From Flavobacteriales bacterium (GTDB lineage: Bacteria > Bacteroidota > Bacteroidia > Flavobacteriales_D > CAJJDF01): a stretch of DNA of 64,000 nt. The DNA lies in assembly GCA_020630395.1 (NCBI GenBank), contig JAHDBM010000002.1:84234-148233 (forward strand). The letters are read 5' to 3'. Of this stretch, positions 1-64,000 are shown piece by piece; position 1 is the first letter of the stretch, and every line of letters begins with the position of its first letter. Both the position numbers and the translations under genes were made by a program. The notes below the pieces were generated by a model that was not told the DNA's origin, did no database searches, and saw only the letters and a list, made by a program, of their open reading frames with translations.

Positions 1-285
1 ATTTAACGAGGGAGGTATTTTAATACCATCATTAACCGAAAAACAGAGTCCGTTTGCTTGGTTTTTTCCATGATATGGGTCTTGTCCAATAATAACAACC
101 TTAACCTGGTTAAAAGGCGTTAAATTAAAAGCATTAAACATTAATTTATGAGTAGGATAAACGGTTTTATTGTTCAATTCTTCCTCTAAAAAGTCTTCTA
201 ATTCTTTGAAATATTCTTTTTGTATTTCGTTATAAAGAATATCATTCCAAGAATCATCAGTTAAGTATTGAGTTAGTAAGTCCAT
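1..285 (-). CDS. ung: Uracil-DNA glycosylase, N-terminal part (partial)
   Basis: Family 1 uracil-DNA glycosylase, which removes uracil from DNA to start base excision repair. The gene reads leftward from an ATG at 285 and runs off the window edge, so only the first 95 codons are present. The visible part contains the family's water-activating motif GQDPYHG followed by the typical GLCFSV and IPPSL stretches, which is diagnostic. The N-terminus ([13 protein letters not shown]) matches the usual helix before the catalytic loop. The uracil-recognition and DNA-intercalation loops lie outside the window and cannot be checked. Confidence 0.93.
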
Positions 286-428
286 AAAAGACAACAAATT
301 TAAATTAAGAAAAGTTACAATTGTTAACAACTTGTTTATAACTATACCTTATGCATTGGAACAAATATAAGACTATATACGTTTTTTTGTATATCCTTTT
401 ATATATAGATATTTAATACAACAAGTAA

Positions 429-605
429 ATGAAGAAATTAGCATCACACACCATTATTGGATTAGCAATACTCTCTCTTAGTTCATGTTTCCTTTTTCAA
501 AAGCATGAAGATTGTCCAGCTTATGGTTCAAATGAAAAAGTAAATCAACAAGTAGAGAAAAACATTGATGTTAATGCTGTTATTTTAGAAGAAGATAAGG
601 CTTAA
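429..605 (+). CDS. Small lipoprotein of unknown function (58 aa)
   Basis: A short gene encoding 58 residues. It starts with a basic end (MKK), a hydrophobic stretch and a lipobox (LSSC), so the product is probably exported and lipid-anchored at Cys20. The mature part is short, acidic and polar, with one further cysteine near the lipidation site. A strong hairpin terminator follows 19 bases after the stop, which supports a real, separately transcribed gene. I do not recognise the family. Small lipoproteins of this shape are common in Bacteroidota, and the function cannot be inferred. Confidence 0.7.
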   Translation: MKKLASHTIIGLAILSLSSCFLFQKHEDCPAYGSNEKVNQQVEKNIDVNAVILEEDKA

Positions 606-624
606 TAGTTTAAATTAATTTTTT

Positions 625-655
625 AAAAAGCGACCTAATTTAGGTCGCTTTTTTT
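625..655 (+). terminator. Rho-independent terminator
   Basis: A near-perfect inverted repeat (AAAAAGCGACCTAA with its complement) ends in a run of T, 19 bases after the small lipoprotein gene. Its A-rich left arm would allow weak action in the other direction too. Confidence 0.88.
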
Positions 656-728
656 ATAAACGAGTAATTACAAATAATAAAATAATATTCGTACCTTTTA
701 TCTAGCTTAATAGAGGAAGTAATAACAG

Positions 729-1481
729 ATGAAAAGCCATATATATATATTATTCTTGATGTGTTTCTTGTGTGTCGAGTTATATGCACAAGAACCAGCT
801 AAACAAGTTAATCAAGCAGGCTTTAGATCTGAGTGGTTTGGAGGTCTTCAACTTCATAGTGCTGGCTGGGGCGGAACGCTAACCAGGGCTAAGTTTAAGA
901 ACTACAAACAATACAATTTGTTTTCATTAGATTTTGTAACAATAAAACATCCAAAGGAATTTAAGGTTTTAAACCCAGCATTAGAAAGCGCAAAAAGTTA
1001 TAAGTATGGTAAGCTAAATGGTTTTATGCAAACTAGGTTAGGTTACGGTAGACGATTTATGTTGTTTGAGAAATTTAGAGAAAAAGGGGTTGAAATATAT
1101 TTTTCAGGTCAATTTGGAGCTAACTTAGGCATATTAAAACCTATATATTTAGAAATAATAGCCTTCGATAATAACGGAAACCCAATCCAAGGGACAGTTT
1201 CGGAAAGATACGATCCTATAAAGCATAATGAATTGAATATATACGGCAAGTCTTCGTCATTTAAAGGGCTTGGTGAAAGTGATCTAATTTATGGAGGATT
1301 CTTAAAGGCAAGTTTTTCATTTGAATTTGCTAAGGATAGAGAAAAAATATTAGCATTAGAAACTGGACTAGTGGCAGATATTTATCCGCAAAAAGTTCCA
1401 ATAATGGCATTTCAAGACAACCAACAAGTATTTATAAATTTATTTATCAATATTTTGTTTGGTAGAAAATACTACGATTAA
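729..1481 (+). CDS. Outer-membrane beta-barrel-like protein upstream of lipA
   Basis: A 250-residue protein with a cleavable signal peptide (hydrophobic core at residues 5-18, likely cut after LYAQ). The mature part is rich in alternating aromatic and polar strands and glycine, ending in FGRKYYD, as in small outer-membrane barrels. It lies one base upstream of lipA (TAA at 1479-1481, ATG at 1483), so the two are almost certainly co-transcribed and translationally coupled. I recognise no named family. An outer-membrane location is inferred from composition, not from a specific motif. Confidence 0.75.
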
Positions 1482-1482
1482 C

Positions 1483-2343
1483 ATGGAAGAGGCAGTTGAG
1501 AAAAAAGTAAAAAAACCAAAGTGGTTAAGAGTAAAATTACCAACAGGAGAGGAATTTAAAAAAGTTCGGAACATTGTTGATGAGCATCAGTTACACACGA
1601 TATGTCAAAGTGGTAATTGTCCTAATATGGGCGAATGTTGGGGAGCTGGTACAGCTACGTTTATGATTTTAGGAAACACCTGTACAAGATCATGTGGATT
1701 TTGTTCAGTAGCTACAGGTAAGCCATTAGATGTAGATCCTTTTGAGCCTGCTAAAGTAGCGAAATCAGTTAGCTTGATGAGTGTTAAGCATTGTGTTATT
1801 ACCTCTGTAGATAGAGATGATCTTCCAGATGCAGGAGCTGAAGTATGGGCACAAACGGTAAGAGCCATAAGAAGAAAGTCGCCAGAGACAACTATGGAAA
1901 CATTAATCCCTGACTTTATGGGGAAATGGGATAGCCTTCAAAAAATTATTGATGTGGCTCCGGAAATAGTTTCTCACAATCTTGAAACAGTAAGAAGATT
2001 AACGAAAGAAGTTAGAATTCAAGCTAAATACAACAGAAGTTTAGAGGTGTTAAGAAGATTAAAAGAAGGAGGAATGAAAACTAAATCAGGAGTTATGCTT
2101 GGTTTAGGTGAATCTTATGAGGAAGTTATAGAAGCAATGGATGATCTAAGATCAGTAGGAGTAGATATTTTAACATTGGGACAATACTTGCAGCCAACAC
2201 CACAACATTTACCAGTTGTAGAATTTATTACGCCAGAGATTTTTAATGAGTTTAAAGAAATTGGATTGAAAAAAGGATTTAGGTTTGTAGAAAGCGGACC
2301 TTTGGTAAGATCCTCTTATCATGCAGAAAAACATCTTTTTTAA
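1483..2343 (+). CDS. lipA: Lipoyl synthase
   Basis: Radical-SAM enzyme that inserts two sulfurs into protein-bound octanoyl groups, making the lipoyl cofactor of 2-oxoacid dehydrogenases and of GcvH (encoded at 27.7 kb). Both iron-sulfur sites are visible: the auxiliary cluster cysteines C41, C46 and C52 ([12 protein letters not shown]) and the radical-SAM cysteines C67, C71 and C74 (CTRSCGFC). The C-terminal PLVRSSYHA motif carries the serine that ligates the auxiliary cluster in characterised LipA. At 286 residues it is of normal length. I chose the ATG at 1483 over a TTG at 1459, which would overlap the upstream gene and add eight unconserved residues. Confidence 0.97.
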
Positions 2344-2366
2344 CGTTAGATTGGTATAAAATTTTA

Positions 2367-2407
2367 AAAAAATAGGCTTAAAATAGATATGTTTTAAGCC
2401 TATTTTT
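2367..2407 (+). terminator. Rho-independent terminator after lipA
   Basis: The inverted repeat AATAGGCTTAAAA with its complement (2371-2383 and 2392-2404) is followed by T-rich sequence. It closes the outer-membrane-protein/lipA transcript. Confidence 0.85.
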
Positions 2408-2442
2408 CTTTCTTTTATGTAAAGAATTTATTAATCTTTTCT

Positions 2443-2450
2443 TAACTTTG
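2443..2450 (+). promoter_or_regulatory. Probable -7 promoter element
   Basis: TAACTTTG matches the Bacteroidota -7 consensus TAnnTTTG exactly, 52 bases before the start codon of the secreted propeller gene. No clear TTTG -33 element is seen at the expected distance, so this is a moderate call. Confidence 0.45.
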
Positions 2451-2502
2451 ATAGGTATTGGTTTGTTGAAACTGATACTTTGTTTATTGAAACTTACACA
2501 TT

Positions 2503-5487
2503 ATGAAAATAAAAGGCATATTAGGATTACTAGCGGCTGTTGGAGGAGGAGTTATTGCAACTACAATGCTATCTCCAAAAGAAGAAAATTTAACAAGCTA
2601 TATCCCAAGAGATAATCAAGTAAAAGAGCAGGGAGCTCAAGGGATGATTGAGTATTTAAATTCAGTAAGAAAAAATGTTAATACTGGAAAGATAGAGGCC
2701 CAAGACTATATTAATGCCGTTAAATCGGTTAAACAGTTTGTTGCAAATCAATCTTCTAGAGCAGTTAATTTATCGTTTGTGCCAGAAGGACCTGATAACT
2801 TTGGAGGAAGAACAAGGGCTATTCAAGTTGATATTAACGACAATAACACAATTTATGCAGGTAGTGTATCGGGAGGCTTATATAAGTCAACTAATAGAGG
2901 TAATACTTGGCAAAGGGTTGAAGCTTTTTCAGATAATTTAGCCGTTTCTTCGATTGCGCAAACTAAATCGGGGACAATATATGTTGCAACTGGTAGCTCA
3001 TTTGAATTAAGTAGTATAGCTAATGGTGCTTCTGGAGGACATAGAGCTGATGGAGTGTGGTATACAGATGATGAAGGAGCTTCTTTTTCTAAATTAACAC
3101 CAACACCATTATGGACAGTTGGAATAAATCAACTTATAGCTGATCCTATTGCAAATGATAAGTTATGGGTGGCTGGAGAAGGTTCAATAAGATTAACAAC
3201 AGTAGAAAACAAAACTAATTTTAATAATATATCTGGTATAGTTGCTTCTTGTGATGATATTAAAGCCTCTCCGGATGGTCAAATGTTTTTAGCACTTGCA
3301 GGTAATAGAACTTATGTAAGTACAGATGCAGGTAGTACGTTTTCTAGGGTTTCTGGAACAGGATCAGGGCAAATAAAAGAAATAGGAGGGATTACTAGAA
3401 TGGAAGGTGCAATTGGTTTTGATAAAAATGAATTGGGTAATTATACACTTTTTGTAGTTCAAGTTAAATCAGGAAGCCTAGGGAAATTAAATGGAATTTG
3501 GTTGTCTAAAGATAATGGAGTTAATTGGACAGAAGTAGTACCAGGAACTCCAAATACACTTGATGCAGCTGCAGCATTCGCTACAGATCCATTTTCTGGT
3601 AGTACACAATGGCAAGGTAATTATGATTGTATTATCTCTGGAATACCTTCTCAACCTAACAACTTTATTGTAGGTGGAGTTAGACTCTTTAGGTATGATG
3701 GTAACTTTGGTGTTGTAGCATCTAACCAAGCTGATCCAACTAGCCCTTTGTATGTTCATTCTGATATACATGAATTTCACTGGGATAATACAGGTAGATT
3801 ATATATAGGTAGTGATGGTGGAGTATCTGTATCTGATAACATGCAAACGTTATCTTCTCCTTCATATTATGTATCAAACAGAGGGTATAACACTATGCAA
3901 TTATACGGTATTGGATATTCAAAATTTGGTGATTTGATTGGAGGATCGCAAGATAACGGAACTAAGTACAAAGATGTATCTAATCTAGGTACAACCCCAT
4001 TAGAATTTACCACAGCTTTTGGAGGAGATGGCTTTGATTGTGATATTTCTTATTTAAATTCAGATGTAGCTCTAGTTACTTCGCAAACAGGAGTTATAGC
4101 AAGAGTACTTGCTAATGGAGCTGGAGGAGGAATTATTACGTCAGATGATATGCTTGGTATACCAGCTCAGTTTCATACAACTATACGAATGTTTGAAAAT
4201 GAGAATGATACTAACAGTACAGATTCTGTTTGGTTTGTTGCAACTGAAAGTAAAAATGCTGGTGAAACAATAATGGTTCCAAGTAAAAATATGGATATTT
4301 TATTTCCACATGTATTAACTCAGCCACTTAACGTTACGTTAGATAGTATTTTTATTAATAACGATACTGTTATTGATGGCGTTAATTATAATACTGGTGA
4401 TACAGCATATAAGTATTTATCTAGGGATACCATACGAATCCAAGATGTTGTCCAAACAATTACAGCTTCTGGTTTTACAGGAGCAGGTGGTTTATGGGTT
4501 ACTAGAGGAGTGTTAAGATTTGGGACCACACCTGTTTGGTGGAAGGTATTAAATTCTGTTGGCGAAGTTAGATCTATCGAATGGTCTAAGGATGGCGATA
4601 TTTTATATGTTGGAGAAACAAGTGGTAGACTTACCAGAATTAAAGGATTTAATGGTGTGTATTATAATAACGAAGCGAACGATACAATAAATGGGATAAA
4701 TGATGCCGACTCAGCAGGATACAAATATGCAGATGTAAGAAGCGGAACTCAGCAACTACAAGTTGATGTAATTAAAAACCCATCATCAGGTCAAACATTA
4801 ACAGGTATTGCTGTTGATCCAAATGATCCTGAACATGTCGTAATTACGCTTGGTGGTTATGGAGCTTCTACTAACATAATGAAGTCTACTACAGCAGCAT
4901 CAACTACTGGAACGTCATCTTTTACATCTATAAAAGGAAACCTGCCTACATTACCTTGTTATGATGCAATCATTGATTATCAAAACCCAAATATTATTGT
5001 TGTTGCTACTGAAATGGGTATATACGGATCTGATAATGGAGGAGGTTCTTGGACATCTCAAAACACTGAATTAGGAATAGTTCCAGTTTTTGCTTTACGC
5101 CAACAATGGAGAGGTTGGGATAAAGTAGATAATCAAGGTGTTATATATGCTGGAACACATGGTAGAGGTATATGGAGTTCTTCTTCATTATTATCTGTAG
5201 AGGAAAATGATTTGACTGAAAAATCGGCTCTTAAACTAGTTAATGTTTATCCTAATCCTGCCGATCAACTAACAAATCTTTCTTTTGAAATAAACGAAAC
5301 AAAGGATGTTACATTAAGTATATTTAGTATTCAAGGGAGATTAATAGAAACTAAGACTATTAATAGTGCACAAGCAGGGTTAGTAAAGACTACTTTAAAT
5401 GTTGAGAACTACACTAAAGGAACTTACTTTGTAAATATTCAAAGTGAGGGTAGTAAATTTAAAGTGGCTAAGTTTATCAAAAACTAA
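2503..5487 (+). CDS. Secreted beta-propeller (Asp-box) protein with T9SS type A sorting domain
   Basis: A 994-residue secreted protein. A hydrophobic N-terminal segment (residues 4-22) serves as export signal. The body carries Asp-box/BNR-like repeats such as SGGLYKSTNRGNTWQRV and LSKDNGVNWTEV, plus aromatic-glycine blades typical of sortilin/sialidase-type propellers. The last 80 or so residues form a type A sorting domain (VYPNPADQ then GTYFVNIQ and a basic end), which directs export through the type IX system and attachment or release at the cell surface. No catalytic sialidase arginine triad is evident, so I call it a propeller protein, not an enzyme. It stands alone between two terminators. 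Its substrate is unknown. Confidence 0.88.
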   Translation: MKIKGILGLLAAVGGGVIATTMLSPKEENLTSYIPRDNQVKEQGAQGMIEYLNSVRKNVNTGKIEAQDYINAVKSVKQFVANQSSRAVNLSFVPEGPDNFGGRTRAIQVDINDNNTIYAGSVSGGLYKSTNRGNTWQRVEAFSDNLAVSSIAQTKSGTIYVATGSSFELSSIANGASGGHRADGVWYTDDEGASFSKLTPTPLWTVGINQLIADPIANDKLWVAGEGSIRLTTVENKTNFNNISGIVASCDDIKASPDGQMFLALAGNRTYVSTDAGSTFSRVSGTGSGQIKEIGGITRMEGAIGFDKNELGNYTLFVVQVKSGSLGKLNGIWLSKDNGVNWTEVVPGTPNTLDAAAAFATDPFSGSTQWQGNYDCIISGIPSQPNNFIVGGVRLFRYDGNFGVVASNQADPTSPLYVHSDIHEFHWDNTGRLYIGSDGGVSVSDNMQTLSSPSYYVSNRGYNTMQLYGIGYSKFGDLIGGSQDNGTKYKDVSNLGTTPLEFTTAFGGDGFDCDISYLNSDVALVTSQTGVIARVLANGAGGGIITSDDMLGIPAQFHTTIRMFENENDTNSTDSVWFVATESKNAGETIMVPSKNMDILFPHVLTQPLNVTLDSIFINNDTVIDGVNYNTGDTAYKYLSRDTIRIQDVVQTITASGFTGAGGLWVTRGVLRFGTTPVWWKVLNSVGEVRSIEWSKDGDILYVGETSGRLTRIKGFNGVYYNNEANDTINGINDADSAGYKYADVRSGTQQLQVDVIKNPSSGQTLTGIAVDPNDPEHVVITLGGYGASTNIMKSTTAASTTGTSSFTSIKGNLPTLPCYDAIIDYQNPNIIVVATEMGIYGSDNGGGSWTSQNTELGIVPVFALRQQWRGWDKVDNQGVIYAGTHGRGIWSSSSLLSVEENDLTEKSALKLVNVYPNPADQLTNLSFEINETKDVTLSIFSIQGRLIETKTINSAQAGLVKTTLNVENYTKGTYFVNIQSEGSKFKVAKFIKN

Positions 5488-5509
5488 TAAAAGACACTTA
5501 TAAATTTTT

Positions 5510-5543
5510 AAAGGGTAAAAGCTTATGCTTTTACCCTTTTTTT
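5510..5543. terminator. Bidirectional terminator between convergent genes
   Basis: A perfect 13-bp stem (AAAGGGTAAAAGC, loop TTAT) with T- and A-rich flanks lies between the propeller gene and kdtA, which converge. It overlaps the kdtA stop codon. Confidence 0.88.
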
Positions 5544-6753
5544 ATGAGCTAATCTTGTCTAAGATACTTTGAGTTGCTCCGGTTCTATTTAAAATAAAAT
5601 TGTTGTTTTTATTTTTATCTTCAATTAATAACTTAGGATTTGTATGGTATTTAAATATAACTTCATCAATATTATTAGCGTTTAATATTTCGTAAGCGAC
5701 CCCATTATTTAGTATGTCTTTTGCTTCTCTGTATTTGGTGTGATTATTTCCAAAGCATACTGGTAACCCAAAACATGCTGGCTCAAGAATATTATGCAAA
5801 GCATTAGAATAGCCACCACCAATAAAAGCGACATCTCCATATTGATATAAATTAGAAAGAATACCAATAGAGTCTATTATTAAAACATCAAAATCTGAGG
5901 GGTTATCTTTCCATGAAGAATATAATACTGCATCAGTAAATTTTCCCTTAATTATATTGATATGGGTTATACTTATATCATGTGGAGCAATAATTAATTG
6001 CACATTGTTTAAATGAATATCACAAAGAATGTCTTCTTCTTTTTCCCAAGAACTTCCTGCTATTAATAATAAACGCTCATCTTTATAATCCTTTATATAA
6101 GGAATGTTTTTTGGGTTTTGTGCAGTTAAATTTACTCTATCATATCTTGTGTCACCACTATGAATACCGTTAAGGTTGTTATTGTTTAAAATGGCTAATG
6201 ATTCTTTATCTTGAACAAAAATATCAGTAGGAAGTGTTAATATGTTCTTATACCATTTCCCATACCATTTAAAAAAAACTTGGTCTTCCCTAAAAACCGC
6301 AGAAACTATATAAAAAGGAATTTTTTTATCACTTAATGCTTTAAAGTAGTAGTACCAAAACTCATATTTAATAAAATAAGCCTGTTTTAAATCAAGTGTA
6401 TTAATAAACCGAATAGCATTTTGTTTACTATCGATAGGTAAGTAGCAAACATAATCAGCAAGCTCATAATCCTTTCTTATCTCATAACCAGAAGGAGAAA
6501 AGAAGGTAACAAGAATAGATATTGAAGGGTCTTTTTTCTTTAAGGCTTCAATAAGCGGTTTTCCCTGTTCAAATTCACCTAAAGAGGCACAGTGAAACCA
6601 ATGAATGTTTTGTAGTCCATGGGTATGCATTTTGAGTTTACTTTCCCAGTCTTTTCTTCCGTTTACCCATAATTTAGCTTTAGGGTTAAATAGTGCAGCA
6701 AACTTAATAAAAAGGCTATAAGAGCTAACAGATATATTATATACGAAACGCAT
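5542..6753 (-). CDS. waaA: 3-deoxy-D-manno-octulosonic acid transferase
   Basis: Kdo transferase (KdtA/WaaA), a GT-B fold glycosyltransferase that adds Kdo from CMP-Kdo to lipid IVA at the inner membrane, an early step of lipopolysaccharide core assembly. At 403 residues it has normal length. The N-terminal acceptor domain has WFHCASLGEFEQGKPL, which contains the conserved catalytic glutamate, and KYEFWYYY. The C-terminal donor domain has FIGGGYSNALHNILEP, the conserved CMP-Kdo binding region. A hydrophobic N-terminal segment fits membrane association. It is probably monocistronic or follows the outer-membrane gene at 6814. Confidence 0.94.
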   Translation of the reverse strand: MRFVYNISVSSYSLFIKFAALFNPKAKLWVNGRKDWESKLKMHTHGLQNIHWFHCASLGEFEQGKPLIEALKKKDPSISILVTFFSPSGYEIRKDYELADYVCYLPIDSKQNAIRFINTLDLKQAYFIKYEFWYYYFKALSDKKIPFYIVSAVFREDQVFFKWYGKWYKNILTLPTDIFVQDKESLAILNNNNLNGIHSGDTRYDRVNLTAQNPKNIPYIKDYKDERLLLIAGSSWEKEEDILCDIHLNNVQLIIAPHDISITHINIIKGKFTDAVLYSSWKDNPSDFDVLIIDSIGILSNLYQYGDVAFIGGGYSNALHNILEPACFGLPVCFGNNHTKYREAKDILNNGVAYEILNANNIDEVIFKYHTNPKLLIEDKNKNNNFILNRTGATQSILDKISS

Positions 6754-6813
6754 GATGCGTAAAAATAAAATAAAAAAAGAGCAAACGTATATTTGCTCTC
6801 ATATTTCATTTAA

Positions 6814-7527
6814 TTAAAAACCGTTTACAGTAAATCCTACACTATATGGCATCAATTGTTCATGTTTATCTTTTTCGAATAAAGTCAATAAGCTATAATT
6901 AAAAAATGCACCAATTTTACCTCTTCCTATTCTAATAGTAGCATCTAGTTTAAACGGATTTAAATTAAAATGACCACTAGTTTTAACCTTATAAATTTGA
7001 TTATCTACTCTGTATTTTTGTTTATACTTTCCATACAACTTAAGCCCAGGGATTATACCAGTAGATAGTTGATAATATCGGTATTTAATTTCTTTATTAA
7101 ATCTAATTAAAATAGGAGTTTGTATATAAATGAGCTTTAATCTATTTTTTGTGTAAGAATTATCAATTTCTTCACTAATAGTTGTTACATCATCATTAAA
7201 GGTTAAGTTGGAATTATTTAAAAGGTGATAGTACCTTAGTTCAGCTCCAAGACCAAGTGTATAACTTAAAAGTTGATCTTTGTCTTCAGCAGTATTTTTC
7301 ATAAAATTTAAAGAGAAACTTTTAGATTTAGACGGGTCTAGTTTAAAGCTACTAGGAAATCTAGAAAAATCATTAGTTAAAACTCCACTTACAGCACCAA
7401 TATCAGTAGATACCATAGAGATAGAATTCATAAAATCCTCATACTTTTTAGCATTTTTTTTATTTCGTTTCTGTGTTGTTCCAAGTACTGGAGCTGTAAG
7501 AAAAATAAGGCAGATTAACTTTTTCAT
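6814..7527 (-). CDS. Outer-membrane beta-barrel-like protein
   Basis: A 237-residue protein with a signal peptide (MKKLICLIFLTAPVLG). The mature part has alternating hydrophobic strands and tyrosine-rich ends such as LSYTLGLGAELRYYHL and YYQLSTGIIPGLKLYG, the look of PorT-like outer-membrane barrels of Bacteroidota. I chose the ATG at 7527 because it starts the signal peptide directly; an upstream ATG at 7569 would put 14 extra hydrophobic residues in front of it. The gene lies 60 bases upstream of kdtA on the same strand and is divergent from mfd. The family is not certain and the function is unknown. Confidence 0.72.
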   Translation of the reverse strand: MKKLICLIFLTAPVLGTTQKRNKKNAKKYEDFMNSISMVSTDIGAVSGVLTNDFSRFPSSFKLDPSKSKSFSLNFMKNTAEDKDQLLSYTLGLGAELRYYHLLNNSNLTFNDDVTTISEEIDNSYTKNRLKLIYIQTPILIRFNKEIKYRYYQLSTGIIPGLKLYGKYKQKYRVDNQIYKVKTSGHFNLNPFKLDATIRIGRGKIGAFFNYSLLTLFEKDKHEQLMPYSVGFTVNGF

Positions 7528-7634
7528 AATAAATAGGATTTTATAAAACAAAATCAAATTGTATGCCAAAATAGTTTTGCCTAAAAAATTAAATTAAAAA
7601 TGAAAAGTAAATAACTAACTTTATTTAAGTAATT

Positions 7635-10600
7635 ATGAGCATATCAATTAACGACATAAAAGAACGCTACCTAACCTCTGTAAAGGTTCAAGACATAAAG
7701 TCTATTCTTGAAGAAGCTAGTGTGAAAATACACCTTAAAGGATTAATAGGATCTTCTCTAGAATTTGTTGCATCTGCCGTAGCATTTAAAGAAGATAACC
7801 TTAATTTATTTGTGCTATCTGATAAAGAAGAGGCTGCATATTTTTTTAATACACTAGAAAGTATAAACCCAGAGTTAAAAGGGAAGAAAATATATTTTTA
7901 TCCAGCTTCGTATAAAAGACCGTATCAAATAGAGCAAACTGATAATGCTAATGTTTTACAAAGAGCAGAAGTATTAAATGCTATTTCAAAAAATAGAAAA
8001 GGAACATTAGTAGTATCATATCCCGAAGCTTTAATAGAAAAAGTTGTAACAAAAAAACAACTTAAAAAGAATACAATTGAAGTTATTCAAGGGGAAACAT
8101 ATACCATAGATTTCCTAAATGAAGTATTTATAGAAAACAATTTCGAAAAAGTAGATTATGTATACGAACCAGGTCAGTTTTCTGTAAGAGGAGGAATTGT
8201 AGATGTATTTTCTTATTCATATGATTATCCCTATAGAATTGAGTTTTTTGGAGATGAAGTAGATTCCATACGATCATTTAATATTGCAGATCAATTATCC
8301 ATAAAAACACACAAAAAAATATCCATTACTCCTAATGTACAAGGAGAAATGTTGGAAGAAGATAGGTGTTCTTTCTTTGACTTTATTAATCATCAATCCG
8401 TAATATGGATGAAGTCTTACGAACATGCAAAAGGTAAAATTGCAGAAGGATACAACAAAGCAACTTATGCTTATGAAAAATTAGAATCAGAACTGAAAAG
8501 ACTTCCGCCTGATCAATTATATTTATCAGAAGAGGAATTACAGCAATCCTTAACTGATTTTAAACTAATAGAATTTGGTAATAGATCAGCATTTAATGCG
8601 AAAGAAATTATTCAATTCGATTGTTATCCTCAACCATCATTCAATAAAAAATTCGATTTACTAGCTAAAAATTTAATCGAGAATAACCGAGCAGAATATC
8701 AAAACTTTATTTTTTCAGATAATTCAAAACAAATCGAGAGGTTAATCGATATTTTTGAAGATATAGAGGAGGATGCAGAGTTTACACCAATAAATAATGC
8801 CATTCATGAAGGATTTATCGATAATAGTTTAAAACTAGTTTGTTATACCGATCATCAAATATTTGAACGTTACCATAGGTTTAAACTTAAAGAAGGATTT
8901 CAAAAATCGAATGAGCAAGTTAGCTTAAAAGAAATCTATGGATTAAAGAAAGGAGACTTTATTGTTCATGTAGATCATGGAATTGGAGAGTTTTCTGGAC
9001 TTCAAAAAATTGAAGTAAATGGTAAAGAACAAGAAGCTATTCGTTTAATATACCAAGGAGGAGATGTGCTATATGTTAGTATTCATTCTTTACATAGAAT
9101 ATCTAAGTTTTCAGGTAAAGATGGTAAACAACCAAAGATTAATAAACTAGGAACAGCTACTTGGAAAAACTTAAAAGATAAAACTAGAAAAAGAGTAAAA
9201 GAAGTAGCATTCGATTTGATAAAACTCTACGCTAAACGTAAAGTTAAAAAAGGGTTTGCCTTTTCTCCAGATACCTATTTGCAACATGAGCTTGAAGCAT
9301 CATTCATGTACGAAGACACTCCCGATCAACATAAGTCTACCATAGCAGTTAAAGAGGATATGGAGAAGGAAATACCAATGGATCGTTTAGTATGCGGAGA
9401 TGTTGGGTTTGGAAAAACAGAAATTGCAATTCGAGCAGCTTTTAAAGCAGTTGCCGATAATAAACAAGTAGCTATTTTAGTTCCAACTACTATTTTAAGT
9501 TTTCAGCATGCTAGGAGTTTTACAGCTCGTTTAAAAGATTTCCCTTGTACTGTAGAATATGTTAACAGGTTTAGATCTGCTAAGAAAAACAAAGATGTTT
9601 TAGAACGATTAGCAAAAGGAGAAGTAGACATTATAATTGGAACACATAAAATAGTAGGGAAAAACGTAAAGTTTAAAGACTTAGGATTATTAATAATTGA
9701 TGAAGAGCAAAAATTTGGAGTAGGTGTTAAAGACAAACTTAAAACCATAAAAGAGAATGTCGATACCCTAACTCTTACAGCAACACCTATCCCTCGAACC
9801 TTGCAATTTTCGTTAATGGGAGCTAGGGATTTATCCGTTATCACCACTCCGCCACCAAATAGACAGCCCATAGATACTCAAATGCATACGTTTAATGAGG
9901 AAATGATTCGAGATGCAATTGGTTATGAAATGCAAAGAGGAGGGCAAACCTATTTTGTTCATAATAGAATTCAAAATATTAAGGAAATAGCAGGAATGAT
10001 TCAAAGACTAATTCCAGATTGTAAAGTAGCTATTATTCATGGACAAATGGAAGGGCAACAAATCGAAGCTGTTATGCTAGATTTTATTGAGGGTATGTAT
10101 GATGTGTTAGTGGCTACATCCATAATAGAATCTGGTATTGATGTGCCAAATGCCAATACTATGATTATTAATAATGCTAATAATTTTGGATTAAGTGATT
10201 TGCATCAAATGAGAGGGCGTATTGGTCGATCTAATAAAAAAGCATTTTGTCATTTAATCACTCCGCCCATGCACATGATAAGCAGTGATTCTAGAAAAAG
10301 ACTGCAAGCCATTGAACAATTTAGTGATTTGGGAAGTGGATTTAATATCGCTATGAAAGATTTAGATATTCGTGGGGCAGGAGATTTATTAGGCGCAAAT
10401 CAAAGCGGGTATATTAATGATATAGGCTTTGCTACGTATCAAAAAATACTAAACGAAACTATAGAAGAGCTAAAACAAAATGAGTTTAAGGAATTATTCG
10501 AAGATGAGAATAACGATAAATTTCATGAAGTAAATGATTTTCAATTAGAAACCGATTTAGAAATTCTAATTCCAGATGATTATGTAAATAATATAGCCGA

Positions 10601-10997
10601 ACGATTATCACTTTACCAGGAATTAGACTTGCTTAAAACAGAAGAAGAATTAGTAAAGTTTAGAGATAGCTTAATAGATCGTTTCGGGCCAATACCTAAA
10701 GAAGCGAAACAACTATTACAAACGATTATTTTACGCTTTATGGCGAAAGAAATGGGCTTTGAAAAGATTGTGATAAAGGCTCAAAAAATGATAGGATATT
10801 TTGTCTCAAATCCCCAATCAAACTTTTACGAATCAGAAAAGTTTACTAAAGTAATTACCTATGCTCAACTTAATCATGGTAATGTTAGGCTAAGTGAAAA
10901 GGGAAATAAACTCAGGTTAATTTTCGATAATATTTCCTCAGTAAAAGAGGCAGTGTTTAAACTTAAAGAACTGGAGCAACTACAAGTTGGTGTTTAA
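7635..10997 (+). CDS. mfd: Transcription-repair coupling factor
   Basis: Mfd is a DNA translocase that displaces RNA polymerase stalled at lesions and recruits UvrA, coupling repair to transcription. The 1120 residues show the full layout: an N-terminal UvrB-like module (VYEPGQFSVRGGIVDVFSY at about 180), the RNA-polymerase-interacting CarD-like domain (KKGDFIVHVDHGIGEFSGL at about 437), a RecG-type helicase core with Walker A GDVGFGKT near residue 588 and a DEEQ box near 689, motif III LTATPIPRTLQ, the helicase C-domain with RGRIGRS, and the C-terminal TRCF domain that masks UvrA binding. Length and order are normal. It is preceded by a divergent gene and probably has its own promoter. Confidence 0.97.
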   Translation: MSISINDIKERYLTSVKVQDIKSILEEASVKIHLKGLIGSSLEFVASAVAFKEDNLNLFVLSDKEEAAYFFNTLESINPELKGKKIYFYPASYKRPYQIEQTDNANVLQRAEVLNAISKNRKGTLVVSYPEALIEKVVTKKQLKKNTIEVIQGETYTIDFLNEVFIENNFEKVDYVYEPGQFSVRGGIVDVFSYSYDYPYRIEFFGDEVDSIRSFNIADQLSIKTHKKISITPNVQGEMLEEDRCSFFDFINHQSVIWMKSYEHAKGKIAEGYNKATYAYEKLESELKRLPPDQLYLSEEELQQSLTDFKLIEFGNRSAFNAKEIIQFDCYPQPSFNKKFDLLAKNLIENNRAEYQNFIFSDNSKQIERLIDIFEDIEEDAEFTPINNAIHEGFIDNSLKLVCYTDHQIFERYHRFKLKEGFQKSNEQVSLKEIYGLKKGDFIVHVDHGIGEFSGLQKIEVNGKEQEAIRLIYQGGDVLYVSIHSLHRISKFSGKDGKQPKINKLGTATWKNLKDKTRKRVKEVAFDLIKLYAKRKVKKGFAFSPDTYLQHELEASFMYEDTPDQHKSTIAVKEDMEKEIPMDRLVCGDVGFGKTEIAIRAAFKAVADNKQVAILVPTTILSFQHARSFTARLKDFPCTVEYVNRFRSAKKNKDVLERLAKGEVDIIIGTHKIVGKNVKFKDLGLLIIDEEQKFGVGVKDKLKTIKENVDTLTLTATPIPRTLQFSLMGARDLSVITTPPPNRQPIDTQMHTFNEEMIRDAIGYEMQRGGQTYFVHNRIQNIKEIAGMIQRLIPDCKVAIIHGQMEGQQIEAVMLDFIEGMYDVLVATSIIESGIDVPNANTMIINNANNFGLSDLHQMRGRIGRSNKKAFCHLITPPMHMISSDSRKRLQAIEQFSDLGSGFNIAMKDLDIRGAGDLLGANQSGYINDIGFATYQKILNETIEELKQNEFKELFEDENNDKFHEVNDFQLETDLEILIPDDYVNNIAERLSLYQELDLLKTEEELVKFRDSLIDRFGPIPKEAKQLLQTIILRFMAKEMGFEKIVIKAQKMIGYFVSNPQSNFYESEKFTKVITYAQLNHGNVRLSEKGNKLRLIFDNISSVKEAVFKLKELEQLQVGV

Positions 10998-11106
10998 CAT
11001 TCTCTAACATAAAATTCGTTAAGAATAAATTTAAAATTTGTTAATTGATTCTGCATTCTTTTTGTCAATAGTATTTATGTAAAATAAATATTTAAAAAGA
11101 AAAAAG

Positions 11107-11661
11107 ATGAAAAAAATAATTGTTGTATTTGCTATTAGTTTAATTAGTGTTGCATGTGTTTCACAAGAGAAAAAAGAAAGCGTATTTAAAAAGGGACAAA
11201 CATTAATAGGTATTGATGGACTCTCATTTGGGGTTGGAAAAAACTATTTTGGGATGTCCTTGTCACCATCATTTGGATATCATTTAACTGATAGATGGGT
11301 TGTTGAGTCAAAACTAAATTTAGAGTATGCATCTCAAAAAAATCAATTTATTAGAATTGGTCTTGGAGGTACATTTGGAACTAGATATTACTTATCTAAT
11401 CTTAAAAAAAACACATTATTTTATTTTTCTTCATCATTTACGGCAAATTATTCAAGAGCCTTAAAAGGAGAAAATTTACTTTTTATACCTAATAGGACAG
11501 ATTTATTATGGAAAAACATGTTAGGAGTAGAAATTAAATTAGCTCCAAGATTAAGTGTTTTTGGGGAAGCTGGTTATCAACAGCACCTAAATAGAAAATC
11601 AAATTATGATTTTTCTGGGTTTACCGGAGGAGCAGGATTAAGATTTTATTTAAATAGATAA
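11107..11661 (+). CDS. Exported outer-membrane protein, small barrel type
   Basis: 184 residues with a signal sequence ending near SVACVSQ. The cysteine could be a lipidation site, but the preceding residues fit the lipobox poorly, so signal peptidase I cleavage is as likely. The mature part has eight or so short amphipathic strands with glycine-aromatic turns (GLSFGVGKNYFGMSLSPSFG, AGLRFYLNR at the end), like the outer membrane protein beta-barrel family. The gene sits 109 bases after mfd and 34 bases before tsaE on the same strand. No specific function can be proposed. Confidence 0.7.
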   Translation: MKKIIVVFAISLISVACVSQEKKESVFKKGQTLIGIDGLSFGVGKNYFGMSLSPSFGYHLTDRWVVESKLNLEYASQKNQFIRIGLGGTFGTRYYLSNLKKNTLFYFSSSFTANYSRALKGENLLFIPNRTDLLWKNMLGVEIKLAPRLSVFGEAGYQQHLNRKSNYDFSGFTGGAGLRFYLNR

Positions 11662-11673
11662 AACTGTATTTTC

Positions 11674-11693
11674 ATGTAGTTTAACTACTACAT
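11674..11693 (+). promoter_or_regulatory. Hairpin immediately before the tsaE start codon
   Basis: ATGTAGT and ACTACAT form a perfect 7-bp stem with a 6-base loop that ends two bases before the tsaE ATG. It would cover the ribosome-binding region in RNA. There is no T run, so it is unlikely to be a terminator. A translational control role is only an inference. Confidence 0.35.
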
Positions 11694-11695
11694 CT

Positions 11696-12121
11696 ATGCA
11701 GGTATTAGAAATAAATAATGTAAAAGAATTAGATCAAGTGTCGAAAGTGCTTTTGTCAAAAACGAAGTGTTTTCGACATTTTTTATTTAATGCCCCAATG
11801 GGCGCAGGCAAAACAACTCTTATAAAACAACTGTGCGAAGAACTAGGAGTAGAAGATCATATTTCTAGTCCAACATATTCCATTGTAAATGAATATTTAA
11901 CTAAGGATAAACAATCTATTTATCATTTCGATTTATATCGTTTAAATGATGATGTTGAATTGTTAGATATTGGAATCGAAGAAATGCTAGAAAGTAAAGC
12001 AATATGTTTTATAGAATGGCCCGAAAAAATAGTGAACTTTTTACCAGGTAATTACGTAAAGGTTAACATTGAGATTGAAGGAGAGAAAAGAATTTTTTCA
12101 ATAGAAGAAATTTCAAATTAA
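11696..12121 (+). CDS. tsaE: tRNA threonylcarbamoyladenosine biosynthesis ATPase TsaE
   Basis: TsaE (YjeE) is the small ATPase that works with TsaB and TsaD to form t6A37 in tRNAs that read ANN codons. The 141 residues contain the P-loop APMGAGKTT at residues 33-41, the switch region SSPTYSIVNEY, the HFDLYR motif and the C-terminal IEWPEKI that contains the conserved tryptophan. Length is usual for Bacteroidota. tsaB and tsaD are not in the window. It is co-directional with alanine dehydrogenase, 92 bases downstream. Confidence 0.95.
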   Translation: MQVLEINNVKELDQVSKVLLSKTKCFRHFLFNAPMGAGKTTLIKQLCEELGVEDHISSPTYSIVNEYLTKDKQSIYHFDLYRLNDDVELLDIGIEEMLESKAICFIEWPEKIVNFLPGNYVKVNIEIEGEKRIFSIEEISN

Positions 12122-12213
12122 TCTTTTATTTTTAAGCTTGTCATCCTTAGCGTAATTGAAGGGTGTTTATTTACATCATTTTATCCTAATCGATAAAATA
12201 AAAAAGAAAATGA

Positions 12214-13431
12214 ATGAGTTCAGATTTACTTCGAACTTTAGCAAAGGAAGCTTTGCTAATGCCCCAAGAGAAGCTACAAAGAGTAGGTTCAAAGTCTAAA
12301 AAATTATTTGTTGGTATACCCAAGGAAAGTACATTTCAAGAAAACAGAGTGGCACTAGTTCCAGAAGCAGTTGCTTTGTTAGTCAATAATGGACACAGAG
12401 TATTAATTGAAACTGGAGCAGGTAAAAACGCAAATTTTCAAGATAGAGATTATAGTGAGGTAGGAGGTGAAATTTGTTATGATACTGCAGAGGTGTTCAA
12501 AGCAGACCTGATAGTTAAGGTAGCTCCACCATCTGTAGAAGAAATAGATTTAATGCCAGGCAAACAGACCTTGTTTTCAGCATTACAGTTATCAGTTCAT
12601 CCTAGAAACACACTTCAAAAATTAATTTCAAAAAAAATTACTGCAATAGCGTGGGATTTTATCCAAGATGAAGACGGCATATACCCAATAGTTAGATCAA
12701 TGGGTGAATTAGCAGGGACACAATCTATTTCTATTGCTTCTCATTTACTAACCAATAGTAATAATGGTAGAGGTATTATCCTTGGAGGAATAGCTGGAGT
12801 TAGTCCCACTGAAGTAGTCGTTATTGGAGCAGGTACGGTTGGAGAATATGCAACTAGATCGGCATTGGGGTTAGGTGCTTCTGTAAAAGTATTTGATAAC
12901 TCAATATATAGATTAAGACGACTACAAAGTGATCTTGATTCAAGAGTTTGGACATCCATTATAAACCCCAAAGTGCTTGAAAAAGCGCTAATGAGAGCAG
13001 ATGTTGTTATAGGAGCTTTAAGATCTAAAAATGGAAGAACACCTTGTGTTGTTCCTGAGTTTATGGTAGAAAAAATGAAAACTGGAGCTGTAGTTGTTGA
13101 TGTTAGTATAGATCAAGGTGGTTGTTTTGAAACTAGTGAGGCTACTAATCATAAAACGCCTACGTTTAATAAACATGGTGTTATTCATTATTGTGTACCA
13201 AATATAGCATCTTCAGTATCGAGAACTGCTTCTTTTGCATTATCAAATATTTTCTCTCCACTGCTTATTCAAGTTGGGGAAGAAGGAGGGATAGAAAAGA
13301 TGATTAAGAATGAATGTGGTTTTAGAAATGGCGTATATGTTTTTAAAGGAGCTCTAACAAGTAAAACACTTGGGCAAGCTTTTGGGTTACCGCATAAGAG
13401 TATAGAATTATTAATGGCAGCATTAGATTAA
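12214..13431 (+). CDS. ald: Alanine dehydrogenase
   Basis: NAD-dependent enzyme that interconverts L-alanine and pyruvate plus ammonia. The 405 residues begin with an extension of about 28 residues ahead of the canonical start (LFVGIPKESTFQENRVALVP), as is usual in Bacteroidota. The N-terminal substrate domain has the conserved arginine in ENRVALVP and the lysine in LIVKVAPP. The Rossmann domain has VVVIGAGTVGEYA at about 205. The motif VVVDVSIDQGGCFET carries the catalytic aspartate, followed by HYCVPNIAS. PNT alpha subunits share the fold, but the length and the SIDQGG motif favour Ald. A TPR gene follows 14 bases later. Confidence 0.92.
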   Translation: MSSDLLRTLAKEALLMPQEKLQRVGSKSKKLFVGIPKESTFQENRVALVPEAVALLVNNGHRVLIETGAGKNANFQDRDYSEVGGEICYDTAEVFKADLIVKVAPPSVEEIDLMPGKQTLFSALQLSVHPRNTLQKLISKKITAIAWDFIQDEDGIYPIVRSMGELAGTQSISIASHLLTNSNNGRGIILGGIAGVSPTEVVVIGAGTVGEYATRSALGLGASVKVFDNSIYRLRRLQSDLDSRVWTSIINPKVLEKALMRADVVIGALRSKNGRTPCVVPEFMVEKMKTGAVVVDVSIDQGGCFETSEATNHKTPTFNKHGVIHYCVPNIASSVSRTASFALSNIFSPLLIQVGEEGGIEKMIKNECGFRNGVYVFKGALTSKTLGQAFGLPHKSIELLMAALD

Positions 13432-13445
13432 TATAAAACAAGAAT

Positions 13446-13964
13446 ATGGGATTATTTGATTTTTTTAAAAAGAAAGAAGAAAAAGTAACGGTTAAAAAAA
13501 ACGATAATGGAACGCAAGATAATTTTGCTTTTATCTCAAAAGATAGTGCAAATGGTATTTCATTAGAAGAAGGTAAAAAATTACAAGAAGAAATTCTTAG
13601 TCAGTTTTCAGCAACTGATTCATTTAGTAAAAAAGTAAATGCAGCAGCTCAATTATTTACAAAAGGGGCTTTTAAAGAAGCAGCAGAAGTATATACTGAA
13701 TTAGCAAAACAACACCCAGAAGAAAAAGGGCTATGTGAAGGTCAAATTGGTGCAGCACACTATTTCTTGGGAGATTACAAAAGAGCGGTTAGTCACTACA
13801 AAGAAGCAATGGCTAATGGAGATACTGATATGCAAGAAGATAATATATTCGAATCAGCCGAAGAAGACTTTAAAACAAATAAAGACGACTCCCTTTTAAA
13901 AGAATATTTAACCTTATTTCCAAACGGAAATTATGTTAAAAAGGCGAATAAATTAATAGGGTGA
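13446..13964 (+). CDS. TPR-containing cytoplasmic protein
   Basis: 172 residues with a charged N-terminus (MGLFDFFKKKEEK) and no signal peptide. Residues 60-160 form helical pairs with tetratricopeptide spacing (FTKGAFKEAAEVYTELAKQHP, then YFLGDYKRAVSHYKEAM), so this is probably a protein-interaction module. It lies 14 bases after ald and is likely in the same transcript. A palindromic hairpin follows 14 bases downstream. I recognise no named family and no partner. Confidence 0.75.
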   Translation: MGLFDFFKKKEEKVTVKKNDNGTQDNFAFISKDSANGISLEEGKKLQEEILSQFSATDSFSKKVNAAAQLFTKGAFKEAAEVYTELAKQHPEEKGLCEGQIGAAHYFLGDYKRAVSHYKEAMANGDTDMQEDNIFESAEEDFKTNKDDSLLKEYLTLFPNGNYVKKANKLIG

Positions 13965-13978
13965 TGTTTTAGAATTTT

Positions 13979-14000
13979 AACAGTATATCGGTATACTGTT
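13979..14000 (+). repeat. Palindromic hairpin after the TPR gene
   Basis: AACAGTATA and TATACTGTT form a perfect 9-bp stem around the tetraloop TCGG. Only a short T run follows, so it may be a weak terminator for the ald/TPR transcript or a protein-binding site upstream of the next promoter. Confidence 0.45.
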
Positions 14001-14013
14001 TAATACCTAAGCT

Positions 14014-14047
14014 ATTGCAAAATAGTCAAATATCTTTCGTATTTTTG
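14014..14047 (+). promoter_or_regulatory. Promoter of the mannose-1-phosphate guanylyltransferase gene
   Basis: The -7 box TATTTTTG (14040-14047) matches TAnnTTTG, with an ATTG at 14014-14017 at a 22-base spacing as a weak -33 element. Transcription would start near 14053, after an upstream in-frame ATG at 14015, which supports the start codon chosen at 14069. Confidence 0.55.
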
Positions 14048-14068
14048 TGCAAATTAACAATTACAATC

Positions 14069-15148
14069 ATGAAAGATAATTATTGCATTTTAATGGCAGG
14101 AGGAATAGGGAGTAGGTTTTGGCCTATGAGTACCGCTAGTTTCCCTAAACAATTTCATGATGTATTAGGAACAGGAAGAACATTACTGCAAATGTCTTTC
14201 GATAGAATGTTATTGGTTTGTCCTAAAGAGAATATATTAATTGTAACGAATGAGGAATATAAAGACCTTGTTCAGGAACAATTACCAGAGATTAACGAAA
14301 ATCAAATATTATTAGAGCCATTTAGAAAAAATACAGCACCATGTGTTGCTTATGGTTGTTACAAGATTAAAAAACGTAATCCGAATGCTAACGTTATTGT
14401 TGCCCCATCCGATCATTTAGTGATGAGGCAAGAGGTGTTTAAAGAAACATTAGAAACAGCAATAGCACAATCTCAACAAGAGGAATGTTTAGTTACATTA
14501 GGAATTAAACCAAGTAGACCTGATACGGGTTATGGGTATATTCAATTTATAGAAACTGAAAAAGCTGTATCTAATCAAGTAAAAGAAGTAAAAATGTTTA
14601 CTGAAAAGCCAGAGCTTGAAATGGCAAAAGAATTTTTAGCAAGTGGGGATTTTTATTGGAATTCAGGAATATTTATTTGGTCTTTATCATCAATACTTAG
14701 TGCTTTTGAACAATATATGCCATCAACTAATGAGCTGTTTAAATCAGGAGATAATGTATACGATACTGATTTAGAAAGAGAATTTATTAATCATATTTAT
14801 GCAGAGTGTAAAAATATTTCCATTGATTATGGTATTATGGAAAAGGCAGAAAATGTATATGTAGTATTATCAGATTTTGGATGGAGTGACTTAGGTACTT
14901 GGGGAGCACTGTATACACATCTAGACAAAGATGATAATGCAAATGGAGTTCTTGGTAATAATATCAATTTATATGACTCTAAAAATTGTGTGGTAAGAAT
15001 GCCGAAAGATAAGCTAGTTGTTTTACAAGGACTAGATGATTATATAGTGGTAGAAGAAAAGGGAGTTTTATTAGTATGTAAAAAACAAGAAGAGCAAAGA
15101 ATTAAGCAGTTTGTAAATGATATTAAGCTTAAAGGAGTTGAAGCTTAG
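14069..15148 (+). CDS. manC: Mannose-1-phosphate guanylyltransferase
   Basis: Makes GDP-mannose from mannose-1-phosphate and GTP, feeding surface polysaccharide and fucose synthesis. The 359 residues open with the pyrophosphorylase signature MAGGIGSRFWPMS (residues 9-21), followed by EPFRKNTAPCVAYG, the VAPSDHLV metal-binding region, the FTEKPE motif with its lysine, and WNSGIFIW. There is no C-terminal isomerase domain, so it is the monofunctional type. The start at 14069 puts the signature at the usual distance from the N-terminus; an upstream ATG at 14015 would lie before the likely transcription start. An imperfect bidirectional hairpin follows. Confidence 0.94.
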   Translation: MKDNYCILMAGGIGSRFWPMSTASFPKQFHDVLGTGRTLLQMSFDRMLLVCPKENILIVTNEEYKDLVQEQLPEINENQILLEPFRKNTAPCVAYGCYKIKKRNPNANVIVAPSDHLVMRQEVFKETLETAIAQSQQEECLVTLGIKPSRPDTGYGYIQFIETEKAVSNQVKEVKMFTEKPELEMAKEFLASGDFYWNSGIFIWSLSSILSAFEQYMPSTNELFKSGDNVYDTDLEREFINHIYAECKNISIDYGIMEKAENVYVVLSDFGWSDLGTWGALYTHLDKDDNANGVLGNNINLYDSKNCVVRMPKDKLVVLQGLDDYIVVEEKGVLLVCKKQEEQRIKQFVNDIKLKGVEA

Positions 15149-15167
15149 GCTTAAAATTCTAGTCGTA

Positions 15168-15197
15168 AAAAGAGTGTTACAATAGCAACATCCTTTT
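15168..15197. terminator. Imperfect bidirectional terminator
   Basis: AAAAGAGTGTT and AACATCCTTTT pair with one mismatch and one wobble around an 8-base loop, between the convergent manC and adhesin genes, ending in a T-rich tail. Confidence 0.55.
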
Positions 15198-15206
15198 CTA
15201 TGCTTA

Positions 15207-18200
15207 TTATCTTCTCAAGTACAGATATCCCGTATAGGCTTCACTACCATCTCCTTTATCAACTATATAATAATAGGTAGAGGAAGGAATAATACCTTTG
15301 TTTTTATTTATTGTTAACCCAACATTAGATTTTCCATCCCAAGAATTATCATAATTATCCATTTGATAAACAATAGAACCCCATCTGTTAAATATTTTAA
15401 CGCTTGAGTTTGGGTACTGTTCAATAAATTTAATGACCCATTCATCATTTAATCCATCTCCATTAGGAGATATAAACTGAGGAATAATAAGTTCTATATT
15501 ACAGTTAAGGTTTATATCAAAGGAACATATAGTTTGGTTATTAGAGGCATCAGTAGCTGTAATAAATACAGTTTGACTAAATTGTAAGGAGCCAAAAATA
15601 GCTGCGCTTAAGATAGTACCAGGTAATGGAGTTTGAGTAATGGTTAATGAATCTCCACAATTATCAAAAACAATATCAGTAAAATCAGGAACGGTATATT
15701 CACATTCACCATCAATATTAATTAGTAGATTATTACAATTTATAGTTGGAGAAACAGTATCCAAAACAGTAATGTTTGCTAAACAACTATCAACTACTCC
15801 AGCATTGTTTTGTGCATATATCCAAACAGGATTTACTCCAGTATCAGCACAAGCAAAAGTATCTTGGCTGAGGTAAGTTGTATCAGATGCAAGACAGCCA
15901 TAAGTAATGTTGTAAAATTGACCAGGAAAAATAATTGCTAATCCATTAGAGTCAAGATATACTGTGTCATCCCAGCAAGTAATTGTAGGTGCTGGTACTG
16001 GAGTTATAGTATCTGGCAACCAGTACATGATAGTTGTATCACAAAATGGTATAGTTGTATTACACATAATAATACAGGCTGAATCACCTAAAAAAGGCAA
16101 TGATGAAGGCTTCAAATAAAATGTACTATCATTAATAAATCGAATGGTATCTCCATTGGCTGTTAAGCTATCTCCAGCACATGAACTTATGTAATTTGGT
16201 CCACCTGGAATATTAGCTGTAGGTAAAACAGTAGTATCTCCACAACCATTAGAAGGCATGGTTTTTATGATAGTATCAGTACATGTTTCAACAACAATTA
16301 CCAATGAATCACTTAAGGTACTTTGGCACATTGTAGTACTGTTATAACAAAAAGCATAAATTGTATCAGTTACATTTGGAGAGAAAGAATAGTTATTACC
16401 AATAAATAAAGGTGTTCCAGCTCCTAAATTATTATTATACCAAACGATATTAGACCCTGTACATGTGCCCGTTAATATAGTTGAAGAGCCAACACAAATA
16501 GTATCATTTGAAGTAGCTAGTGCAGTTGGTTGGTTTGGTATTGGGTGTATAGTAATGTTTGCGGTATCACTTCCAATACAACCATTAATATTAATAGAAT
16601 AAGCAACACGTGTAATTCCAGTTGATGAACTAGAGAATAATCCCCCCGGAGTTACTGATCCTGGCCCACTAATAACAACATATACTCCGCCAAATATTGA
16701 TGGGTTAAGCTGAATAGTATTGCCCAAACAAGCTGAAGTATCATTAAAAATTACTAAGGGAATAGGTATAACTTCAACCGTTAAATATCCAGTATCATTA
16801 CAAAATCCATTAGGATATGAGTATCCAATAACAACAGTTCCTGGAGTAGAAGTAGAGGTGAAATCACCAGATGAATTAATACTACCAGATGAAGAACCAG
16901 AAGCGATAAACCAAGAACCTGGTGTGTGTGAAGAGATGTAGTTAACCGTATTATTTACACAGACTGTATCTGGACCAGATATAGCAACAGTAACCGAGGT
17001 GGTAATGTTAAGCGTTAAAGAATCAACTGGACTATATTGACAACCAGCTGGAAATGAAGCATCAAAACATTTCGCATAAAAAGTAGTATTTGATGCATTA
17101 ACGGTAACCGGCATAGATAAACTAGGTCCGGTTCCATTAGCAGTGTTATACCACCTTAATTGTCCTGCACCTGCACAGTTTCCTGAAAAATTTGACGTGT
17201 AAGAGTTACAACCATTAGAGGGAGAACCTGATAAACCACTTGGAGCTGATACTCCAGATGTAACAGTAATTGTAGTAGAAGCATTTGTGTTACTATTACA
17301 ACCATTAACAGTACAAAAAGCATAATAGGTCGTGGTTGCTATAGGAGAAACAATATTACTTGTTAAAGGAGTTCCTGTTCCCGTATTATTAGTATACCAA
17401 GAAACAGAACCTGAACATCCAGTAGCTGTCAAAGTAGAAGAACCTCCAGTACAAATAGAAGAGGGAGAACCTGATGCAGAAGTCGGGCCATTAGGAATAG
17501 GTGTTACTACAACTGTCACTGCTGCATTAGAAGTACTTCTACAACCACTAACTGAACAAAAAGCATAATAAGTGGTGTTAACTACAGGAGACACAGTTGT
17601 ACTAGCAAGAGGAGCTCCAGATCCTGAACTATTCGTATACCATAAAACGGTACCACCCGAACAACCTGTTGCAGTTAAGTTGCTGTTATTTCCTACACAT
17701 ATTGGATTTGGTGAGGCAGATGCAGAAGTTGGAGCAGCAGGAGGTGGGGTAACAGTTAAATTTATAGATCTAGATGTAGAATATTGACAAGCAGATGGAG
17801 CAGAAGAATAAAAACATCTAGCATAAATTGTTTGAGTGGTGTTAACCAAATATGGACTTGATATTCCTGGACCAGTACCATTTGAAGTTGAATACCACCT
17901 CAGTGTGCCTCCAGACGGGCAAGATCCAGATAAGAATGTATTATAACTAGAACAACCAGTTGTAGGTGAAGCAGAAGCAGTAGGTGTAATACTTGGATCA
18001 ATCACAGTTACTGTAGTTGATAAATTACTTGTACTTAAGCAAGTTCCGTCATCACAAAACGCATAATAATTTGTAGTAAAAAAGGGAGAAACAGTTGGTG
18101 AGCTACCTCCAGGGACAGGACTGCCAGTCGCATTAGAATTAGTATACCATACTACAGTGCCAAATGGACAAGCACCTGATAAAGTTGAATTATCTCCTGG

Positions 18201-19034
18201 GCATATTATACTAGGTGATGCACTTGCACTAGTGGGGCCATTTGGAACAGGTAGTACATCAATTACTAGTGGGGGTGCTAAAACTGGACAAGAACCACCA
18301 GGAAAAAGTGTTAATGTAGCATAATAACTACCTGCGGGTAAATTATAACTTGTAGGTAAGCAAGGACCGCAACTACTGCTACTTGAATGAATAGGACTTC
18401 CTGTGTAGGAAGAGTTATCCCACATTCTTAAACCATAGTGTCCTCCAAAATCGCCTGGATGACTTCCATTATAATCAAATGTAAAAGGATCACCTTCACA
18501 AACAGGATTGGGAGTTGCATCACCTACAGAAAATTGAGCATTCCCATTTCCATGATTTTTAATTAATAGTCCTCCAATATGACCAATTGAAAAGTTATTT
18601 GTAGCTCTATTAATACATCCTGAAGCAGTATTATAATAGTATCCTAATATAGCATAACTATCCCCATAAGCAGGTACGGGTTCTGTCCAAGAGGTTCCGG
18701 TACCTAGATATATTGGAGGTAAAGTAGGCCAAGTTGCAAACCCACTAGGGGTATCATCTATAAACCAAGCAACACTGTGTCCTGCAGGTAAGTTAGTTGC
18801 GCTTATAGTAACAGAACCAGATTCTCTACAAATATTATAAGAGACAAGGCCTGGAATTCCACTTCCTCCTTGATTCCAAAATGGAGATGCTGCTGGACTA
18901 AACATACTACTACCATTATATATAATACTTCCACTAGATTGTTGCACATTTGGAGAACAAATAGGTGGTTGCGAAAACAACTGCTCGCTAATACAAACAG
19001 AAAACATTAATATAATTAGAAAGTAAAATTTCAT
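15207..19034 (-). CDS. Large secreted Ig-repeat adhesin-like protein, T9SS type B sorting domain
   Basis: 1275 residues with a signal peptide (MKFYFLIILMFSVCISEQLFSQ). Residues from about 260 to 900 are eight or so tandem Ig-like modules of 75-85 residues, each with a cysteine pair and a WYTN...YYAFC pattern. A HYR-like domain follows (DTVSPTINC... VFITATDASNNQT), and the end (FISPNGDGLNDEW, IFNRWGSIVYQ, WDGKSN, GYLYLRR) is the gliding-motility-associated type B sorting domain. The protein is therefore exported by T9SS and displayed, as are SprB-like adhesins. It is threonine- and serine-rich. No enzymatic domain was seen. It stands alone, with no sign of a co-transcribed PorP/SprF partner nearby. 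Confidence 0.9.
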   Translation of the reverse strand: MKFYFLIILMFSVCISEQLFSQPPICSPNVQQSSGSIIYNGSSMFSPAASPFWNQGGSGIPGLVSYNICRESGSVTISATNLPAGHSVAWFIDDTPSGFATWPTLPPIYLGTGTSWTEPVPAYGDSYAILGYYYNTASGCINRATNNFSIGHIGGLLIKNHGNGNAQFSVGDATPNPVCEGDPFTFDYNGSHPGDFGGHYGLRMWDNSSYTGSPIHSSSSSCGPCLPTSYNLPAGSYYATLTLFPGGSCPVLAPPLVIDVLPVPNGPTSASASPSIICPGDNSTLSGACPFGTVVWYTNSNATGSPVPGGSSPTVSPFFTTNYYAFCDDGTCLSTSNLSTTVTVIDPSITPTASASPTTGCSSYNTFLSGSCPSGGTLRWYSTSNGTGPGISSPYLVNTTQTIYARCFYSSAPSACQYSTSRSINLTVTPPPAAPTSASASPNPICVGNNSNLTATGCSGGTVLWYTNSSGSGAPLASTTVSPVVNTTYYAFCSVSGCRSTSNAAVTVVVTPIPNGPTSASGSPSSICTGGSSTLTATGCSGSVSWYTNNTGTGTPLTSNIVSPIATTTYYAFCTVNGCNSNTNASTTITVTSGVSAPSGLSGSPSNGCNSYTSNFSGNCAGAGQLRWYNTANGTGPSLSMPVTVNASNTTFYAKCFDASFPAGCQYSPVDSLTLNITTSVTVAISGPDTVCVNNTVNYISSHTPGSWFIASGSSSGSINSSGDFTSTSTPGTVVIGYSYPNGFCNDTGYLTVEVIPIPLVIFNDTSACLGNTIQLNPSIFGGVYVVISGPGSVTPGGLFSSSSTGITRVAYSININGCIGSDTANITIHPIPNQPTALATSNDTICVGSSTILTGTCTGSNIVWYNNNLGAGTPLFIGNNYSFSPNVTDTIYAFCYNSTTMCQSTLSDSLVIVVETCTDTIIKTMPSNGCGDTTVLPTANIPGGPNYISSCAGDSLTANGDTIRFINDSTFYLKPSSLPFLGDSACIIMCNTTIPFCDTTIMYWLPDTITPVPAPTITCWDDTVYLDSNGLAIIFPGQFYNITYGCLASDTTYLSQDTFACADTGVNPVWIYAQNNAGVVDSCLANITVLDTVSPTINCNNLLINIDGECEYTVPDFTDIVFDNCGDSLTITQTPLPGTILSAAIFGSLQFSQTVFITATDASNNQTICSFDINLNCNIELIIPQFISPNGDGLNDEWVIKFIEQYPNSSVKIFNRWGSIVYQMDNYDNSWDGKSNVGLTINKNKGIIPSSTYYYIVDKGDGSEAYTGYLYLRR

Positions 19035-19209
19035 AAAAAAAGAGTTATATACCTAATATAACAAATGAGTTTGATTGTAAGTTGAAAAAAGGGTTATGAT
19101 TGTATTAATTACATTTTTACCTGTTTAGAATGCATTTTTTCAGTGTTAAAATTCAATAGATTTATTTCTTTGCAGATATTAATTAAGGCCAAAATGATGA
19201 GAATTTGAT

Positions 19210-19626
19210 TTAAATTGTTGCTATACATTTTAATTCAATACCAATAGGTGTTGGTAAACAATTTATTTCACAAGTAGTTCGACAGGGTTGGTTGTCCTTG
19301 AAATATTCAGCATAAATACGATTATACGTTTTAAAATCATCCTTCATATTGGTTAAGAAGACAGTCACATCAACAAGTTTGTTCCAAGAAGATCCGCTAG
19401 CTTCTAAAATAAGTTTTACATTTTTAAAAACCGAATGGCATTGAGCTTCTATATCATAAGATGCTATTGAGCCATCTTCATTTAACTCAACACCAGGTAT
19501 TTTTTTTGTACCCCTTTCTCTTGGTCCAACACCTGATAAAAAAAGTAGATTACCTACTTTTCTAGCATGTGGGTATAGGCCAACAGGTTCTGGTGCTTTA
19601 TCTGAATTAAATTTTGCTTCGCTCAT
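19210..19626 (-). CDS. RidA-family protein, possibly 2-aminomuconate deaminase
   Basis: 138 residues of the RidA/YjgF fold: SGVGPRERG, a central QCHSVFKNVKLILEASGSS block, VTVFLTNMKDD and the conserved arginine in PCRTTCEI near the end. Generic RidA hydrolyses reactive enamines. The GPRERGTKKIPGV stretch, the length and the C-terminal PTPIGIELKCIA resemble the 2-aminomuconate deaminase branch of the kynurenine/3-hydroxyanthranilate pathway, from memory only. None of the other pathway genes are in the window, so the substrate stays open. The gene is divergent from the diheme peroxidase, separated by 117 bases. Confidence 0.85.
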   Translation of the reverse strand: MSEAKFNSDKAPEPVGLYPHARKVGNLLFLSGVGPRERGTKKIPGVELNEDGSIASYDIEAQCHSVFKNVKLILEASGSSWNKLVDVTVFLTNMKDDFKTYNRIYAEYFKDNQPCRTTCEINCLPTPIGIELKCIATI

Positions 19627-19743
19627 AATGTGTATTAATTTGTTAAATTAAATTAAATTTAATCAAATTAAACCTTTTATAAAACTGATAGTCTAACTCT
19701 AGAAAAAGAAAAATTCTTTTTTGTCCATACCTAATATCAACCT

Positions 19744-21138
19744 ATGAAATCTAATAATTTAACTATACTATTATCTGTAATAGTATTTGGTGTAGTCATG
19801 ACATCATCAACACTAGATTTATCTAGCTTGTTTAACTATGCTAATCAAACCATTCCTTCATATATTACAAAAGATAACACAACAACAAACCCTATAACTG
19901 ATGAAGGAGCTACGTTAGGCAGAGTATTATTTTATGATAAAAACTTATCTGCAAATAATACTATTGCGTGTGCAAGTTGCCATAAACAAGAATTTGCTTT
20001 TGGAGATACTGCTCAAGCGAGTATAGGAATAAACGGCACCACAGGAAGACATTCTATGCGATTAATTAATTCGCGTTTTGCTAATGAAACTCAATTTTTT
20101 TGGGATGAAAGAGCAAATACTCTTGAGGATCAAGCAACTCAACCTATTCAGGATCATATAGAAATGGGTTTTAGTGGCACAAGTGGAGATCCAGATTTTG
20201 ATTCACTTAGAAGAAAGTTAGCAAGTAAAACATATTACAAACAACTGTTTACTTTTGTTTATGGTGATACTAATGTAACGGAAGTTAGAATGCAACATGC
20301 ATTGGCTCAATTTATAAGAAGTATTCAGTCTTTTGATTCTAAATTTGATACAGGCAGGGCGTTAGCTCCAAATAATAATGCGCCTTTTACTAATTATACA
20401 GCAAATGAAAATACAGGAAAGGCATTATTTTTAGCTCCTCCCCAATTTAATGGGGCTGGAATAAGAATTGGAGGTGGTGCTGGGTGTCAAGGTTGTCATC
20501 AGGCACCTGAGTTTGATATCGTGCGTAATTCAAGAAATAATGGTGTAGTTGGAACAATAGGTAGTAGTGTATTAGATTTTACAAATACTAGATCACCATC
20601 TTTAAGAGATGTCGTAAAACAAGACGGTAGCGCCAATGGACCATTTATGCACACAGGAGCAAGTAGTAATATTATTACAGTAATTAACCATTACGATTCG
20701 ATTGTCGTTAGTCCAGGAAATACAACTATAGATCCTAAATTAATGCCCGGAGGAAACCCTCAGAGACTTAGATTAACCGCTCAAGAAAAAAATCAACTTG
20801 TAGCTTTTTTAAGAACTTTAGGAGGTAATGATGTATATACAAATCCTAAATGGAGTAATCCATTCACTAATGATAGTATTACTGTAACTAGTTCAACCTC
20901 TATTTCTTTGGTAGATAATAAAGAAGAGCTTTTTACTGTCTTCCCAAATCCATTTGTAAATGGAATAAACATTAAGTATGGCAATAGATACATTAATAGT
21001 AATATAAAAATTTACAATGCTAACGGAGCGTTAATTAAAGAACAGTCAATTAGGTCATTTATTTCTCTTGATTACTTAGTTAAAGGAACATATTACATAA
21101 GACTTGGAGATCAAATTGAGCGTATAATAAAATTATAG
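19744..21138 (+). CDS. Diheme cytochrome c peroxidase with T9SS type A sorting domain
   Basis: 464 residues. Two heme c attachment sites are visible: CASCH at residues 76-80 and CQGCH at 248-252. LGRVLFYDKNLSANNT and the ATQPIQDHIEMG block are typical of the bacterial CcpA/MauG family, which reduces hydrogen peroxide with electrons from small cytochromes. Residues 390-464 carry a type A sorting domain (VFPNPFVNGINI, then GTYYIRLGDQIERIIKL), so the enzyme is probably exported past the periplasm by T9SS, unlike classical periplasmic members. The N-terminus has a hydrophobic signal segment. It is divergent from the RidA gene; a frameshifted T9SS gene converges on it. Confidence 0.93.
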   Translation: MKSNNLTILLSVIVFGVVMTSSTLDLSSLFNYANQTIPSYITKDNTTTNPITDEGATLGRVLFYDKNLSANNTIACASCHKQEFAFGDTAQASIGINGTTGRHSMRLINSRFANETQFFWDERANTLEDQATQPIQDHIEMGFSGTSGDPDFDSLRRKLASKTYYKQLFTFVYGDTNVTEVRMQHALAQFIRSIQSFDSKFDTGRALAPNNNAPFTNYTANENTGKALFLAPPQFNGAGIRIGGGAGCQGCHQAPEFDIVRNSRNNGVVGTIGSSVLDFTNTRSPSLRDVVKQDGSANGPFMHTGASSNIITVINHYDSIVVSPGNTTIDPKLMPGGNPQRLRLTAQEKNQLVAFLRTLGGNDVYTNPKWSNPFTNDSITVTSSTSISLVDNKEELFTVFPNPFVNGINIKYGNRYINSNIKIYNANGALIKEQSIRSFISLDYLVKGTYYIRLGDQIERIIKL

Positions 21139-21166
21139 AAGACTTCTTTAAGCATCTTAACCCATA

Positions 21167-22247
21167 TTATTGAATAATGACTTTTTTTGTAATGACTTTG
21201 TTTTTGTTACTAACTTTAATAAAATAAGTTCCAGTCTCTTCAATAGAAATTTGATTATTTAAACCTGTCGGTCTATATCTGTTTAATAGAGAGTCCGTTA
21301 TATTAAATACTTCAATGGTTGTGTTTAAATTTGAGTTAGATGATAACTTAATATTTAAAAGTCCATTAGATGGATTAGGAAAAATAGTGGCCATTAAATC
21401 TTCACTTGTTTCATGAATATTAGTTGTAGGACATGAGTTTGATGTTGTTAATACAATGTCTCGTCTAACTTGGCCAATTTTAACACCACCTCTGTATTCT
21501 TCACATATTACACCTATTAAATAGCTTCCAGCCATTGTTGCATTAGCAGTTACTATTCCTGTAGATGAATTTATAGATATTGAACTTGAAGATCCTATTA
21601 AATTGGCTAAACTATATCCTGGACTATATGGAACAGGATTATATGGTTTAGATCCATTAGTTCCAGCACTACTATATGAAGTTGATAATGAGTATACTAA
21701 ACTATCGCCATCACTATCTGTACAAGAAAAATCTATGTTTTTAGAATTGTTTAGACAAAAATAAGCATGACCAGGAAGATCAATAAACTCAGGTGTAGAA
21801 TTTACAATTCTTGGGTCTGCTAAATCAAGTGTCCATAGTAAAGTACTGTTAGCATTGTAATTTAATATAGCAGTATAAAAAGAGGAGTACTGGAATGATA
21901 AATAATAACCACTTGGATTGTAATTAATATTGGTTAACACTGAGTAATAATATGTTCTAATACAAACTCCAGATGGAGCTGTGGCATCAAAAGGAACAGA
22001 GTTATTGGAGTCTAATGTAGGGCTTAATGTAGAAACAAGAGCGTTTGTATTTGCATTTAAAAGGTAAACATTATTTAAAGAAGTGGGCATTGGTGGTGTT
22101 CCACTAGATGAACAATCAACAAAAACTCGAAAAACCAAGTTGTATTGATTAGGGGCAGTTGAATTGCGTTACAATCAGAACCAATAATATGACTTGAAAA
22201 ACTATTGAGACCGATAAATATTAATATAATAAGTAATGTTTTTTCAT
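21167..22247 (-). pseudogene. T9SS-sorted surface protein broken by two 1-base frameshifts
   Basis: The longest intact frame (from 22138) lacks a signal peptide and has no good start. Reading further upstream, an ATG at 22247 opens MKK, but after a run of six A the frame stops at once. One extra A restores a signal peptide (LLIILIFIGLNSFSSHIIGS). A second missing base near 22165 then joins DCNA to NSTAPNQYNLVFRVFVDC, the known N-terminal pattern of this Bacteroidota surface family. With both bases the gene is exactly 361 codons (360 residues). The C-terminus has a type A sorting domain (IFPNPSNGLLNIKL to KKVIIQ). Either real decay or sequence error. Confidence 0.8.
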
Positions 22248-22400
22248 GTTAAGTGTAATTAGATTATAAATCAAAGCTATTGTTTATTTATATTATTATA
22301 GCAACATTTTTACTAGTTAACCATTTTTTTCATGAAGAGATATTTCTTTTTTACAAGATCATGCTGTTGGTTGATTTTATATTTTAAAATATAGCGTAAA

Positions 22401-22438
22401 AAAAAGCGCTAATAACTAAATGGTTACTAGCGCTTTTT
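22401..22438 (-). terminator. Terminator of the tilS operon
   Basis: AAAAAGCGCTA and TAGCGCTTTTT enclose a 16-base loop. On the minus strand the stem ends in eight T, just after the stop of the 96-residue gene. Confidence 0.85.
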
Positions 22439-22458
22439 CAAATGGTGAATACTGTCTA

Positions 22459-22749
22459 TTAAAGAACAATATCTACAATACGGTTAATAGGAATAAACAT
22501 TCCTTTCTTCAGTAAGATGTGTTTTTCACCAGTTGCCCATATGGTTGTTCTCACTTCTTTTAATCCTTCATCATCTTGAAAAATTATCTTTATTTTGTTA
22601 TGGTGTAAATTTCCAAGGGTTGTTGCTCTTGCTAACTTGGCTACTAAATTTTTTTGTTCTTTTTCAGTTCTAATGTATATAGGGTCAGAAGGAAAACTTA
22701 AATTTGGTACCAGTTCTTTCTCAATCAGTTGTGTTCTTAATGCTTCCAT
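22459..22749 (-). CDS. Conserved small protein downstream of tilS
   Basis: 96 residues, no signal peptide or membrane segment. The sequence is mixed alpha/beta with a C-terminal strand-rich part (HILLKKGMFIPINRIVDIVL) and several charged residues. It begins seven bases after the tilS stop codon and a strong terminator follows, so the two form an operon. I do not recognise a named family. Its position suggests a link with tRNA modification or simple co-transcription, but nothing in the sequence shows a function. Confidence 0.72.
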   Translation of the reverse strand: MEALRTQLIEKELVPNLSFPSDPIYIRTEKEQKNLVAKLARATTLGNLHHNKIKIIFQDDEGLKEVRTTIWATGEKHILLKKGMFIPINRIVDIVL

Positions 22750-22756
22750 AGGCTTT

Positions 22757-24088
22757 CTAATAAGGTTTTAATGTTATTAATAACGCTCTGCTGGTTTTTG
22801 AAGAAAGCTTGAATTTGTCACTTATCCTGTATCCTACAACCCACACAATTTCATTTTTAGATGTGATAACGTACGTCTCTTCTTTTGTGGCTCTCGATAC
22901 TTTTAAATCAATAAAAAAATCGCTCAATTTCTTCTTCCCAGTCATACCAATTGGTGTAAATACATCTCCTTGTTTCCACTTTCTTAGACACAATGGAAAA
23001 GACAACTTTTCTAAGTCTAAGTAGGCAATAAGCGGATTTGATGTTAATTTAATGTTAACAATTGGTTTAATATCTAACGTTAATTGGATCGGGTTTGTTA
23101 CATTTTTTGTGGTTTTTTTTATTTCAATAACTTGATCATCATGTTTTTGGATTGGATATAAAATGAGTTCGTCTCTATCTATCAATAAGTTGTGACTAAA
23201 AGACTTAAATTGTTTGCCAGAATTTAAATCGGTTAAAATTAGGTTATAAGCCTTGTTAACTTGATCATAATTAAAACCAAAACTGTGTAAAAAGTCGAAT
23301 AAATAAGCGTCTCCATGCTTTAAAGCAGTTAACTTACTAATAGAAATAAAAAAACGATCACCTTTAGTTTTAATAAGCTTATTACTTAGTTCTTGTTTAA
23401 TTTTATCATGATAAATATCAGCTGTCTTATTAAAAATTTCAATGTTTTTTAAAAAAGTATCAGTTAAAGAAGGGTTAAGCTCTTGAAGCAATGGAATTAC
23501 CTCATTCCTAATTTTATTTCGTTTATAAACATTGCTGCTGTTACTTTTATCATGTCTATATTGAATATTATGTTGTTTAGCGTAAGCTATAATTTGGTTT
23601 TTAGAAATAGATAAAAGAGGCCTGTAAATACCATTGTTATATATGTCCATTCCAGTTAAGCCTTTTATACCTGTACCTCTTGTTAAGTTTAATAAAATGG
23701 TTTCTATTTGATCGTCTAAGTGATGGGCAGTTACAGTACAATCTGTTTTTAAGCGTATAGTTAACTTTTTAAACCAATCATATCGTAGCTCTCTTGCGAT
23801 CATTTGTAGAGAACCCTCGTTAGATTCAATTTTTTCTTTTGTATTAAATTTTATAGTATGAATAGGTACATTGTATTGCTTACATGTTTCAATAACAAAT
23901 TGCTCATCTAAATCTGAATCTTCTCCTCTTAATTGATAGTTAACATGTGCGACTGTTATTTCTTGACCACTTTCCTTTAATAAATGCAATAATACCATGG
24001 AGTCTATTCCTCCAGAAACAGCAACTAGGAAATGCTTCTTTTGGTTGTTAAATGTATTGGATATTGTATTGATTATAGTATTAAGCAT
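22757..24088 (-). CDS. tilS: tRNA(Ile)-lysidine synthase
   Basis: Modifies C34 of tRNA-Ile(CAU) to lysidine with ATP and lysine, so the tRNA reads AUA and takes isoleucine. The PP-loop SGGIDS is at residues 25-30, followed by HVNYQLRGEDSDLDE and HHLDDQIETILLNL, which are family hallmarks, and by GIYRPLLSISK. The C-terminal domain of about 120 residues (WKQGDVFTPIGMTGKKKLSDFFIDLK) is the TilS C-terminal domain that binds the tRNA acceptor. The length of 443 is normal. It is an essential gene and its small partner gene follows after seven bases. Confidence 0.96.
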   Translation of the reverse strand: MLNTIINTISNTFNNQKKHFLVAVSGGIDSMVLLHLLKESGQEITVAHVNYQLRGEDSDLDEQFVIETCKQYNVPIHTIKFNTKEKIESNEGSLQMIARELRYDWFKKLTIRLKTDCTVTAHHLDDQIETILLNLTRGTGIKGLTGMDIYNNGIYRPLLSISKNQIIAYAKQHNIQYRHDKSNSSNVYKRNKIRNEVIPLLQELNPSLTDTFLKNIEIFNKTADIYHDKIKQELSNKLIKTKGDRFFISISKLTALKHGDAYLFDFLHSFGFNYDQVNKAYNLILTDLNSGKQFKSFSHNLLIDRDELILYPIQKHDDQVIEIKKTTKNVTNPIQLTLDIKPIVNIKLTSNPLIAYLDLEKLSFPLCLRKWKQGDVFTPIGMTGKKKLSDFFIDLKVSRATKEETYVITSKNEIVWVVGYRISDKFKLSSKTSRALLITLKPY

Positions 24089-24102
24089 GTTGTAAAAATA
24101 AA

Positions 24103-24130
24103 AAAGGGAACTGATAATTCAGTTCCCTTT
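24103..24130 (-). terminator. Terminator of the YceI lipoprotein gene
   Basis: AAAGGGAACTGA and its complement form a perfect 12-bp stem. On the minus strand it is followed by a T run, 22 bases after the stop codon. Confidence 0.86.
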
Positions 24131-24151
24131 CATAAAATTGATAATCGTTAA

Positions 24152-24784
24152 TTATTCTTTTGTAAACTCAATAGAAGCTTCAATAGCAACATCTTCCCAT
24201 GTTTTGCTAATTCCGTCAGCACCTTTATGAAGATCATAACACGCATCATTTAATGATTTTAATGCTTCTTCTGCCTCAAAAGAGCGAATATTTAATTCAG
24301 TAACTATACTAATTAAATTATCAGTTACTGTATAGTCAAAAGGAATATCACAAGAAACATCATTCATATTCATAGCAATAACTCCATGACCTTCTTTATC
24401 ATCTCCTTCAATAGATTTAAATGTACCGCCAATCAATTCAGTGTTGTTCATTACACCAAAAAATAAACTTTTAATTTTTGTGTCTCTTGATTCATTTTCG
24501 GTATCTAAACTACTAACAGGTATACTAAACTCAAGACCCTCAATTGCTTTTTGGGGAGAGTCGGCTTTTGGGACTTCTTTTAGTTTAACTTCTTTAAAAG
24601 AGCCTCCAACTGGTTTTTTTTCTGTCGTTTTATAGGCTGTCCATTTAATAATAGCAGTTTTATCGTTTACTTTATAAGTAAGCTGCTCTTGTTCAACAAC
24701 AGGATTCTCAGTTTCAGTTTTATCTTCTCCACAAGAAGTAAATAAAAGCGATAATGTAATAAATGGAATAATAAATGTTTTCAT
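24152..24784 (-). CDS. YceI-like domain lipoprotein
   Basis: 210 residues with a lipobox (LLFTSC, Cys18) and an acidic linker, then a YceI-like lipocalin-type barrel: YKVNDKTAIIKWTAYKTTEKKPVGGSF at 36-62, and later GLEFSIPVSSLDTENESRDTKIKSLFF. YceI proteins bind isoprenoid-type lipids in an elongated barrel, and this one would be anchored in the outer or inner membrane facing the periplasm. The ligand is unknown. It lies 17 bases downstream of the biotin carrier gene on the same strand and ends in a strong terminator. Confidence 0.85.
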   Translation of the reverse strand: MKTFIIPFITLSLLFTSCGEDKTETENPVVEQEQLTYKVNDKTAIIKWTAYKTTEKKPVGGSFKEVKLKEVPKADSPQKAIEGLEFSIPVSSLDTENESRDTKIKSLFFGVMNNTELIGGTFKSIEGDDKEGHGVIAMNMNDVSCDIPFDYTVTDNLISIVTELNIRSFEAEEALKSLNDACYDLHKGADGISKTWEDVAIEASIEFTKE

Positions 24785-24801
24785 GATATAGTAATTATGA
24801 T

Positions 24802-25302
24802 TTATTCGAAAGAAATTAAAATTTGATTTTTTTCTACGGTATCTGTGGGTTTTACAGTGATGCTTTTAATTATTCCATCAACTGGAGATTTTAATACGTT
24901 TTCCATTTTCATGGCTTCAAGAATAAGTAAATTTTCTCCTTCCTTAACTTCTTTACCAATAGTAGCCAAAACATCAACAACTAAACCAGGCATTGGAGCT
25001 TTTATATCTTTAACTTTTTTAGTTGTCATGTCGGCCATACCAAGCTTAGATAAAAGGATATCGTATTGATCTTTTAATGCAACATCATACGATTTATTAT
25101 TAACCTTAATGGTGACCAGTTTCTTTTCTCGATCTAACTTTACTAATTCAACAGAATAGGACTTGTTGTTTGTAATTAAATGCTTTTTTTTCTCAGAAAT
25201 AACAAGCCAATCAAGTATAAATTCTTTATTGTTAACAAGAATATTATCATTAGATTTTACTGAAACTTCGTAAGTCGTATTATTTACTTTTGCTTGGTAC
25301 AC
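24802..25302 (-). CDS. Biotin carboxyl carrier protein (biotin/lipoyl attachment domain)
   Basis: 166 residues. The C-terminal 70 form a biotinyl domain with the sequence EAMKMEN, in which Lys132 is the expected biotinylation site, preceded by APMPGLVVDVLATIG and followed by SPVDGIIKSI. The N-terminal part is a strand-rich domain (YQAKVNNTTYEVSVK) seen in carrier subunits of acyl-CoA carboxylases in Bacteroidota. No carboxylase or carboxyltransferase gene is next to it; instead it heads a short unit with the YceI lipoprotein gene. It could serve a propionyl- or acetyl-CoA carboxylase encoded elsewhere. Confidence 0.9.
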   Translation of the reverse strand: MYQAKVNNTTYEVSVKSNDNILVNNKEFILDWLVISEKKKHLITNNKSYSVELVKLDREKKLVTIKVNNKSYDVALKDQYDILLSKLGMADMTTKKVKDIKAPMPGLVVDVLATIGKEVKEGENLLILEAMKMENVLKSPVDGIIKSITVKPTDTVEKNQILISFE

Positions 25303-25581
25303 AATTTGTCATATTTAGCCTTAATCAAAACTACAAAACGAAGGCATCAAAACCAAATTAGGTTTTTTGGGTGTTCTGTATATTTGGTTATGAGCGTAAA
25401 TGTTGTTAAAAAAAGCATAAGAAGAGTTATAGAATACTAATAATATTAAATAACTGTTTATACAATTGAAAACTAAATAGATCAGTTAGTTTTTTAACTA
25501 AAAAAGAAAAACGATTAGGTTTAAAGTTTCATTTATGTAAATAAAACATGTAATTTACCACACCAAAAAGGGTTGTAACAA

Positions 25582-26493
25582 TTGATAGTACTAAAAAAAA
25601 TAGTAGTTGTAGTTTTTTTAATAGTAGGAAAATATTCTATTTCTCAAGCATTAAATAACAAAGAAGGACTAACTAATTTCACAAAGATTAACTTTAATAA
25701 AGAATTAATAAGCTCTAAAAAGGTTAGAAGCATAACCACAGAGTATATGATTAAGAAGGAGCTTAGTCCAATCGATAAAAAGCCAAAAATTAAAACATAC
25801 TACGAGTATAACGATAGTGGTTTGTTAACAATGTATTATCGCACTTTTTTACTACATGATACTATCTATGATACACTGGTAGAGTTCTATACCTATAATG
25901 AAAAACATCAACTAAAGGAGCTTATTAAGTCAGAGTATGGTAAATATGGAATATATACGTATAAGTATGATAAAAAAGGTAGGGTTGTTAATGTAAGTAG
26001 GGCAGAAGAAGAAAATGCTCATTCATCTAAAATAGTCTTTATACCTTCTAAGCATAAAGAAGTGTCGAAAGAATATTTTGAGTTTTCCAATATAGATAGT
26101 CTATCTTACATGAAGTATACCCTAAGTGATGATAATATTAGATACAAAGAAAAAGAAGTCATCTTTGAAAATGGTAAGCTAAAAAAATCTTATGAGAGAT
26201 TAATTTTTGGCTCTCAAAAATATAAAGTGTACAACTACAAATATTTCGAAGATAAATTGGTGTCAAAAAATGTCATCAATAATTTTGATTCAAAGCTTAT
26301 GAAGAGATATGTATATCGGTACTATTCTGATGGAAATTTATCTTCAATGGAAACTCATATTAAAAAGGAAAACGATCCAATGTTTACAATAGATTTTTTA
26401 TATAAAGACACAAAACTTTTGGGGTCTATTCTTAAAAAGAATGAAAAAACAGGCACAATCGAAATTACAAAATTTAAATATTCACATTATTAA
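25582..26493 (+). CDS. Exported protein with YD-like repeats, unknown function
   Basis: 303 residues starting at a TTG, since the frame is closed just upstream (stop at 25576) and no ATG occurs before residue 56. The first 24 residues look like a signal peptide (VLKKIVVVVFLIVGKYSISQ). The mature part has repeated strand units ending in YEYNDSGLLT, YTYNEKHQLKEL, YKYDKKGRVVNV and YRYYSDGNLSSM, similar to YD/MORN-like hairpin repeats in Bacteroidota surface proteins. I recognise no named family. A small membrane protein follows seven bases later. The start codon is uncertain. Confidence 0.65.
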   Translation: MIVLKKIVVVVFLIVGKYSISQALNNKEGLTNFTKINFNKELISSKKVRSITTEYMIKKELSPIDKKPKIKTYYEYNDSGLLTMYYRTFLLHDTIYDTLVEFYTYNEKHQLKELIKSEYGKYGIYTYKYDKKGRVVNVSRAEEENAHSSKIVFIPSKHKEVSKEYFEFSNIDSLSYMKYTLSDDNIRYKEKEVIFENGKLKKSYERLIFGSQKYKVYNYKYFEDKLVSKNVINNFDSKLMKRYVYRYYSDGNLSSMETHIKKENDPMFTIDFLYKDTKLLGSILKKNEKTGTIEITKFKYSHY

Positions 26494-26500
26494 GATTAAC

Positions 26501-26731
26501 ATGGATAAAAAAGAGCTATTAGGGTATTTAGGGATGATATTGGTGGTTGGTTCGTTCTTGTTTAACCCAGCAACAGGGGAGCCATTTTTTCATATCATCA
26601 ATCTTTCAGGAGCAATAGTATCTATGATATATGCGTTATTAATCAAGAGCAAACCGGTTTTTTACATGAATGTATGTATTACCGTTTTTGATATTTTACA
26701 CCTATCTGGGGTACATTTTGCACCTTTTTAA
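26501..26731 (+). CDS. Small two-segment membrane protein
   Basis: 76 residues with two clear hydrophobic segments (LLGYLGMILVVGSFLF and IINLSGAIVSMIYALLI) and a third weaker one near the end. The start at 26501 follows the previous stop by seven bases and begins with MDKKE; the longer reading from 26441 lies inside the upstream gene. The shape resembles small inner-membrane proteins of unknown function. Nothing in the sequence suggests a substrate. Confidence 0.65.
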   Translation: MDKKELLGYLGMILVVGSFLFNPATGEPFFHIINLSGAIVSMIYALLIKSKPVFYMNVCITVFDILHLSGVHFAPF

Positions 26732-26786
26732 TAAAGTTTGGCATAAGGTTTGCACTACACTAGGCGTAACCAAAAAATATATAGTC

Positions 26787-27587
26787 ATGAAAAAGTTAGC
26801 ATTCATACTACTAGTAACATTTGCATTTCAATCATCTTTTGCTTCGGCACAAGTAACTGCAACTAAAGCTAAAAAGTTTAGAACAGTAAAGCACAAAGCG
26901 TATAAAGCAGGCGAAAAATTAAGATATAGATTACATTATGGTGTAATTGATGCAGGCGAAGCAATTCTAGAAGTTAAAAAAACAGATAAGACAGTTCAAG
27001 GTCGTCAATTATTACACATGGTTGGTAAAGGAAGAACATTGGGATCGTTTAACTGGTTCTTTAAAGTAAGAGATAGATATGAAACTTACATGGATCAAGA
27101 AGGTGTTTTTCCTTGGATGTTTGTAAGGAGAGTAGACGAAGGAGGGTTTAAAATAAACCAAGATTACGTTTTTAAGCAAGATGAAGAAAAAGTAGATAAT
27201 GGGGAAGGTAAAAAAATAGATGCTCCATTTGGAATTCAAGATATGTTATCTTCATTTTATTATGCACGAACATTAGATTTTGCAAATGCAAAAGTTGGTC
27301 AAAAATTTGATGTAGAAATGTTTATTGACGAAGAGATTTATCCTTTTAAGATTAAGTTTTTAGGTAAAGAAAGAATTAAAACACGAAAAGGAAAATTCGA
27401 TACTTATAAAATACGACCAATAGTTCAAAAAGGAAGAATTTGGGAAAAAGAAGAAGATATGACAGTATGGATTACTGCAGATAAGAATCAAATCCCTGTA
27501 CAGATAAAATCAAAAATATTAGTAGGGTCTATAAAAGCTACATTAGTAGGATGGGAAGGTTTAGCTAACCCTATATCTAAAATATAA
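26787..27587 (+). CDS. DUF3108 domain exported protein
   Basis: 266 residues with a cleavable signal peptide (MKKLAFILLVTFAFQSSFASAQ). The mature part matches the DUF3108 pattern: YKAGEKLRYRLHYGVIDAGEAILEV at the N-terminus, FNWFFKVRDRYETYMD in the middle, and a C-terminal TVWITADKNQIPVQIKSKI strand region. The family is periplasmic and its fold is beta-rich; the function is unknown. I chose the ATG at 26787, which begins the signal peptide, over an earlier start at 26670 that overlaps the small membrane protein. A strong terminator follows. Confidence 0.88.
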   Translation: MKKLAFILLVTFAFQSSFASAQVTATKAKKFRTVKHKAYKAGEKLRYRLHYGVIDAGEAILEVKKTDKTVQGRQLLHMVGKGRTLGSFNWFFKVRDRYETYMDQEGVFPWMFVRRVDEGGFKINQDYVFKQDEEKVDNGEGKKIDAPFGIQDMLSSFYYARTLDFANAKVGQKFDVEMFIDEEIYPFKIKFLGKERIKTRKGKFDTYKIRPIVQKGRIWEKEEDMTVWITADKNQIPVQIKSKILVGSIKATLVGWEGLANPISKI

Positions 27588-27608
27588 GGAAACCAACTTA
27601 TTCAAATT

Positions 27609-27640
27609 AAAAAAGACATTCTTTATCGAATGTCTTTTTT
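27609..27640 (+). terminator. Terminator after the DUF3108 gene
   Basis: AAAAAAGACATT and AATGTCTTTTTT form a perfect 12-bp stem with an 8-base loop and T tail. Confidence 0.88.
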
Positions 27641-27702
27641 GTTCATCATAAACTTTAGGTTAATTTAACTCAAACAGCATTAGGAACATTCCTAAAAATG
27701 AT

Positions 27703-27710
27703 TAAATTTG
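27703..27710 (+). promoter_or_regulatory. -7 promoter element of gcvH
   Basis: TAAATTTG matches TAnnTTTG, 34 bases before the chosen gcvH start. An ATG at 27698 would lie upstream of the transcription start, which supports the later start. No convincing -33 box was seen. Confidence 0.45.
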
Positions 27711-27736
27711 AAGTAATAGTGAATGAGAACAATATA

Positions 27737-28114
27737 ATGAGCACACCAGAAAACTTAAAATACACAAAAGATCACGAATGGATTTCCATAGAAGGTGATG
27801 TAGCAACAATAGGAATTACAAATTTTGCACAAGGAGAACTTGGAGAGATCGTATATGTAGAGATAGAAACAGAAGGGGAAACATTAGATAGAGAAGAGGT
27901 TTTTGGTACAGTAGAAGCTGTTAAAACAGTTTCGGATTTATTTATGCCTCTTTCGGGAGAAGTATTAGAAATTAATCCAAAACTAGAGGATGAGCCAGAA
28001 TTGGTAAACAGTGATCCTTATGGTGATGGATGGATGATAAAATTAAAAATAAGTGATGATAGTGAAGTGTCTGAATTACTTTCGGATGCTGATTATGCTG
28101 AGCTTATTGGATAG
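27737..28114 (+). CDS. gcvH: Glycine cleavage system H protein
   Basis: Lipoyl-carrying shuttle of the glycine cleavage complex, which moves the aminomethyl group between the P, T and L proteins. The 125 residues show LKYTKDHEWI, GITNFAQGELGEIVYVE, and the lipoyl site FGTVEAVKTVSDL with Lys63 as attachment residue, then NSDPYGDGWMIKLK. Length is normal. The other gcv genes are absent here; lipA, whose product sulfurates the attached octanoyl group, is 25 kb upstream. The start at 27737 fits the family N-terminus and the likely transcription start. Confidence 0.95.
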   Translation: MSTPENLKYTKDHEWISIEGDVATIGITNFAQGELGEIVYVEIETEGETLDREEVFGTVEAVKTVSDLFMPLSGEVLEINPKLEDEPELVNSDPYGDGWMIKLKISDDSEVSELLSDADYAELIG

Positions 28115-28197
28115 AGATGTATAAAAATTAAATTTTTTTTCGTTTAACCTTTGAACCTTTTTGCGTTTAAGGTGTACATTAAATTAAAATTAACGGC

Positions 28198-28872
28198 ATG
28201 GAACACAAAAAAAGTAACGAAGCCAATTTAGAGAAAAAGAAAATCACCCTGTTTTTAATAGGATTGGTTGCTTCTTTAGCTCTAATGCTTGTTTTTACCG
28301 AATTACGATCGGCAAGTATTGGCGACCGAGACCTTCCTGAGGAAAAGAGTGGTCTTGAAGATGAAGAAATTTTAGAGGTAATGATCGAACAAGAAATTGT
28401 TCCACCACCTCCACCACCTCCACCACCACCAGAGCCAGAAATTATCGAAGTGGTAGAAGATGAAGCTGAGGTAGAAGAAACTGAAATTGAAGCTGAAACC
28501 GAAGCTGATGAAGAAATTGAAATCGTAGAGGAAGTAGTTGAAGAACCAGTTATAGAAAAAGTATTTAGTGTAGTAGAAAAAATGCCTTCTTTTCCAGGTG
28601 GTGAAGAAAAACTATACGAATACTTAGGAAAAAACATTAAGTATCCTCAAATGGCAAAAGAAGCAGGCGTTCAAGGACGTGTGTATGTACAGTTTGTAGT
28701 TGAAAAAGATGGTTCTATTACTGATGTAAAAGTAGCTAGAGGTATTGGTAGCGGCTGTGATAAAGAGGCAGAGCGTGTAGTAAATAAAATGCCGAAGTGG
28801 GAAGCTGGAGAACAAAGAGGTAAGAAAGTGAGAGTTAAATATACATTACCGGTTTTATACCAATTACGTTAA
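28198..28872 (+). CDS. TonB-family energy transducer
   Basis: 224 residues in classical TonB layout: a short cytoplasmic tail, one membrane segment (ITLFLIGLVASLALMLVF, residues 16-33), a run of ten prolines at 69-78, an acidic stretch rich in glutamate and valine, and a C-terminal TonB domain (YLGKNIKYPQMAKEAGVQGRVYVQFVVEKDGSI... LYQLR). It transmits proton-motive force to outer-membrane receptors. ExbB and ExbD are not in the window. The acidic linker replaces the Lys-Pro type of proteobacteria, as is common in Bacteroidota. A gap of 83 bases separates it from gcvH. Confidence 0.92.
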   Translation: MEHKKSNEANLEKKKITLFLIGLVASLALMLVFTELRSASIGDRDLPEEKSGLEDEEILEVMIEQEIVPPPPPPPPPPEPEIIEVVEDEAEVEETEIEAETEADEEIEIVEEVVEEPVIEKVFSVVEKMPSFPGGEEKLYEYLGKNIKYPQMAKEAGVQGRVYVQFVVEKDGSITDVKVARGIGSGCDKEAERVVNKMPKWEAGEQRGKKVRVKYTLPVLYQLR

Positions 28873-28900
28873 TTTAATACAGTAACCGTTCAATAATTAT

Positions 28901-28928
28901 AAAAAGTTTACTTGAAAGTAAAACTTTT
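28901..28928 (+). terminator. Possible terminator after the tonB-like gene
   Basis: AAAAGTT-TACTT pairs with AAGTA-AACTTTT with a one-base bulge. The T tail is short, so this is weak. Confidence 0.4.
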
Positions 28929-28954
28929 ATGTTCTATATTCGTATAGTAAGAAG

Positions 28955-29185
28955 ATGAGAAAAATTATTTACATATTATTTGCAGTATTTTTTATTGCCA
29001 GTTGTTCTAAGCAAGAGCCTATGTCTCCTGCTGAAGAAACAGGGTTCTTATTTTCAGATCCTTTTAATGATAATGTTGATATAACTGATCCAGATAAAGA
29101 TGAAGATCATGATGGTGATTCTATTGTTGATCCAGATAAAGATGAGGATCATGACAAGGATGTAAAGAAAAACTCAAAAGGTTAA
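28955..29185 (+). CDS. Small acidic lipoprotein with DPDKDEDHDG repeats
   Basis: 76 residues with a lipobox (FFIASC, Cys17) and a mature part dominated by aspartate. The unit DPDKDEDHD occurs twice (about residues 45-53 and 58-66), a pattern similar to calcium-binding TSP3/dockerin-like loops though shorter. It may bind divalent cations at the cell surface, but that is only inferred from composition. A strong terminator follows at once, so it is a complete single gene. The family is not recognised. Confidence 0.72.
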   Translation: MRKIIYILFAVFFIASCSKQEPMSPAEETGFLFSDPFNDNVDITDPDKDEDHDGDSIVDPDKDEDHDKDVKKNSKG

Positions 29186-29189
29186 ATTT

Positions 29190-29217
29190 AAAGCCACTTT
29201 TTTTAAAGTGGCTTTTT
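29190..29217 (+). terminator. Terminator after the acidic lipoprotein gene
   Basis: AAAGCCACTTT and AAAGTGGCTTT form a perfect 11-bp stem with a T run after it. Confidence 0.88.
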
Positions 29218-29502
29218 TTATGTCTTCTTCCTTCTTATGTGGGAGTTACTAAATATATAAATCAATATTTTTTGCGATAATAAACCTTATTCAATACCGT
29301 CTAGTATGGCTATCATATTTAGTAGAGTCGAAACCTAGGTCTTGAAATTATTATGATATTTAAAAACAATTTATTTTATTGCATTTGATCTTGCTTTTTT
29401 TTCTTAAAAAAACCGAAAAACTATACAAATCTACCGTTACATAAATTCATTTTACTTTAATGTGTTTCGCCCGTATATTGTTTTAAATGAAACCTGTACG
29501 TC
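29218..29502. other. Intergenic region without a recognised gene
   Basis: About 285 AT-rich bases between the acidic lipoprotein terminator and the 509-residue gene. No ORF of note, no tRNA and no clear TAnnTTTG box was found; it presumably holds the promoter of the next gene. Confidence 0.5.
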
Positions 29503-31032
29503 ATGGCAAATAAAGCATCCAACAATTTATTTCAGTTAATTAAATCACTTTCTAAATCCGAGAAAAGATATTTTAAGGTTTTTGTGAAAAGGCATACTTC
29601 AGAAAAGGGTAAAAATAATTACGAGATATTATTTAACTACATAGAAAAACAAGAGCATTATTGTGAAAAAAGACTTGTGTCCGATTTAAAAGGTCATGCT
29701 TTACTTAATAAGTTATCAATTGCTAAAGCTCGTTTATACGATAATATCTTAAAAGCGTTAGATGCTTATTATGCAGAAAAATCCATTGATCAAAAACTAA
29801 GGAGTGAGCTTCATTATATTGAAATATTGTTTAATAAATCGTTATATGTTCAATGTAAAAAAAGGGTACAATCGGCAAAAAAGCAGGCAATTAAATATGA
29901 TAAAAATTTATCATTAGCTCAGTTTATCAATTGGGAAAGAAAGCTCATAGAAAAAGATAATTATATACATACATCTATACCTGCTTTAGAAAAAATGGTT
30001 AATGAAGAGAAAGAATTGTTTCATAAATTAACTTCAGAAGCTAAACTATGGGAAGAAAAGAGTATATTATTTAAACATATTAACACAAAAGGAAGAACTA
30101 GAAGTAACGAAGAAGTTAATGCCTTAAAAGCAACAATTGGTACAAAGCTAGAGCAGTTGCTACCTAATAAAGAAGACTATAAACAACAATATCTTTATTA
30201 TCATACTAAAGCGGCATATTGCTTTGCTATCCATGATGTTGAGTGTTCCTTTCAATCACTAAAAAACTTAATATCATTAGTAGAAAACCATCCAAATAGC
30301 TTTAGTGAACGTCCTAATATTTTATTTGCAGAACTAAACAACATCATTTATTTAGCTTTACAGCTTAACTATAGTAAAGAAGCTCAACAATATAATACTA
30401 AACTTAAGGCGTTATATATTAGTTTACTTCCAGAAGCTAGTGATGATCTTAAAATTAAACTAAAATCAAGTTATTTTAGCTTACAGTTGGCAATTGTAAA
30501 AACCAATCCAACCATGTGTTTACATCATAACATTAAAGAAGAAACAGTTCAGTTTATTGAGATTAATAAAGAAAAAATAAACGAACAAAGACTAGCTTAT
30601 TTGTATTATAACCTTGCAGCTGTAGATTTTATAAACCATCAATATAACGAAAGTCTAAAAAAAATAAATACAATATTAAACAGCATTAATATAGATAATG
30701 CTCAGGAAATATATGGTTTTGCTCAATTGCTAAACTTATTAATTCATACGAAACTAGGTAATAATGAATTAGTAAATTACATGATAAAATCTACTAAGCG
30801 TTTTTTAGAAACACGAAATAAATTCTTTCAATTTGAGAAAACGGTATTAACGTTTACAAAAAAAATAGCAAATACTGAGGATGAACATGATAAGCAAGCA
30901 CTTTACAAAGACTTTGCAGATGAGTTGATTCTTTTAAAGAATAATAAATTCGAGCAGGTAGCTTTTCAATATTTAGATATTGAATTATGGGCAAGGCAAC
31001 AAGCCAATAGTGTTATTGCAGTTAGAGCTTAG
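29503..31032 (+). CDS. Conserved helical-repeat (TPR-like) protein, unknown function
   Basis: 509 residues with no signal peptide or membrane segment. The N-terminus (NNLFQLIKSLSKSEKRYFKVFVKRH) is a recognisable start of a Bacteroidota-specific family; the rest is helical with TPR-like spacing, alternating aromatic and small residues (for example YYNLAAVDFINHQYNESLKKIN). It is cytoplasmic and probably a scaffold. It lies 92 bases upstream of sufA on the same strand, but with its own long leader, so a role in iron-sulfur assembly is not implied. I know of no experimental function. Confidence 0.75.
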   Translation: MANKASNNLFQLIKSLSKSEKRYFKVFVKRHTSEKGKNNYEILFNYIEKQEHYCEKRLVSDLKGHALLNKLSIAKARLYDNILKALDAYYAEKSIDQKLRSELHYIEILFNKSLYVQCKKRVQSAKKQAIKYDKNLSLAQFINWERKLIEKDNYIHTSIPALEKMVNEEKELFHKLTSEAKLWEEKSILFKHINTKGRTRSNEEVNALKATIGTKLEQLLPNKEDYKQQYLYYHTKAAYCFAIHDVECSFQSLKNLISLVENHPNSFSERPNILFAELNNIIYLALQLNYSKEAQQYNTKLKALYISLLPEASDDLKIKLKSSYFSLQLAIVKTNPTMCLHHNIKEETVQFIEINKEKINEQRLAYLYYNLAAVDFINHQYNESLKKINTILNSINIDNAQEIYGFAQLLNLLIHTKLGNNELVNYMIKSTKRFLETRNKFFQFEKTVLTFTKKIANTEDEHDKQALYKDFADELILLKNNKFEQVAFQYLDIELWARQQANSVIAVRA

Positions 31033-31124
31033 TTTGTACAGATAGTTGTTTAGAACAACTAAAGTGGTTTGTTACGGTTTTTTTGACTAATTTTATTATG
31101 GAGTATTATTTTAAATAAGCAAGA

Positions 31125-31448
31125 ATGATAAAAGTATCTGAAAACGCTAAAAACCAAGCAATTCGCTTAATGAGTGAAGAAGGTCAGGTAGATTATTTTA
31201 TTCGTGTTGGAGTTAAAGGAGGAGGATGTTCTGGCTTGATGTACGAATTAGAGTTTGATAATACCATTACCGAGACCGATAAAGTAATGGAAGATAATGA
31301 TATTAAAGTAGTAGTAGATAAAAAAAGTTTTTTGTATTTAGTAGGAACTGAATTAGATTATTCAGGAGGATTAAATGGCAAAGGGTTTGTGTTTAAAAAT
31401 CCTAATGCAAATAGAACATGTGGATGTGGAGAGAGTTTTTCACTTTAA
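31125..31448 (+). CDS. sufA: Iron-sulfur carrier protein, SufA/IscA family
   Basis: A-type carrier that accepts iron-sulfur clusters from the SufBCD scaffold and passes them to target enzymes. The 107 residues have the three conserved cysteines, C35 in GGGCSGLMY and C99 and C101 in TCGCGESF, which bind the cluster. It is 19 bases upstream of sufB, so the two form an operon. IscA, ErpA and SufA cannot be told apart by sequence; the sufB neighbour favours SufA. Confidence 0.92.
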   Translation: MIKVSENAKNQAIRLMSEEGQVDYFIRVGVKGGGCSGLMYELEFDNTITETDKVMEDNDIKVVVDKKSFLYLVGTELDYSGGLNGKGFVFKNPNANRTCGCGESFSL

Positions 31449-31467
31449 TTGATAGAATAAGAAGGGA

Positions 31468-32910
31468 ATGAAATATACTGAAGACGATTTAAGAGAAGAT
31501 TTAAAGACCAAAGAATACGAATTTGGTTTTACTACTGATATTGAGACTGAGAAAATTGAAAAAGGATTAAACGAAGATATTATTCGATTAATTTCTGCTA
31601 AAAAAGAAGAGCCGCAATGGTTACTCGATTTTAGATTAGAATCTTTTGCAATATGGAAAGAAATGGTTGAGCCAAAATGGGCTCATGTGAAGTATAAAAA
31701 ACCCGATTTTCAAGACATTCACTATTTCTCTGCACCAAAAAAACAATACGAAAGTTGGGATGATGTAGACCCTGAGCTTAAAGCAACTATGAAAAAGCTT
31801 GGTATTTCTATGGAAGAACAAAAAAAGCTCACAGGTGTAGCTGTTGATTTTGTTATGGATTCGGTTTCTGTTGCCACTTCTTTTAAAGAAAAATTAGGAG
31901 AACTTGGAATAATCTTTTGCTCTTTTAGTGAAGCGGTTAAAGATCACCCAGAACTAGTGCAAAAGTATCTAGGAACAGTAGTTCCACAAAGAGATAACTT
32001 TTATGCAGCTTTAAATTCAGCAGTATTTACTGATGGATCTTTTTGTTATATACCCAAAGGGGTTAGATGTCCAATGGAATTATCAACCTATTTTCGTATC
32101 AATGAAGCTGGCACAGGTCAATTTGAGCGTACATTACTTATAGCCGATAAAGGAAGTTATGTAAGTTATTTAGAAGGTTGTACTGCACCAATGCGAGATG
32201 AAAACCAGTTACATGCTGCAGTTGTAGAATTGGTGGCACTTGAAGAGGCTGAAATTAAATACAGTACTGTTCAAAATTGGTATGCAGGTGATAAAGAAGG
32301 AAAAGGAGGAGTATTTAATTTTGTAACAAAAAGAGGAATTTGTGAAGGGTATAAATCTAAAATTTCTTGGACTCAAGTAGAAACTGGATCAGCTGTAACA
32401 TGGAAATATCCATCTTGTATTCTAAAAGGAGACCATTCGGTAGGAGAATTTTACTCCATAGCTGTTACTAATAACTACCAACAAGCAGATACCGGAACTA
32501 AGATGGTTCATTTAGGAAAAAACTCTAAAAGCACCATTATATCTAAAGGTATATCGGCAGGGAAAAGCCAAAATTCGTATAGAGGATTAGTTCAAATAAA
32601 TAAGAACGCCACAAATTCACGTAATTTCTCTCAATGTGATTCTTTATTAATGACAGATGAATGTGGAGCACATACGTTTCCTTACATAGAGTGTAAAAAC
32701 AAATCATCTAAAGTAGAACATGAAGCAACAACTTCTAAAATAGGAGAAGACCAAATGTTTTATTGTATGCAAAGAGGAATTAGTGAAGAGAAAGCAATTA
32801 GCCTTATCGTTAATGGTTACGCAAAAGATGTACTTAATAAACTTCCAATGGAATTTGCAGTAGAAGCGCAAAAATTACTAGAAATTTCGCTTGAGGGGAG
32901 TGTAGGATAG
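31468..32910 (+). CDS. sufB: Fe-S cluster assembly protein SufB
   Basis: Scaffold subunit of the SufBC2D complex on which iron-sulfur clusters are built. The 480 residues show the SufB start ([19 protein letters not shown]), the conserved [18 protein letters not shown] block, [47 protein letters not shown], and the SQCDSLLM and [25 protein letters not shown] regions with their cysteines and histidine. Normally sufC follows directly, but here the next gene is a TPR regulator and sufC is 20.7 kb away. A weak hairpin follows the stop. Confidence 0.97.
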
Positions 32911-32952
32911 GCATGCTCAAAATATATTATTGTCTACCATAAACATTTCTTT

Positions 32953-32967
32953 ATATACTTCGTATAT
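32953..32967 (+). repeat. Short hairpin after sufB
   Basis: ATATAC and GTATAT enclose TTC, followed by a T-rich stretch. The stem is only six AT-rich pairs, so it is a weak terminator at best. Confidence 0.3.
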
Positions 32968-33002
32968 GTTCTTTTATTAACTAAACTTTACAAAAGAGAT
33001 AT

Positions 33003-34865
33003 ATGAAAAAAGGCATTTTATTAATATTACTTACATTAAAAGGGTGCCTTCTTCTTTCTCAAAGTTGGGATTATAGTTTTATCAAACAATTTGAGGAGTT
33101 AGCTTCAGTCCAATCTGATTTAGCTCAAAATAAAATTGATTCAATCGCTAACTTAACTGTAGAAAAGGATAATACTTCAACTCAAGCATTTCAATATTAT
33201 TTACAAGGAATATTAATCCGAAAATTTGGGCAAGGATCAAAAGCTGAAGGAGATAGTTTAATACAAAAAGCGATATCAATAAGTGAATATAATCAAGATA
33301 CAGTAGGGTTAATACTATCAGAAACATTAAAGCAGGGTTTTGTAGGTTATCCTAAAGACTCTCTAGCTCGCATTAATTATATTTATAGTTTAGCTCAATC
33401 AATAAAAGATAGTAATCTATTATTAGATGTATTGGACCAAATGTTAAGGTTGTCCTATAACATAGGTGATTATAAAAGTGCAATTATATATCTTGATAAA
33501 GCAAAACTTCAAACCAGAGATAAGAAAAAGATAGCAGATTTAGATTTAAAGACAGCAAGAATTTATAACGGCATAGGGCTTTATCAGCTATCATTAAAAT
33601 ATTTACAAAAATATTTAGCCTACATAAAGACAAATTATAAAGATTGTGAGCTTTTAGAAGTTTATCATTTAATGTTGCAACCTCATATTTCAAAAAAGAA
33701 TTTTGTCGAAGCCGAAAAGCTATTGGTTTTAATGAAAAAGGAGCGGAAAGAAAAGTGTTCCTATCAAGAATATTTAAGAATACATAGTTGGGCAAATTTT
33801 TATATTGTTAAAGAAAATTTTGATAAAGCATCCACCTATATAGATTCAATTAAGTTATTTGTTAGTAATACAGAAAACCCTAAAGAATATGAAAATAAAC
33901 TATTAGGGATACAAGCATTATACTATACAAAACAAAAGAATTTTGATGAGGCTTTAGCTCAGTATATTAAAATCAGAAACCTGTATCCTGGTCCTTTTTC
34001 TAATATTTCGTTATATGAAGCAAGTATTGAATATCACCTAAATAAAAAGAGTGTTAAACAGGCGCAGCTATACGTAGATTCATTATTAAACATATCCGAA
34101 AGGACTAAATCCTATAGAATACAAAAAAGAGCTTATAATTTAGCAATTAGAACTGCCCGTTTAAGAAATGATTATAAAAGTGCTTATTGGCTAGATTATA
34201 AAAAAGATTCGATAACAAATTCATTTACAAAATTGAAAAATGAATTAACACTACAAGAATCTCATATAAAAACAGAAAATATTATTCTTGAAAATAAAAA
34301 TGCTATTGCTAAGGTTAAAGCCGATAATCAAGCTAAAACGATAACATATAAAAACTGGTTAATTCTAATTCTTATTGCATTATCAATAATAATTATTGGG
34401 TTTATATTATATGCATTAAAGAAAAGATCTCAGGAAAAAAAGCATCTTATTCGTGAAAAGGAAATAGATAAGCAAGAAATAGAAGTCCTCCAAGACAAAT
34501 TAAATTTCCGAAAAATGGAGGTTGATACGTTAAAAGCATTAGGAGAAATAGATGTTAAAAAAGAATCTATAATAGATAAATTAAAAACTTCAGATGATTG
34601 GGTAGATTTTTTTATTCAAGTAGAGAACTCATTCAACATAAAATTTAATGATCTTTTATCCAACTATCCTGTGCTTACTAAAACAGATTTAAAGATTATA
34701 TCTTTAATGCTTTTCAATCTTTCAAACAAAGAGATTGGTAACGTACTTTCCATAACTGAGTCGGGAGTAAAACAATCTAAGTACCGAATGAAAAGTAAAC
34801 TAGATTTAGGAAAAGACATTAAATTGAAAGATTTCATTAAATCTATCACATTAGAAATAGTTTAA
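33003..34865 (+). CDS. TPR, membrane and LuxR-type HTH regulator
   Basis: 620 residues. A signal peptide (KGILLILLTLKGCLLLSQ) precedes about 400 residues of TPR-like helical repeats in the periplasm, one membrane helix near residues 450-472 (LILIALSIIIIGFILYAL), a coiled-coil stretch, and a C-terminal helix-turn-helix near 555-615 (LTKTDLKIISLMLFNLSNKEIGNVLSITESGVKQSKYRMKSKL), similar to the LuxR/GerE class. It is a one-component regulator that may sense an envelope signal. It comes directly after sufB. The target genes are unknown; the pseudo-protease/RHS unit downstream is a plausible one. Confidence 0.85.
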   Translation: MKKGILLILLTLKGCLLLSQSWDYSFIKQFEELASVQSDLAQNKIDSIANLTVEKDNTSTQAFQYYLQGILIRKFGQGSKAEGDSLIQKAISISEYNQDTVGLILSETLKQGFVGYPKDSLARINYIYSLAQSIKDSNLLLDVLDQMLRLSYNIGDYKSAIIYLDKAKLQTRDKKKIADLDLKTARIYNGIGLYQLSLKYLQKYLAYIKTNYKDCELLEVYHLMLQPHISKKNFVEAEKLLVLMKKERKEKCSYQEYLRIHSWANFYIVKENFDKASTYIDSIKLFVSNTENPKEYENKLLGIQALYYTKQKNFDEALAQYIKIRNLYPGPFSNISLYEASIEYHLNKKSVKQAQLYVDSLLNISERTKSYRIQKRAYNLAIRTARLRNDYKSAYWLDYKKDSITNSFTKLKNELTLQESHIKTENIILENKNAIAKVKADNQAKTITYKNWLILILIALSIIIIGFILYALKKRSQEKKHLIREKEIDKQEIEVLQDKLNFRKMEVDTLKALGEIDVKKESIIDKLKTSDDWVDFFIQVENSFNIKFNDLLSNYPVLTKTDLKIISLMLFNLSNKEIGNVLSITESGVKQSKYRMKSKLDLGKDIKLKDFIKSITLEIV

Positions 34866-35011
34866 TTTTAATGTTTCTTGTATCCCTTTGTTAACAGGGG
34901 TTCAAAAAAGTATACAAAAGGTCTACATTTATATATTAATATAGAACAGGCTAGTTTTTAATATATATCCGTCATTTATTTGTGTCATAATAAAAAACAC
35001 AATTAGGCGAT

Positions 35012-36187
35012 ATGACAACCAAAAATTTAATTCAAAAAACATTTTTTGTATCAAGTTTATTCATTTGCGGATCCATTAACATGTGGTCCCAAACAAATCA
35101 TAATTTTAGAAACTACAAAACTCAACAAATAGAAAACGAGAGTTTAAAAAATGAAAAAGTAGCAACTAGAAAAAATGCTATAGAAGAAAAAGTAGCATCT
35201 TACATTTTTAAAGGAGGGGTAAAAAAGAAAACCATTCCTGTAGTATTTCATCAATATATTAATACAAATAAAGAGAAGCTTTCTAGAAAAGAAATATTAA
35301 ATCAAGTAAAAGCTTTAAATACACACTTTAAAAATGATAATGAGAAATTGTCGATTAATTTTTGTTTAGGATTCAAAAAAGAAAAACTAGGTGTAGAATA
35401 TTATAGAAACTTATCTGATACTATTAATACCTCTTTTTGGAATTCAAATGAGTTTATAAATATCGTAATTAAAACGCTACCAGATACTACAGCAGGTTAC
35501 GCAAAAATGCCTTGGGATAATAATCAATCACAAGCTATAGTAATTAACAGATCTTTTTTTGGTGTTAACGAGACACCAAGGTTTGATGAATTTAGAACTG
35601 GAGCTACACTAACACATTTAGTAGCTAATACATTAGGTATATATGACTTATGGTATCATGGAGGTCAAGATGATAAAGTAGAAGATACACCATTACATAA
35701 TGCCGCAAATCATGGTGTTCCTGGAGAAGGGCATATTAATACAATAGATGGAGAAGAAGAAATGGTTCATAATTTTATGGATAACTCAAATGATTCAACT
35801 TTAACTGAGTTTACTTTTGGTCAGTTTAAAAGGATGCATGCAATACTAGAAGTAGAAAAAGCCGATTTATTCAATAATAAAAACACGAAGTGCGATTGTG
35901 AAGAGGAGGAAGAAGAGTTTGAACAAGAGACGATTAAAAAGAATATAAAAATGACATTAGCTCCAAACCCTGCTAGTTCATTTACTAATATTATATTAAG
36001 CGAAGAATTGGAAAATGTAACGATAACAATTTATAGTTTTACAGGAGAGTTAATAAAAACATTTACATCATCTACAGCAAGAAGAGTAAAAGTAGATACA
36101 AGAGATTTACTAAATGGCACTTATGCTGTAACGATCACTGATGGGAACACTACATTAACAAAGAAATTAACAATAACAAACAATTAA
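35012..36187 (+). CDS. M43-like metalloprotease with lost zinc site, T9SS type A sorting domain
   Basis: 391 residues with a signal peptide ending near MWSQ. The middle aligns by eye with M43 (pappalysin-like) zinc proteases of Bacteroidota: IPVVFHQYINTNKEKL, then the zinc-site position, then a DDKVEDTPLHNAANHG block, and NFMDNSND with the Met-turn methionine. The expected HExxHxxGxxH is here HLVANTLGIYD (residues 202-212): the catalytic Glu and two zinc histidines are replaced by Leu, Asn and Asp. It is therefore probably inactive. The last 80 residues form a type A sorting domain (LAPNPASSFTNI, then GTYAVTITDG). It lies 26 bases before the RHS gene. Confidence 0.85.
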   Translation: MTTKNLIQKTFFVSSLFICGSINMWSQTNHNFRNYKTQQIENESLKNEKVATRKNAIEEKVASYIFKGGVKKKTIPVVFHQYINTNKEKLSRKEILNQVKALNTHFKNDNEKLSINFCLGFKKEKLGVEYYRNLSDTINTSFWNSNEFINIVIKTLPDTTAGYAKMPWDNNQSQAIVINRSFFGVNETPRFDEFRTGATLTHLVANTLGIYDLWYHGGQDDKVEDTPLHNAANHGVPGEGHINTIDGEEEMVHNFMDNSNDSTLTEFTFGQFKRMHAILEVEKADLFNNKNTKCDCEEEEEEFEQETIKKNIKMTLAPNPASSFTNIILSEELENVTITIYSFTGELIKTFTSSTARRVKVDTRDLLNGTYAVTITDGNTTLTKKLTITNN

Positions 36188-36213
36188 TTAACCATTTTAA
36201 AGGCGATTACGAA

Positions 36214-39200
36214 ATGAAAAATTTAAGAACATATATCCAGTTATTTATACTAAATGTTATAGCAGGTATTGCTATGGCTCAACCGTCAGGAAGTGGAGGT
36301 TCAACTAACATACCTTCTCCAAATGCTGCTAATCTTGGAACCTATGCTAATATACCCGTAAGTTATTATACAGGAACCCCAGATATTAGTATTCCATTAG
36401 CAAAAGCTGTAGAGGGAAATTTAGAAACAAACGTAAGCTTGAGCTATCATACAGGAAATCTTGTAGTTGGTCAACCCGCAAGTTTTGTAGGGAAAGGATG
36501 GTCACTTAACTCGGGAGGTGTTATTTCTCGTGTAGTACAAGATAAACCAGATGATAGTGCAAATATTGGGTACATGCATTATTATTATCAATATTTTCAT
36601 TCCCCTTCAGGCAATGATAATCGAGAAGATATAATGAAGTATGATTGGGAGCCAGACATTTTTACATTTAATGTAGATGGATTATCGGGTAAATTTTTCT
36701 TTAAAAGAAACCTTTCTAACAACTATGAAGCGTTCACGATACCTAAAAGTGATGTTAAAATTACAGCAACATTTGACACTATTACGGGAACCAATTACCC
36801 CTATATAAAGAAAGCAAACAAGATAGTTGGATTTAAACTCATTAATACTGATGGTAAAATATACCATTTTGGTATCGCAGATGAAAGAACGGCTAAAGAA
36901 AGTTCAATTCTAGAATCTTTTAAATATAAATACAATTCAGCTGGAGAATTGGTACAGGACGGGAATGATGTTATTCAACAAAAGGTAACAAATAGTTGGT
37001 ATTTATTAAAGATAGAAGATCACAATAAAAATAATTCAATCGAATTTTTTTATGAAGATGACTTATATACCTACAATACTTTAGCAGGAAATACCATTAT
37101 GTATAAAAATTATGACAGAACTGAAAGCATAATAGATGATAGTAGGAACGGAAGTGGAATATTCCAAGGAGAACAAACTTCTAGGAATGTATTATCGCCT
37201 AATAATTCCATAAACAATGGTTTTTCCACTTCTCGACCTTACCTAGGTAAATATCATAATTACCGAGTGAATATAGTAGAAGGTGTTCGGTTAACTAAAA
37301 TAAAGACAAACCTAGATGTAATTGATTTTAAATATGTGAGCCATAGGCTTGATATCAATAAATGGGGGAATAACCCTTATCCTGAAACATTAGACACAAT
37401 AGTTGTTCGCAGTAATTCGCCTGCTGGATCTATTAATAGTGTATGTAAGCAAATAATTTTCGATTATGAATATTTTCAAGACCAAAAATTAAAATATGAA
37501 AATAACTCTATATATGCAGGCACAAGAAAAACATTGTTTCTAAAAAGCATTAGAGAAAGATCATGTGATGGTACTATAGAAAACCCACCTTATAAATTTG
37601 ATTATCATGCGCCTGAGCTAAATGCAAATAATTCAAAGTTTTTCCCATCACGACTTAATAAAGCTATAGATCATTTTGGTTATTATAACGGAGCGGACGG
37701 GAGTGATGCAGCTTCAGTAAATAATAACAAAGAACTAATCAATATACCAAGAACTACTGTCTCTTTCCCTGACAGAAAATATATTGGTGGCAAAGTAAGA
37801 AGAACACAGGGAGGTGCCAACAGAAGCCCTAACGAAACGTACACCAAGTATGGTGTATTAGAAAAAGTAACTTATCCTACTGGCGGGTCAGCAACTTATG
37901 AGTATGAAAACCACAGATATTATTTTGATAAAATATATGACTACAGTGAAGAAATTCTTTTAGAAGGCTGTAAATACGCACAAGGAAATTGTTGTAATAC
38001 TTTTAATGAAGATGATACGCTTACCTTTTCAAGTGATAAAGAATTAGAGTATGCTTATTTTTTATTAAACCTTACAGTTGGAGATGATGCAGATCCAGCT
38101 TCATTACAACCATGCCCAGGAAATATAACACCTAAAGCAACTATCACATTAAGGGTTATTGATCAAGTTTCAAATAGACAAGTTTATACCAAACAAGTTA
38201 ATATTGAGGGCCATAACTTTTATGAAGAAAAGTTTTCTTTCCCAATAGATGAAGGAAATTTCACAGGTCCTTTACAGCCTTTAAATGTTGGTCTTAAATC
38301 AAATGTCCAGTATAAATTTGAGGTTGATATAAATGGAGGTCCTGGTTCTTTTAAATTAGTTGTACCAAGAGTACAAGTAGAAGAAAATAAATTAGGTTGT
38401 GGTTTAAGAATAAAAAAAACAACCCTATCTGATGGTATTCAAGAAACGGATAATGATATGGTAAAGTTATATGAATACAATGTTGGAAACTCTAACACTT
38501 CTTCTGGTGTTCAGTTTGTACAACCTCAATATGGCGTATCTGTTGATCATTATGATTATTTAAAAATGAGAAAAGGATCATCATCACCATTTAACAAATA
38601 TGAAACGTATCAAAAAAACCAACCTGTAACTATTCATGGTGGAGGTATTTATTATCAAAAAATCATATTCTCGAATAATAGTTTAATGCCTTTGTTTGGA
38701 TTTAATGGAGTACAAGTAGGATATAAAGAAGTAAAAGAAAAAACATTACCCTCTAATGGGGTTAACGTTTTCAAATACAAAGCCAACAGAAAAAGAGAAC
38801 AAGAATTTTCAAAAGAGTATCCTATAGTTCCTCATCAAATTGATATAGAAAACGGGCAGTTTGAAAAAACAGAAGTTTACCATAAAAATGGAAATCTATT
38901 ATCCGAAACCACCTACAAACCATGGGAATACGCACTAAATAGTATTACCCAATCAGAAAAATTATATAAAATACATGATGTTTTTAATTTTAATCAACCT
39001 GCTGCTGCTGGGGGAGGTCCTAAAATTGATGCCTATATGATTGTAGCTGTTGATTACAAAATAAACACTTCATATTATCAATTAGAAGAAATTATAACCA
39101 ATGCAGAGGGATTAACCACCTCCACAAAATATGAATACGATCAATTGAATCCGCATTTAGCTCCAACAGCTGTAATAAAAGAAAATACGGATGGTACTTT

Positions 39201-42200
39201 AAAAATAGATAAGTTTTATTATGCAGTTGATGAAATAATTGATGCTGACTTAGCACAAGTGTTTACCGATAGAAACCTTAATACACTTCCAATTAAAACA
39301 GAACATCATATTGTAAAAAATGGAACTGCTACTATGATTGGTGGGAAAAAAAGAGAGTATGGAATCTTTAATGCTAATGGAAGCAAGTTGCATTCAATAA
39401 GTACTCTTGAAAATGTGAAACTATACCCTTACATAACTTATAGTTTTAAAGGAAATAAAAATGTATCCGATAATTTTACGGGTTCTTGGGTAGCTGTTGA
39501 TACTAATTTAGAGTATAATGCGAATGGTAATATCATCAAATCAAGATCAATTAATTGGGGTGTTATGGAATACTTTTATCAAAATAATTTAATTACTGGA
39601 ACAAAGTATTTAAATCATGAAAAATCTGTTATCTATTATCCAGGAACTAGGCTAGTTCAATCAAAAACAGATATAGATGGTACACAAGCAGATTTTGAAT
39701 ACGACCAGTTTGGAAGATTAGTAAAAACAAATACTCTAAACAATAATGTCATTTCTACTAATGAATACAACATTTTAGATGCATCTCTAGGTACTTTTCC
39801 TAATATCAAAACAAAGACTGTTTACACACCAGTTATAGGAAGTAATGTAACTGAAGAAACAGTTATCACTTATTCAGATGGTTTAGGCAGAAATATTGGT
39901 TCAATTGCCGTAAATAGCTCTCCTAACAACAAAGACTTGTTAACTGTTAATTATTATGATTCATTGGGACGAGTGTATAAAAAATCTCAACCTTTTGAAG
40001 GAAATACGAATGGTCAATTTATATGGAAAGCAAGCAACCCTGCTGATGAGAAATATGAATATACTACTTACGAAAAATCGCCTTTAAATAGGGTCCTATC
40101 TAGTAGAATATCAAATTGGCACCCCGTTACAAATGAATTCAAAGTAAATGATGCATCAGATCTAGTAAAAGACTGGTTAAATGGAGGTTATTATGCTCCA
40201 GGAACATTATCTAAGCTAGTAAATATTAGTGCAGAAGGAAATAAAACCATAACATTTACTGATGGTTTTGGGCAAGAAATTTTAGCGCGTAAATCAAACT
40301 CAACCGAAACAAAGAGAAATGACACATACTATCTATATGATATTAAGGGTAGGGTAACGACAGTGCTACCTCCTAATACAACCCCAACAGACAAAGATTT
40401 AATTTATACGTATACTTATGATGGTCAAGGGAATAAAATATCCTATAAAGACCCAGGAAAAGAAGAAGTTAATTTATTGTATAATGATATTGGTAAGTTG
40501 GTTGCTAAACAAGATTTTCAGCTAAAAAATCAAAACAAATGGCATATAACGGAGTACGATCAATATGGTAGAGCAAATAGAACGGGAACTGTTACTTCTA
40601 GTGCTGCACCTAATCCAAATAATGTTATTGCACAAGATATGTGGACAGATGTTTATTATGGATCTACAGGTATTGAAACAAATAAAGTATTAAGTTCGAC
40701 TACAGCTGTATTGGATGGCTACACACTTACAAATAAAAAGCTATCAGAAGTAATAGAGTATGATTCATTTGGTTTTGTAAAGAAGAGTACGATTACGAAT
40801 CATTTAGGGGGAAAAACAATACAAGGTAAATTTGTATATGATTATGCTGGTAATATCATCAGTTCCAGAACAAGTCATCAAAAAGAGGCAGGCTCAAATC
40901 AAGTAAATATTTTCAATGAGTTTGAGCTTGATAATCATGGAAGAACACTAGATAAGTATCAAACAATTAATGGGCATAAAGAGCATTTAGTTCATTATGA
41001 ATATGATAAATTTGGTAAAATAATCACCACTCAATTGGGAATTGAAAATGGTACTGCCTTACAAACAATTAATTCTAGTTATAATATTGCAGGACATCAA
41101 ACAGGAATTAATGCCAAACCAACAGTTGATGATTTATTTAGTATTAGAATAGGGTATGATGACGACTTAGGTATAACCAATGGTCAAGCCTATAAAGATG
41201 GAAAAATAGGAGTAATTAGTTGGAAACATAAAGGGTTGAATTGGCAAAACTATAGTTATGAATATGATTATTTGGGTCAATTAACAAGTGCTGAGTATTC
41301 TGAAGAGACTGGTAATAGCCAAAAAGGAGATTATTCCTGCCAATATTCTTATGATGTAAGAGGGAATCATAGATCAATCAAAAGAAGAGGGGTATATAAA
41401 AATGCGGCAGGAAATTTTGCTGCGGGCGTAATGGATGATTTGAAGTATTACTATTATGGTACTAACTCTAATAAACTTAAGAAAATTACCGACAGAAGCA
41501 TTCCTTTAGCTAATTCAACTGGAGGTGTTGGAGGTGTTGGAGGTGTTGGTTCAGGATCAGGTGGAGCTATACCTCCGAGTGCAAGTAGATCTGGCACTCC
41601 ACAATCTGGTCCAAATATGCAATTTAAAGGATACCACCCTCAAAAAAGTGGAAGCTACCAATATGACAATAACGGCAATATAATTTATGATCCAAGCAAA
41701 AACATTGATATTAAGTACAATTATTTTGATTTACCATACGAAATTAAGCCTAGAGGAAAAGAGGAAAAGATCGTATTCCTTTATTCAGCAACAGGAGAGG
41801 TATTAGAGCGAAAAATTGTAAAGGCTAGCTTAACAATCAAAAAAACAGAATATTTAGGATCATTTTATTACGATAATGGGGTGCAAGTATTAAATACTGC
41901 TACAGGAAAAGTGAAAAATTTAGCATCTACTCCTGTATATGATTATCATATTAATGACCATTTAGGAAATACAAGAGTGGTATTTAGTGATCGTAATAAT
42001 GATGACTCAATCTCCAATAATGAGGTGTTCCAAATTAATAATTACTACCCATTTGGGTTGTCTATGTATGGAGAATGGACGAGTTTAAATGACTCGACTG
42101 TAGGTCCAGATAGAAATGACCATTTATATAACGGGATGGAGCGAGTAGATGATTTAGACTTAGCGTTAGATTTCACTACGTATAGAACCTATGACCCAGC

Positions 42201-43254
42201 TATTGGAAGATGGTATCAGCCAGATCCTAAATCTACCTTATTACCAAACTATACGCCATATAACAGTATGGTGAATAATCCAGTAAGCTATAACGATCCA
42301 GATGGAGATATCGTACCAGCTCTTATGTTAATTGGTAGTGCGGTCTTAAGTGGTATTAGCGCACAAAAAAATGGAGGTAAATTCATCAGTGGTTTTAGTT
42401 TTGGTGTATTTAGTGGTACTGTTACTATGGGTATAGGTGGTGTATTTAAAGAAACAGGATCGGTTGGAAGAGAACTAGCACGAGCTGTTTCGCATGGTGT
42501 TGCTGGTGGTGCGTTAAGTTTGCTTCAAGGAGGGGACTTTATGAGCTCTTTCGCTTCGGGAGCTGCTTCTTCACTGGTAAGTGCAGGAACTGCTAATTGG
42601 CAGGGTGCGGGTAGATACGCATCATCAGCTTTAGCTGGTGGTGTGGCTAGCCATCTTTCTGGAGGAAATTTCTTTTCAGGGGCTATTCAAGGAGCTGCCG
42701 TTCACGCATTAAATTTTGAGCTTCATAGAGCAAATCTTAAAAGTATTCCAGGTGGACCAATTTTTGATAAAGATGGCAATTTAGTTGGATATGTGGTTGG
42801 TGATGGGCAAGGACCTACACAAATAGCAAGAGACTTAAACGAAAATTATTCTTGTATGCTAAGCTGTGAAACACAATGGACTGAAATAGTTTTGAATAAT
42901 ACGGAAAACTTTGGTCACGTCATTAACTCAGGCGGAAATGTTTTAGATAATACAAATCCAAGCTATAACAATAATCCTGATCTAAAACCGGGAGATGTCT
43001 TAGTCATTGTCAATGGTACAATGCGTGGTTCGGGCATAAATATTAACAATTTAGGAACTGATCTTGTTATTAAACCGGTAAGTCACTTACATCCTAAAGT
43101 TCGAGATTTTGGATTAATTTTGTATGAAATTATGGAGCAGGGTGGAATGATTGAAAAAAGAGCTACAATTAATGAATACATAAGGTTAAAAGAAGAAGGT
43201 GTCCCTCATTATATGCGTTGGCCAATGAGATTGCCAACAGGTAGCAAATGGTAA
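36214..43254 (+). CDS. Large RHS/YD-repeat surface protein
   Basis: 2346 residues with a signal peptide (cut after IAMA, residue 22). The N-terminal part has the Bacteroidota pattern (IPVSYYTGTPDISIPL, LSYHTGNLVVGQPASFVGKG). YD repeats run through the middle (FEYDQFGRLVKT, YTYDGQGNKISYKDPG, YEYDYLGQLTSAEY). The RHS-associated core ends near residue 2030 (YHINDHLGNTRVVF, TYDPAIGRWYQPDP, NDPDGD). The last 316 residues vary in this family; here a glycine-rich stretch is followed by a possible LysM-like part (QGPTQIARDLNE, then LKPGDVLVIVNG) and no recognised toxin. No T9SS domain is present. It shares a transcript with the pseudo-protease gene. Confidence 0.93.
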   Translation: MKNLRTYIQLFILNVIAGIAMAQPSGSGGSTNIPSPNAANLGTYANIPVSYYTGTPDISIPLAKAVEGNLETNVSLSYHTGNLVVGQPASFVGKGWSLNSGGVISRVVQDKPDDSANIGYMHYYYQYFHSPSGNDNREDIMKYDWEPDIFTFNVDGLSGKFFFKRNLSNNYEAFTIPKSDVKITATFDTITGTNYPYIKKANKIVGFKLINTDGKIYHFGIADERTAKESSILESFKYKYNSAGELVQDGNDVIQQKVTNSWYLLKIEDHNKNNSIEFFYEDDLYTYNTLAGNTIMYKNYDRTESIIDDSRNGSGIFQGEQTSRNVLSPNNSINNGFSTSRPYLGKYHNYRVNIVEGVRLTKIKTNLDVIDFKYVSHRLDINKWGNNPYPETLDTIVVRSNSPAGSINSVCKQIIFDYEYFQDQKLKYENNSIYAGTRKTLFLKSIRERSCDGTIENPPYKFDYHAPELNANNSKFFPSRLNKAIDHFGYYNGADGSDAASVNNNKELINIPRTTVSFPDRKYIGGKVRRTQGGANRSPNETYTKYGVLEKVTYPTGGSATYEYENHRYYFDKIYDYSEEILLEGCKYAQGNCCNTFNEDDTLTFSSDKELEYAYFLLNLTVGDDADPASLQPCPGNITPKATITLRVIDQVSNRQVYTKQVNIEGHNFYEEKFSFPIDEGNFTGPLQPLNVGLKSNVQYKFEVDINGGPGSFKLVVPRVQVEENKLGCGLRIKKTTLSDGIQETDNDMVKLYEYNVGNSNTSSGVQFVQPQYGVSVDHYDYLKMRKGSSSPFNKYETYQKNQPVTIHGGGIYYQKIIFSNNSLMPLFGFNGVQVGYKEVKEKTLPSNGVNVFKYKANRKREQEFSKEYPIVPHQIDIENGQFEKTEVYHKNGNLLSETTYKPWEYALNSITQSEKLYKIHDVFNFNQPAAAGGGPKIDAYMIVAVDYKINTSYYQLEEIITNAEGLTTSTKYEYDQLNPHLAPTAVIKENTDGTLKIDKFYYAVDEIIDADLAQVFTDRNLNTLPIKTEHHIVKNGTATMIGGKKREYGIFNANGSKLHSISTLENVKLYPYITYSFKGNKNVSDNFTGSWVAVDTNLEYNANGNIIKSRSINWGVMEYFYQNNLITGTKYLNHEKSVIYYPGTRLVQSKTDIDGTQADFEYDQFGRLVKTNTLNNNVISTNEYNILDASLGTFPNIKTKTVYTPVIGSNVTEETVITYSDGLGRNIGSIAVNSSPNNKDLLTVNYYDSLGRVYKKSQPFEGNTNGQFIWKASNPADEKYEYTTYEKSPLNRVLSSRISNWHPVTNEFKVNDASDLVKDWLNGGYYAPGTLSKLVNISAEGNKTITFTDGFGQEILARKSNSTETKRNDTYYLYDIKGRVTTVLPPNTTPTDKDLIYTYTYDGQGNKISYKDPGKEEVNLLYNDIGKLVAKQDFQLKNQNKWHITEYDQYGRANRTGTVTSSAAPNPNNVIAQDMWTDVYYGSTGIETNKVLSSTTAVLDGYTLTNKKLSEVIEYDSFGFVKKSTITNHLGGKTIQGKFVYDYAGNIISSRTSHQKEAGSNQVNIFNEFELDNHGRTLDKYQTINGHKEHLVHYEYDKFGKIITTQLGIENGTALQTINSSYNIAGHQTGINAKPTVDDLFSIRIGYDDDLGITNGQAYKDGKIGVISWKHKGLNWQNYSYEYDYLGQLTSAEYSEETGNSQKGDYSCQYSYDVRGNHRSIKRRGVYKNAAGNFAAGVMDDLKYYYYGTNSNKLKKITDRSIPLANSTGGVGGVGGVGSGSGGAIPPSASRSGTPQSGPNMQFKGYHPQKSGSYQYDNNGNIIYDPSKNIDIKYNYFDLPYEIKPRGKEEKIVFLYSATGEVLERKIVKASLTIKKTEYLGSFYYDNGVQVLNTATGKVKNLASTPVYDYHINDHLGNTRVVFSDRNNDDSISNNEVFQINNYYPFGLSMYGEWTSLNDSTVGPDRNDHLYNGMERVDDLDLALDFTTYRTYDPAIGRWYQPDPKSTLLPNYTPYNSMVNNPVSYNDPDGDIVPALMLIGSAVLSGISAQKNGGKFISGFSFGVFSGTVTMGIGGVFKETGSVGRELARAVSHGVAGGALSLLQGGDFMSSFASGAASSLVSAGTANWQGAGRYASSALAGGVASHLSGGNFFSGAIQGAAVHALNFELHRANLKSIPGGPIFDKDGNLVGYVVGDGQGPTQIARDLNENYSCMLSCETQWTEIVLNNTENFGHVINSGGNVLDNTNPSYNNNPDLKPGDVLVIVNGTMRGSGININNLGTDLVIKPVSHLHPKVRDFGLILYEIMEQGGMIEKRATINEYIRLKEEGVPHYMRWPMRLPTGSKW
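41521..41547 (+). repeat. Threefold 9-bp tandem repeat inside the RHS gene
   Basis: GGAGGTGTT occurs three times in a row and encodes three Gly-Gly-Val units (about residues 1770-1778) just before the RHS core. Because the unit is a multiple of three, copy-number changes would keep the frame. Confidence 0.85.
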
Positions 43255-43275
43255 AGAATGAACGTAATTTATTTG

Positions 43276-43313
43276 AAAAACCCTCAAGTGAATATCGCTT
43301 GAGGGTTTTTTTT
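43276..43313 (+). terminator. Terminator after the RHS gene
   Basis: AAAAACCCTCAAG and CTTGAGGGTTTTT form a perfect 13-bp stem with a T tail, 21 bases after the RHS stop codon. No immunity gene fits between the stop and this terminator. Confidence 0.9.
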
Positions 43314-43452
43314 AAAGGTTCAAAATATTTTAACGAATTCGATAATAGAAACACTTGAGATTTCCTACTTAATACAAGTTACTATTGGAAATGGAGGTGT
43401 TTATTGCAAATAATTTTGCAAAGGTAACTCCAAATTGATTTAAATAAAAAGT

Positions 43453-43620
43453 CTACCTCCCTACTTCAATTCCTTTGTGATAGGTAACTTTTATACCATT
43501 TTCATGAAGGCATTTTTTTTCATATTAACTGTAATAGAAATCCCGATAATCTTAAACTAGGAAATATGCAAAATTGTATAGTAAAGCATGATTTAACTAA
43601 TAATGTTAACAACTATAAAG
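43453..43620 (-). pseudogene. Decayed fragment of an mscS gene (3' end)
   Basis: Reading the minus strand in one frame gives HENGIKVTYHKGIEVG preceded by DYRDFYYS and AYFLV, with stop codons in between. This matches the C-terminus of the intact MscS protein encoded at 44508-45395 (AFCLVQDYWDVYYASY and SENGIKMSYSEGVELG). At least two internal stops replace sense codons (CAA to TAA in the LVQ position), so the copy is dead. The match is clear from 43453 to about 43570 and fades upstream towards 43620. It is separated from the intact gene by a DUF4253 lipoprotein gene. Confidence 0.82.
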
Positions 43621-43780
43621 GCTTAAGATAATGTTACAACATGGAGTATTTGAAATAACATGTTCTATAATTTTATTAAAAGCATAAGTCAACTAATAAT
43701 CAAAGCTCTTTTAGCTATACTAGAACACTTATTAAGATTAAAGTGGATACATTATTTATGTCTAAGAAATTAAACAGCCT
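43621..43780. other. Intergenic stretch beyond the mscS fragment
   Basis: AT-rich sequence between the mscS remnant and the convergent end of the DUF4253 gene. No convincing gene was found; a 37-residue plus-strand frame is discussed among rejected items. It may be further decayed mscS sequence. Confidence 0.4.
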
Positions 43781-44452
43781 TTAATCCCACCACATCCAGA
43801 AGTATTTGTTTGCTTTATAGTCAGATATCATATCCTTCATTTCACCATATCCTTGGTCAATAACATCAGGACAAAACTCATATACTTCATTAGTAAATTT
43901 CGTTAAATCATTTGGTAAATGATCCATATATGCTTCAACACGATCTCCTTGGGCAATTACAACATTTAACCCAACTAGTTTATCCCATTTTTTCATTTTT
44001 GTAATTATATCGTCATTAGTAAGATCATAATTAACAGCCTCTGTATTCATTATTTTTAAAATCTCAAATTGATCCTTAGCTTTTACAATGGTTACTTCAT
44101 ATAATGTAGACCAACTATCATCAAAGGTTAAGTTTTTAAGGAAGATATAATTACCTTCTTCTTTTATATAATCTGAATATACATCAACAATCTTTTTTGC
44201 TTTTTGTTCTGGTACTGGCTTAAAGAAAAAACCATTATTAATAGTATCTACTGTTTCTGTATACGAAGAGTCTTTTGATTCGTAGTAATAGTTAATCTTT
44301 TGAAAATCTAGCGGATTACTGCCAAGTTCAATTTTTAATTCGGAGAGTAATGAGTTATTTATGGTTACACCATTTATTTCGACAGTTTTGTTTGTGGGTG
44401 TACAACTAACGGATAGCGATAGTAAAAGTAGGAAAGTAATATTTTTCATCAA
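43781..44452 (-). CDS. DUF4253-like lipoprotein
   Basis: 223 residues with a lipobox (LSVSC, Cys17 counting the double Met start). The C-terminus carries the DUF4253 hallmark: YEFCPDVIDQGYGEMKDMISDYKANKYFWMWWD, here cited in parts: EFCPDVIDQG followed by the terminal WMWWD. The preceding region (VNYDLTNDDIITKMKKWDKL, VVIAQGDRVEAYM) also fits this family. DUF4253 proteins are of unknown function and most are cytoplasmic; a lipid-anchored form is unusual as far as I know. It lies between an intact and a dead mscS gene, 55 bases after the intact one. Confidence 0.78.
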   Translation of the reverse strand: MMKNITFLLLLSLSVSCTPTNKTVEINGVTINNSLLSELKIELGSNPLDFQKINYYYESKDSSYTETVDTINNGFFFKPVPEQKAKKIVDVYSDYIKEEGNYIFLKNLTFDDSWSTLYEVTIVKAKDQFEILKIMNTEAVNYDLTNDDIITKMKKWDKLVGLNVVIAQGDRVEAYMDHLPNDLTKFTNEVYEFCPDVIDQGYGEMKDMISDYKANKYFWMWWD

Positions 44453-44507
44453 TATATATTAGCGGATTAAAAAATTTAAAAAAAAACAGTATCTAAGAAG
44501 AGTCTGT

Positions 44508-45395
44508 TTATCCCCCAATCTCTCCAAGTTCAACACCTTCGGAGTAGCTCATTTTAATTCCGTTTTCACTAAGAGCTTTCTTGATGTTTTGGTAAGAAGC
44601 ATAATAAACATCCCAATAATCTTGTACTAAACAAAATGCAAAAACATCTAGTACTATAAAGTGAGTGTCAAAATTATTAATCCCTACAAATGGTAAAGGA
44701 TCAGTTAACACTTTTTCAGTTTTAGACAGGGTGTCTTCGATAATGGTTTTAACCTCTGGAAAACTTGATCCATAACCTAAAGGTATTTGAAGCTCTACAC
44801 GTATATAATCATGGTTGGATAGGTTAGTAACCACATCACTAATTGCCATTCCATTTGGTATAATAACATCTTTATTGTCGAATGTTTTAATATGAGTATT
44901 TAAAATTTCAATTTCGGTAATTTCTCCTAGTTTTTCATGAATTTCTACGATATCACCAACTTTAAAAGGTCTAAAAATGAAGATTAACACACCCGAAGCT
45001 AAATGCCCTAAACTTCCTTGAAAAGCTAACCCAATAGAAAAACCAACAGCAGCTAATAAAGCAGCAAAAGAAGAAGTTTCTACTCCAAGTATGCCTGCTG
45101 CAATTAACAACACCATTATTTTAAGAGATATGCTAACAGTGCCTTTTAAAAAAGGTTTTAATTCTGCATTTAAACTGGAGTTATCGAGTTTTTTAACGAG
45201 TACTTTAATAATGCGTTTAATTAGCCAAAAACCAATAATTAAAACTGCAGTAGCACCAACAACTTTTGGAACAAAATCAACAAGATGATCTCCTATATCT
45301 GACACTTTTCCTTTAATATATGTCCAGGTGTCAATTTCAGTTGAAGGACTTGACAAACTATTAGTTTGTAAAAAAATAAACTCAAGCAAATTCAT
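44508..45395 (-). CDS. mscS: Small-conductance mechanosensitive channel, MscS family
   Basis: 295 residues. Three membrane helices (about residues 40-65, 85-103 and the pore helix) are followed by the MscS beta domain. The pore-lining helix FAALLAAVGFSIGLAFQGSLGHLASG has the Ala/Gly packing pattern of E. coli MscS TM3, then FRPFKVGDIVEI and the IPNGMAISDVVTNLSN signature. It opens on membrane tension to release solutes after osmotic downshock. It is part of a leftward gene run and has a dead partial copy 1 kb further on. Confidence 0.95.
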   Translation of the reverse strand: MNLLEFIFLQTNSLSSPSTEIDTWTYIKGKVSDIGDHLVDFVPKVVGATAVLIIGFWLIKRIIKVLVKKLDNSSLNAELKPFLKGTVSISLKIMVLLIAAGILGVETSSFAALLAAVGFSIGLAFQGSLGHLASGVLIFIFRPFKVGDIVEIHEKLGEITEIEILNTHIKTFDNKDVIIPNGMAISDVVTNLSNHDYIRVELQIPLGYGSSFPEVKTIIEDTLSKTEKVLTDPLPFVGINNFDTHFIVLDVFAFCLVQDYWDVYYASYQNIKKALSENGIKMSYSEGVELGEIGG

Positions 45396-45470
45396 TTGTA
45401 TTCAATATTTGTGAAATAAAAATACAAGTATTAAGATGAATATTCCTGTAAAGAGGACTAATTTATTTTA

Positions 45471-46304
45471 TTATAGTGCTAATACTTGTTTAATAAACGC
45501 TAGTACTTTTTGAGGTTGTTCTAATGGACTAGTGTGGCTACCTTCAACAATGGTTGTGTGAATGTTTTTAGGTGTTTCAACATAATCATCTTTTCCTTTT
45601 AGAGCAATTACTTTTACTGTTAATTTACTCAAGTATTGTTCTCCATTATCTACGTGTGAAATAACTGCTTTGTCGGTTTGTTTAACCTCTTTATTGGTTA
45701 ATAAAGACATGGTATAATCTAAGTATTCAATAGCTTCTGGTTTGTTTTGTATTGCTTCTTTACCAAACATAGCTTTTACTACTTGTTTAGTATAGAATGT
45801 TCTAAAAGATAGCATAAAATGTTGAAAACTAAATTTAAGCCTAGTGCTTCTATTTCCTTCTTGAAAGGGCATATTACAAAAACCAATAGCTTTAAACTTA
45901 CTAGGTTCCTCACTAGCAGCTCTTAAAATAGTCATACTGCCCCAAGAATGACCAATTGCATATACCTGCTTATATGCTAAGCTATCTATAATTTCTAATA
46001 ACATGTTCTTACAATCATTCATATTCCAGTTCTTCTTCTTAATATGCTTACTTTTTCCATGGTGTGGCATATCAATTGTGATGACTGTTCTGTCGGTAAT
46101 ACGGCTGGTATAATAATTCCATAAATTATGATCGTAGTATACTCCGTGTAAAAGAATAATTGGAGTAGTATTTGGAACTATTTGTTGATATACTTTAATA
46201 TCTCCGATAGATGTTGTGATATTGTTTTCTTGTATTTGAGGTTTACTCATAGCGGTTAAATTTATTGGTATTAGAAATGAGAGTATAATCGTTTTTAGCA
46301 TCAT
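45471..46304 (-). CDS. Alpha/beta hydrolase, exported
   Basis: 277 residues with a hydrophobic N-terminal signal (LKTIILSFLIPINLTAM). The alpha/beta-hydrolase fold is clear: LLHGVYYDHNLW for the oxyanion region, GHSWGS at 118-123 with Ser120 as nucleophile, KGKDDYVETP for the acid and EGSHTSPLEQP for the histidine. The substrate is unknown; many members are esterases or haloalkane-type hydrolases. It starts nine bases after the NmrA-like gene, so the two are co-transcribed, and both follow a Crp-type regulator. Confidence 0.86.
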   Translation of the reverse strand: MMLKTIILSFLIPINLTAMSKPQIQENNITTSIGDIKVYQQIVPNTTPIILLHGVYYDHNLWNYYTSRITDRTVITIDMPHHGKSKHIKKKNWNMNDCKNMLLEIIDSLAYKQVYAIGHSWGSMTILRAASEEPSKFKAIGFCNMPFQEGNRSTRLKFSFQHFMLSFRTFYTKQVVKAMFGKEAIQNKPEAIEYLDYTMSLLTNKEVKQTDKAVISHVDNGEQYLSKLTVKVIALKGKDDYVETPKNIHTTIVEGSHTSPLEQPQKVLAFIKQVLAL

Positions 46305-46313
46305 AATAGAAGT

Positions 46314-46961
46314 TTAATTGCTTACTGAAGGTGCTTTATGCATCCATTTGTTAGTATTTAGTTGATTAGCTAAAAAATGAGCCAAATCTATATTAGTAAT
46401 GGACATTTTTAGACCTTTTCCATTTATGGAATCCGTTATCGTTCTCTTTGGTTTTTTATCTATAATATTAGGTAACCTAATAATAGTCCAATCTAGTTTA
46501 CTGTTCATGATGATCTTTTCCATAATGTTTTTATCATCAATAATAACCTTAAGCCATTTCATAAAATAAGGAAGAATAATACGGTTAAATACCCAAGGTT
46601 GATGTTGTCTACTATTTCCTGCTCCTACATTGCTCATGGCTATAATTCGCTTAACGTTTTGAATCTCCATTGCATAAACAAGTATTTTAGTGGCATTAGA
46701 GATTAAGTTGTTAGGCTTTCCATTTCCTTTACCTCCAATGCCTAAGCAGTTGATCACAGCATCTTGATTTTTTAAAGCAGTATTAATCAAGTCGGCATTT
46801 AAAATATCTCCTTCAATAATTAATAGGTTATTGTGTTTTAAGAGAAGCGAGTGTTGGTTTCTTGTAATTGCAGTAACTTGATGGCCGTCATGGAGTAATT
46901 TTTTTAGTACTTCCTTTCCAGAAAAACCTGTTGCGCCTAATAATAGTACATTCATAATCAT
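46314..46961 (-). CDS. NAD(P)-binding NmrA/atypical SDR family protein
   Basis: 215 residues with a Rossmann start (MNVLLLGATGFSGKEVLKKLL), so a nucleotide-binding GATGFSG loop is visible, then ITRN, EGDILNADLI and CLGIGG. There is no classical YxxxK pair; the family is the atypical SDR/NAD(P)H-binding group used as redox sensor or in metabolism. The ATG at 46955 (third residue) is a possible alternative start. It lies between a Crp-type regulator (63 bases) and the hydrolase (9 bases), which suggests a small regulated unit. Confidence 0.83.
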   Translation of the reverse strand: MIMNVLLLGATGFSGKEVLKKLLHDGHQVTAITRNQHSLLLKHNNLLIIEGDILNADLINTALKNQDAVINCLGIGGKGNGKPNNLISNATKILVYAMEIQNVKRIIAMSNVGAGNSRQHQPWVFNRIILPYFMKWLKVIIDDKNIMEKIIMNSKLDWTIIRLPNIIDKKPKRTITDSINGKGLKMSITNIDLAHFLANQLNTNKWMHKAPSVSN

Positions 46962-47024
46962 AAGTGTTTATGGAGTAAAATTCTTTAAAAATGAAGCGCT
47001 ATACCTGACACATATGTGACAAAA

Positions 47025-47618
47025 TTATTTAGAGACTATTTTTTTTCTAATTCGGCTAAGTGATTGCCTTTTAATTCCTAAATATGAACTAAGATGTGAT
47101 AGCGATATTCTGTTAAATAAGTTAGGATGATTGGTTATGAACTTTTCGTATCTTTTTTCTGCATCAAGAAATTGAAAACTTTCAATACGGTTTTGTTGTG
47201 TTTTTAAAACGCTTTCCGCAATAAGTCTACCAAATTTTTGAAGAGAAGGGTATTGTTCATAGCCATTTAAAATTACAGCATAGGGAAGTTTAATAAGGTG
47301 ACACTCTTCTAATGTTTGAAAATAATACTTACTAGGATTTTGCGAAATTAAGGCAGTATAGTGGGTTATCCATCCTCTGTCATTAATAAATCGTATGTTA
47401 ATTTCGTCACCTTTATTGTCAACATAATAACCTCTTGCTAAACCTTTAGTTAGAAAAATTATATTGGATTGAATCTTATTAGCAGGTATAATAATACATT
47501 TATTATTTACCCTATCAACAATACAGTTTTGTTTTAAATAGGATAATGCTTCTTCTTCAATATCAGGAAAAAATTGAGTGACTTCAGTTAAGAATATTTC
47601 AATACTTTCTTCTTCCAA
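47025..47618 (-). CDS. Crp/Fnr-type cyclic nucleotide-binding domain regulator
   Basis: 197 residues. An N-terminal cyclic-nucleotide-binding-like barrel (IFLTKGLARGYYVDNKGDEINIRFI) is followed by a dimerisation helix and a winged helix-turn-helix near the end (SLSHLSSYLGIKRQSLSRIRKKI). No cysteine cluster of the Fnr kind is seen. In Bacteroidota such proteins commonly regulate nearby genes; here it starts seven bases after lepA and precedes the NmrA-like and hydrolase genes, its likely targets. The ligand is unknown. Confidence 0.88.
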   Translation of the reverse strand: MEEESIEIFLTEVTQFFPDIEEEALSYLKQNCIVDRVNNKCIIIPANKIQSNIIFLTKGLARGYYVDNKGDEINIRFINDRGWITHYTALISQNPSKYYFQTLEECHLIKLPYAVILNGYEQYPSLQKFGRLIAESVLKTQQNRIESFQFLDAEKRYEKFITNHPNLFNRISLSHLSSYLGIKRQSLSRIRKKIVSK

Positions 47619-47625
47619 TTATGTA

Positions 47626-49416
47626 TTAGTCTAGTTTTAAAACAGCCAAGAAAGCAGATTGAGGAACTTCTACGTTTCCAATTTGCCTCATACGTTTTTT
47701 ACCTTTCTTTTGTTTTTCTAGTAGTTTACGTTTACGTGAAATATCTCCACCATAACATTTAGCGGTTACATCTTTACGAACAGCTTTTACCGTTTCTCTA
47801 GAGATAATTTTAGCTCCAATTGCCCCTTGTATAGCAATATCAAATTGTTGCCTAGGGATAAGTTCTTTAAGTTTTGCACAAATACGTTTACCTAAGTTGT
47901 AGGCATTGTCTTGGTGTACTAAAGCAGATAAAGCATCTACCTGATCTCCGTTAAGTAAAATATCTAGTTTAACCAGTTTAGATTGCTTGTATCCAATTGG
48001 GTTATAATCGAAAGAGGCATAACCTTTAGAAATTGTTTTTAGTTTATCGTAAAAATCAAAAACGATTTCGGTCATGGGTATATCAAAAGTTAGCTCAACC
48101 CTATCAGATGTTAAGTATACTTGGTTCTTTAATTCTCCTCTTTTTTCGATACATAAGGTCATAATAGAACCAACATAATCACTCTTGGTAATGATTTGCG
48201 CTTTAATAAATGGTTCCTCTACATAATCCATTTTAGAAGGATCGGGTAAATCAGATGGATTGTTAATTTCTAATAACTCTTGATCTTTTTTAAGAAACGC
48301 TCTATACGAAACGTTAGGGACCGTAGTAATAACGGTCATGTTAAACTCACGCTCTAAACGTTCTTGAATAATTTCCATGTGCAACATTCCTAGGAACCCA
48401 CATCTAAAACCAAAGCCTAGTGCAGCAGAACTTTCTGGTGCAAAAACTAAGGAAGCATCATTCAATTGCAAACGTCCCATTGCATCTCTTAGCTCTTCAT
48501 AATCATCTGTGTCTACAGGATAAATACCTGCGAATACCATTGGTTTAACATCTTCAAAACCTTTTACAGCATCAGTACATGGATTAGCAACAGTAGTAAT
48601 CGTATCACCAACTTTTACTTCTTTTGCTTCTTTAATACCAGATATTATGTAACCAACATCACCAGTGCTAACTGCTTTTTTAGGAACTAAGTCTAGACCT
48701 AACACCCCAATCTCATCAGCATTATATTCTTTAGCAGTATTTAAAAATTTTACTCTGTCTCCTTTATTAATTTGCCCATTTAATACTCTGTAATAAGCAA
48801 TAATACCTCTATAACTATTAAAAACCGAATCGAACACCATGGCTTGTAATGGAGCTTCAGGATCTCCTTTTGGAGCTGGTACTCGATCTATAACAGCCTT
48901 AAGAATATCATTTACACCTAAGCCAGTTTTGCCACTAGCAGGAATAATTTCTTCTTGTGTACAGCCAATTAAATCAATAATTTGATCAGAAACTTCCTCT
49001 GGCATAGCACCAGGTAAATCCATTTTATTAAGAATTGGAATAATCTCTAAATCATGATCTATTGCTAGGTATAAATTTGAGATTGTTTGCGCTTCAATTC
49101 CTTGAGATGCATCTACAATTAGCAAAGCACCTTCGCAAGCAGCAATTGAACGAGAAACTTCATAAGAAAAATCTACGTGACCTGGGGTGTCGATTAAATT
49201 CAATACAAATTCTTCACCTTCGTGTGTGTAATTCATTTGAATAGCATGACTTTTTATGGTAATCCCACGTTCACGCTCCAAATCCATATCGTCAAGGGTT
49301 TGTTCTTGTAGTTGTCTTTCGGTTATGGTGTTGGTAGTCTGTAGTAGTCTATCTGCCAGGGTACTTTTACCATGGTCAATATGAGCAATAATACAGAAGT
49401 TTCTAATATTCTTCAT
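47626..49416 (-). CDS. lepA: Elongation factor 4 (LepA)
   Basis: Ribosome-associated GTPase involved in initiation and back-translocation under stress. The 596 residues carry G1 AHIDHGKST (11-19), G3 DTPGHVDF, G4 NKMDLPGA, and the LepA-specific C-terminal domain ending FLAVLKLD with [25 protein letters not shown]. The length and the absence of domain IV of EF-G confirm LepA. It is the first gene of a leftward run that includes the Crp-type regulator seven bases downstream. The segment upstream (49417-49508) holds no gene. Confidence 0.97.
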
Positions 49417-49509
49417 TCACACAATCTTTGTAAGATATCAAAAATAGGAAATATCCCTTTATTTAAGGTGTTTTAGAGAGAATAACTAGCAACATATTGA
49501 ATATAACTA

Positions 49510-49538
49510 AAAATGGTCGAGCTATGCTCGACCATTTT
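49510..49538 (-). terminator. Strong hairpin after the lipoprotein pair
   Basis: AAAATGGTCGAGC with its complement forms a perfect 13-bp stem and 3-base loop. It lies downstream (minus strand) of the gene at 49597-50184 and upstream of lepA. Confidence 0.8.
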
Positions 49539-49544
49539 GCTTAG

Positions 49545-49598
49545 CGCATGTGACACATGCGGGTAGTATTAGTTCCTTATTATCTATGCGCTAATACT
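49545..49598. repeat. Two further inverted repeats near the terminator
   Basis: CGCATGT-GAC-ACATGCG (49545-49561) and AGTATTAG with CTAATACT (49565-49572 and 49591-49598) follow each other. The second pairs with the end of the upstream coding sequence. They may extend the terminator region. Confidence 0.6.
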
Positions 49599-50184
49599 AT
49601 TTAGATTCTTTCATTACAAACTGCAATGAATAATCATCATAAGTTGTAAGTTGCCAATTAGCAATTGGTGTTTTCCATACATGTCCTCCACCAGTATAGG
49701 TTTCTTCTTCTGCTTCAACACCTAATTTTTCTGATATAATTTTTAGGTATTTATTGCAGTCTATTTTTTTAGATTCATCTTCTGTGTCAGATTCATCATC
49801 ATAATAAATTTCTTCTTTTACCATAATAGATAACCTAACTTCGCTAAGTTGACTATCATCATTATATTTCTTAGAGTAGAATCTTGAACCTTCATAATCT
49901 CCTTTCTCCCATTTAGAATTGAAATTTCCTGTTTCTTTTTCTCCTACAATATATGCTTTAGTGTTTGCATCATATTTATCAATATTAGCTATTGGAGAAA
50001 GTGGCTTCAAACCTTTATCAGCATCAGCAATTAAACCAAAAATTTGATCTTTTACTATGTCTCCTGAAGATTGAGTTGTTGTAGATTCTGTTTCAGTATC
50101 AGTTCCAGATGTTGTAACGGTTACTTCCGATTCGCATGAAGTAAACATAAGTGGTATTGCGATTATATATAATATCTTCTTCAT
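49597..50184 (-). CDS. Lipoprotein of unknown function (195 aa)
   Basis: 195 residues with a lipobox (LMFTSC, Cys17) and a threonine/serine-rich linker (VTVTTSGTDTETESTTTQSSG), then an alpha/beta domain with an acidic patch (DDESDTEDESKKIDC). I recognise no family. It starts 11 bases after the stop of the gene at 50196-50657 and shares its -7 element, so the two are co-transcribed. Two hairpins follow its end. A cell-surface or periplasmic location is inferred from the lipobox. Confidence 0.72.
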   Translation of the reverse strand: MKKILYIIAIPLMFTSCESEVTVTTSGTDTETESTTTQSSGDIVKDQIFGLIADADKGLKPLSPIANIDKYDANTKAYIVGEKETGNFNSKWEKGDYEGSRFYSKKYNDDSQLSEVRLSIMVKEEIYYDDESDTEDESKKIDCNKYLKIISEKLGVEAEEETYTGGGHVWKTPIANWQLTTYDDYSLQFVMKESK

Positions 50185-50195
50185 TGTTTTTATTT

Positions 50196-50657
50196 TTATA
50201 ATTGAATTACTTTCCCTTCGTCAAACTTTAATTTAATTTCTCCTCCAAAAGGACTTTTGTTACTTCCTTTTTTTACTAGCTTGCCTTCAAAAACAACATT
50301 AATGTCTTCTTTTCCTTCTTTTTCAGCAGCTTTAAGTGCATCTTTTACTTTTGTTTGATCTTCTTTAGATACTACAACAAAAGGTTTAAAAGAAAGACCG
50401 TCTTGTTCAAATTCACAAAGGTAGATCACAGGATCTTTTCCATAACTTCCAGATGTACATACTTGTCCATTTAGCGTTACTTTTTCTTCTTTATATGTTT
50501 CTTGATCGAAATAAGAGAATAATTGAACTCCTGATGTCCCATTCATAAATGTGGCTACAGGTTTTACATATTCTGAGATTTTTTTTGATTCGACAGATAC
50601 TTCTCCGCAAGAACCAAGTAGTAAACCTCCAACTAACATTAATACTAATTTTTTCAT
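50196..50657 (-). CDS. Lipoprotein of unknown function (153 aa)
   Basis: 153 residues with a lipobox (LLLGSC, Cys17). The mature part (EKVTLNGQVCTSGSYGKDPVIYLCEF, and a lysine-rich KDALKAAEKEGKEDINVVFEGKLV) has a strand pattern reminiscent of OB-fold (tRNA_anti-like) lipoproteins, but I am not sure. Two cysteines in the mature part might form a disulfide. A -7 box TACATTTG lies 35 bases upstream of its start. It is the first gene of a two-gene lipoprotein unit next to a LytTR two-component pair. Confidence 0.72.
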   Translation of the reverse strand: MKKLVLMLVGGLLLGSCGEVSVESKKISEYVKPVATFMNGTSGVQLFSYFDQETYKEEKVTLNGQVCTSGSYGKDPVIYLCEFEQDGLSFKPFVVVSKEDQTKVKDALKAAEKEGKEDINVVFEGKLVKKGSNKSPFGGEIKLKFDEGKVIQL

Positions 50658-50691
50658 GTGTACTCGTTTTTTGTTTTAATTATTATGAGTA

Positions 50692-50699
50692 CAAATGTA
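50692..50699 (-). promoter_or_regulatory. -7 promoter element of the lipoprotein pair
   Basis: On the minus strand the sequence reads TACATTTG, an exact TAnnTTTG match 35 bases before the lipoprotein start. The -33 element is not clear. Confidence 0.5.
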
Positions 50700-50770
50700 T
50701 ACCAGTGAACAAGTGTTATTTAATAAGATTCTTTATCGTAATGGATAAATTCGTTTACGTATACTGTGAG

Positions 50771-51529
50771 TTAGTTAACGCCCATTTGATTAATTGCTGA
50801 AACAATTTTTTCTTTTTTTCTTGAGCTAATAGGAACTAAACCACCATTAATAAGCTCAATATAACCTCCATCTTTTTTAAGAATACCTTTAACAAAATTC
50901 ATGTTTACTAGATGAGATTTATGAACGCGACAAAAGTTATAATTACTTAATAATTCATCATACTGCTTGATTGGTTTCGATATAAGCAGTTTTTCTCCAT
51001 TTTTAAGATAAAAGTAAGTGTAGTTGTTATTGCTCTCACATCTTAAAATATCTTGTATTTGAATAATGAATGTTTTTTCTAGCGTTTGTAAAACAATTTT
51101 TTTTTCTTGATTGTTGGTATTTGATAAGTTATTTAACAATACATCTAATTTAACAGATGCATTATCAGATTGTATTTGTTGTTCAACTTTTTTTATTGCA
51201 GCTAATAACTCATCAGGGTCTACAGGTTTAAGAATATAATCTACTGCACTAAATTTAAAAGCTTCAATAGCAAATTGTTCAAATCCAGATATGAAAATAA
51301 CTTTACTTTTCATGTTGCCTATTAACTTTAACATATCAAAGCTGGTATCTTTACCTAGCATAACATCAAGTAAAATAACATCAGGATTAGTGTTAACAAT
51401 TAACTCAGCACCACTGTTCTTATTGTCAGCTTCGCCAATAATGTTTAAGGGAATATCGTGTGTTGAAATGATTCCTTTTAGTGTTTGTCTTACTTTATTT
51501 TCATCATCTATAATTACAGCAGATATCAT
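50771..51529 (-). CDS. LytTR-family response regulator
   Basis: 252 residues. The receiver domain has the acidic pair D8-D9, the phospho-acceptor D55 in VILLDVML, the T/S region VIFISG and the lysine in YILKPVD. The C-terminal half is a LytTR DNA-binding domain (DILRCESNNNYTYFYL, FCRVHKSHLVNMNFV). Regulators of this class bind direct repeats upstream of target genes. It starts eight bases after the sensor kinase stop, so kinase and regulator form a LytS/LytR-type two-component system. The target is unknown; the lipoprotein pair next door is a candidate. Confidence 0.93.
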   Translation of the reverse strand: MISAVIIDDENKVRQTLKGIISTHDIPLNIIGEADNKNSGAELIVNTNPDVILLDVMLGKDTSFDMLKLIGNMKSKVIFISGFEQFAIEAFKFSAVDYILKPVDPDELLAAIKKVEQQIQSDNASVKLDVLLNNLSNTNNQEKKIVLQTLEKTFIIQIQDILRCESNNNYTYFYLKNGEKLLISKPIKQYDELLSNYNFCRVHKSHLVNMNFVKGILKKDGGYIELINGGLVPISSRKKEKIVSAINQMGVN

Positions 51530-51537
51530 ATAAAAAG

Positions 51538-53430
51538 TTAATTATACAGAGGTAAAGTTAATACAACTTTTGTTCCTTCTCCTTTATTTTTATCGGTAAA
51601 ATTATTGCTAATATTAAAATCTAGTTTTTCTTTATAAAACTCGGCAAGATTATTTAGTCTTTCCTTTACAATTTTACTAGATAATGATTGATGTTCTTTT
51701 TTTGGTGTTATATTTTTAGTTATACCTAAGCCATTATCTGCTATTGAAATGTGTAGTTTGTTTTGATTTGTTGAGGTAAAATTTACTTTTAATAATCCTC
51801 TATAGGGCAAATTTTGAACCCCGTGTTCTATAGCGTTTTCTACAAATGGTTGTGTTAACATAGGAGGTAATTGAATTTCCTCTGGGTCTAATTTTTCATC
51901 CACAGTTAGCTCAAAATCAAAATTTTCATAGCGTTTTTGTTGAACTACTAAATAGTTTTCTAATGTTGAAATTTCATCCTCTAAGGATATAGATTCTTTT
52001 CTAGAGTTTTCTAATACAAGTCTGGTGAGTTTAGCAATTTTAGTTAGGTAACTACTGGCTTCTTTAGGTTTATTATCATAAATATAACCTTGAGCTGACA
52101 TTAAAGCATTTGAGATAAAATGAGGGTTCATCTGTGTTTTAAGGAGTTTTTGCTCAAGTTTTAGCATGTTGTTATCATTTATCACTTTTCTTCTATTGTA
52201 AATTAGAAATATTAGCCCCATGAAAACAAGAAATAACACAACAATCCCTATAATAACATAGTTTTTTATCATCAAAGATGATTCCGCAATTTTACTTTCT
52301 TTTTCTTTTAATGTTAAGCTGAAGCTTAATTGTTCATTTTCTCGTTCTTTTTTTTCTGTATCATATTTGATTTGAAGATCATTTATTTGGTTAAGCTTTT
52401 CTTTGTTGAGAAGTTCTTTGTATTTATCACTATATTTTTTTTGAAAATCATAAGCTAAGTTATAGTTTCCATTTTGCTCATGTATATAGGCTAGCATTTT
52501 ATAATCATCAGCAATTGCTGGAGATTGTAATTTTTCATGAGCATCAAGTGATAATTCATACGTTTTTAATGCTGCTTTGTAATCCAATTGCTTAAGTTGA
52601 GCTACACCAAGTTTTTGAGCAATAAAAGCAATTCTTCGAGTGTCCTTTTGATTAATTAATGTTTTTAATAGATTGTCATAGTATTTAATGGCTTCATCTG
52701 TTTTTCCTTTTTTAAGGTTTATTTCTGCTAATACTTCTTTAGGATCATTTACACTAGGTTTTAAGTTAGATGAAATAAAAAAATCATCAGCTTGTTTGGC
52801 ATAATAATATGCACTGTCTAGCTCTTCTTTGTATAAAAATACTTTAGCTAGTTTTACTTGAAAACTAGCAATAAGTTTATCGTCTTTCCATAGTGGAGAA
52901 ATTAAAAGTCCTTTTCTGTAATTTTCTTCGGCCTTAGGAAGATCTTCTAACCTTAAGTGAAGATCAGCTATAGCCATATATAAACCTGGGTTTCCGTCAT
53001 ATTCACTACTTCTTCTGTATACTTCATTGGCTAACATGTAATTTTTAAGTGCATCATCAAAAGAGCCAGTATACTCTTCAATTTGCCCTATGTTTCTATA
53101 AGCTCCGGATAAACTTTTGTCATCCTTAGTAGCAGTGGAAATATCAATTACAAGTTGCATAATGTTTAATGCACTATCTTTTTTTCCATGTTGGAAGTAT
53201 ATAAGTGCTTTAGTGCTTAGAGGTATTAATATAATTGAACTATCCTTTTTTGACAGAGCAATTGCTTTGTCGCATAACTCAAGCGCCTTTGTTTTTTCTT
53301 TAAAAATTTTTGATCTTGCTTCCTTATCTAAAGATCTTATTTTAAGAGAGTCTTGGATAGAAACTTGAGAAAAAGAGTTCAAAAAAGAATTTAATATTAT
53401 TAGGACAATAAAGACTTGATTTATAATCAT
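51538..53430 (-). CDS. TPR sensor histidine kinase, LytS type
   Basis: 630 residues. A signal sequence and TPR-like repeats (about 30-340) are followed by a coiled coil, one membrane helix (YVIIGIVVLFLVFMGLIFLIY, 391-411), a His-kinase domain with the H-box QMNPHFISNAL (His437) and the conserved MLTQPFVENAIEHG, and a C-terminal ATPase (ISIADNGLGI). This matches the two-component partner of the adjacent LytTR regulator. TPR sensing domains are frequent in Bacteroidota kinases. It is divergent from sufC, with 166 bases between them. A similar TPR-membrane plan appears in the regulator at 33 kb. Confidence 0.92.
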   Translation of the reverse strand: MIINQVFIVLIILNSFLNSFSQVSIQDSLKIRSLDKEARSKIFKEKTKALELCDKAIALSKKDSSIILIPLSTKALIYFQHGKKDSALNIMQLVIDISTATKDDKSLSGAYRNIGQIEEYTGSFDDALKNYMLANEVYRRSSEYDGNPGLYMAIADLHLRLEDLPKAEENYRKGLLISPLWKDDKLIASFQVKLAKVFLYKEELDSAYYYAKQADDFFISSNLKPSVNDPKEVLAEINLKKGKTDEAIKYYDNLLKTLINQKDTRRIAFIAQKLGVAQLKQLDYKAALKTYELSLDAHEKLQSPAIADDYKMLAYIHEQNGNYNLAYDFQKKYSDKYKELLNKEKLNQINDLQIKYDTEKKERENEQLSFSLTLKEKESKIAESSLMIKNYVIIGIVVLFLVFMGLIFLIYNRRKVINDNNMLKLEQKLLKTQMNPHFISNALMSAQGYIYDNKPKEASSYLTKIAKLTRLVLENSRKESISLEDEISTLENYLVVQQKRYENFDFELTVDEKLDPEEIQLPPMLTQPFVENAIEHGVQNLPYRGLLKVNFTSTNQNKLHISIADNGLGITKNITPKKEHQSLSSKIVKERLNNLAEFYKEKLDFNISNNFTDKNKGEGTKVVLTLPLYN

Positions 53431-53596
53431 TTTGTAGTAGATAAATAATTGACTTAAAGAACGCTATTTTTTCTTTTTTGGACAAAACTAATACTTGTTC
53501 TAAACAAATTTTGTAACATGCTGTCCAGTTTAAGAGGTTTTACTTATCTTTACTTATAGGTTTATTTAGAATAATTACAAATAAGAACATTTTTAG

Positions 53597-54352
53597 ATGT
53601 TATCAATTAAAAATTTACATGCCTCAATAGAGGATAAAGAGATTATAAAAGGACTTAACTTAGAAGTTAAGGCAGGTGAGATTCATGCAATAATGGGTCC
53701 AAATGGAGCTGGTAAAAGTACGTTATCTTCTATTCTTGCTGGTAATGAAGATTACGAAGTTACTAAAGGAGAAATTTTATTTGAGGGAAATGATTTAACT
53801 GAGCTCGATACAGAAGAAAGAGCTGCTGAAGGGTTGTTTTTAGCGTTTCAATATCCAGTTGAAATACCTGGAGTTAGTAATATGAATTTTTTGCGTACCG
53901 CAATTAATGAAATAAGAAAATACAAAGGACAAGAAGACATTAAAGCGAAAGATTTCTTAGCCTTAGTTAAAGAAAAATCTGCTTTAGTAGAATTAAACCC
54001 TGATTTACTTAAGAGATACGTAAATGAAGGTTTCTCGGGAGGAGAGAAAAAGCGAAACGAGATTTTTCAAATGGCTATGTTAGATCCTAAATTGGCCATA
54101 CTAGATGAAACTGATTCTGGGTTAGATATTGATGCCTTAAGGATTGTTTCTAATGGAGTTAATAAGTTAAGAACTCCAAACAATGCTACTATTGTTATTA
54201 CACATTACCAAAGATTATTAGATTATATTGTGCCCGACTTTGTTCATGTTTTGTATGATGGAAAAATCGTTAAATCTGGGCCAAAAGAATTAGCATTAGA
54301 GTTAGAAGAGAAGGGGTACGATTGGATTAAGGAAGAATTAGCAACTGTTTAA
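53597..54352 (+). CDS. sufC: Fe-S assembly ATPase SufC
   Basis: ABC-type ATPase of the SufBC2D complex. The 251 residues have Walker [10 protein letters not shown], the Q-loop FQYP, the signature [10 protein letters not shown], Walker [13 protein letters not shown], and the H-loop TH. The SGGEKKRNE signature and SufC length identify it clearly. It stands first in its operon, with sufD one base after its stop. It is separated from sufB by 20.7 kb, unlike the usual sufBCDS order, and must have its own promoter in the 166-base gap before it. Confidence 0.97.
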
Positions 54353-54353
54353 T

Positions 54354-55640
54354 ATGAGTGCAGTGATATCAGCAAGTAAAATGGAGGAGTTTATTTCGTC
54401 TATTAAGAATAGTAATTCTCCCATAACTGATGAATTAGAAAATTTACGAACACCTTTTGTAAATAGATTATTAGATGAAAATTTCCCTACTACTCGTGAT
54501 GAGTATTGGAAATACATTAGAACTAATAAAATAGCGAAGTCATCTTATTCTTTTTTAAACGAAGAGGTTAGTAATACTATATCATCAGCTTTTGTATTAG
54601 ATGAGGAGAATAAAGAAATAGATGCTTATAAAGTAGTATTAAAAAATGGGTTTAATACAGCTCATGATTACAATAATTTACCAAATCAATCTATAGCAAA
54701 TATTAAAGAGATTACTGCATGTTTTTCAACAGAATTAGCTGATTATTTTGCTAAAGAGGAGGATAATGACCGAAATGTATTTAATACGTTAAACTCAGCT
54801 TATTTTAATGGAGGATTTTTAATTGAGTTAAACGAGACTTTAGATAAGCCTTTGCATATTATTCATGAAATATCAGGAGGTGATGTAATTGCTCAACCAA
54901 GAATTATTGTTACCTCTAAAAAAAGCGTAGAAGCTACTATTATTCATACGACTGTTAGCGATAAAGCCAATAATGTATTGCTAAATGGTACTTACGAAAT
55001 ATTTGTAGCAGAGAATAGTAATATTAGTGTTATAAATATTCAAAATGAAAGGGAAGGAGTTTTTCAAGTAAATAATACGCAAGCTCACCAAGAGAAAAAT
55101 AGTACTGTTTCGTTACATTTTTATTCGTTAAACGGAGATTGGATTAGAAATAACACCAATATTTTAGTAAACGGAGAAGGATGCGAAAGCAATTTGTATG
55201 GAGCATATACCGCAATAAATAAACAGCAAATAGATAATCATACCGTAGTAGATCATAGAAAAGCGAACTGTGAAAGCAATGAATTGTATAAAGGGACTGC
55301 TACCGATAAAGCTACCGTTACTTTTAACGGGAAGGTTTTTGTGAGGCAAGATGCTCAAAAAATAAATGCATTTCAAAGTAATAACAACATTTTATTATCG
55401 GATGATGCAACTATTAATTCTAAACCAGAATTAGAAATTTATGCGGATGATGTAAAATGTAGTCATGGTTCAACAACCGGCCAGTTAGACGAGGAAGCAT
55501 TATTTTACCTTAGATCAAGAGGATTAAGCCCTGAGAGTGCTAATAAATTATTAGTTGGTGCATTTGTTGGTGAAGTAATAGAAAACGTAAAGCAAGATGT
55601 TGTAAAACATCATATTGCACAATTATTTGGATTAGAATGA
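54354..55640 (+). CDS. sufD: Fe-S assembly protein SufD
   Basis: 428 residues of the SufD/SufB fold, which pairs with SufB in the scaffold complex. The N-terminus contains EYWKYIRTNK, the middle is a parallel beta-helix, and the C-terminus has the conserved DDVKCSHGSTTGQLDEEALFYLRSRGLS, with the histidine and cysteine region found in SufD. It starts one base after sufC and overlaps sufS by four bases (ATGA), so all three are translated together. Confidence 0.96.
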   Translation: MSAVISASKMEEFISSIKNSNSPITDELENLRTPFVNRLLDENFPTTRDEYWKYIRTNKIAKSSYSFLNEEVSNTISSAFVLDEENKEIDAYKVVLKNGFNTAHDYNNLPNQSIANIKEITACFSTELADYFAKEEDNDRNVFNTLNSAYFNGGFLIELNETLDKPLHIIHEISGGDVIAQPRIIVTSKKSVEATIIHTTVSDKANNVLLNGTYEIFVAENSNISVINIQNEREGVFQVNNTQAHQEKNSTVSLHFYSLNGDWIRNNTNILVNGEGCESNLYGAYTAINKQQIDNHTVVDHRKANCESNELYKGTATDKATVTFNGKVFVRQDAQKINAFQSNNNILLSDDATINSKPELEIYADDVKCSHGSTTGQLDEEALFYLRSRGLSPESANKLLVGAFVGEVIENVKQDVVKHHIAQLFGLE

Positions 55641-56869
55641 TTAAAAATGCCATTAAAACAATAGAGGAAGTACGATTAGATTTTCCAATTTTAGAACGAG
55701 AAGTTAATGGCAAAAAATTAGTATACTTTGATAATGGAGCAACTACTCAAAAGCCGAAAGTAGTAGTTGATGCTATTAATGATTATTATAGCAATCAAAA
55801 TAGTAATATCCATAGAGGGGTTCACACGTTAAGTCAAGAAGCAACATCAGCTTATGAAGAAGCTCGAATTAAAATTCAAGAGTTTATTGGAGCTAAGCAT
55901 TCACATGAAATTATTTTAACTACTGGTACAACAGGTAGTGTTAATTTGTTAGCACATTCGTTTTCTAAAGCCTTTTTAAAAGAAGGGGATGAAATTATTA
56001 TTTCTGCAATGGAGCATCATTCTAATATTGTCCCTTGGCAAATGATATGCCAGGAAAGAGGATGCAAATTAAAAATAGCTCCTATGAATAATAAAGGGGA
56101 GATCATTTATGATGAATTTTTAAACCTTTTATCTTCAAAAACAAAATTAGCTGCTTTAGTTCATGTTTCTAACACACTTGGAACAATAAATCCTGTTAAA
56201 AATATAATTAAAGATGCTCATAAAGTTGGAGCAAAGGTATTTATTGATGGAGCTCAGGCAGTTTCTCATGATGTAGTTAATGTTCAAGAATTAGATGCTG
56301 ATTTTTATTGCTTTTCTGGTCACAAATTATTTGGGCCAACTGGAACAGGAGTACTATATGGTAAAGAAGAGTTGTTAAATCAAATGCCACCTTATCAAGG
56401 AGGCGGAGACATGATTAAAACAGTAACCTTCGAGAAAACAACTTATAATGAATTACCACATAAGTTTGAAGCAGGTACACCAAATATTGTGGGAGGCATT
56501 GGTTTAGGTGTAGCCATTGATTATATTAACTCAGTAGGTTTTGATTTCATTAAAAAACAAGAAGAAGAATTATTAATATATGCCACTAATAAGCTAAAAG
56601 CTATAGATGGATTAAAAATTGTTGGAGAAGCAAATGAAAAAGCTTCTGTAATATCCTTTATTGTTGAAGGTATTCACCCTTATGATATTGGTGTCATTTT
56701 AGATAAAACAGGCGTAGCAGTTAGGACTGGTCATCATTGTACACAACCCATAATGGACTTTTTTGAAATTCCAGGAACTATTAGAGCATCTTTTTCTTTT
56801 TATAATACCAACCATGAAGTTGATTATTTCGTGAGTATGTTAGAACGGGCAATTAACATGCTCAAATAA
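55637..56869 (+). CDS. sufS: Cysteine desulfurase SufS
   Basis: Pyridoxal-phosphate enzyme that takes sulfur from cysteine and hands it to SufE or SufU for cluster assembly. The 410 residues contain YFDNGATTQKP, the HHSNIVPW stretch, SGHKLFGPTG with PLP lysine K230, and RTGHHCTQP with the active-site cysteine C368, all typical of group II (SufS/CsdA) desulfurases. No sufE or sufU is next to it; instead three unknown paralogues follow, the first 13 bases later. Confidence 0.97.
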   Translation: MIKNAIKTIEEVRLDFPILEREVNGKKLVYFDNGATTQKPKVVVDAINDYYSNQNSNIHRGVHTLSQEATSAYEEARIKIQEFIGAKHSHEIILTTGTTGSVNLLAHSFSKAFLKEGDEIIISAMEHHSNIVPWQMICQERGCKLKIAPMNNKGEIIYDEFLNLLSSKTKLAALVHVSNTLGTINPVKNIIKDAHKVGAKVFIDGAQAVSHDVVNVQELDADFYCFSGHKLFGPTGTGVLYGKEELLNQMPPYQGGGDMIKTVTFEKTTYNELPHKFEAGTPNIVGGIGLGVAIDYINSVGFDFIKKQEEELLIYATNKLKAIDGLKIVGEANEKASVISFIVEGIHPYDIGVILDKTGVAVRTGHHCTQPIMDFFEIPGTIRASFSFYNTNHEVDYFVSMLERAINMLK

Positions 56870-56882
56870 CAAACTTGTTTTT

Positions 56883-57290
56883 ATGAAAAAATTGAAATAT
56901 TACCTCTTTGGGTTGTTTGTAATGAGTCTTTTTTTAGCAACATCAAAAAGAATTTATTTTTTAACGGTACAATACGATCCATCTGCTATTGTTAACCCTG
57001 AGGTTTTCTTAATAACCTCATATGATGATAATGGAACTTTAATGATGGATACTACTTTGTTAGATTCTATTAATGCTGATAATAATTTTTCAGTTATGTT
57101 TGAACCGTATGATGATGAAGCACAGTATATTTTTGCTGTAAACAATTTCACAAAAAAAGATACTATATCAAATGTTCAAATGACGTTTAAAAAAGGATGT
57201 GGGTTTAGTTGTGGCGGTCCAGCACTAGAGAATATGTGCTTTTTACATAATGGAGAAAGAAAACAAGGACAAGAAGTATCCATTGATTAA
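56883..57290 (+). CDS. Cysteine-tail protein, first of a tandem triplet
   Basis: 135 residues. A basic start and a hydrophobic segment (residues 5-19) suggest a signal peptide or membrane anchor. The mature part has PSAIVNPEVFLIT and a highly conserved core FAVNNFTKKDTISNVQ, then a cysteine tail with C106, C110 and C119 (KKGCGFSC, ENMCFLHNGERKQGQE). It starts 13 bases after sufS and is closely followed by two paralogues, so it is part of the suf transcript. I recognise no family. The cysteines could bind a metal or form disulfides; neither is shown. Being exported argues against a direct role in cytoplasmic cluster assembly. Confidence 0.8.
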   Translation: MKKLKYYLFGLFVMSLFLATSKRIYFLTVQYDPSAIVNPEVFLITSYDDNGTLMMDTTLLDSINADNNFSVMFEPYDDEAQYIFAVNNFTKKDTISNVQMTFKKGCGFSCGGPALENMCFLHNGERKQGQEVSID

Positions 57291-57300
57291 AGACACTGAG

Positions 57301-57708
57301 ATGAAAAAATTAAAACTATTTGCTTTCGGATACTTCGTATTATTTTTATTTGTTGCTGGTAAAAACGAAACTCCATATTTAACGGTTAATTATAACCCAT
57401 CTAATATCGTTAACCCAGAATGTTATATTATTCAACTATATGAATTAGAAGGAGTAACAGTAGCTGATACAATTTTATTAGACACATTAGATACTGAGAA
57501 TGCTTTTTCAACTAAAGCAGCTTTATATGATGAATGTACATTAAACATATTTGCTGTCAATAATTTCACTAAAAAGGATACCATATCAAATGTTCAATTA
57601 ACCTATAAAAGGAGAGGTTGTATGAGTTGTGCAGGAGATAAATTAGACAACATGTGTTTTTACCACAATGGAGAGAGAAAACAAGGTCAAGAAATAGTTG
57701 TTGATTAA
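57301..57708 (+). CDS. Cysteine-tail protein, second of a tandem triplet
   Basis: 135 residues, paralogous to the genes on both sides. It has the same hydrophobic N-terminus, PSNIVNPECYIIQLY, the core FAVNNFTKKDTISNVQLTYKRR and a cysteine tail with C107, C110 and C119 (CMSC, DNMCFYHNGERKQGQE). The end is nearly identical to the first copy, while the middle has diverged. Codon choice in the conserved core differs from the first copy, so the duplication is not recent. The ATG at 57301 follows the previous stop by 10 bases and fits the paralogues; an earlier ATG at 57250 lies inside the upstream gene. Confidence 0.8.
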   Translation: MKKLKLFAFGYFVLFLFVAGKNETPYLTVNYNPSNIVNPECYIIQLYELEGVTVADTILLDTLDTENAFSTKAALYDECTLNIFAVNNFTKKDTISNVQLTYKRRGCMSCAGDKLDNMCFYHNGERKQGQEIVVD

Positions 57709-57718
57709 AGCAAAGGCA

Positions 57719-58120
57719 ATGAAAAAGTGGAAATATTATATATTAATATATTTAGTAATGATGTTGTTTATTGCTAAACTTGAAATTCCATATTTCACAG
57801 TTAAATATGATCCTAGCATTGTTACAAACCCTGAATTGTTTTTAATCAGGACTTTCGAAAGTCAAGGAGTTTATACTAATGATACATTACAAATTGACTC
57901 ATTAACCGCACAAAACCATTATACAGCTAGATTAGTGTTAGATCAACAATTAGATTTTCAAGTATTATGTATCAATAATTTCACAAGAAAAGATACAATT
58001 TCAAACGTGCAAATTACATACAGTAAAAGAAGAGGCTGTGGATGTTCTTCATCTGCTAAAATTAATTGCTATAAACATAACAGAGTTAGAAAGGAAGATG
58101 AAAACCTATATATAGATTAA
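57719..58120 (+). CDS. Cysteine-tail protein, third of a tandem triplet
   Basis: 133 residues and the most divergent copy. It keeps the N-terminal segment, PSIVTNPELFLIRTF, the core CINNFTRKDTISNVQITYSKRRG and a cysteine tail of C107, C109 and C117, in which the spacing has shrunk to CxC. The ending NRVRKEDENLYID is less like the others. The ATG at 57719 follows the second copy by 10 bases. A frameshifted membrane gene begins four bases after its stop. The three-copy arrangement and the conserved NNFTxKDTISNVQ core suggest a selected function that I cannot name. Confidence 0.8.
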   Translation: MKKWKYYILIYLVMMLFIAKLEIPYFTVKYDPSIVTNPELFLIRTFESQGVYTNDTLQIDSLTAQNHYTARLVLDQQLDFQVLCINNFTRKDTISNVQITYSKRRGCGCSSSAKINCYKHNRVRKEDENLYID

Positions 58121-58124
58121 TGAA

Positions 58125-58516
58125 ATGAGTTATAAGATTAAAGATCCGTTAAGGTTAAAGAAGATATTGTTTTGGGACTGGTTTTTAGCATTAATTACAG
58201 GTGTGTTAGGAGTACTTTTTTAGTAAAGTGGATGATGTTATTAGTTATTCCATTAGATGTGCTTCTTATTATTTCAATATGTCATGTGTTATATGGTTGT
58301 TATTCACTATTTCTATATACTAGAAAAGAAGTGAAGGGAAGTTTATTATTAATATTAGTTTATGCTAATGCTATTTGGGCAGGTATTAGTATTTTTCTAT
58401 TTATCTATTATTTAAGTGATGTGTCAATATTAGGAATGATAATGTTATTATCGCAACCACTTGTAGTCGGAGGACTAGCATATGCTGAAGCTAAACAGTT
58501 AAAGAAAGTGAAATAA
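58125..58516 (+). pseudogene. Four-segment membrane protein with one frameshift
   Basis: An ATG at 58125 opens MSYKIKDPLRLKKILFWDWF and a first membrane helix (LALITGVLGVLF), then reaches TAG at 58221 inside a run of six T. One more T would continue in frame with a second frame that has three more membrane helices (MMLLVIPLDVLLIISICHVL, LLILVYANAIWAGISIFLFI, LGMIMLLSQPLVVGGLA) and ends at 58516. With one base added it is 131 codons (130 residues). The loss may be a sequencing error in a homopolymer, a real mutation or slippage-based switching. The next gene overlaps its stop by one base. Confidence 0.75.
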
Positions 58517-58851
58517 TGAACACAGATTTTAACGATAATGTATTTAAAATTGTAAGACTAATACCAAAAGGTAGAGTTACTTCTTATGGTGCTATAGCCA
58601 AAGCATTAGGAGCCGCAAAATCATCTCGAATGGTTGGTAGAGCTATGAATCATTCTCATGCTGAACAAGAATATGTGCCAGCCCATAGAGTAGTTAATAG
58701 AAATGGATTACTAACAGGCAAACATCATTTTAAAACTCCTACTAGTATGCAAGAGCTATTAGAGATTGAAGGTGTTGAGGTAAAAGAAGATAAAATCATT
58801 AATTTTAAACATCATTTTTGGGATCCATTAATTGAATTAAACATTGAATAA
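58516..58851 (+). CDS. Alkyltransferase-like (ATL) protein without active cysteine
   Basis: 111 residues of the MGMT DNA-binding domain. MGMT has a PCHR motif whose Cys accepts the alkyl group; here it is PAHR (Ala56 in VPAHRVVN), so it cannot repair directly. The rest is typical: IPKGRVTSYGAIAKALG, the arginine-finger region SSRMVGRAMNHS and LLTGKH. ATL proteins bind O6-alkylguanine and steer it to nucleotide excision repair. It overlaps the upstream gene by one base and the next gene starts eight bases before its end. Mfd and Ung, both in the window, are other repair genes but far away. Confidence 0.9.
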   Translation: MNTDFNDNVFKIVRLIPKGRVTSYGAIAKALGAAKSSRMVGRAMNHSHAEQEYVPAHRVVNRNGLLTGKHHFKTPTSMQELLEIEGVEVKEDKIINFKHHFWDPLIELNIE

Positions 58852-59446
58852 AGCCATTTACATTTTTCTTTTATTGATAAGCTTTTCACTTAAAGGTCAA
58901 ATGTTCGATTCTATTAGTGCCAGTTTAACACATAAACCTCAGGTATACGCCAATTATGACACTCGTAATTCATTTATAACGAATCAAATAGCTAAAATAC
59001 AGAGTGTTAAATTAGGATTGACATGGAACAAGCAGTTTACTCTCGCAATAGGCTATAATTGGCTAAACACTAATTTCCAAACGACCTTACAAGATGGCAT
59101 ACAAGCAGAGTTAAAAACTCGATTTATAACCCCATTTGTAGAATATTCTTTTTTAGAACATAAAAACATAGAAGTTACCATACCTGTTCATCTGGGGTTT
59201 GGAACTTCTTTTTATCAAGATTGTAATAATGCTATTTATAAACGAAACTTTATTATGATGTACGAGCCTTCTATGACAGCTACTTTACGTTTCTTAAAAT
59301 ATTTTGGAGTAGGTGCAGGTATTGGATATCGCCTAATGCTAGTTGGAAATAGAGAAATACAAGAAGAGTTTAACTCTCCGATTTATGTAGTTAAAACTAA
59401 AATCTTTTTTAGCGATATCTATAATGATATCTTTAAGAAGAAATAA
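58844..59446 (+). CDS. Outer-membrane beta-barrel-like protein
   Basis: 200 residues read from a TTG at 58844, which overlaps the ATL gene by eight bases. The first 18 residues form a signal peptide (IYIFLLLISFSLKGQ). The rest has alternating amphipathic strands with glycine-aromatic patterns (LGLTWNKQFTLAIGYNW, GVGAGIGYRLMLVGN) as in small outer-membrane barrels. It is the last gene of the suf-led run and its 3' end overlaps the convergent GH3-family gene by 14 bases. The function is unknown. Confidence 0.68.
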   Translation: MNKAIYIFLLLISFSLKGQMFDSISASLTHKPQVYANYDTRNSFITNQIAKIQSVKLGLTWNKQFTLAIGYNWLNTNFQTTLQDGIQAELKTRFITPFVEYSFLEHKNIEVTIPVHLGFGTSFYQDCNNAIYKRNFIMMYEPSMTATLRFLKYFGVGAGIGYRLMLVGNREIQEEFNSPIYVVKTKIFFSDIYNDIFKKK

Positions 59447-60935
59447 AATCCGCTAATTCATCAGCAATTTTACGGTCATTACTTAATCGAGGAATTTTGT
59501 TTTGTCCACCAAGTTTACCTCTGTTTTTCATAAAATTTAAAAAGCCTTCTTTTTGTATAGTAGTAATTTTTAGTGGTTGTAAAACACTTCCCTTTATTAA
59601 ATCGAAATAATATACGTTTTGCTCTTGCATTCTCTTATCAATAAACTCTGAGAAAGAATTTAAATCCTTAGGTTCTTGTTGGAATTCAATAAACCACTCA
59701 TGATGAGGAAGCTCATTATTAATTGGGTTAACTTGAGGAGCTACAGTAAATTCAGTTATTTGAGCATCAAACTTTTCGCAAGCTTCATTCATTGCACGCT
59801 CTACTTCTTCGGCAATAACATGTTCTCCAAAGGCTGAGGTATAATGTTTTATCCTGCCCGAAACAATAATGCGATATGGATCTTTAGAAACAAATTTAAC
59901 TGTATCACCAATATTATACCCCCACAAGCCAGCTGTATTACTTAATATAATAGCGTAATTTACGCCAAGCTCTACATCTTTTAATGAAATTCGAGTAGGA
60001 TTTTCCTCAAAAAACTCTTCAGCAGGAATAAATTCATAAAAAATCCCAGAGTTTAATTCGAGTAACATACCTTCTGCATGCTGAGAATCTTGGTAGGCAA
60101 TAAACCCTTCTGAGGCAGGATACAATTCAACTGAATCTATTTTCTTTCCAATTAATTCTTCAAAACGCTTTTCGTAAGGTTTAAAATTGACGCCTCCATA
60201 AACAAATAAAGAAAAATTCGGAAAAATTTCTTTAATCTTCTTACCTCCAGATTTTTCTACTAACTTTTCAAAATACATCTGAACCCAAGCAGGAATGCCA
60301 CTAATGAGCGTCATGTTCTCATTAATAGTTTCGTCTACTATTTTATCTACTTTTGTTTCCCAGTCTTCAATGCAATTTGTTTCATAGCTAGGCATTCTAT
60401 TGGTTTGCAAATATTTTGGCACATAATGGGCAACAATCCCTGATAAACGACCAAGATCAATGTCCTCTTTTTTTTCTAACACAGGGCTTCCTTGCAAGAA
60501 AATCATCTTACCATTTACAAATCCTGCCTTTTTAGTTTCGTTTATATACGAGAGTAGTGCGTTTTTGGCCGATTTTATATGAGCAGGCATAGATTCCTTT
60601 GAAATAGGAATATATTTAGCTCCACTGGTAGTTCCAGATGTTTTAGCAAAATAAAGTGGCTTACCTTTCCATAATACATCTTGCTTACCAGCAATTATTT
60701 GTTCTACATAAGGTTTTAAACCTTCATAATCTCTAACTGGTACACGCTCTTTAAAGTCTTCGTACGTTTTTATGTTTTCAAAATCATGATCCTTTCCAAA
60801 AACTGTATTTTTTGCTTCGCTAATGAGTAACTGAAGCATGTTTTCTTGAGTTTCAATGGGTTTTTTTATCCATTTTTGCTCTTTGTTAATGGTTATTTTT
60901 GCAAATGGTTTACTAAGAAATGACTTGATTCCCAT
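59433..60935 (-). CDS. GH3 auxin-responsive promoter family protein
   Basis: 500 residues of the GH3 acyl-adenylating superfamily. The adenylate motif region FAKTSGTTSGAKYIPIS is clear, followed by YGGVNFKPYEKRFEELI, YPASEGFIAYQ, and GLWGYNIGDTVKF and ISGRIKHYTSAFGEHV in the C-terminal domain. Plant GH3 enzymes conjugate amino acids to hormones; the bacterial homologues, found near sprE in Flavobacteriales, have no known substrate. It lies four bases after the degenerate M23 gene on the same strand, and both are divergent from sprE. Confidence 0.9.
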   Translation of the reverse strand: MGIKSFLSKPFAKITINKEQKWIKKPIETQENMLQLLISEAKNTVFGKDHDFENIKTYEDFKERVPVRDYEGLKPYVEQIIAGKQDVLWKGKPLYFAKTSGTTSGAKYIPISKESMPAHIKSAKNALLSYINETKKAGFVNGKMIFLQGSPVLEKKEDIDLGRLSGIVAHYVPKYLQTNRMPSYETNCIEDWETKVDKIVDETINENMTLISGIPAWVQMYFEKLVEKSGGKKIKEIFPNFSLFVYGGVNFKPYEKRFEELIGKKIDSVELYPASEGFIAYQDSQHAEGMLLELNSGIFYEFIPAEEFFEENPTRISLKDVELGVNYAIILSNTAGLWGYNIGDTVKFVSKDPYRIIVSGRIKHYTSAFGEHVIAEEVERAMNEACEKFDAQITEFTVAPQVNPINNELPHHEWFIEFQQEPKDLNSFSEFIDKRMQEQNVYYFDLIKGSVLQPLKITTIQKEGFLNFMKNRGKLGGQNKIPRLSNDRKIADELADFISS

Positions 60936-60939
60936 AGAG

Positions 60940-61770
60940 TTAATTTTCGACTATTTTGTTAAGTTCGACTGGTTTGCCTTTATGCCACAATTCGAAATGA
61001 AAAGTAGAGTCTAATGTATTTCCAATTTCTTTCCCTCTACTAATTTCATCACCAGGTTTAACGGTTAAATCAGTACATGATTTATAAATACTAATTAAGT
61101 TTTCACTGTGCTGAATAGTTGCCATGTTTTTAGAAGTAGAAATTACAACACCTTTCATGCAAGATTGAACACTAGTGTTCATCAGTGTTTTATACTTTAC
61201 TCCAAACGAATTAGAACCTCCAAAAGCAGAGGGATTACCTTCAACAGGGGATAAGAAATTTAAAGATCTTAATATTCCTTTTATTTCGTTTTGCTTAATT
61301 AGTTTTTCTTCTATTTCAACTTTTTTTCTCAATAAAGAATCTGCTAAAGACCGTTCAAATATAATATTCTTGTAATCTAAGCTATCATTAGTTAGCTGTT
61401 CTTTTACTTGAGGTAATAACACAGAATCATTATTAGAAAGAATGTTTTGAAGATTTTTAATCCATAAATCTCTTTGTTTGTTTTGTTGATCTACAGAGTT
61501 TATTAACGATAAATTTTCTTTATCTGTTTCAAGAATTTGATCAATATTATCGATATCAGGATAACCAGGAATATATTTTCTTAAAGAAGTATAAGAGATG
61601 GTTAAATAAGTTATAAAAGCAATAAGCAGTATACTTAGAAAAATGACTAAAATATAGCCAGATCGAGATAGTGTTATTGCAAACTTCTCTTGAAAAGAAG
61701 AAGGGTTAGAAATAACCACTTTTCTTTTTTCTCTTAACAGAGCAAAGAAATTATTTATTTTTTGTTTCAC
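60940..61770 (-). CDS. M23-like (LytM) protein, probably inactive
   Basis: 276 residues: a short cytoplasmic end, one membrane helix (VIFLSILLIAFITYLTISY), a coiled coil, and a C-terminal M23-type domain. The M23 zinc motifs are not intact: the HxxxxxxxD pattern is replaced by SFGVKYKTLMN, and the HxH motif is STFHFELW with only the second histidine. It is therefore probably a non-catalytic regulator like EnvC/NlpD rather than a hydrolase. It precedes the GH3 gene by four bases and is divergent from sprE; this M23/GH3/sprE grouping occurs in other Flavobacteriales as far as I recall. Confidence 0.87.
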   Translation of the reverse strand: MKQKINNFFALLREKRKVVISNPSSFQEKFAITLSRSGYILVIFLSILLIAFITYLTISYTSLRKYIPGYPDIDNIDQILETDKENLSLINSVDQQNKQRDLWIKNLQNILSNNDSVLLPQVKEQLTNDSLDYKNIIFERSLADSLLRKKVEIEEKLIKQNEIKGILRSLNFLSPVEGNPSAFGGSNSFGVKYKTLMNTSVQSCMKGVVISTSKNMATIQHSENLISIYKSCTDLTVKPGDEISRGKEIGNTLDSTFHFELWHKGKPVELNKIVEN

Positions 61771-61952
61771 TTGGTTCTACTAAATTTGCCTTAAAGCTAC
61801 TACAACAGTAAACTTTTTGCTTAAAGATAAAATAAATTATAGGATTAAAAGTTATACTGCTGTATTAGGATGGACTTAAAAAATGTTAACTTGCAAACTG
61901 TTTCTATTAAAACAGATAATAATATGCTGTTTTATTAGTACTTATTACTTGT

Positions 61953-64000
61953 ATGAAAAGATTAATTTACGTTTTATTTCTACTACCTATTCTTATCGGT
62001 TGTTCTACCGAGAAAAACACGGCTGTAAATCGTTTTTACCACAATACCACAGCTTATTACAATGGTTATTTTAATGCTAGAGAAATCATTAAAGAGAAGA
62101 ATAAGGAATTTGAAAAAACAAGAGCAGAAGATTATCAGAAAATTCTTCCTATAAATAGATATCCTAACGAAGAAGAATCTAAAGGCTGGTTTCCAGATAT
62201 GGATTTGGCAATCGAAAAAACATCTAAAGTTATTACCAAACATGCAATGCCAAGAGAAAAAGTGGCAAAATATGCACGAACCGAGTATGGAAAGTGGATG
62301 GATGAGAATTGGTTAGTAGTAGGACAAAGTCATTTTTATAAACGAGAGTATGATACAGCTATTAACGTATTTAAATACGTTATTAAAATGTATGAAAAAG
62401 ACCCATCAAAATATAAAGCAAAGCTTTGGTTAGCTAGGACATACCTTGAAATGGAAGACTTTGGGGAAGCAAATAAATATTTACAAGAAATTGTAAATGA
62501 TAAAGAGGCAAGTGAGCGAAAAGACGAGCGAAAAGAAAAAAGAAAAAAAAGAAGAAATACCTACAAAAAGAAAGGACGAAGAAAAAAGTCAAAAATTAAG
62601 GTAATTCAAGATCGCCAAGAAGAACGAGAAAAGAAATCGATTATTATCCCCTTCCCAAAAGAACTTGAAGATGATTTAGCATCTACCTTAGCCGATTATT
62701 ACTTAAAAAAGGGAGAATTAGAGGAAAGTATCTTTTATTTAGATTCTGCAATATCGGTTACGAAAAGAAAAAAGACTAAAGTTAGGTATCGTTTTATAAG
62801 AGCTCAGATTCATCAAGAGCTTGGTAAAAAAACAAAAGCTTATGAAGATTATTCTTATGTAATTAAACGTAATGCTCCATACCAAATGATTTTCTATTCT
62901 AAAATCAATAGGGCATTAATGGCAAATAGTTCTGACAGGAACAGCCTAAGAAAAGAATTGCTAAAACTAGCAAAAGACGATAAGTACATTGAGTTTAAAG
63001 ATCAAATATATTATGCTTTGGCCGAGTTAGAATTACAAGATGTTAATAAGCCAAAGGCTATAGAATACTTACAACTATCTGCTAGTGCACCCAGTTCTAA
63101 TGTTACTCAAAAAGGGAAAACGTATATAAAACTTGCTGATTTATATTTCGAAGATAAAGCGTATTTAGATGCACAGAGATACTATGATAGTAGCTTAACA
63201 TCATTACCAAATACCTATCCTAATTATGATGCTATAAAAGATAAAAGCGAAAGTTTAACATCATTGGTAGGTTATATTAATAATGTAAAGTTGCAAGATA
63301 GTCTACAAGAAATAGCAGGGCTAGATGAAAAGAAACGATTAGATAGGATAGAAGAAATTCTATATGCTAAAAAATTACAGGACGAAAAAGATAAAGAAGA
63401 GCTTAATAATGCGAAGGATAATAATGCTCCACCCGACAACTTTTTAGCGGCAAATAATAATAGTAAAGGGAAATTTTGGATGTACAATCCACAATCCAAG
63501 GCATTTGGTTATAATGAGTTTAAGAGTGTTTGGGGAGATGTTAAATTAGAAGATAATTGGAGACGAAAGAATAAAAATAAATCCTTAGCAGGGACAAACG
63601 ATAATAACGAGAATACAGGTCCAGTTGTTTCTGATAAAGAGATTGCAGCTTTTGCTGATAAACTACCAGTAAGCCCAGAACAATTAGAAAAGTCAAATAT
63701 AGAGATTATTAACTCTTTATATTTATCAGGATTAGTGTACAGAGATAAGTTAAAAGACTCTCCAGAGGCAGTTAAATCGTTTGATGAGGTTAGGAGAAGA
63801 TACCATCCAAATAATAAGGCGATTAAATCAATGTATCAATTGTATAAAACGCTTAACGATCAAAGTAAATATAAGGAAGCTAATATTGTAAAGGATCAAA
63901 TTATAGAATCTTATCCAAACAGTGAAGAGGCAAAAATTTTAAAAGATCCTGATTACGCTTCTAAAGCTAAAAATGATGGAGCAAAAGATAAGAACTTGTA
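61953..64000 (+). CDS. sprE: Gliding/T9SS lipoprotein SprE (PorW), partial
   Basis: The reading frame opens at an ATG at 61953 and stays open to the end of the window (682 codons seen). A lipobox (LPILIGC, Cys17) is followed by TTAYYNGYFNAREIIK, TPR-like repeats, a lysine/arginine-rich linker (about 195-230), and the family-specific block KGKFWMYNPQSKAFGYNEFKSVWG and LEDNWRRKNK. SprE/PorW is a lipoprotein needed for type IX secretion and gliding, linking outer-membrane parts. Its presence fits the many T9SS cargo proteins in this window. The C-terminus is outside. Confidence 0.93.
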   Translation, partial: MKRLIYVLFLLPILIGCSTEKNTAVNRFYHNTTAYYNGYFNAREIIKEKNKEFEKTRAEDYQKILPINRYPNEEESKGWFPDMDLAIEKTSKVITKHAMPREKVAKYARTEYGKWMDENWLVVGQSHFYKREYDTAINVFKYVIKMYEKDPSKYKAKLWLARTYLEMEDFGEANKYLQEIVNDKEASERKDERKEKRKKRRNTYKKKGRRKKSKIKVIQDRQEEREKKSIIIPFPKELEDDLASTLADYYLKKGELEESIFYLDSAISVTKRKKTKVRYRFIRAQIHQELGKKTKAYEDYSYVIKRNAPYQMIFYSKINRALMANSSDRNSLRKELLKLAKDDKYIEFKDQIYYALAELELQDVNKPKAIEYLQLSASAPSSNVTQKGKTYIKLADLYFEDKAYLDAQRYYDSSLTSLPNTYPNYDAIKDKSESLTSLVGYINNVKLQDSLQEIAGLDEKKRLDRIEEILYAKKLQDEKDKEELNNAKDNNAPPDNFLAANNNSKGKFWMYNPQSKAFGYNEFKSVWGDVKLEDNWRRKNKNKSLAGTNDNNENTGPVVSDKEIAAFADKLPVSPEQLEKSNIEIINSLYLSGLVYRDKLKDSPEAVKSFDEVRRRYHPNNKAIKSMYQLYKTLNDQSKYKEANIVKDQIIESYPNSEEAKILKDPDYASKAKNDGAKDKNL

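Follow-up and report, generated by a model that had tools for sequence, protein, structure and literature searches.

Do the three paralogous genes that follow sufC, sufD and sufS in a Flavobacteriales genome take part in iron-sulfur assembly, or do they share a transcript with the suf genes rather than a function? The locus lies in a window of 64,000 nt (the whole stretch of DNA that was analysed). From sufC through the gene for a 200-aa protein, all genes share the + strand, and no gap exceeds 13 bp:

sufC: 53597..54352, + strand, head of the gene string; ABC_tran
sufD: 54354..55640, + strand; SUFBD_core
sufS: 55637..56869, + strand, class-V aminotransferase, ending 13 bp ahead of T1
T1: 56883..57290, + strand, predicted exported protein of 135 aa with an N-terminal hydrophobic helix, a predicted beta domain and a Cys/His tail
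T2: 57301..57708, + strand, 135-aa paralogue of T1 with a Cys/His tail and, within the beta domain, C41 and C79
T3: 57719..58120, + strand, 133-aa paralogue with C84 besides the Cys/His tail
Small membrane protein gene: 58125..58516, + strand, in two frames (58125-58223 and 58172-58516), split at a T run near 58215-58223
ogt/MGMT-like gene: 58516..58851, + strand; DNA_binding_1; in four family members, the first listed homologue behind sufS
Gene for a 200-aa outer-membrane-like protein: 58844..59446, + strand, also found behind the ogt-like gene in the family

The open reading frame coordinates agree with the original prediction of three consecutive genes of 133-135 residues, with 10 bp between T1 and T2 and between T2 and T3, and with T1 beginning 13 bp past the sufS stop at 56869. 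The clear paralogy that it had claimed is borne out by pairwise identities of 55% (T1/T2), 42% (T1/T3) and 41% (T2/T3) and by copy-versus-copy E values of 2e-44 and 3e-31, far beyond chance, in a whole-genome search that found no fourth copy in the same genome. Each protein has the hydrophobic N-terminus, the P-x4-NPE block and the NNFTxKDTISNVQ core that had been described, and the series CxxxC, CxxC and CxC, each with a third Cys, was recovered in T1, T2 and T3, respectively. All three reading frames are intact; dS among the copies is saturated (1.4-1.9) with dN of 0.38-0.51, which points to old duplicates under purifying selection. Composition does not set the triplet apart, with a GC content of 0.27-0.30 against 0.31 for the window.

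The family had been called unrecognised, and our searches bear this out. T1-T3 have no family match in Pfam, NCBIfam, PHROG, PADLOC or the PDB, and the profile searches and structure predictions that had been proposed as a check gave no confident match to a known family. A DUF3127 match of T2 was rejected as chance (E 0.22; 12 bits against a cut-off of 27), and PDB sequence matches to LPXTG-protein chains (E 0.007-0.02) vanished once relatives were added to the profile. No credible relative came from the genome searches, which covered 5 other members of the family, 299 genomes from the order, and 395 each from the class and the phylum; they gave only weak partial matches, of which those inspected were other proteins. 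Pattern scans found no relatives in viral contigs or in a collection of genomes from 84,980 species, where 61 matches were attributed to chance by a profile check. A final search with the mature part of the proteins across 399 genomes of the order found two relatives:

Relative 1: G1077 C240, locus L138:387-776, putative lipoprotein, single-copy; per-genome E 3.3e-9 (399 genomes)
Relative 2: G1015 C205, locus L139:1360-1773, putative lipoprotein, single-copy; per-genome E 1.8e-5 (399 genomes)

Because this late search still turned up two relatives, the absences elsewhere hold at the first-look sensitivity of the genome search and for the sample drawn. A plasmid search with the L138 protein found none.

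Several results support the kinship of these proteins with the triplet. The relatives share 41% identity (E = 2e-30), and a profile built from the two alone finds T2 at 6e-12, T1 at 1e-10 and T3 at 1e-9; in a six-frame search of the window, it finds nothing besides T1-T3 below 0.09. Homology thus holds both ways, from the triplet profile to the relatives and back, and hhalign joins the two sets with a probability of 98 and an E value of 1e-13 over 105 columns. The homology is full-length, including a core with an N-x4-DTI motif and an N-x3-K end. Unlike the triplet proteins, the relatives are encoded by single genes and match a lipobox pattern with a lipidated Cys; T1-T3 are therefore homologous to the L138 and L139 proteins but are not lipoproteins. 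Neither relative has a match in Pfam or NCBIfam. Each carries an extra Cys beside the lipidated one and a single Cys in its tail, located at or next to the position of the triplet's first; the second and third tail Cys and the tail His are missing. The cysteine tail, which the original prediction had taken as a mark of the family, is thus confined to the triplet.

The proteins themselves are predicted to be small envelope proteins. T1-T3 begin with a Lys-rich stretch followed by about 14 hydrophobic residues; none matches a Prosite-style lipobox pattern or has a Cys within its first 40 residues. The hydrophobic start in all three copies, together with the lipobox of the distant relatives, supports the earlier suggestion of export. 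In a model of a triplet protein (pLDDT 61), residues ~24-106 (about 85) form an all-beta domain and the tail is disordered, as it is in a second model (pLDDT 54); at these low pLDDT values, only the secondary structure class is taken from the models. Foldseek searches with both models gave no match below 0.001 and no significant fold match. Each protein would thus start with a signal or anchor helix and continue through the predicted all-beta domain into a tail of 30 residues that bears three Cys and one His.

How did such genes come to lie behind sufS? In four members of the family, the order is sufC-sufD-sufS, the ogt-like gene and the gene for the 200-aa protein, closely spaced in all but one, which has a gap of about 0.5 kb; the only other genome of the genus has a different gene behind sufS. 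The triplet is present at 0 of 11 other suf loci in the family and order, and in sister genomes no small membrane protein gene separates sufS from the ogt-like gene either. Given sisters in which sufS is followed by the ogt-like gene, the simplest reading of these gene orders is that the triplet and the small membrane protein gene were inserted into an existing sufCDS-ogt string, with parsimony favouring gain here over loss in the sisters. The two frames of the membrane protein gene encode products that match consecutive parts of an intact 129-aa homologue (L130:1378-1767); the frameshift is either a real loss or an assembly error.

In the wider neighbourhood, sufB (31468-32910) lies about 20.7 kb from sufCDS, with a gene for an RHS-repeat-like protein (36214-43254, 2346 aa) between them. 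In four genomes of the same family, lepA is directly divergent from sufC; here, lepA (47626-49416) and sufC are separated by two lipoprotein-like genes, a LytTR-type response regulator and a histidine kinase (49597-53430).

As to transcription, a promoter directly before T1 had been named as evidence against joint reading with suf, and no Bacteroidota-type promoter (TTG-N17-25-TAnnTTTG) was found between sufS and T1. Within T1, position 57100 resembles a promoter, which is no more than chance would give, with 2.2 such matches expected in the region. The short spacing and the lack of such a promoter make read-through plausible, and on the spacing we consider it likely that T1-T3 are co-transcribed with suf from sufC. 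The original proposal of reading with the suf operon therefore stands as plausible, and the transcript itself is what we infer from these features. Of the two options that it had left open for the link to suf, meaningful or accidental, the first is not supported. No suf genes occur near either relative: one neighbours peptidyl-prolyl isomerase-like, epimerase-like and purD-like genes and the other has unrelated hypothetical and signalling genes (all named by eye). None of the 11 suf loci has the triplet, four having the ogt-like gene after sufS, so that T1-T3 lack the conserved presence in suf operons expected of a component of the SUF machinery. We hold with some confidence that the triplet has no role in iron-sulfur assembly; its link to that process is most likely a shared transcript rather than a shared function.

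What, then, might the tail do? It reads C106-x3-C110-x8-C119-x2-H122 in T1, which has no other Cys (three in total); C107-x2-C110-x8-C119-x2-H122 in T2, which with C41 and C79 has five; and C107-x-C109-x7-C117-x2-H120 in T3, which has one further Cys, C84. The original prediction missed the His behind the third tail Cys (C-x2-H-N), which is invariant in all three copies. The spacing of the first Cys pair differs between copies (x3, x2 and x1). T3 retains the equivalents of C110, C119 and H122 despite a tail identity of 30-37% to T1 or T2; simple counting puts the chance of this at about 0.02-0.04.

Our tentative preference, held at somewhat short of even confidence, is that the tail forms a 3Cys-1His metal site, with zinc the most plausible metal. 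What is seen in the sequence is the ligand set, which alone cannot decide between a metal site and disulfides. In favour of metal, four classical ligands are kept in all three copies, three sequences being few for calling the His invariant. Placing the three tail Cys and the His in one site would leave no odd thiol in T1 or in T2, where C41 and C79 make up an extra pair, and metal binding at the tail would order or link it.

The strongest alternative, only slightly less probable, is a disulfide module in which tail Cys pair within the tail (with C41-C79 in the domain of T2) or between T1, T2 and T3, the latter joining them covalently in an assembly at the surface or in the periplasm. Cys in exported proteins usually end up in disulfides, and T1-T3 are predicted to be exported. 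T2 has its extra Cys pair, and in the relatives the Cys beside the lipidated Cys could pair with the single tail Cys, a hint that the tail Cys of the family is a disulfide partner. Against this, the odd Cys counts of T1 (three) and T2 (five) would leave one thiol free or bonded between molecules, and the invariant His would be left without a role.

Returning to the metal site as the most likely function of the tail, we propose that the triplet arose in its lineage by tandem expansion of a single-copy lipoprotein family of the order, previously undescribed, that it would have lost the lipid-anchor Cys and gained two more tail Cys and the tail His, and that it would be expressed by read-through from sufC while taking no part in iron-sulfur assembly. 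The paralogy of the copies, their conservation, their relatives and the insertion are established by sequence comparison; the explanation as a whole, from expansion to metal site, has in our judgement an even chance of being right. A bolder version is distinctly unlikely: that this is a new exported 3Cys-1His metallodomain that arose in one lineage by losing the lipid Cys and gaining ligands, and that came under the control of the iron-sulfur operon so as to be made under iron or sulfur stress.

We give slightly less credence still to the reading in which the genes would be passengers, products of neutral expansion or genes in decay whose tail has no selected present role. The lack of a credible copy in 5 other family genomes and the frameshift in the next gene of the string agree with it, but the three intact frames and the substitution rates given above indicate old copies kept under selection. 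Lineage-restricted genes can form clusters of homologues in Bacillus (PMC10003748), and the expansion is thus not surprising in itself.

These comparisons give a first outline of an undescribed envelope lipoprotein family, consisting of two lipobox-bearing relatives and the triplet, whose paralogues appear to have swapped a lipid anchor for a Cys/His tail. They also present a lineage-specific set that was inserted into a housekeeping string and shares no evident function with it, which warns against reading function from adjacency to suf.

Among known systems, the closest to suggest an iron-sulfur role are the NEET proteins, with the CDGSH consensus C-x-C-x2-(S/T)-x3-P-x-C-D-G-(S/A/T)-H (PMC5859297). 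The triplet resembles them in having three Cys and one His within a short stretch, and T3, which opens with C-x-C, has a C-x-C-x7-C-x2-H that recalls the consensus (PMC5859297). That the tail carries a [2Fe-2S] cluster in this manner would explain the position 13 bp behind sufS, but has the slimmest chance of any reading: the tails of T1-T3 depart from the consensus, with no CDGSH sequence and a different spacing in T1 and T2; CDGSH families of Pfam and NCBIfam give no match at E up to 10; the relatives lack both the ligands and suf neighbours; the genes are missing from sister suf loci; and the domain is predicted to lie outside the cytoplasm, an iron-sulfur tail being unlikely in an exported protein.

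DUF4369 and similar lipoprotein beta domains of Bacteroidota share, as an impression only, the general look of a short exported beta domain. T1-T3 do not match DUF4369 (PF14289) at E up to 10, and the two real DUF4369 proteins of the genome sit elsewhere. In a putative lipoprotein of another family (L123:808-2103, 431 aa), the stretch CLKLPYDPSIPTEDQSFFIKLF... resembles the start of the triplet beta domain, at 20 bits, a score that loses significance once all the genomes searched are counted. Another weak match, to profile columns 37-94, recurs in very long SprB-like surface proteins of the same order (L014-L030, identified by eye only). Their repeats, which lack the Cys/His tail, reach only about 15-22 bits across part of the domain, which falls short of significance given the number of genomes. 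This match perhaps reflects a beta-sandwich look that the repeats and the triplet domain have in common.
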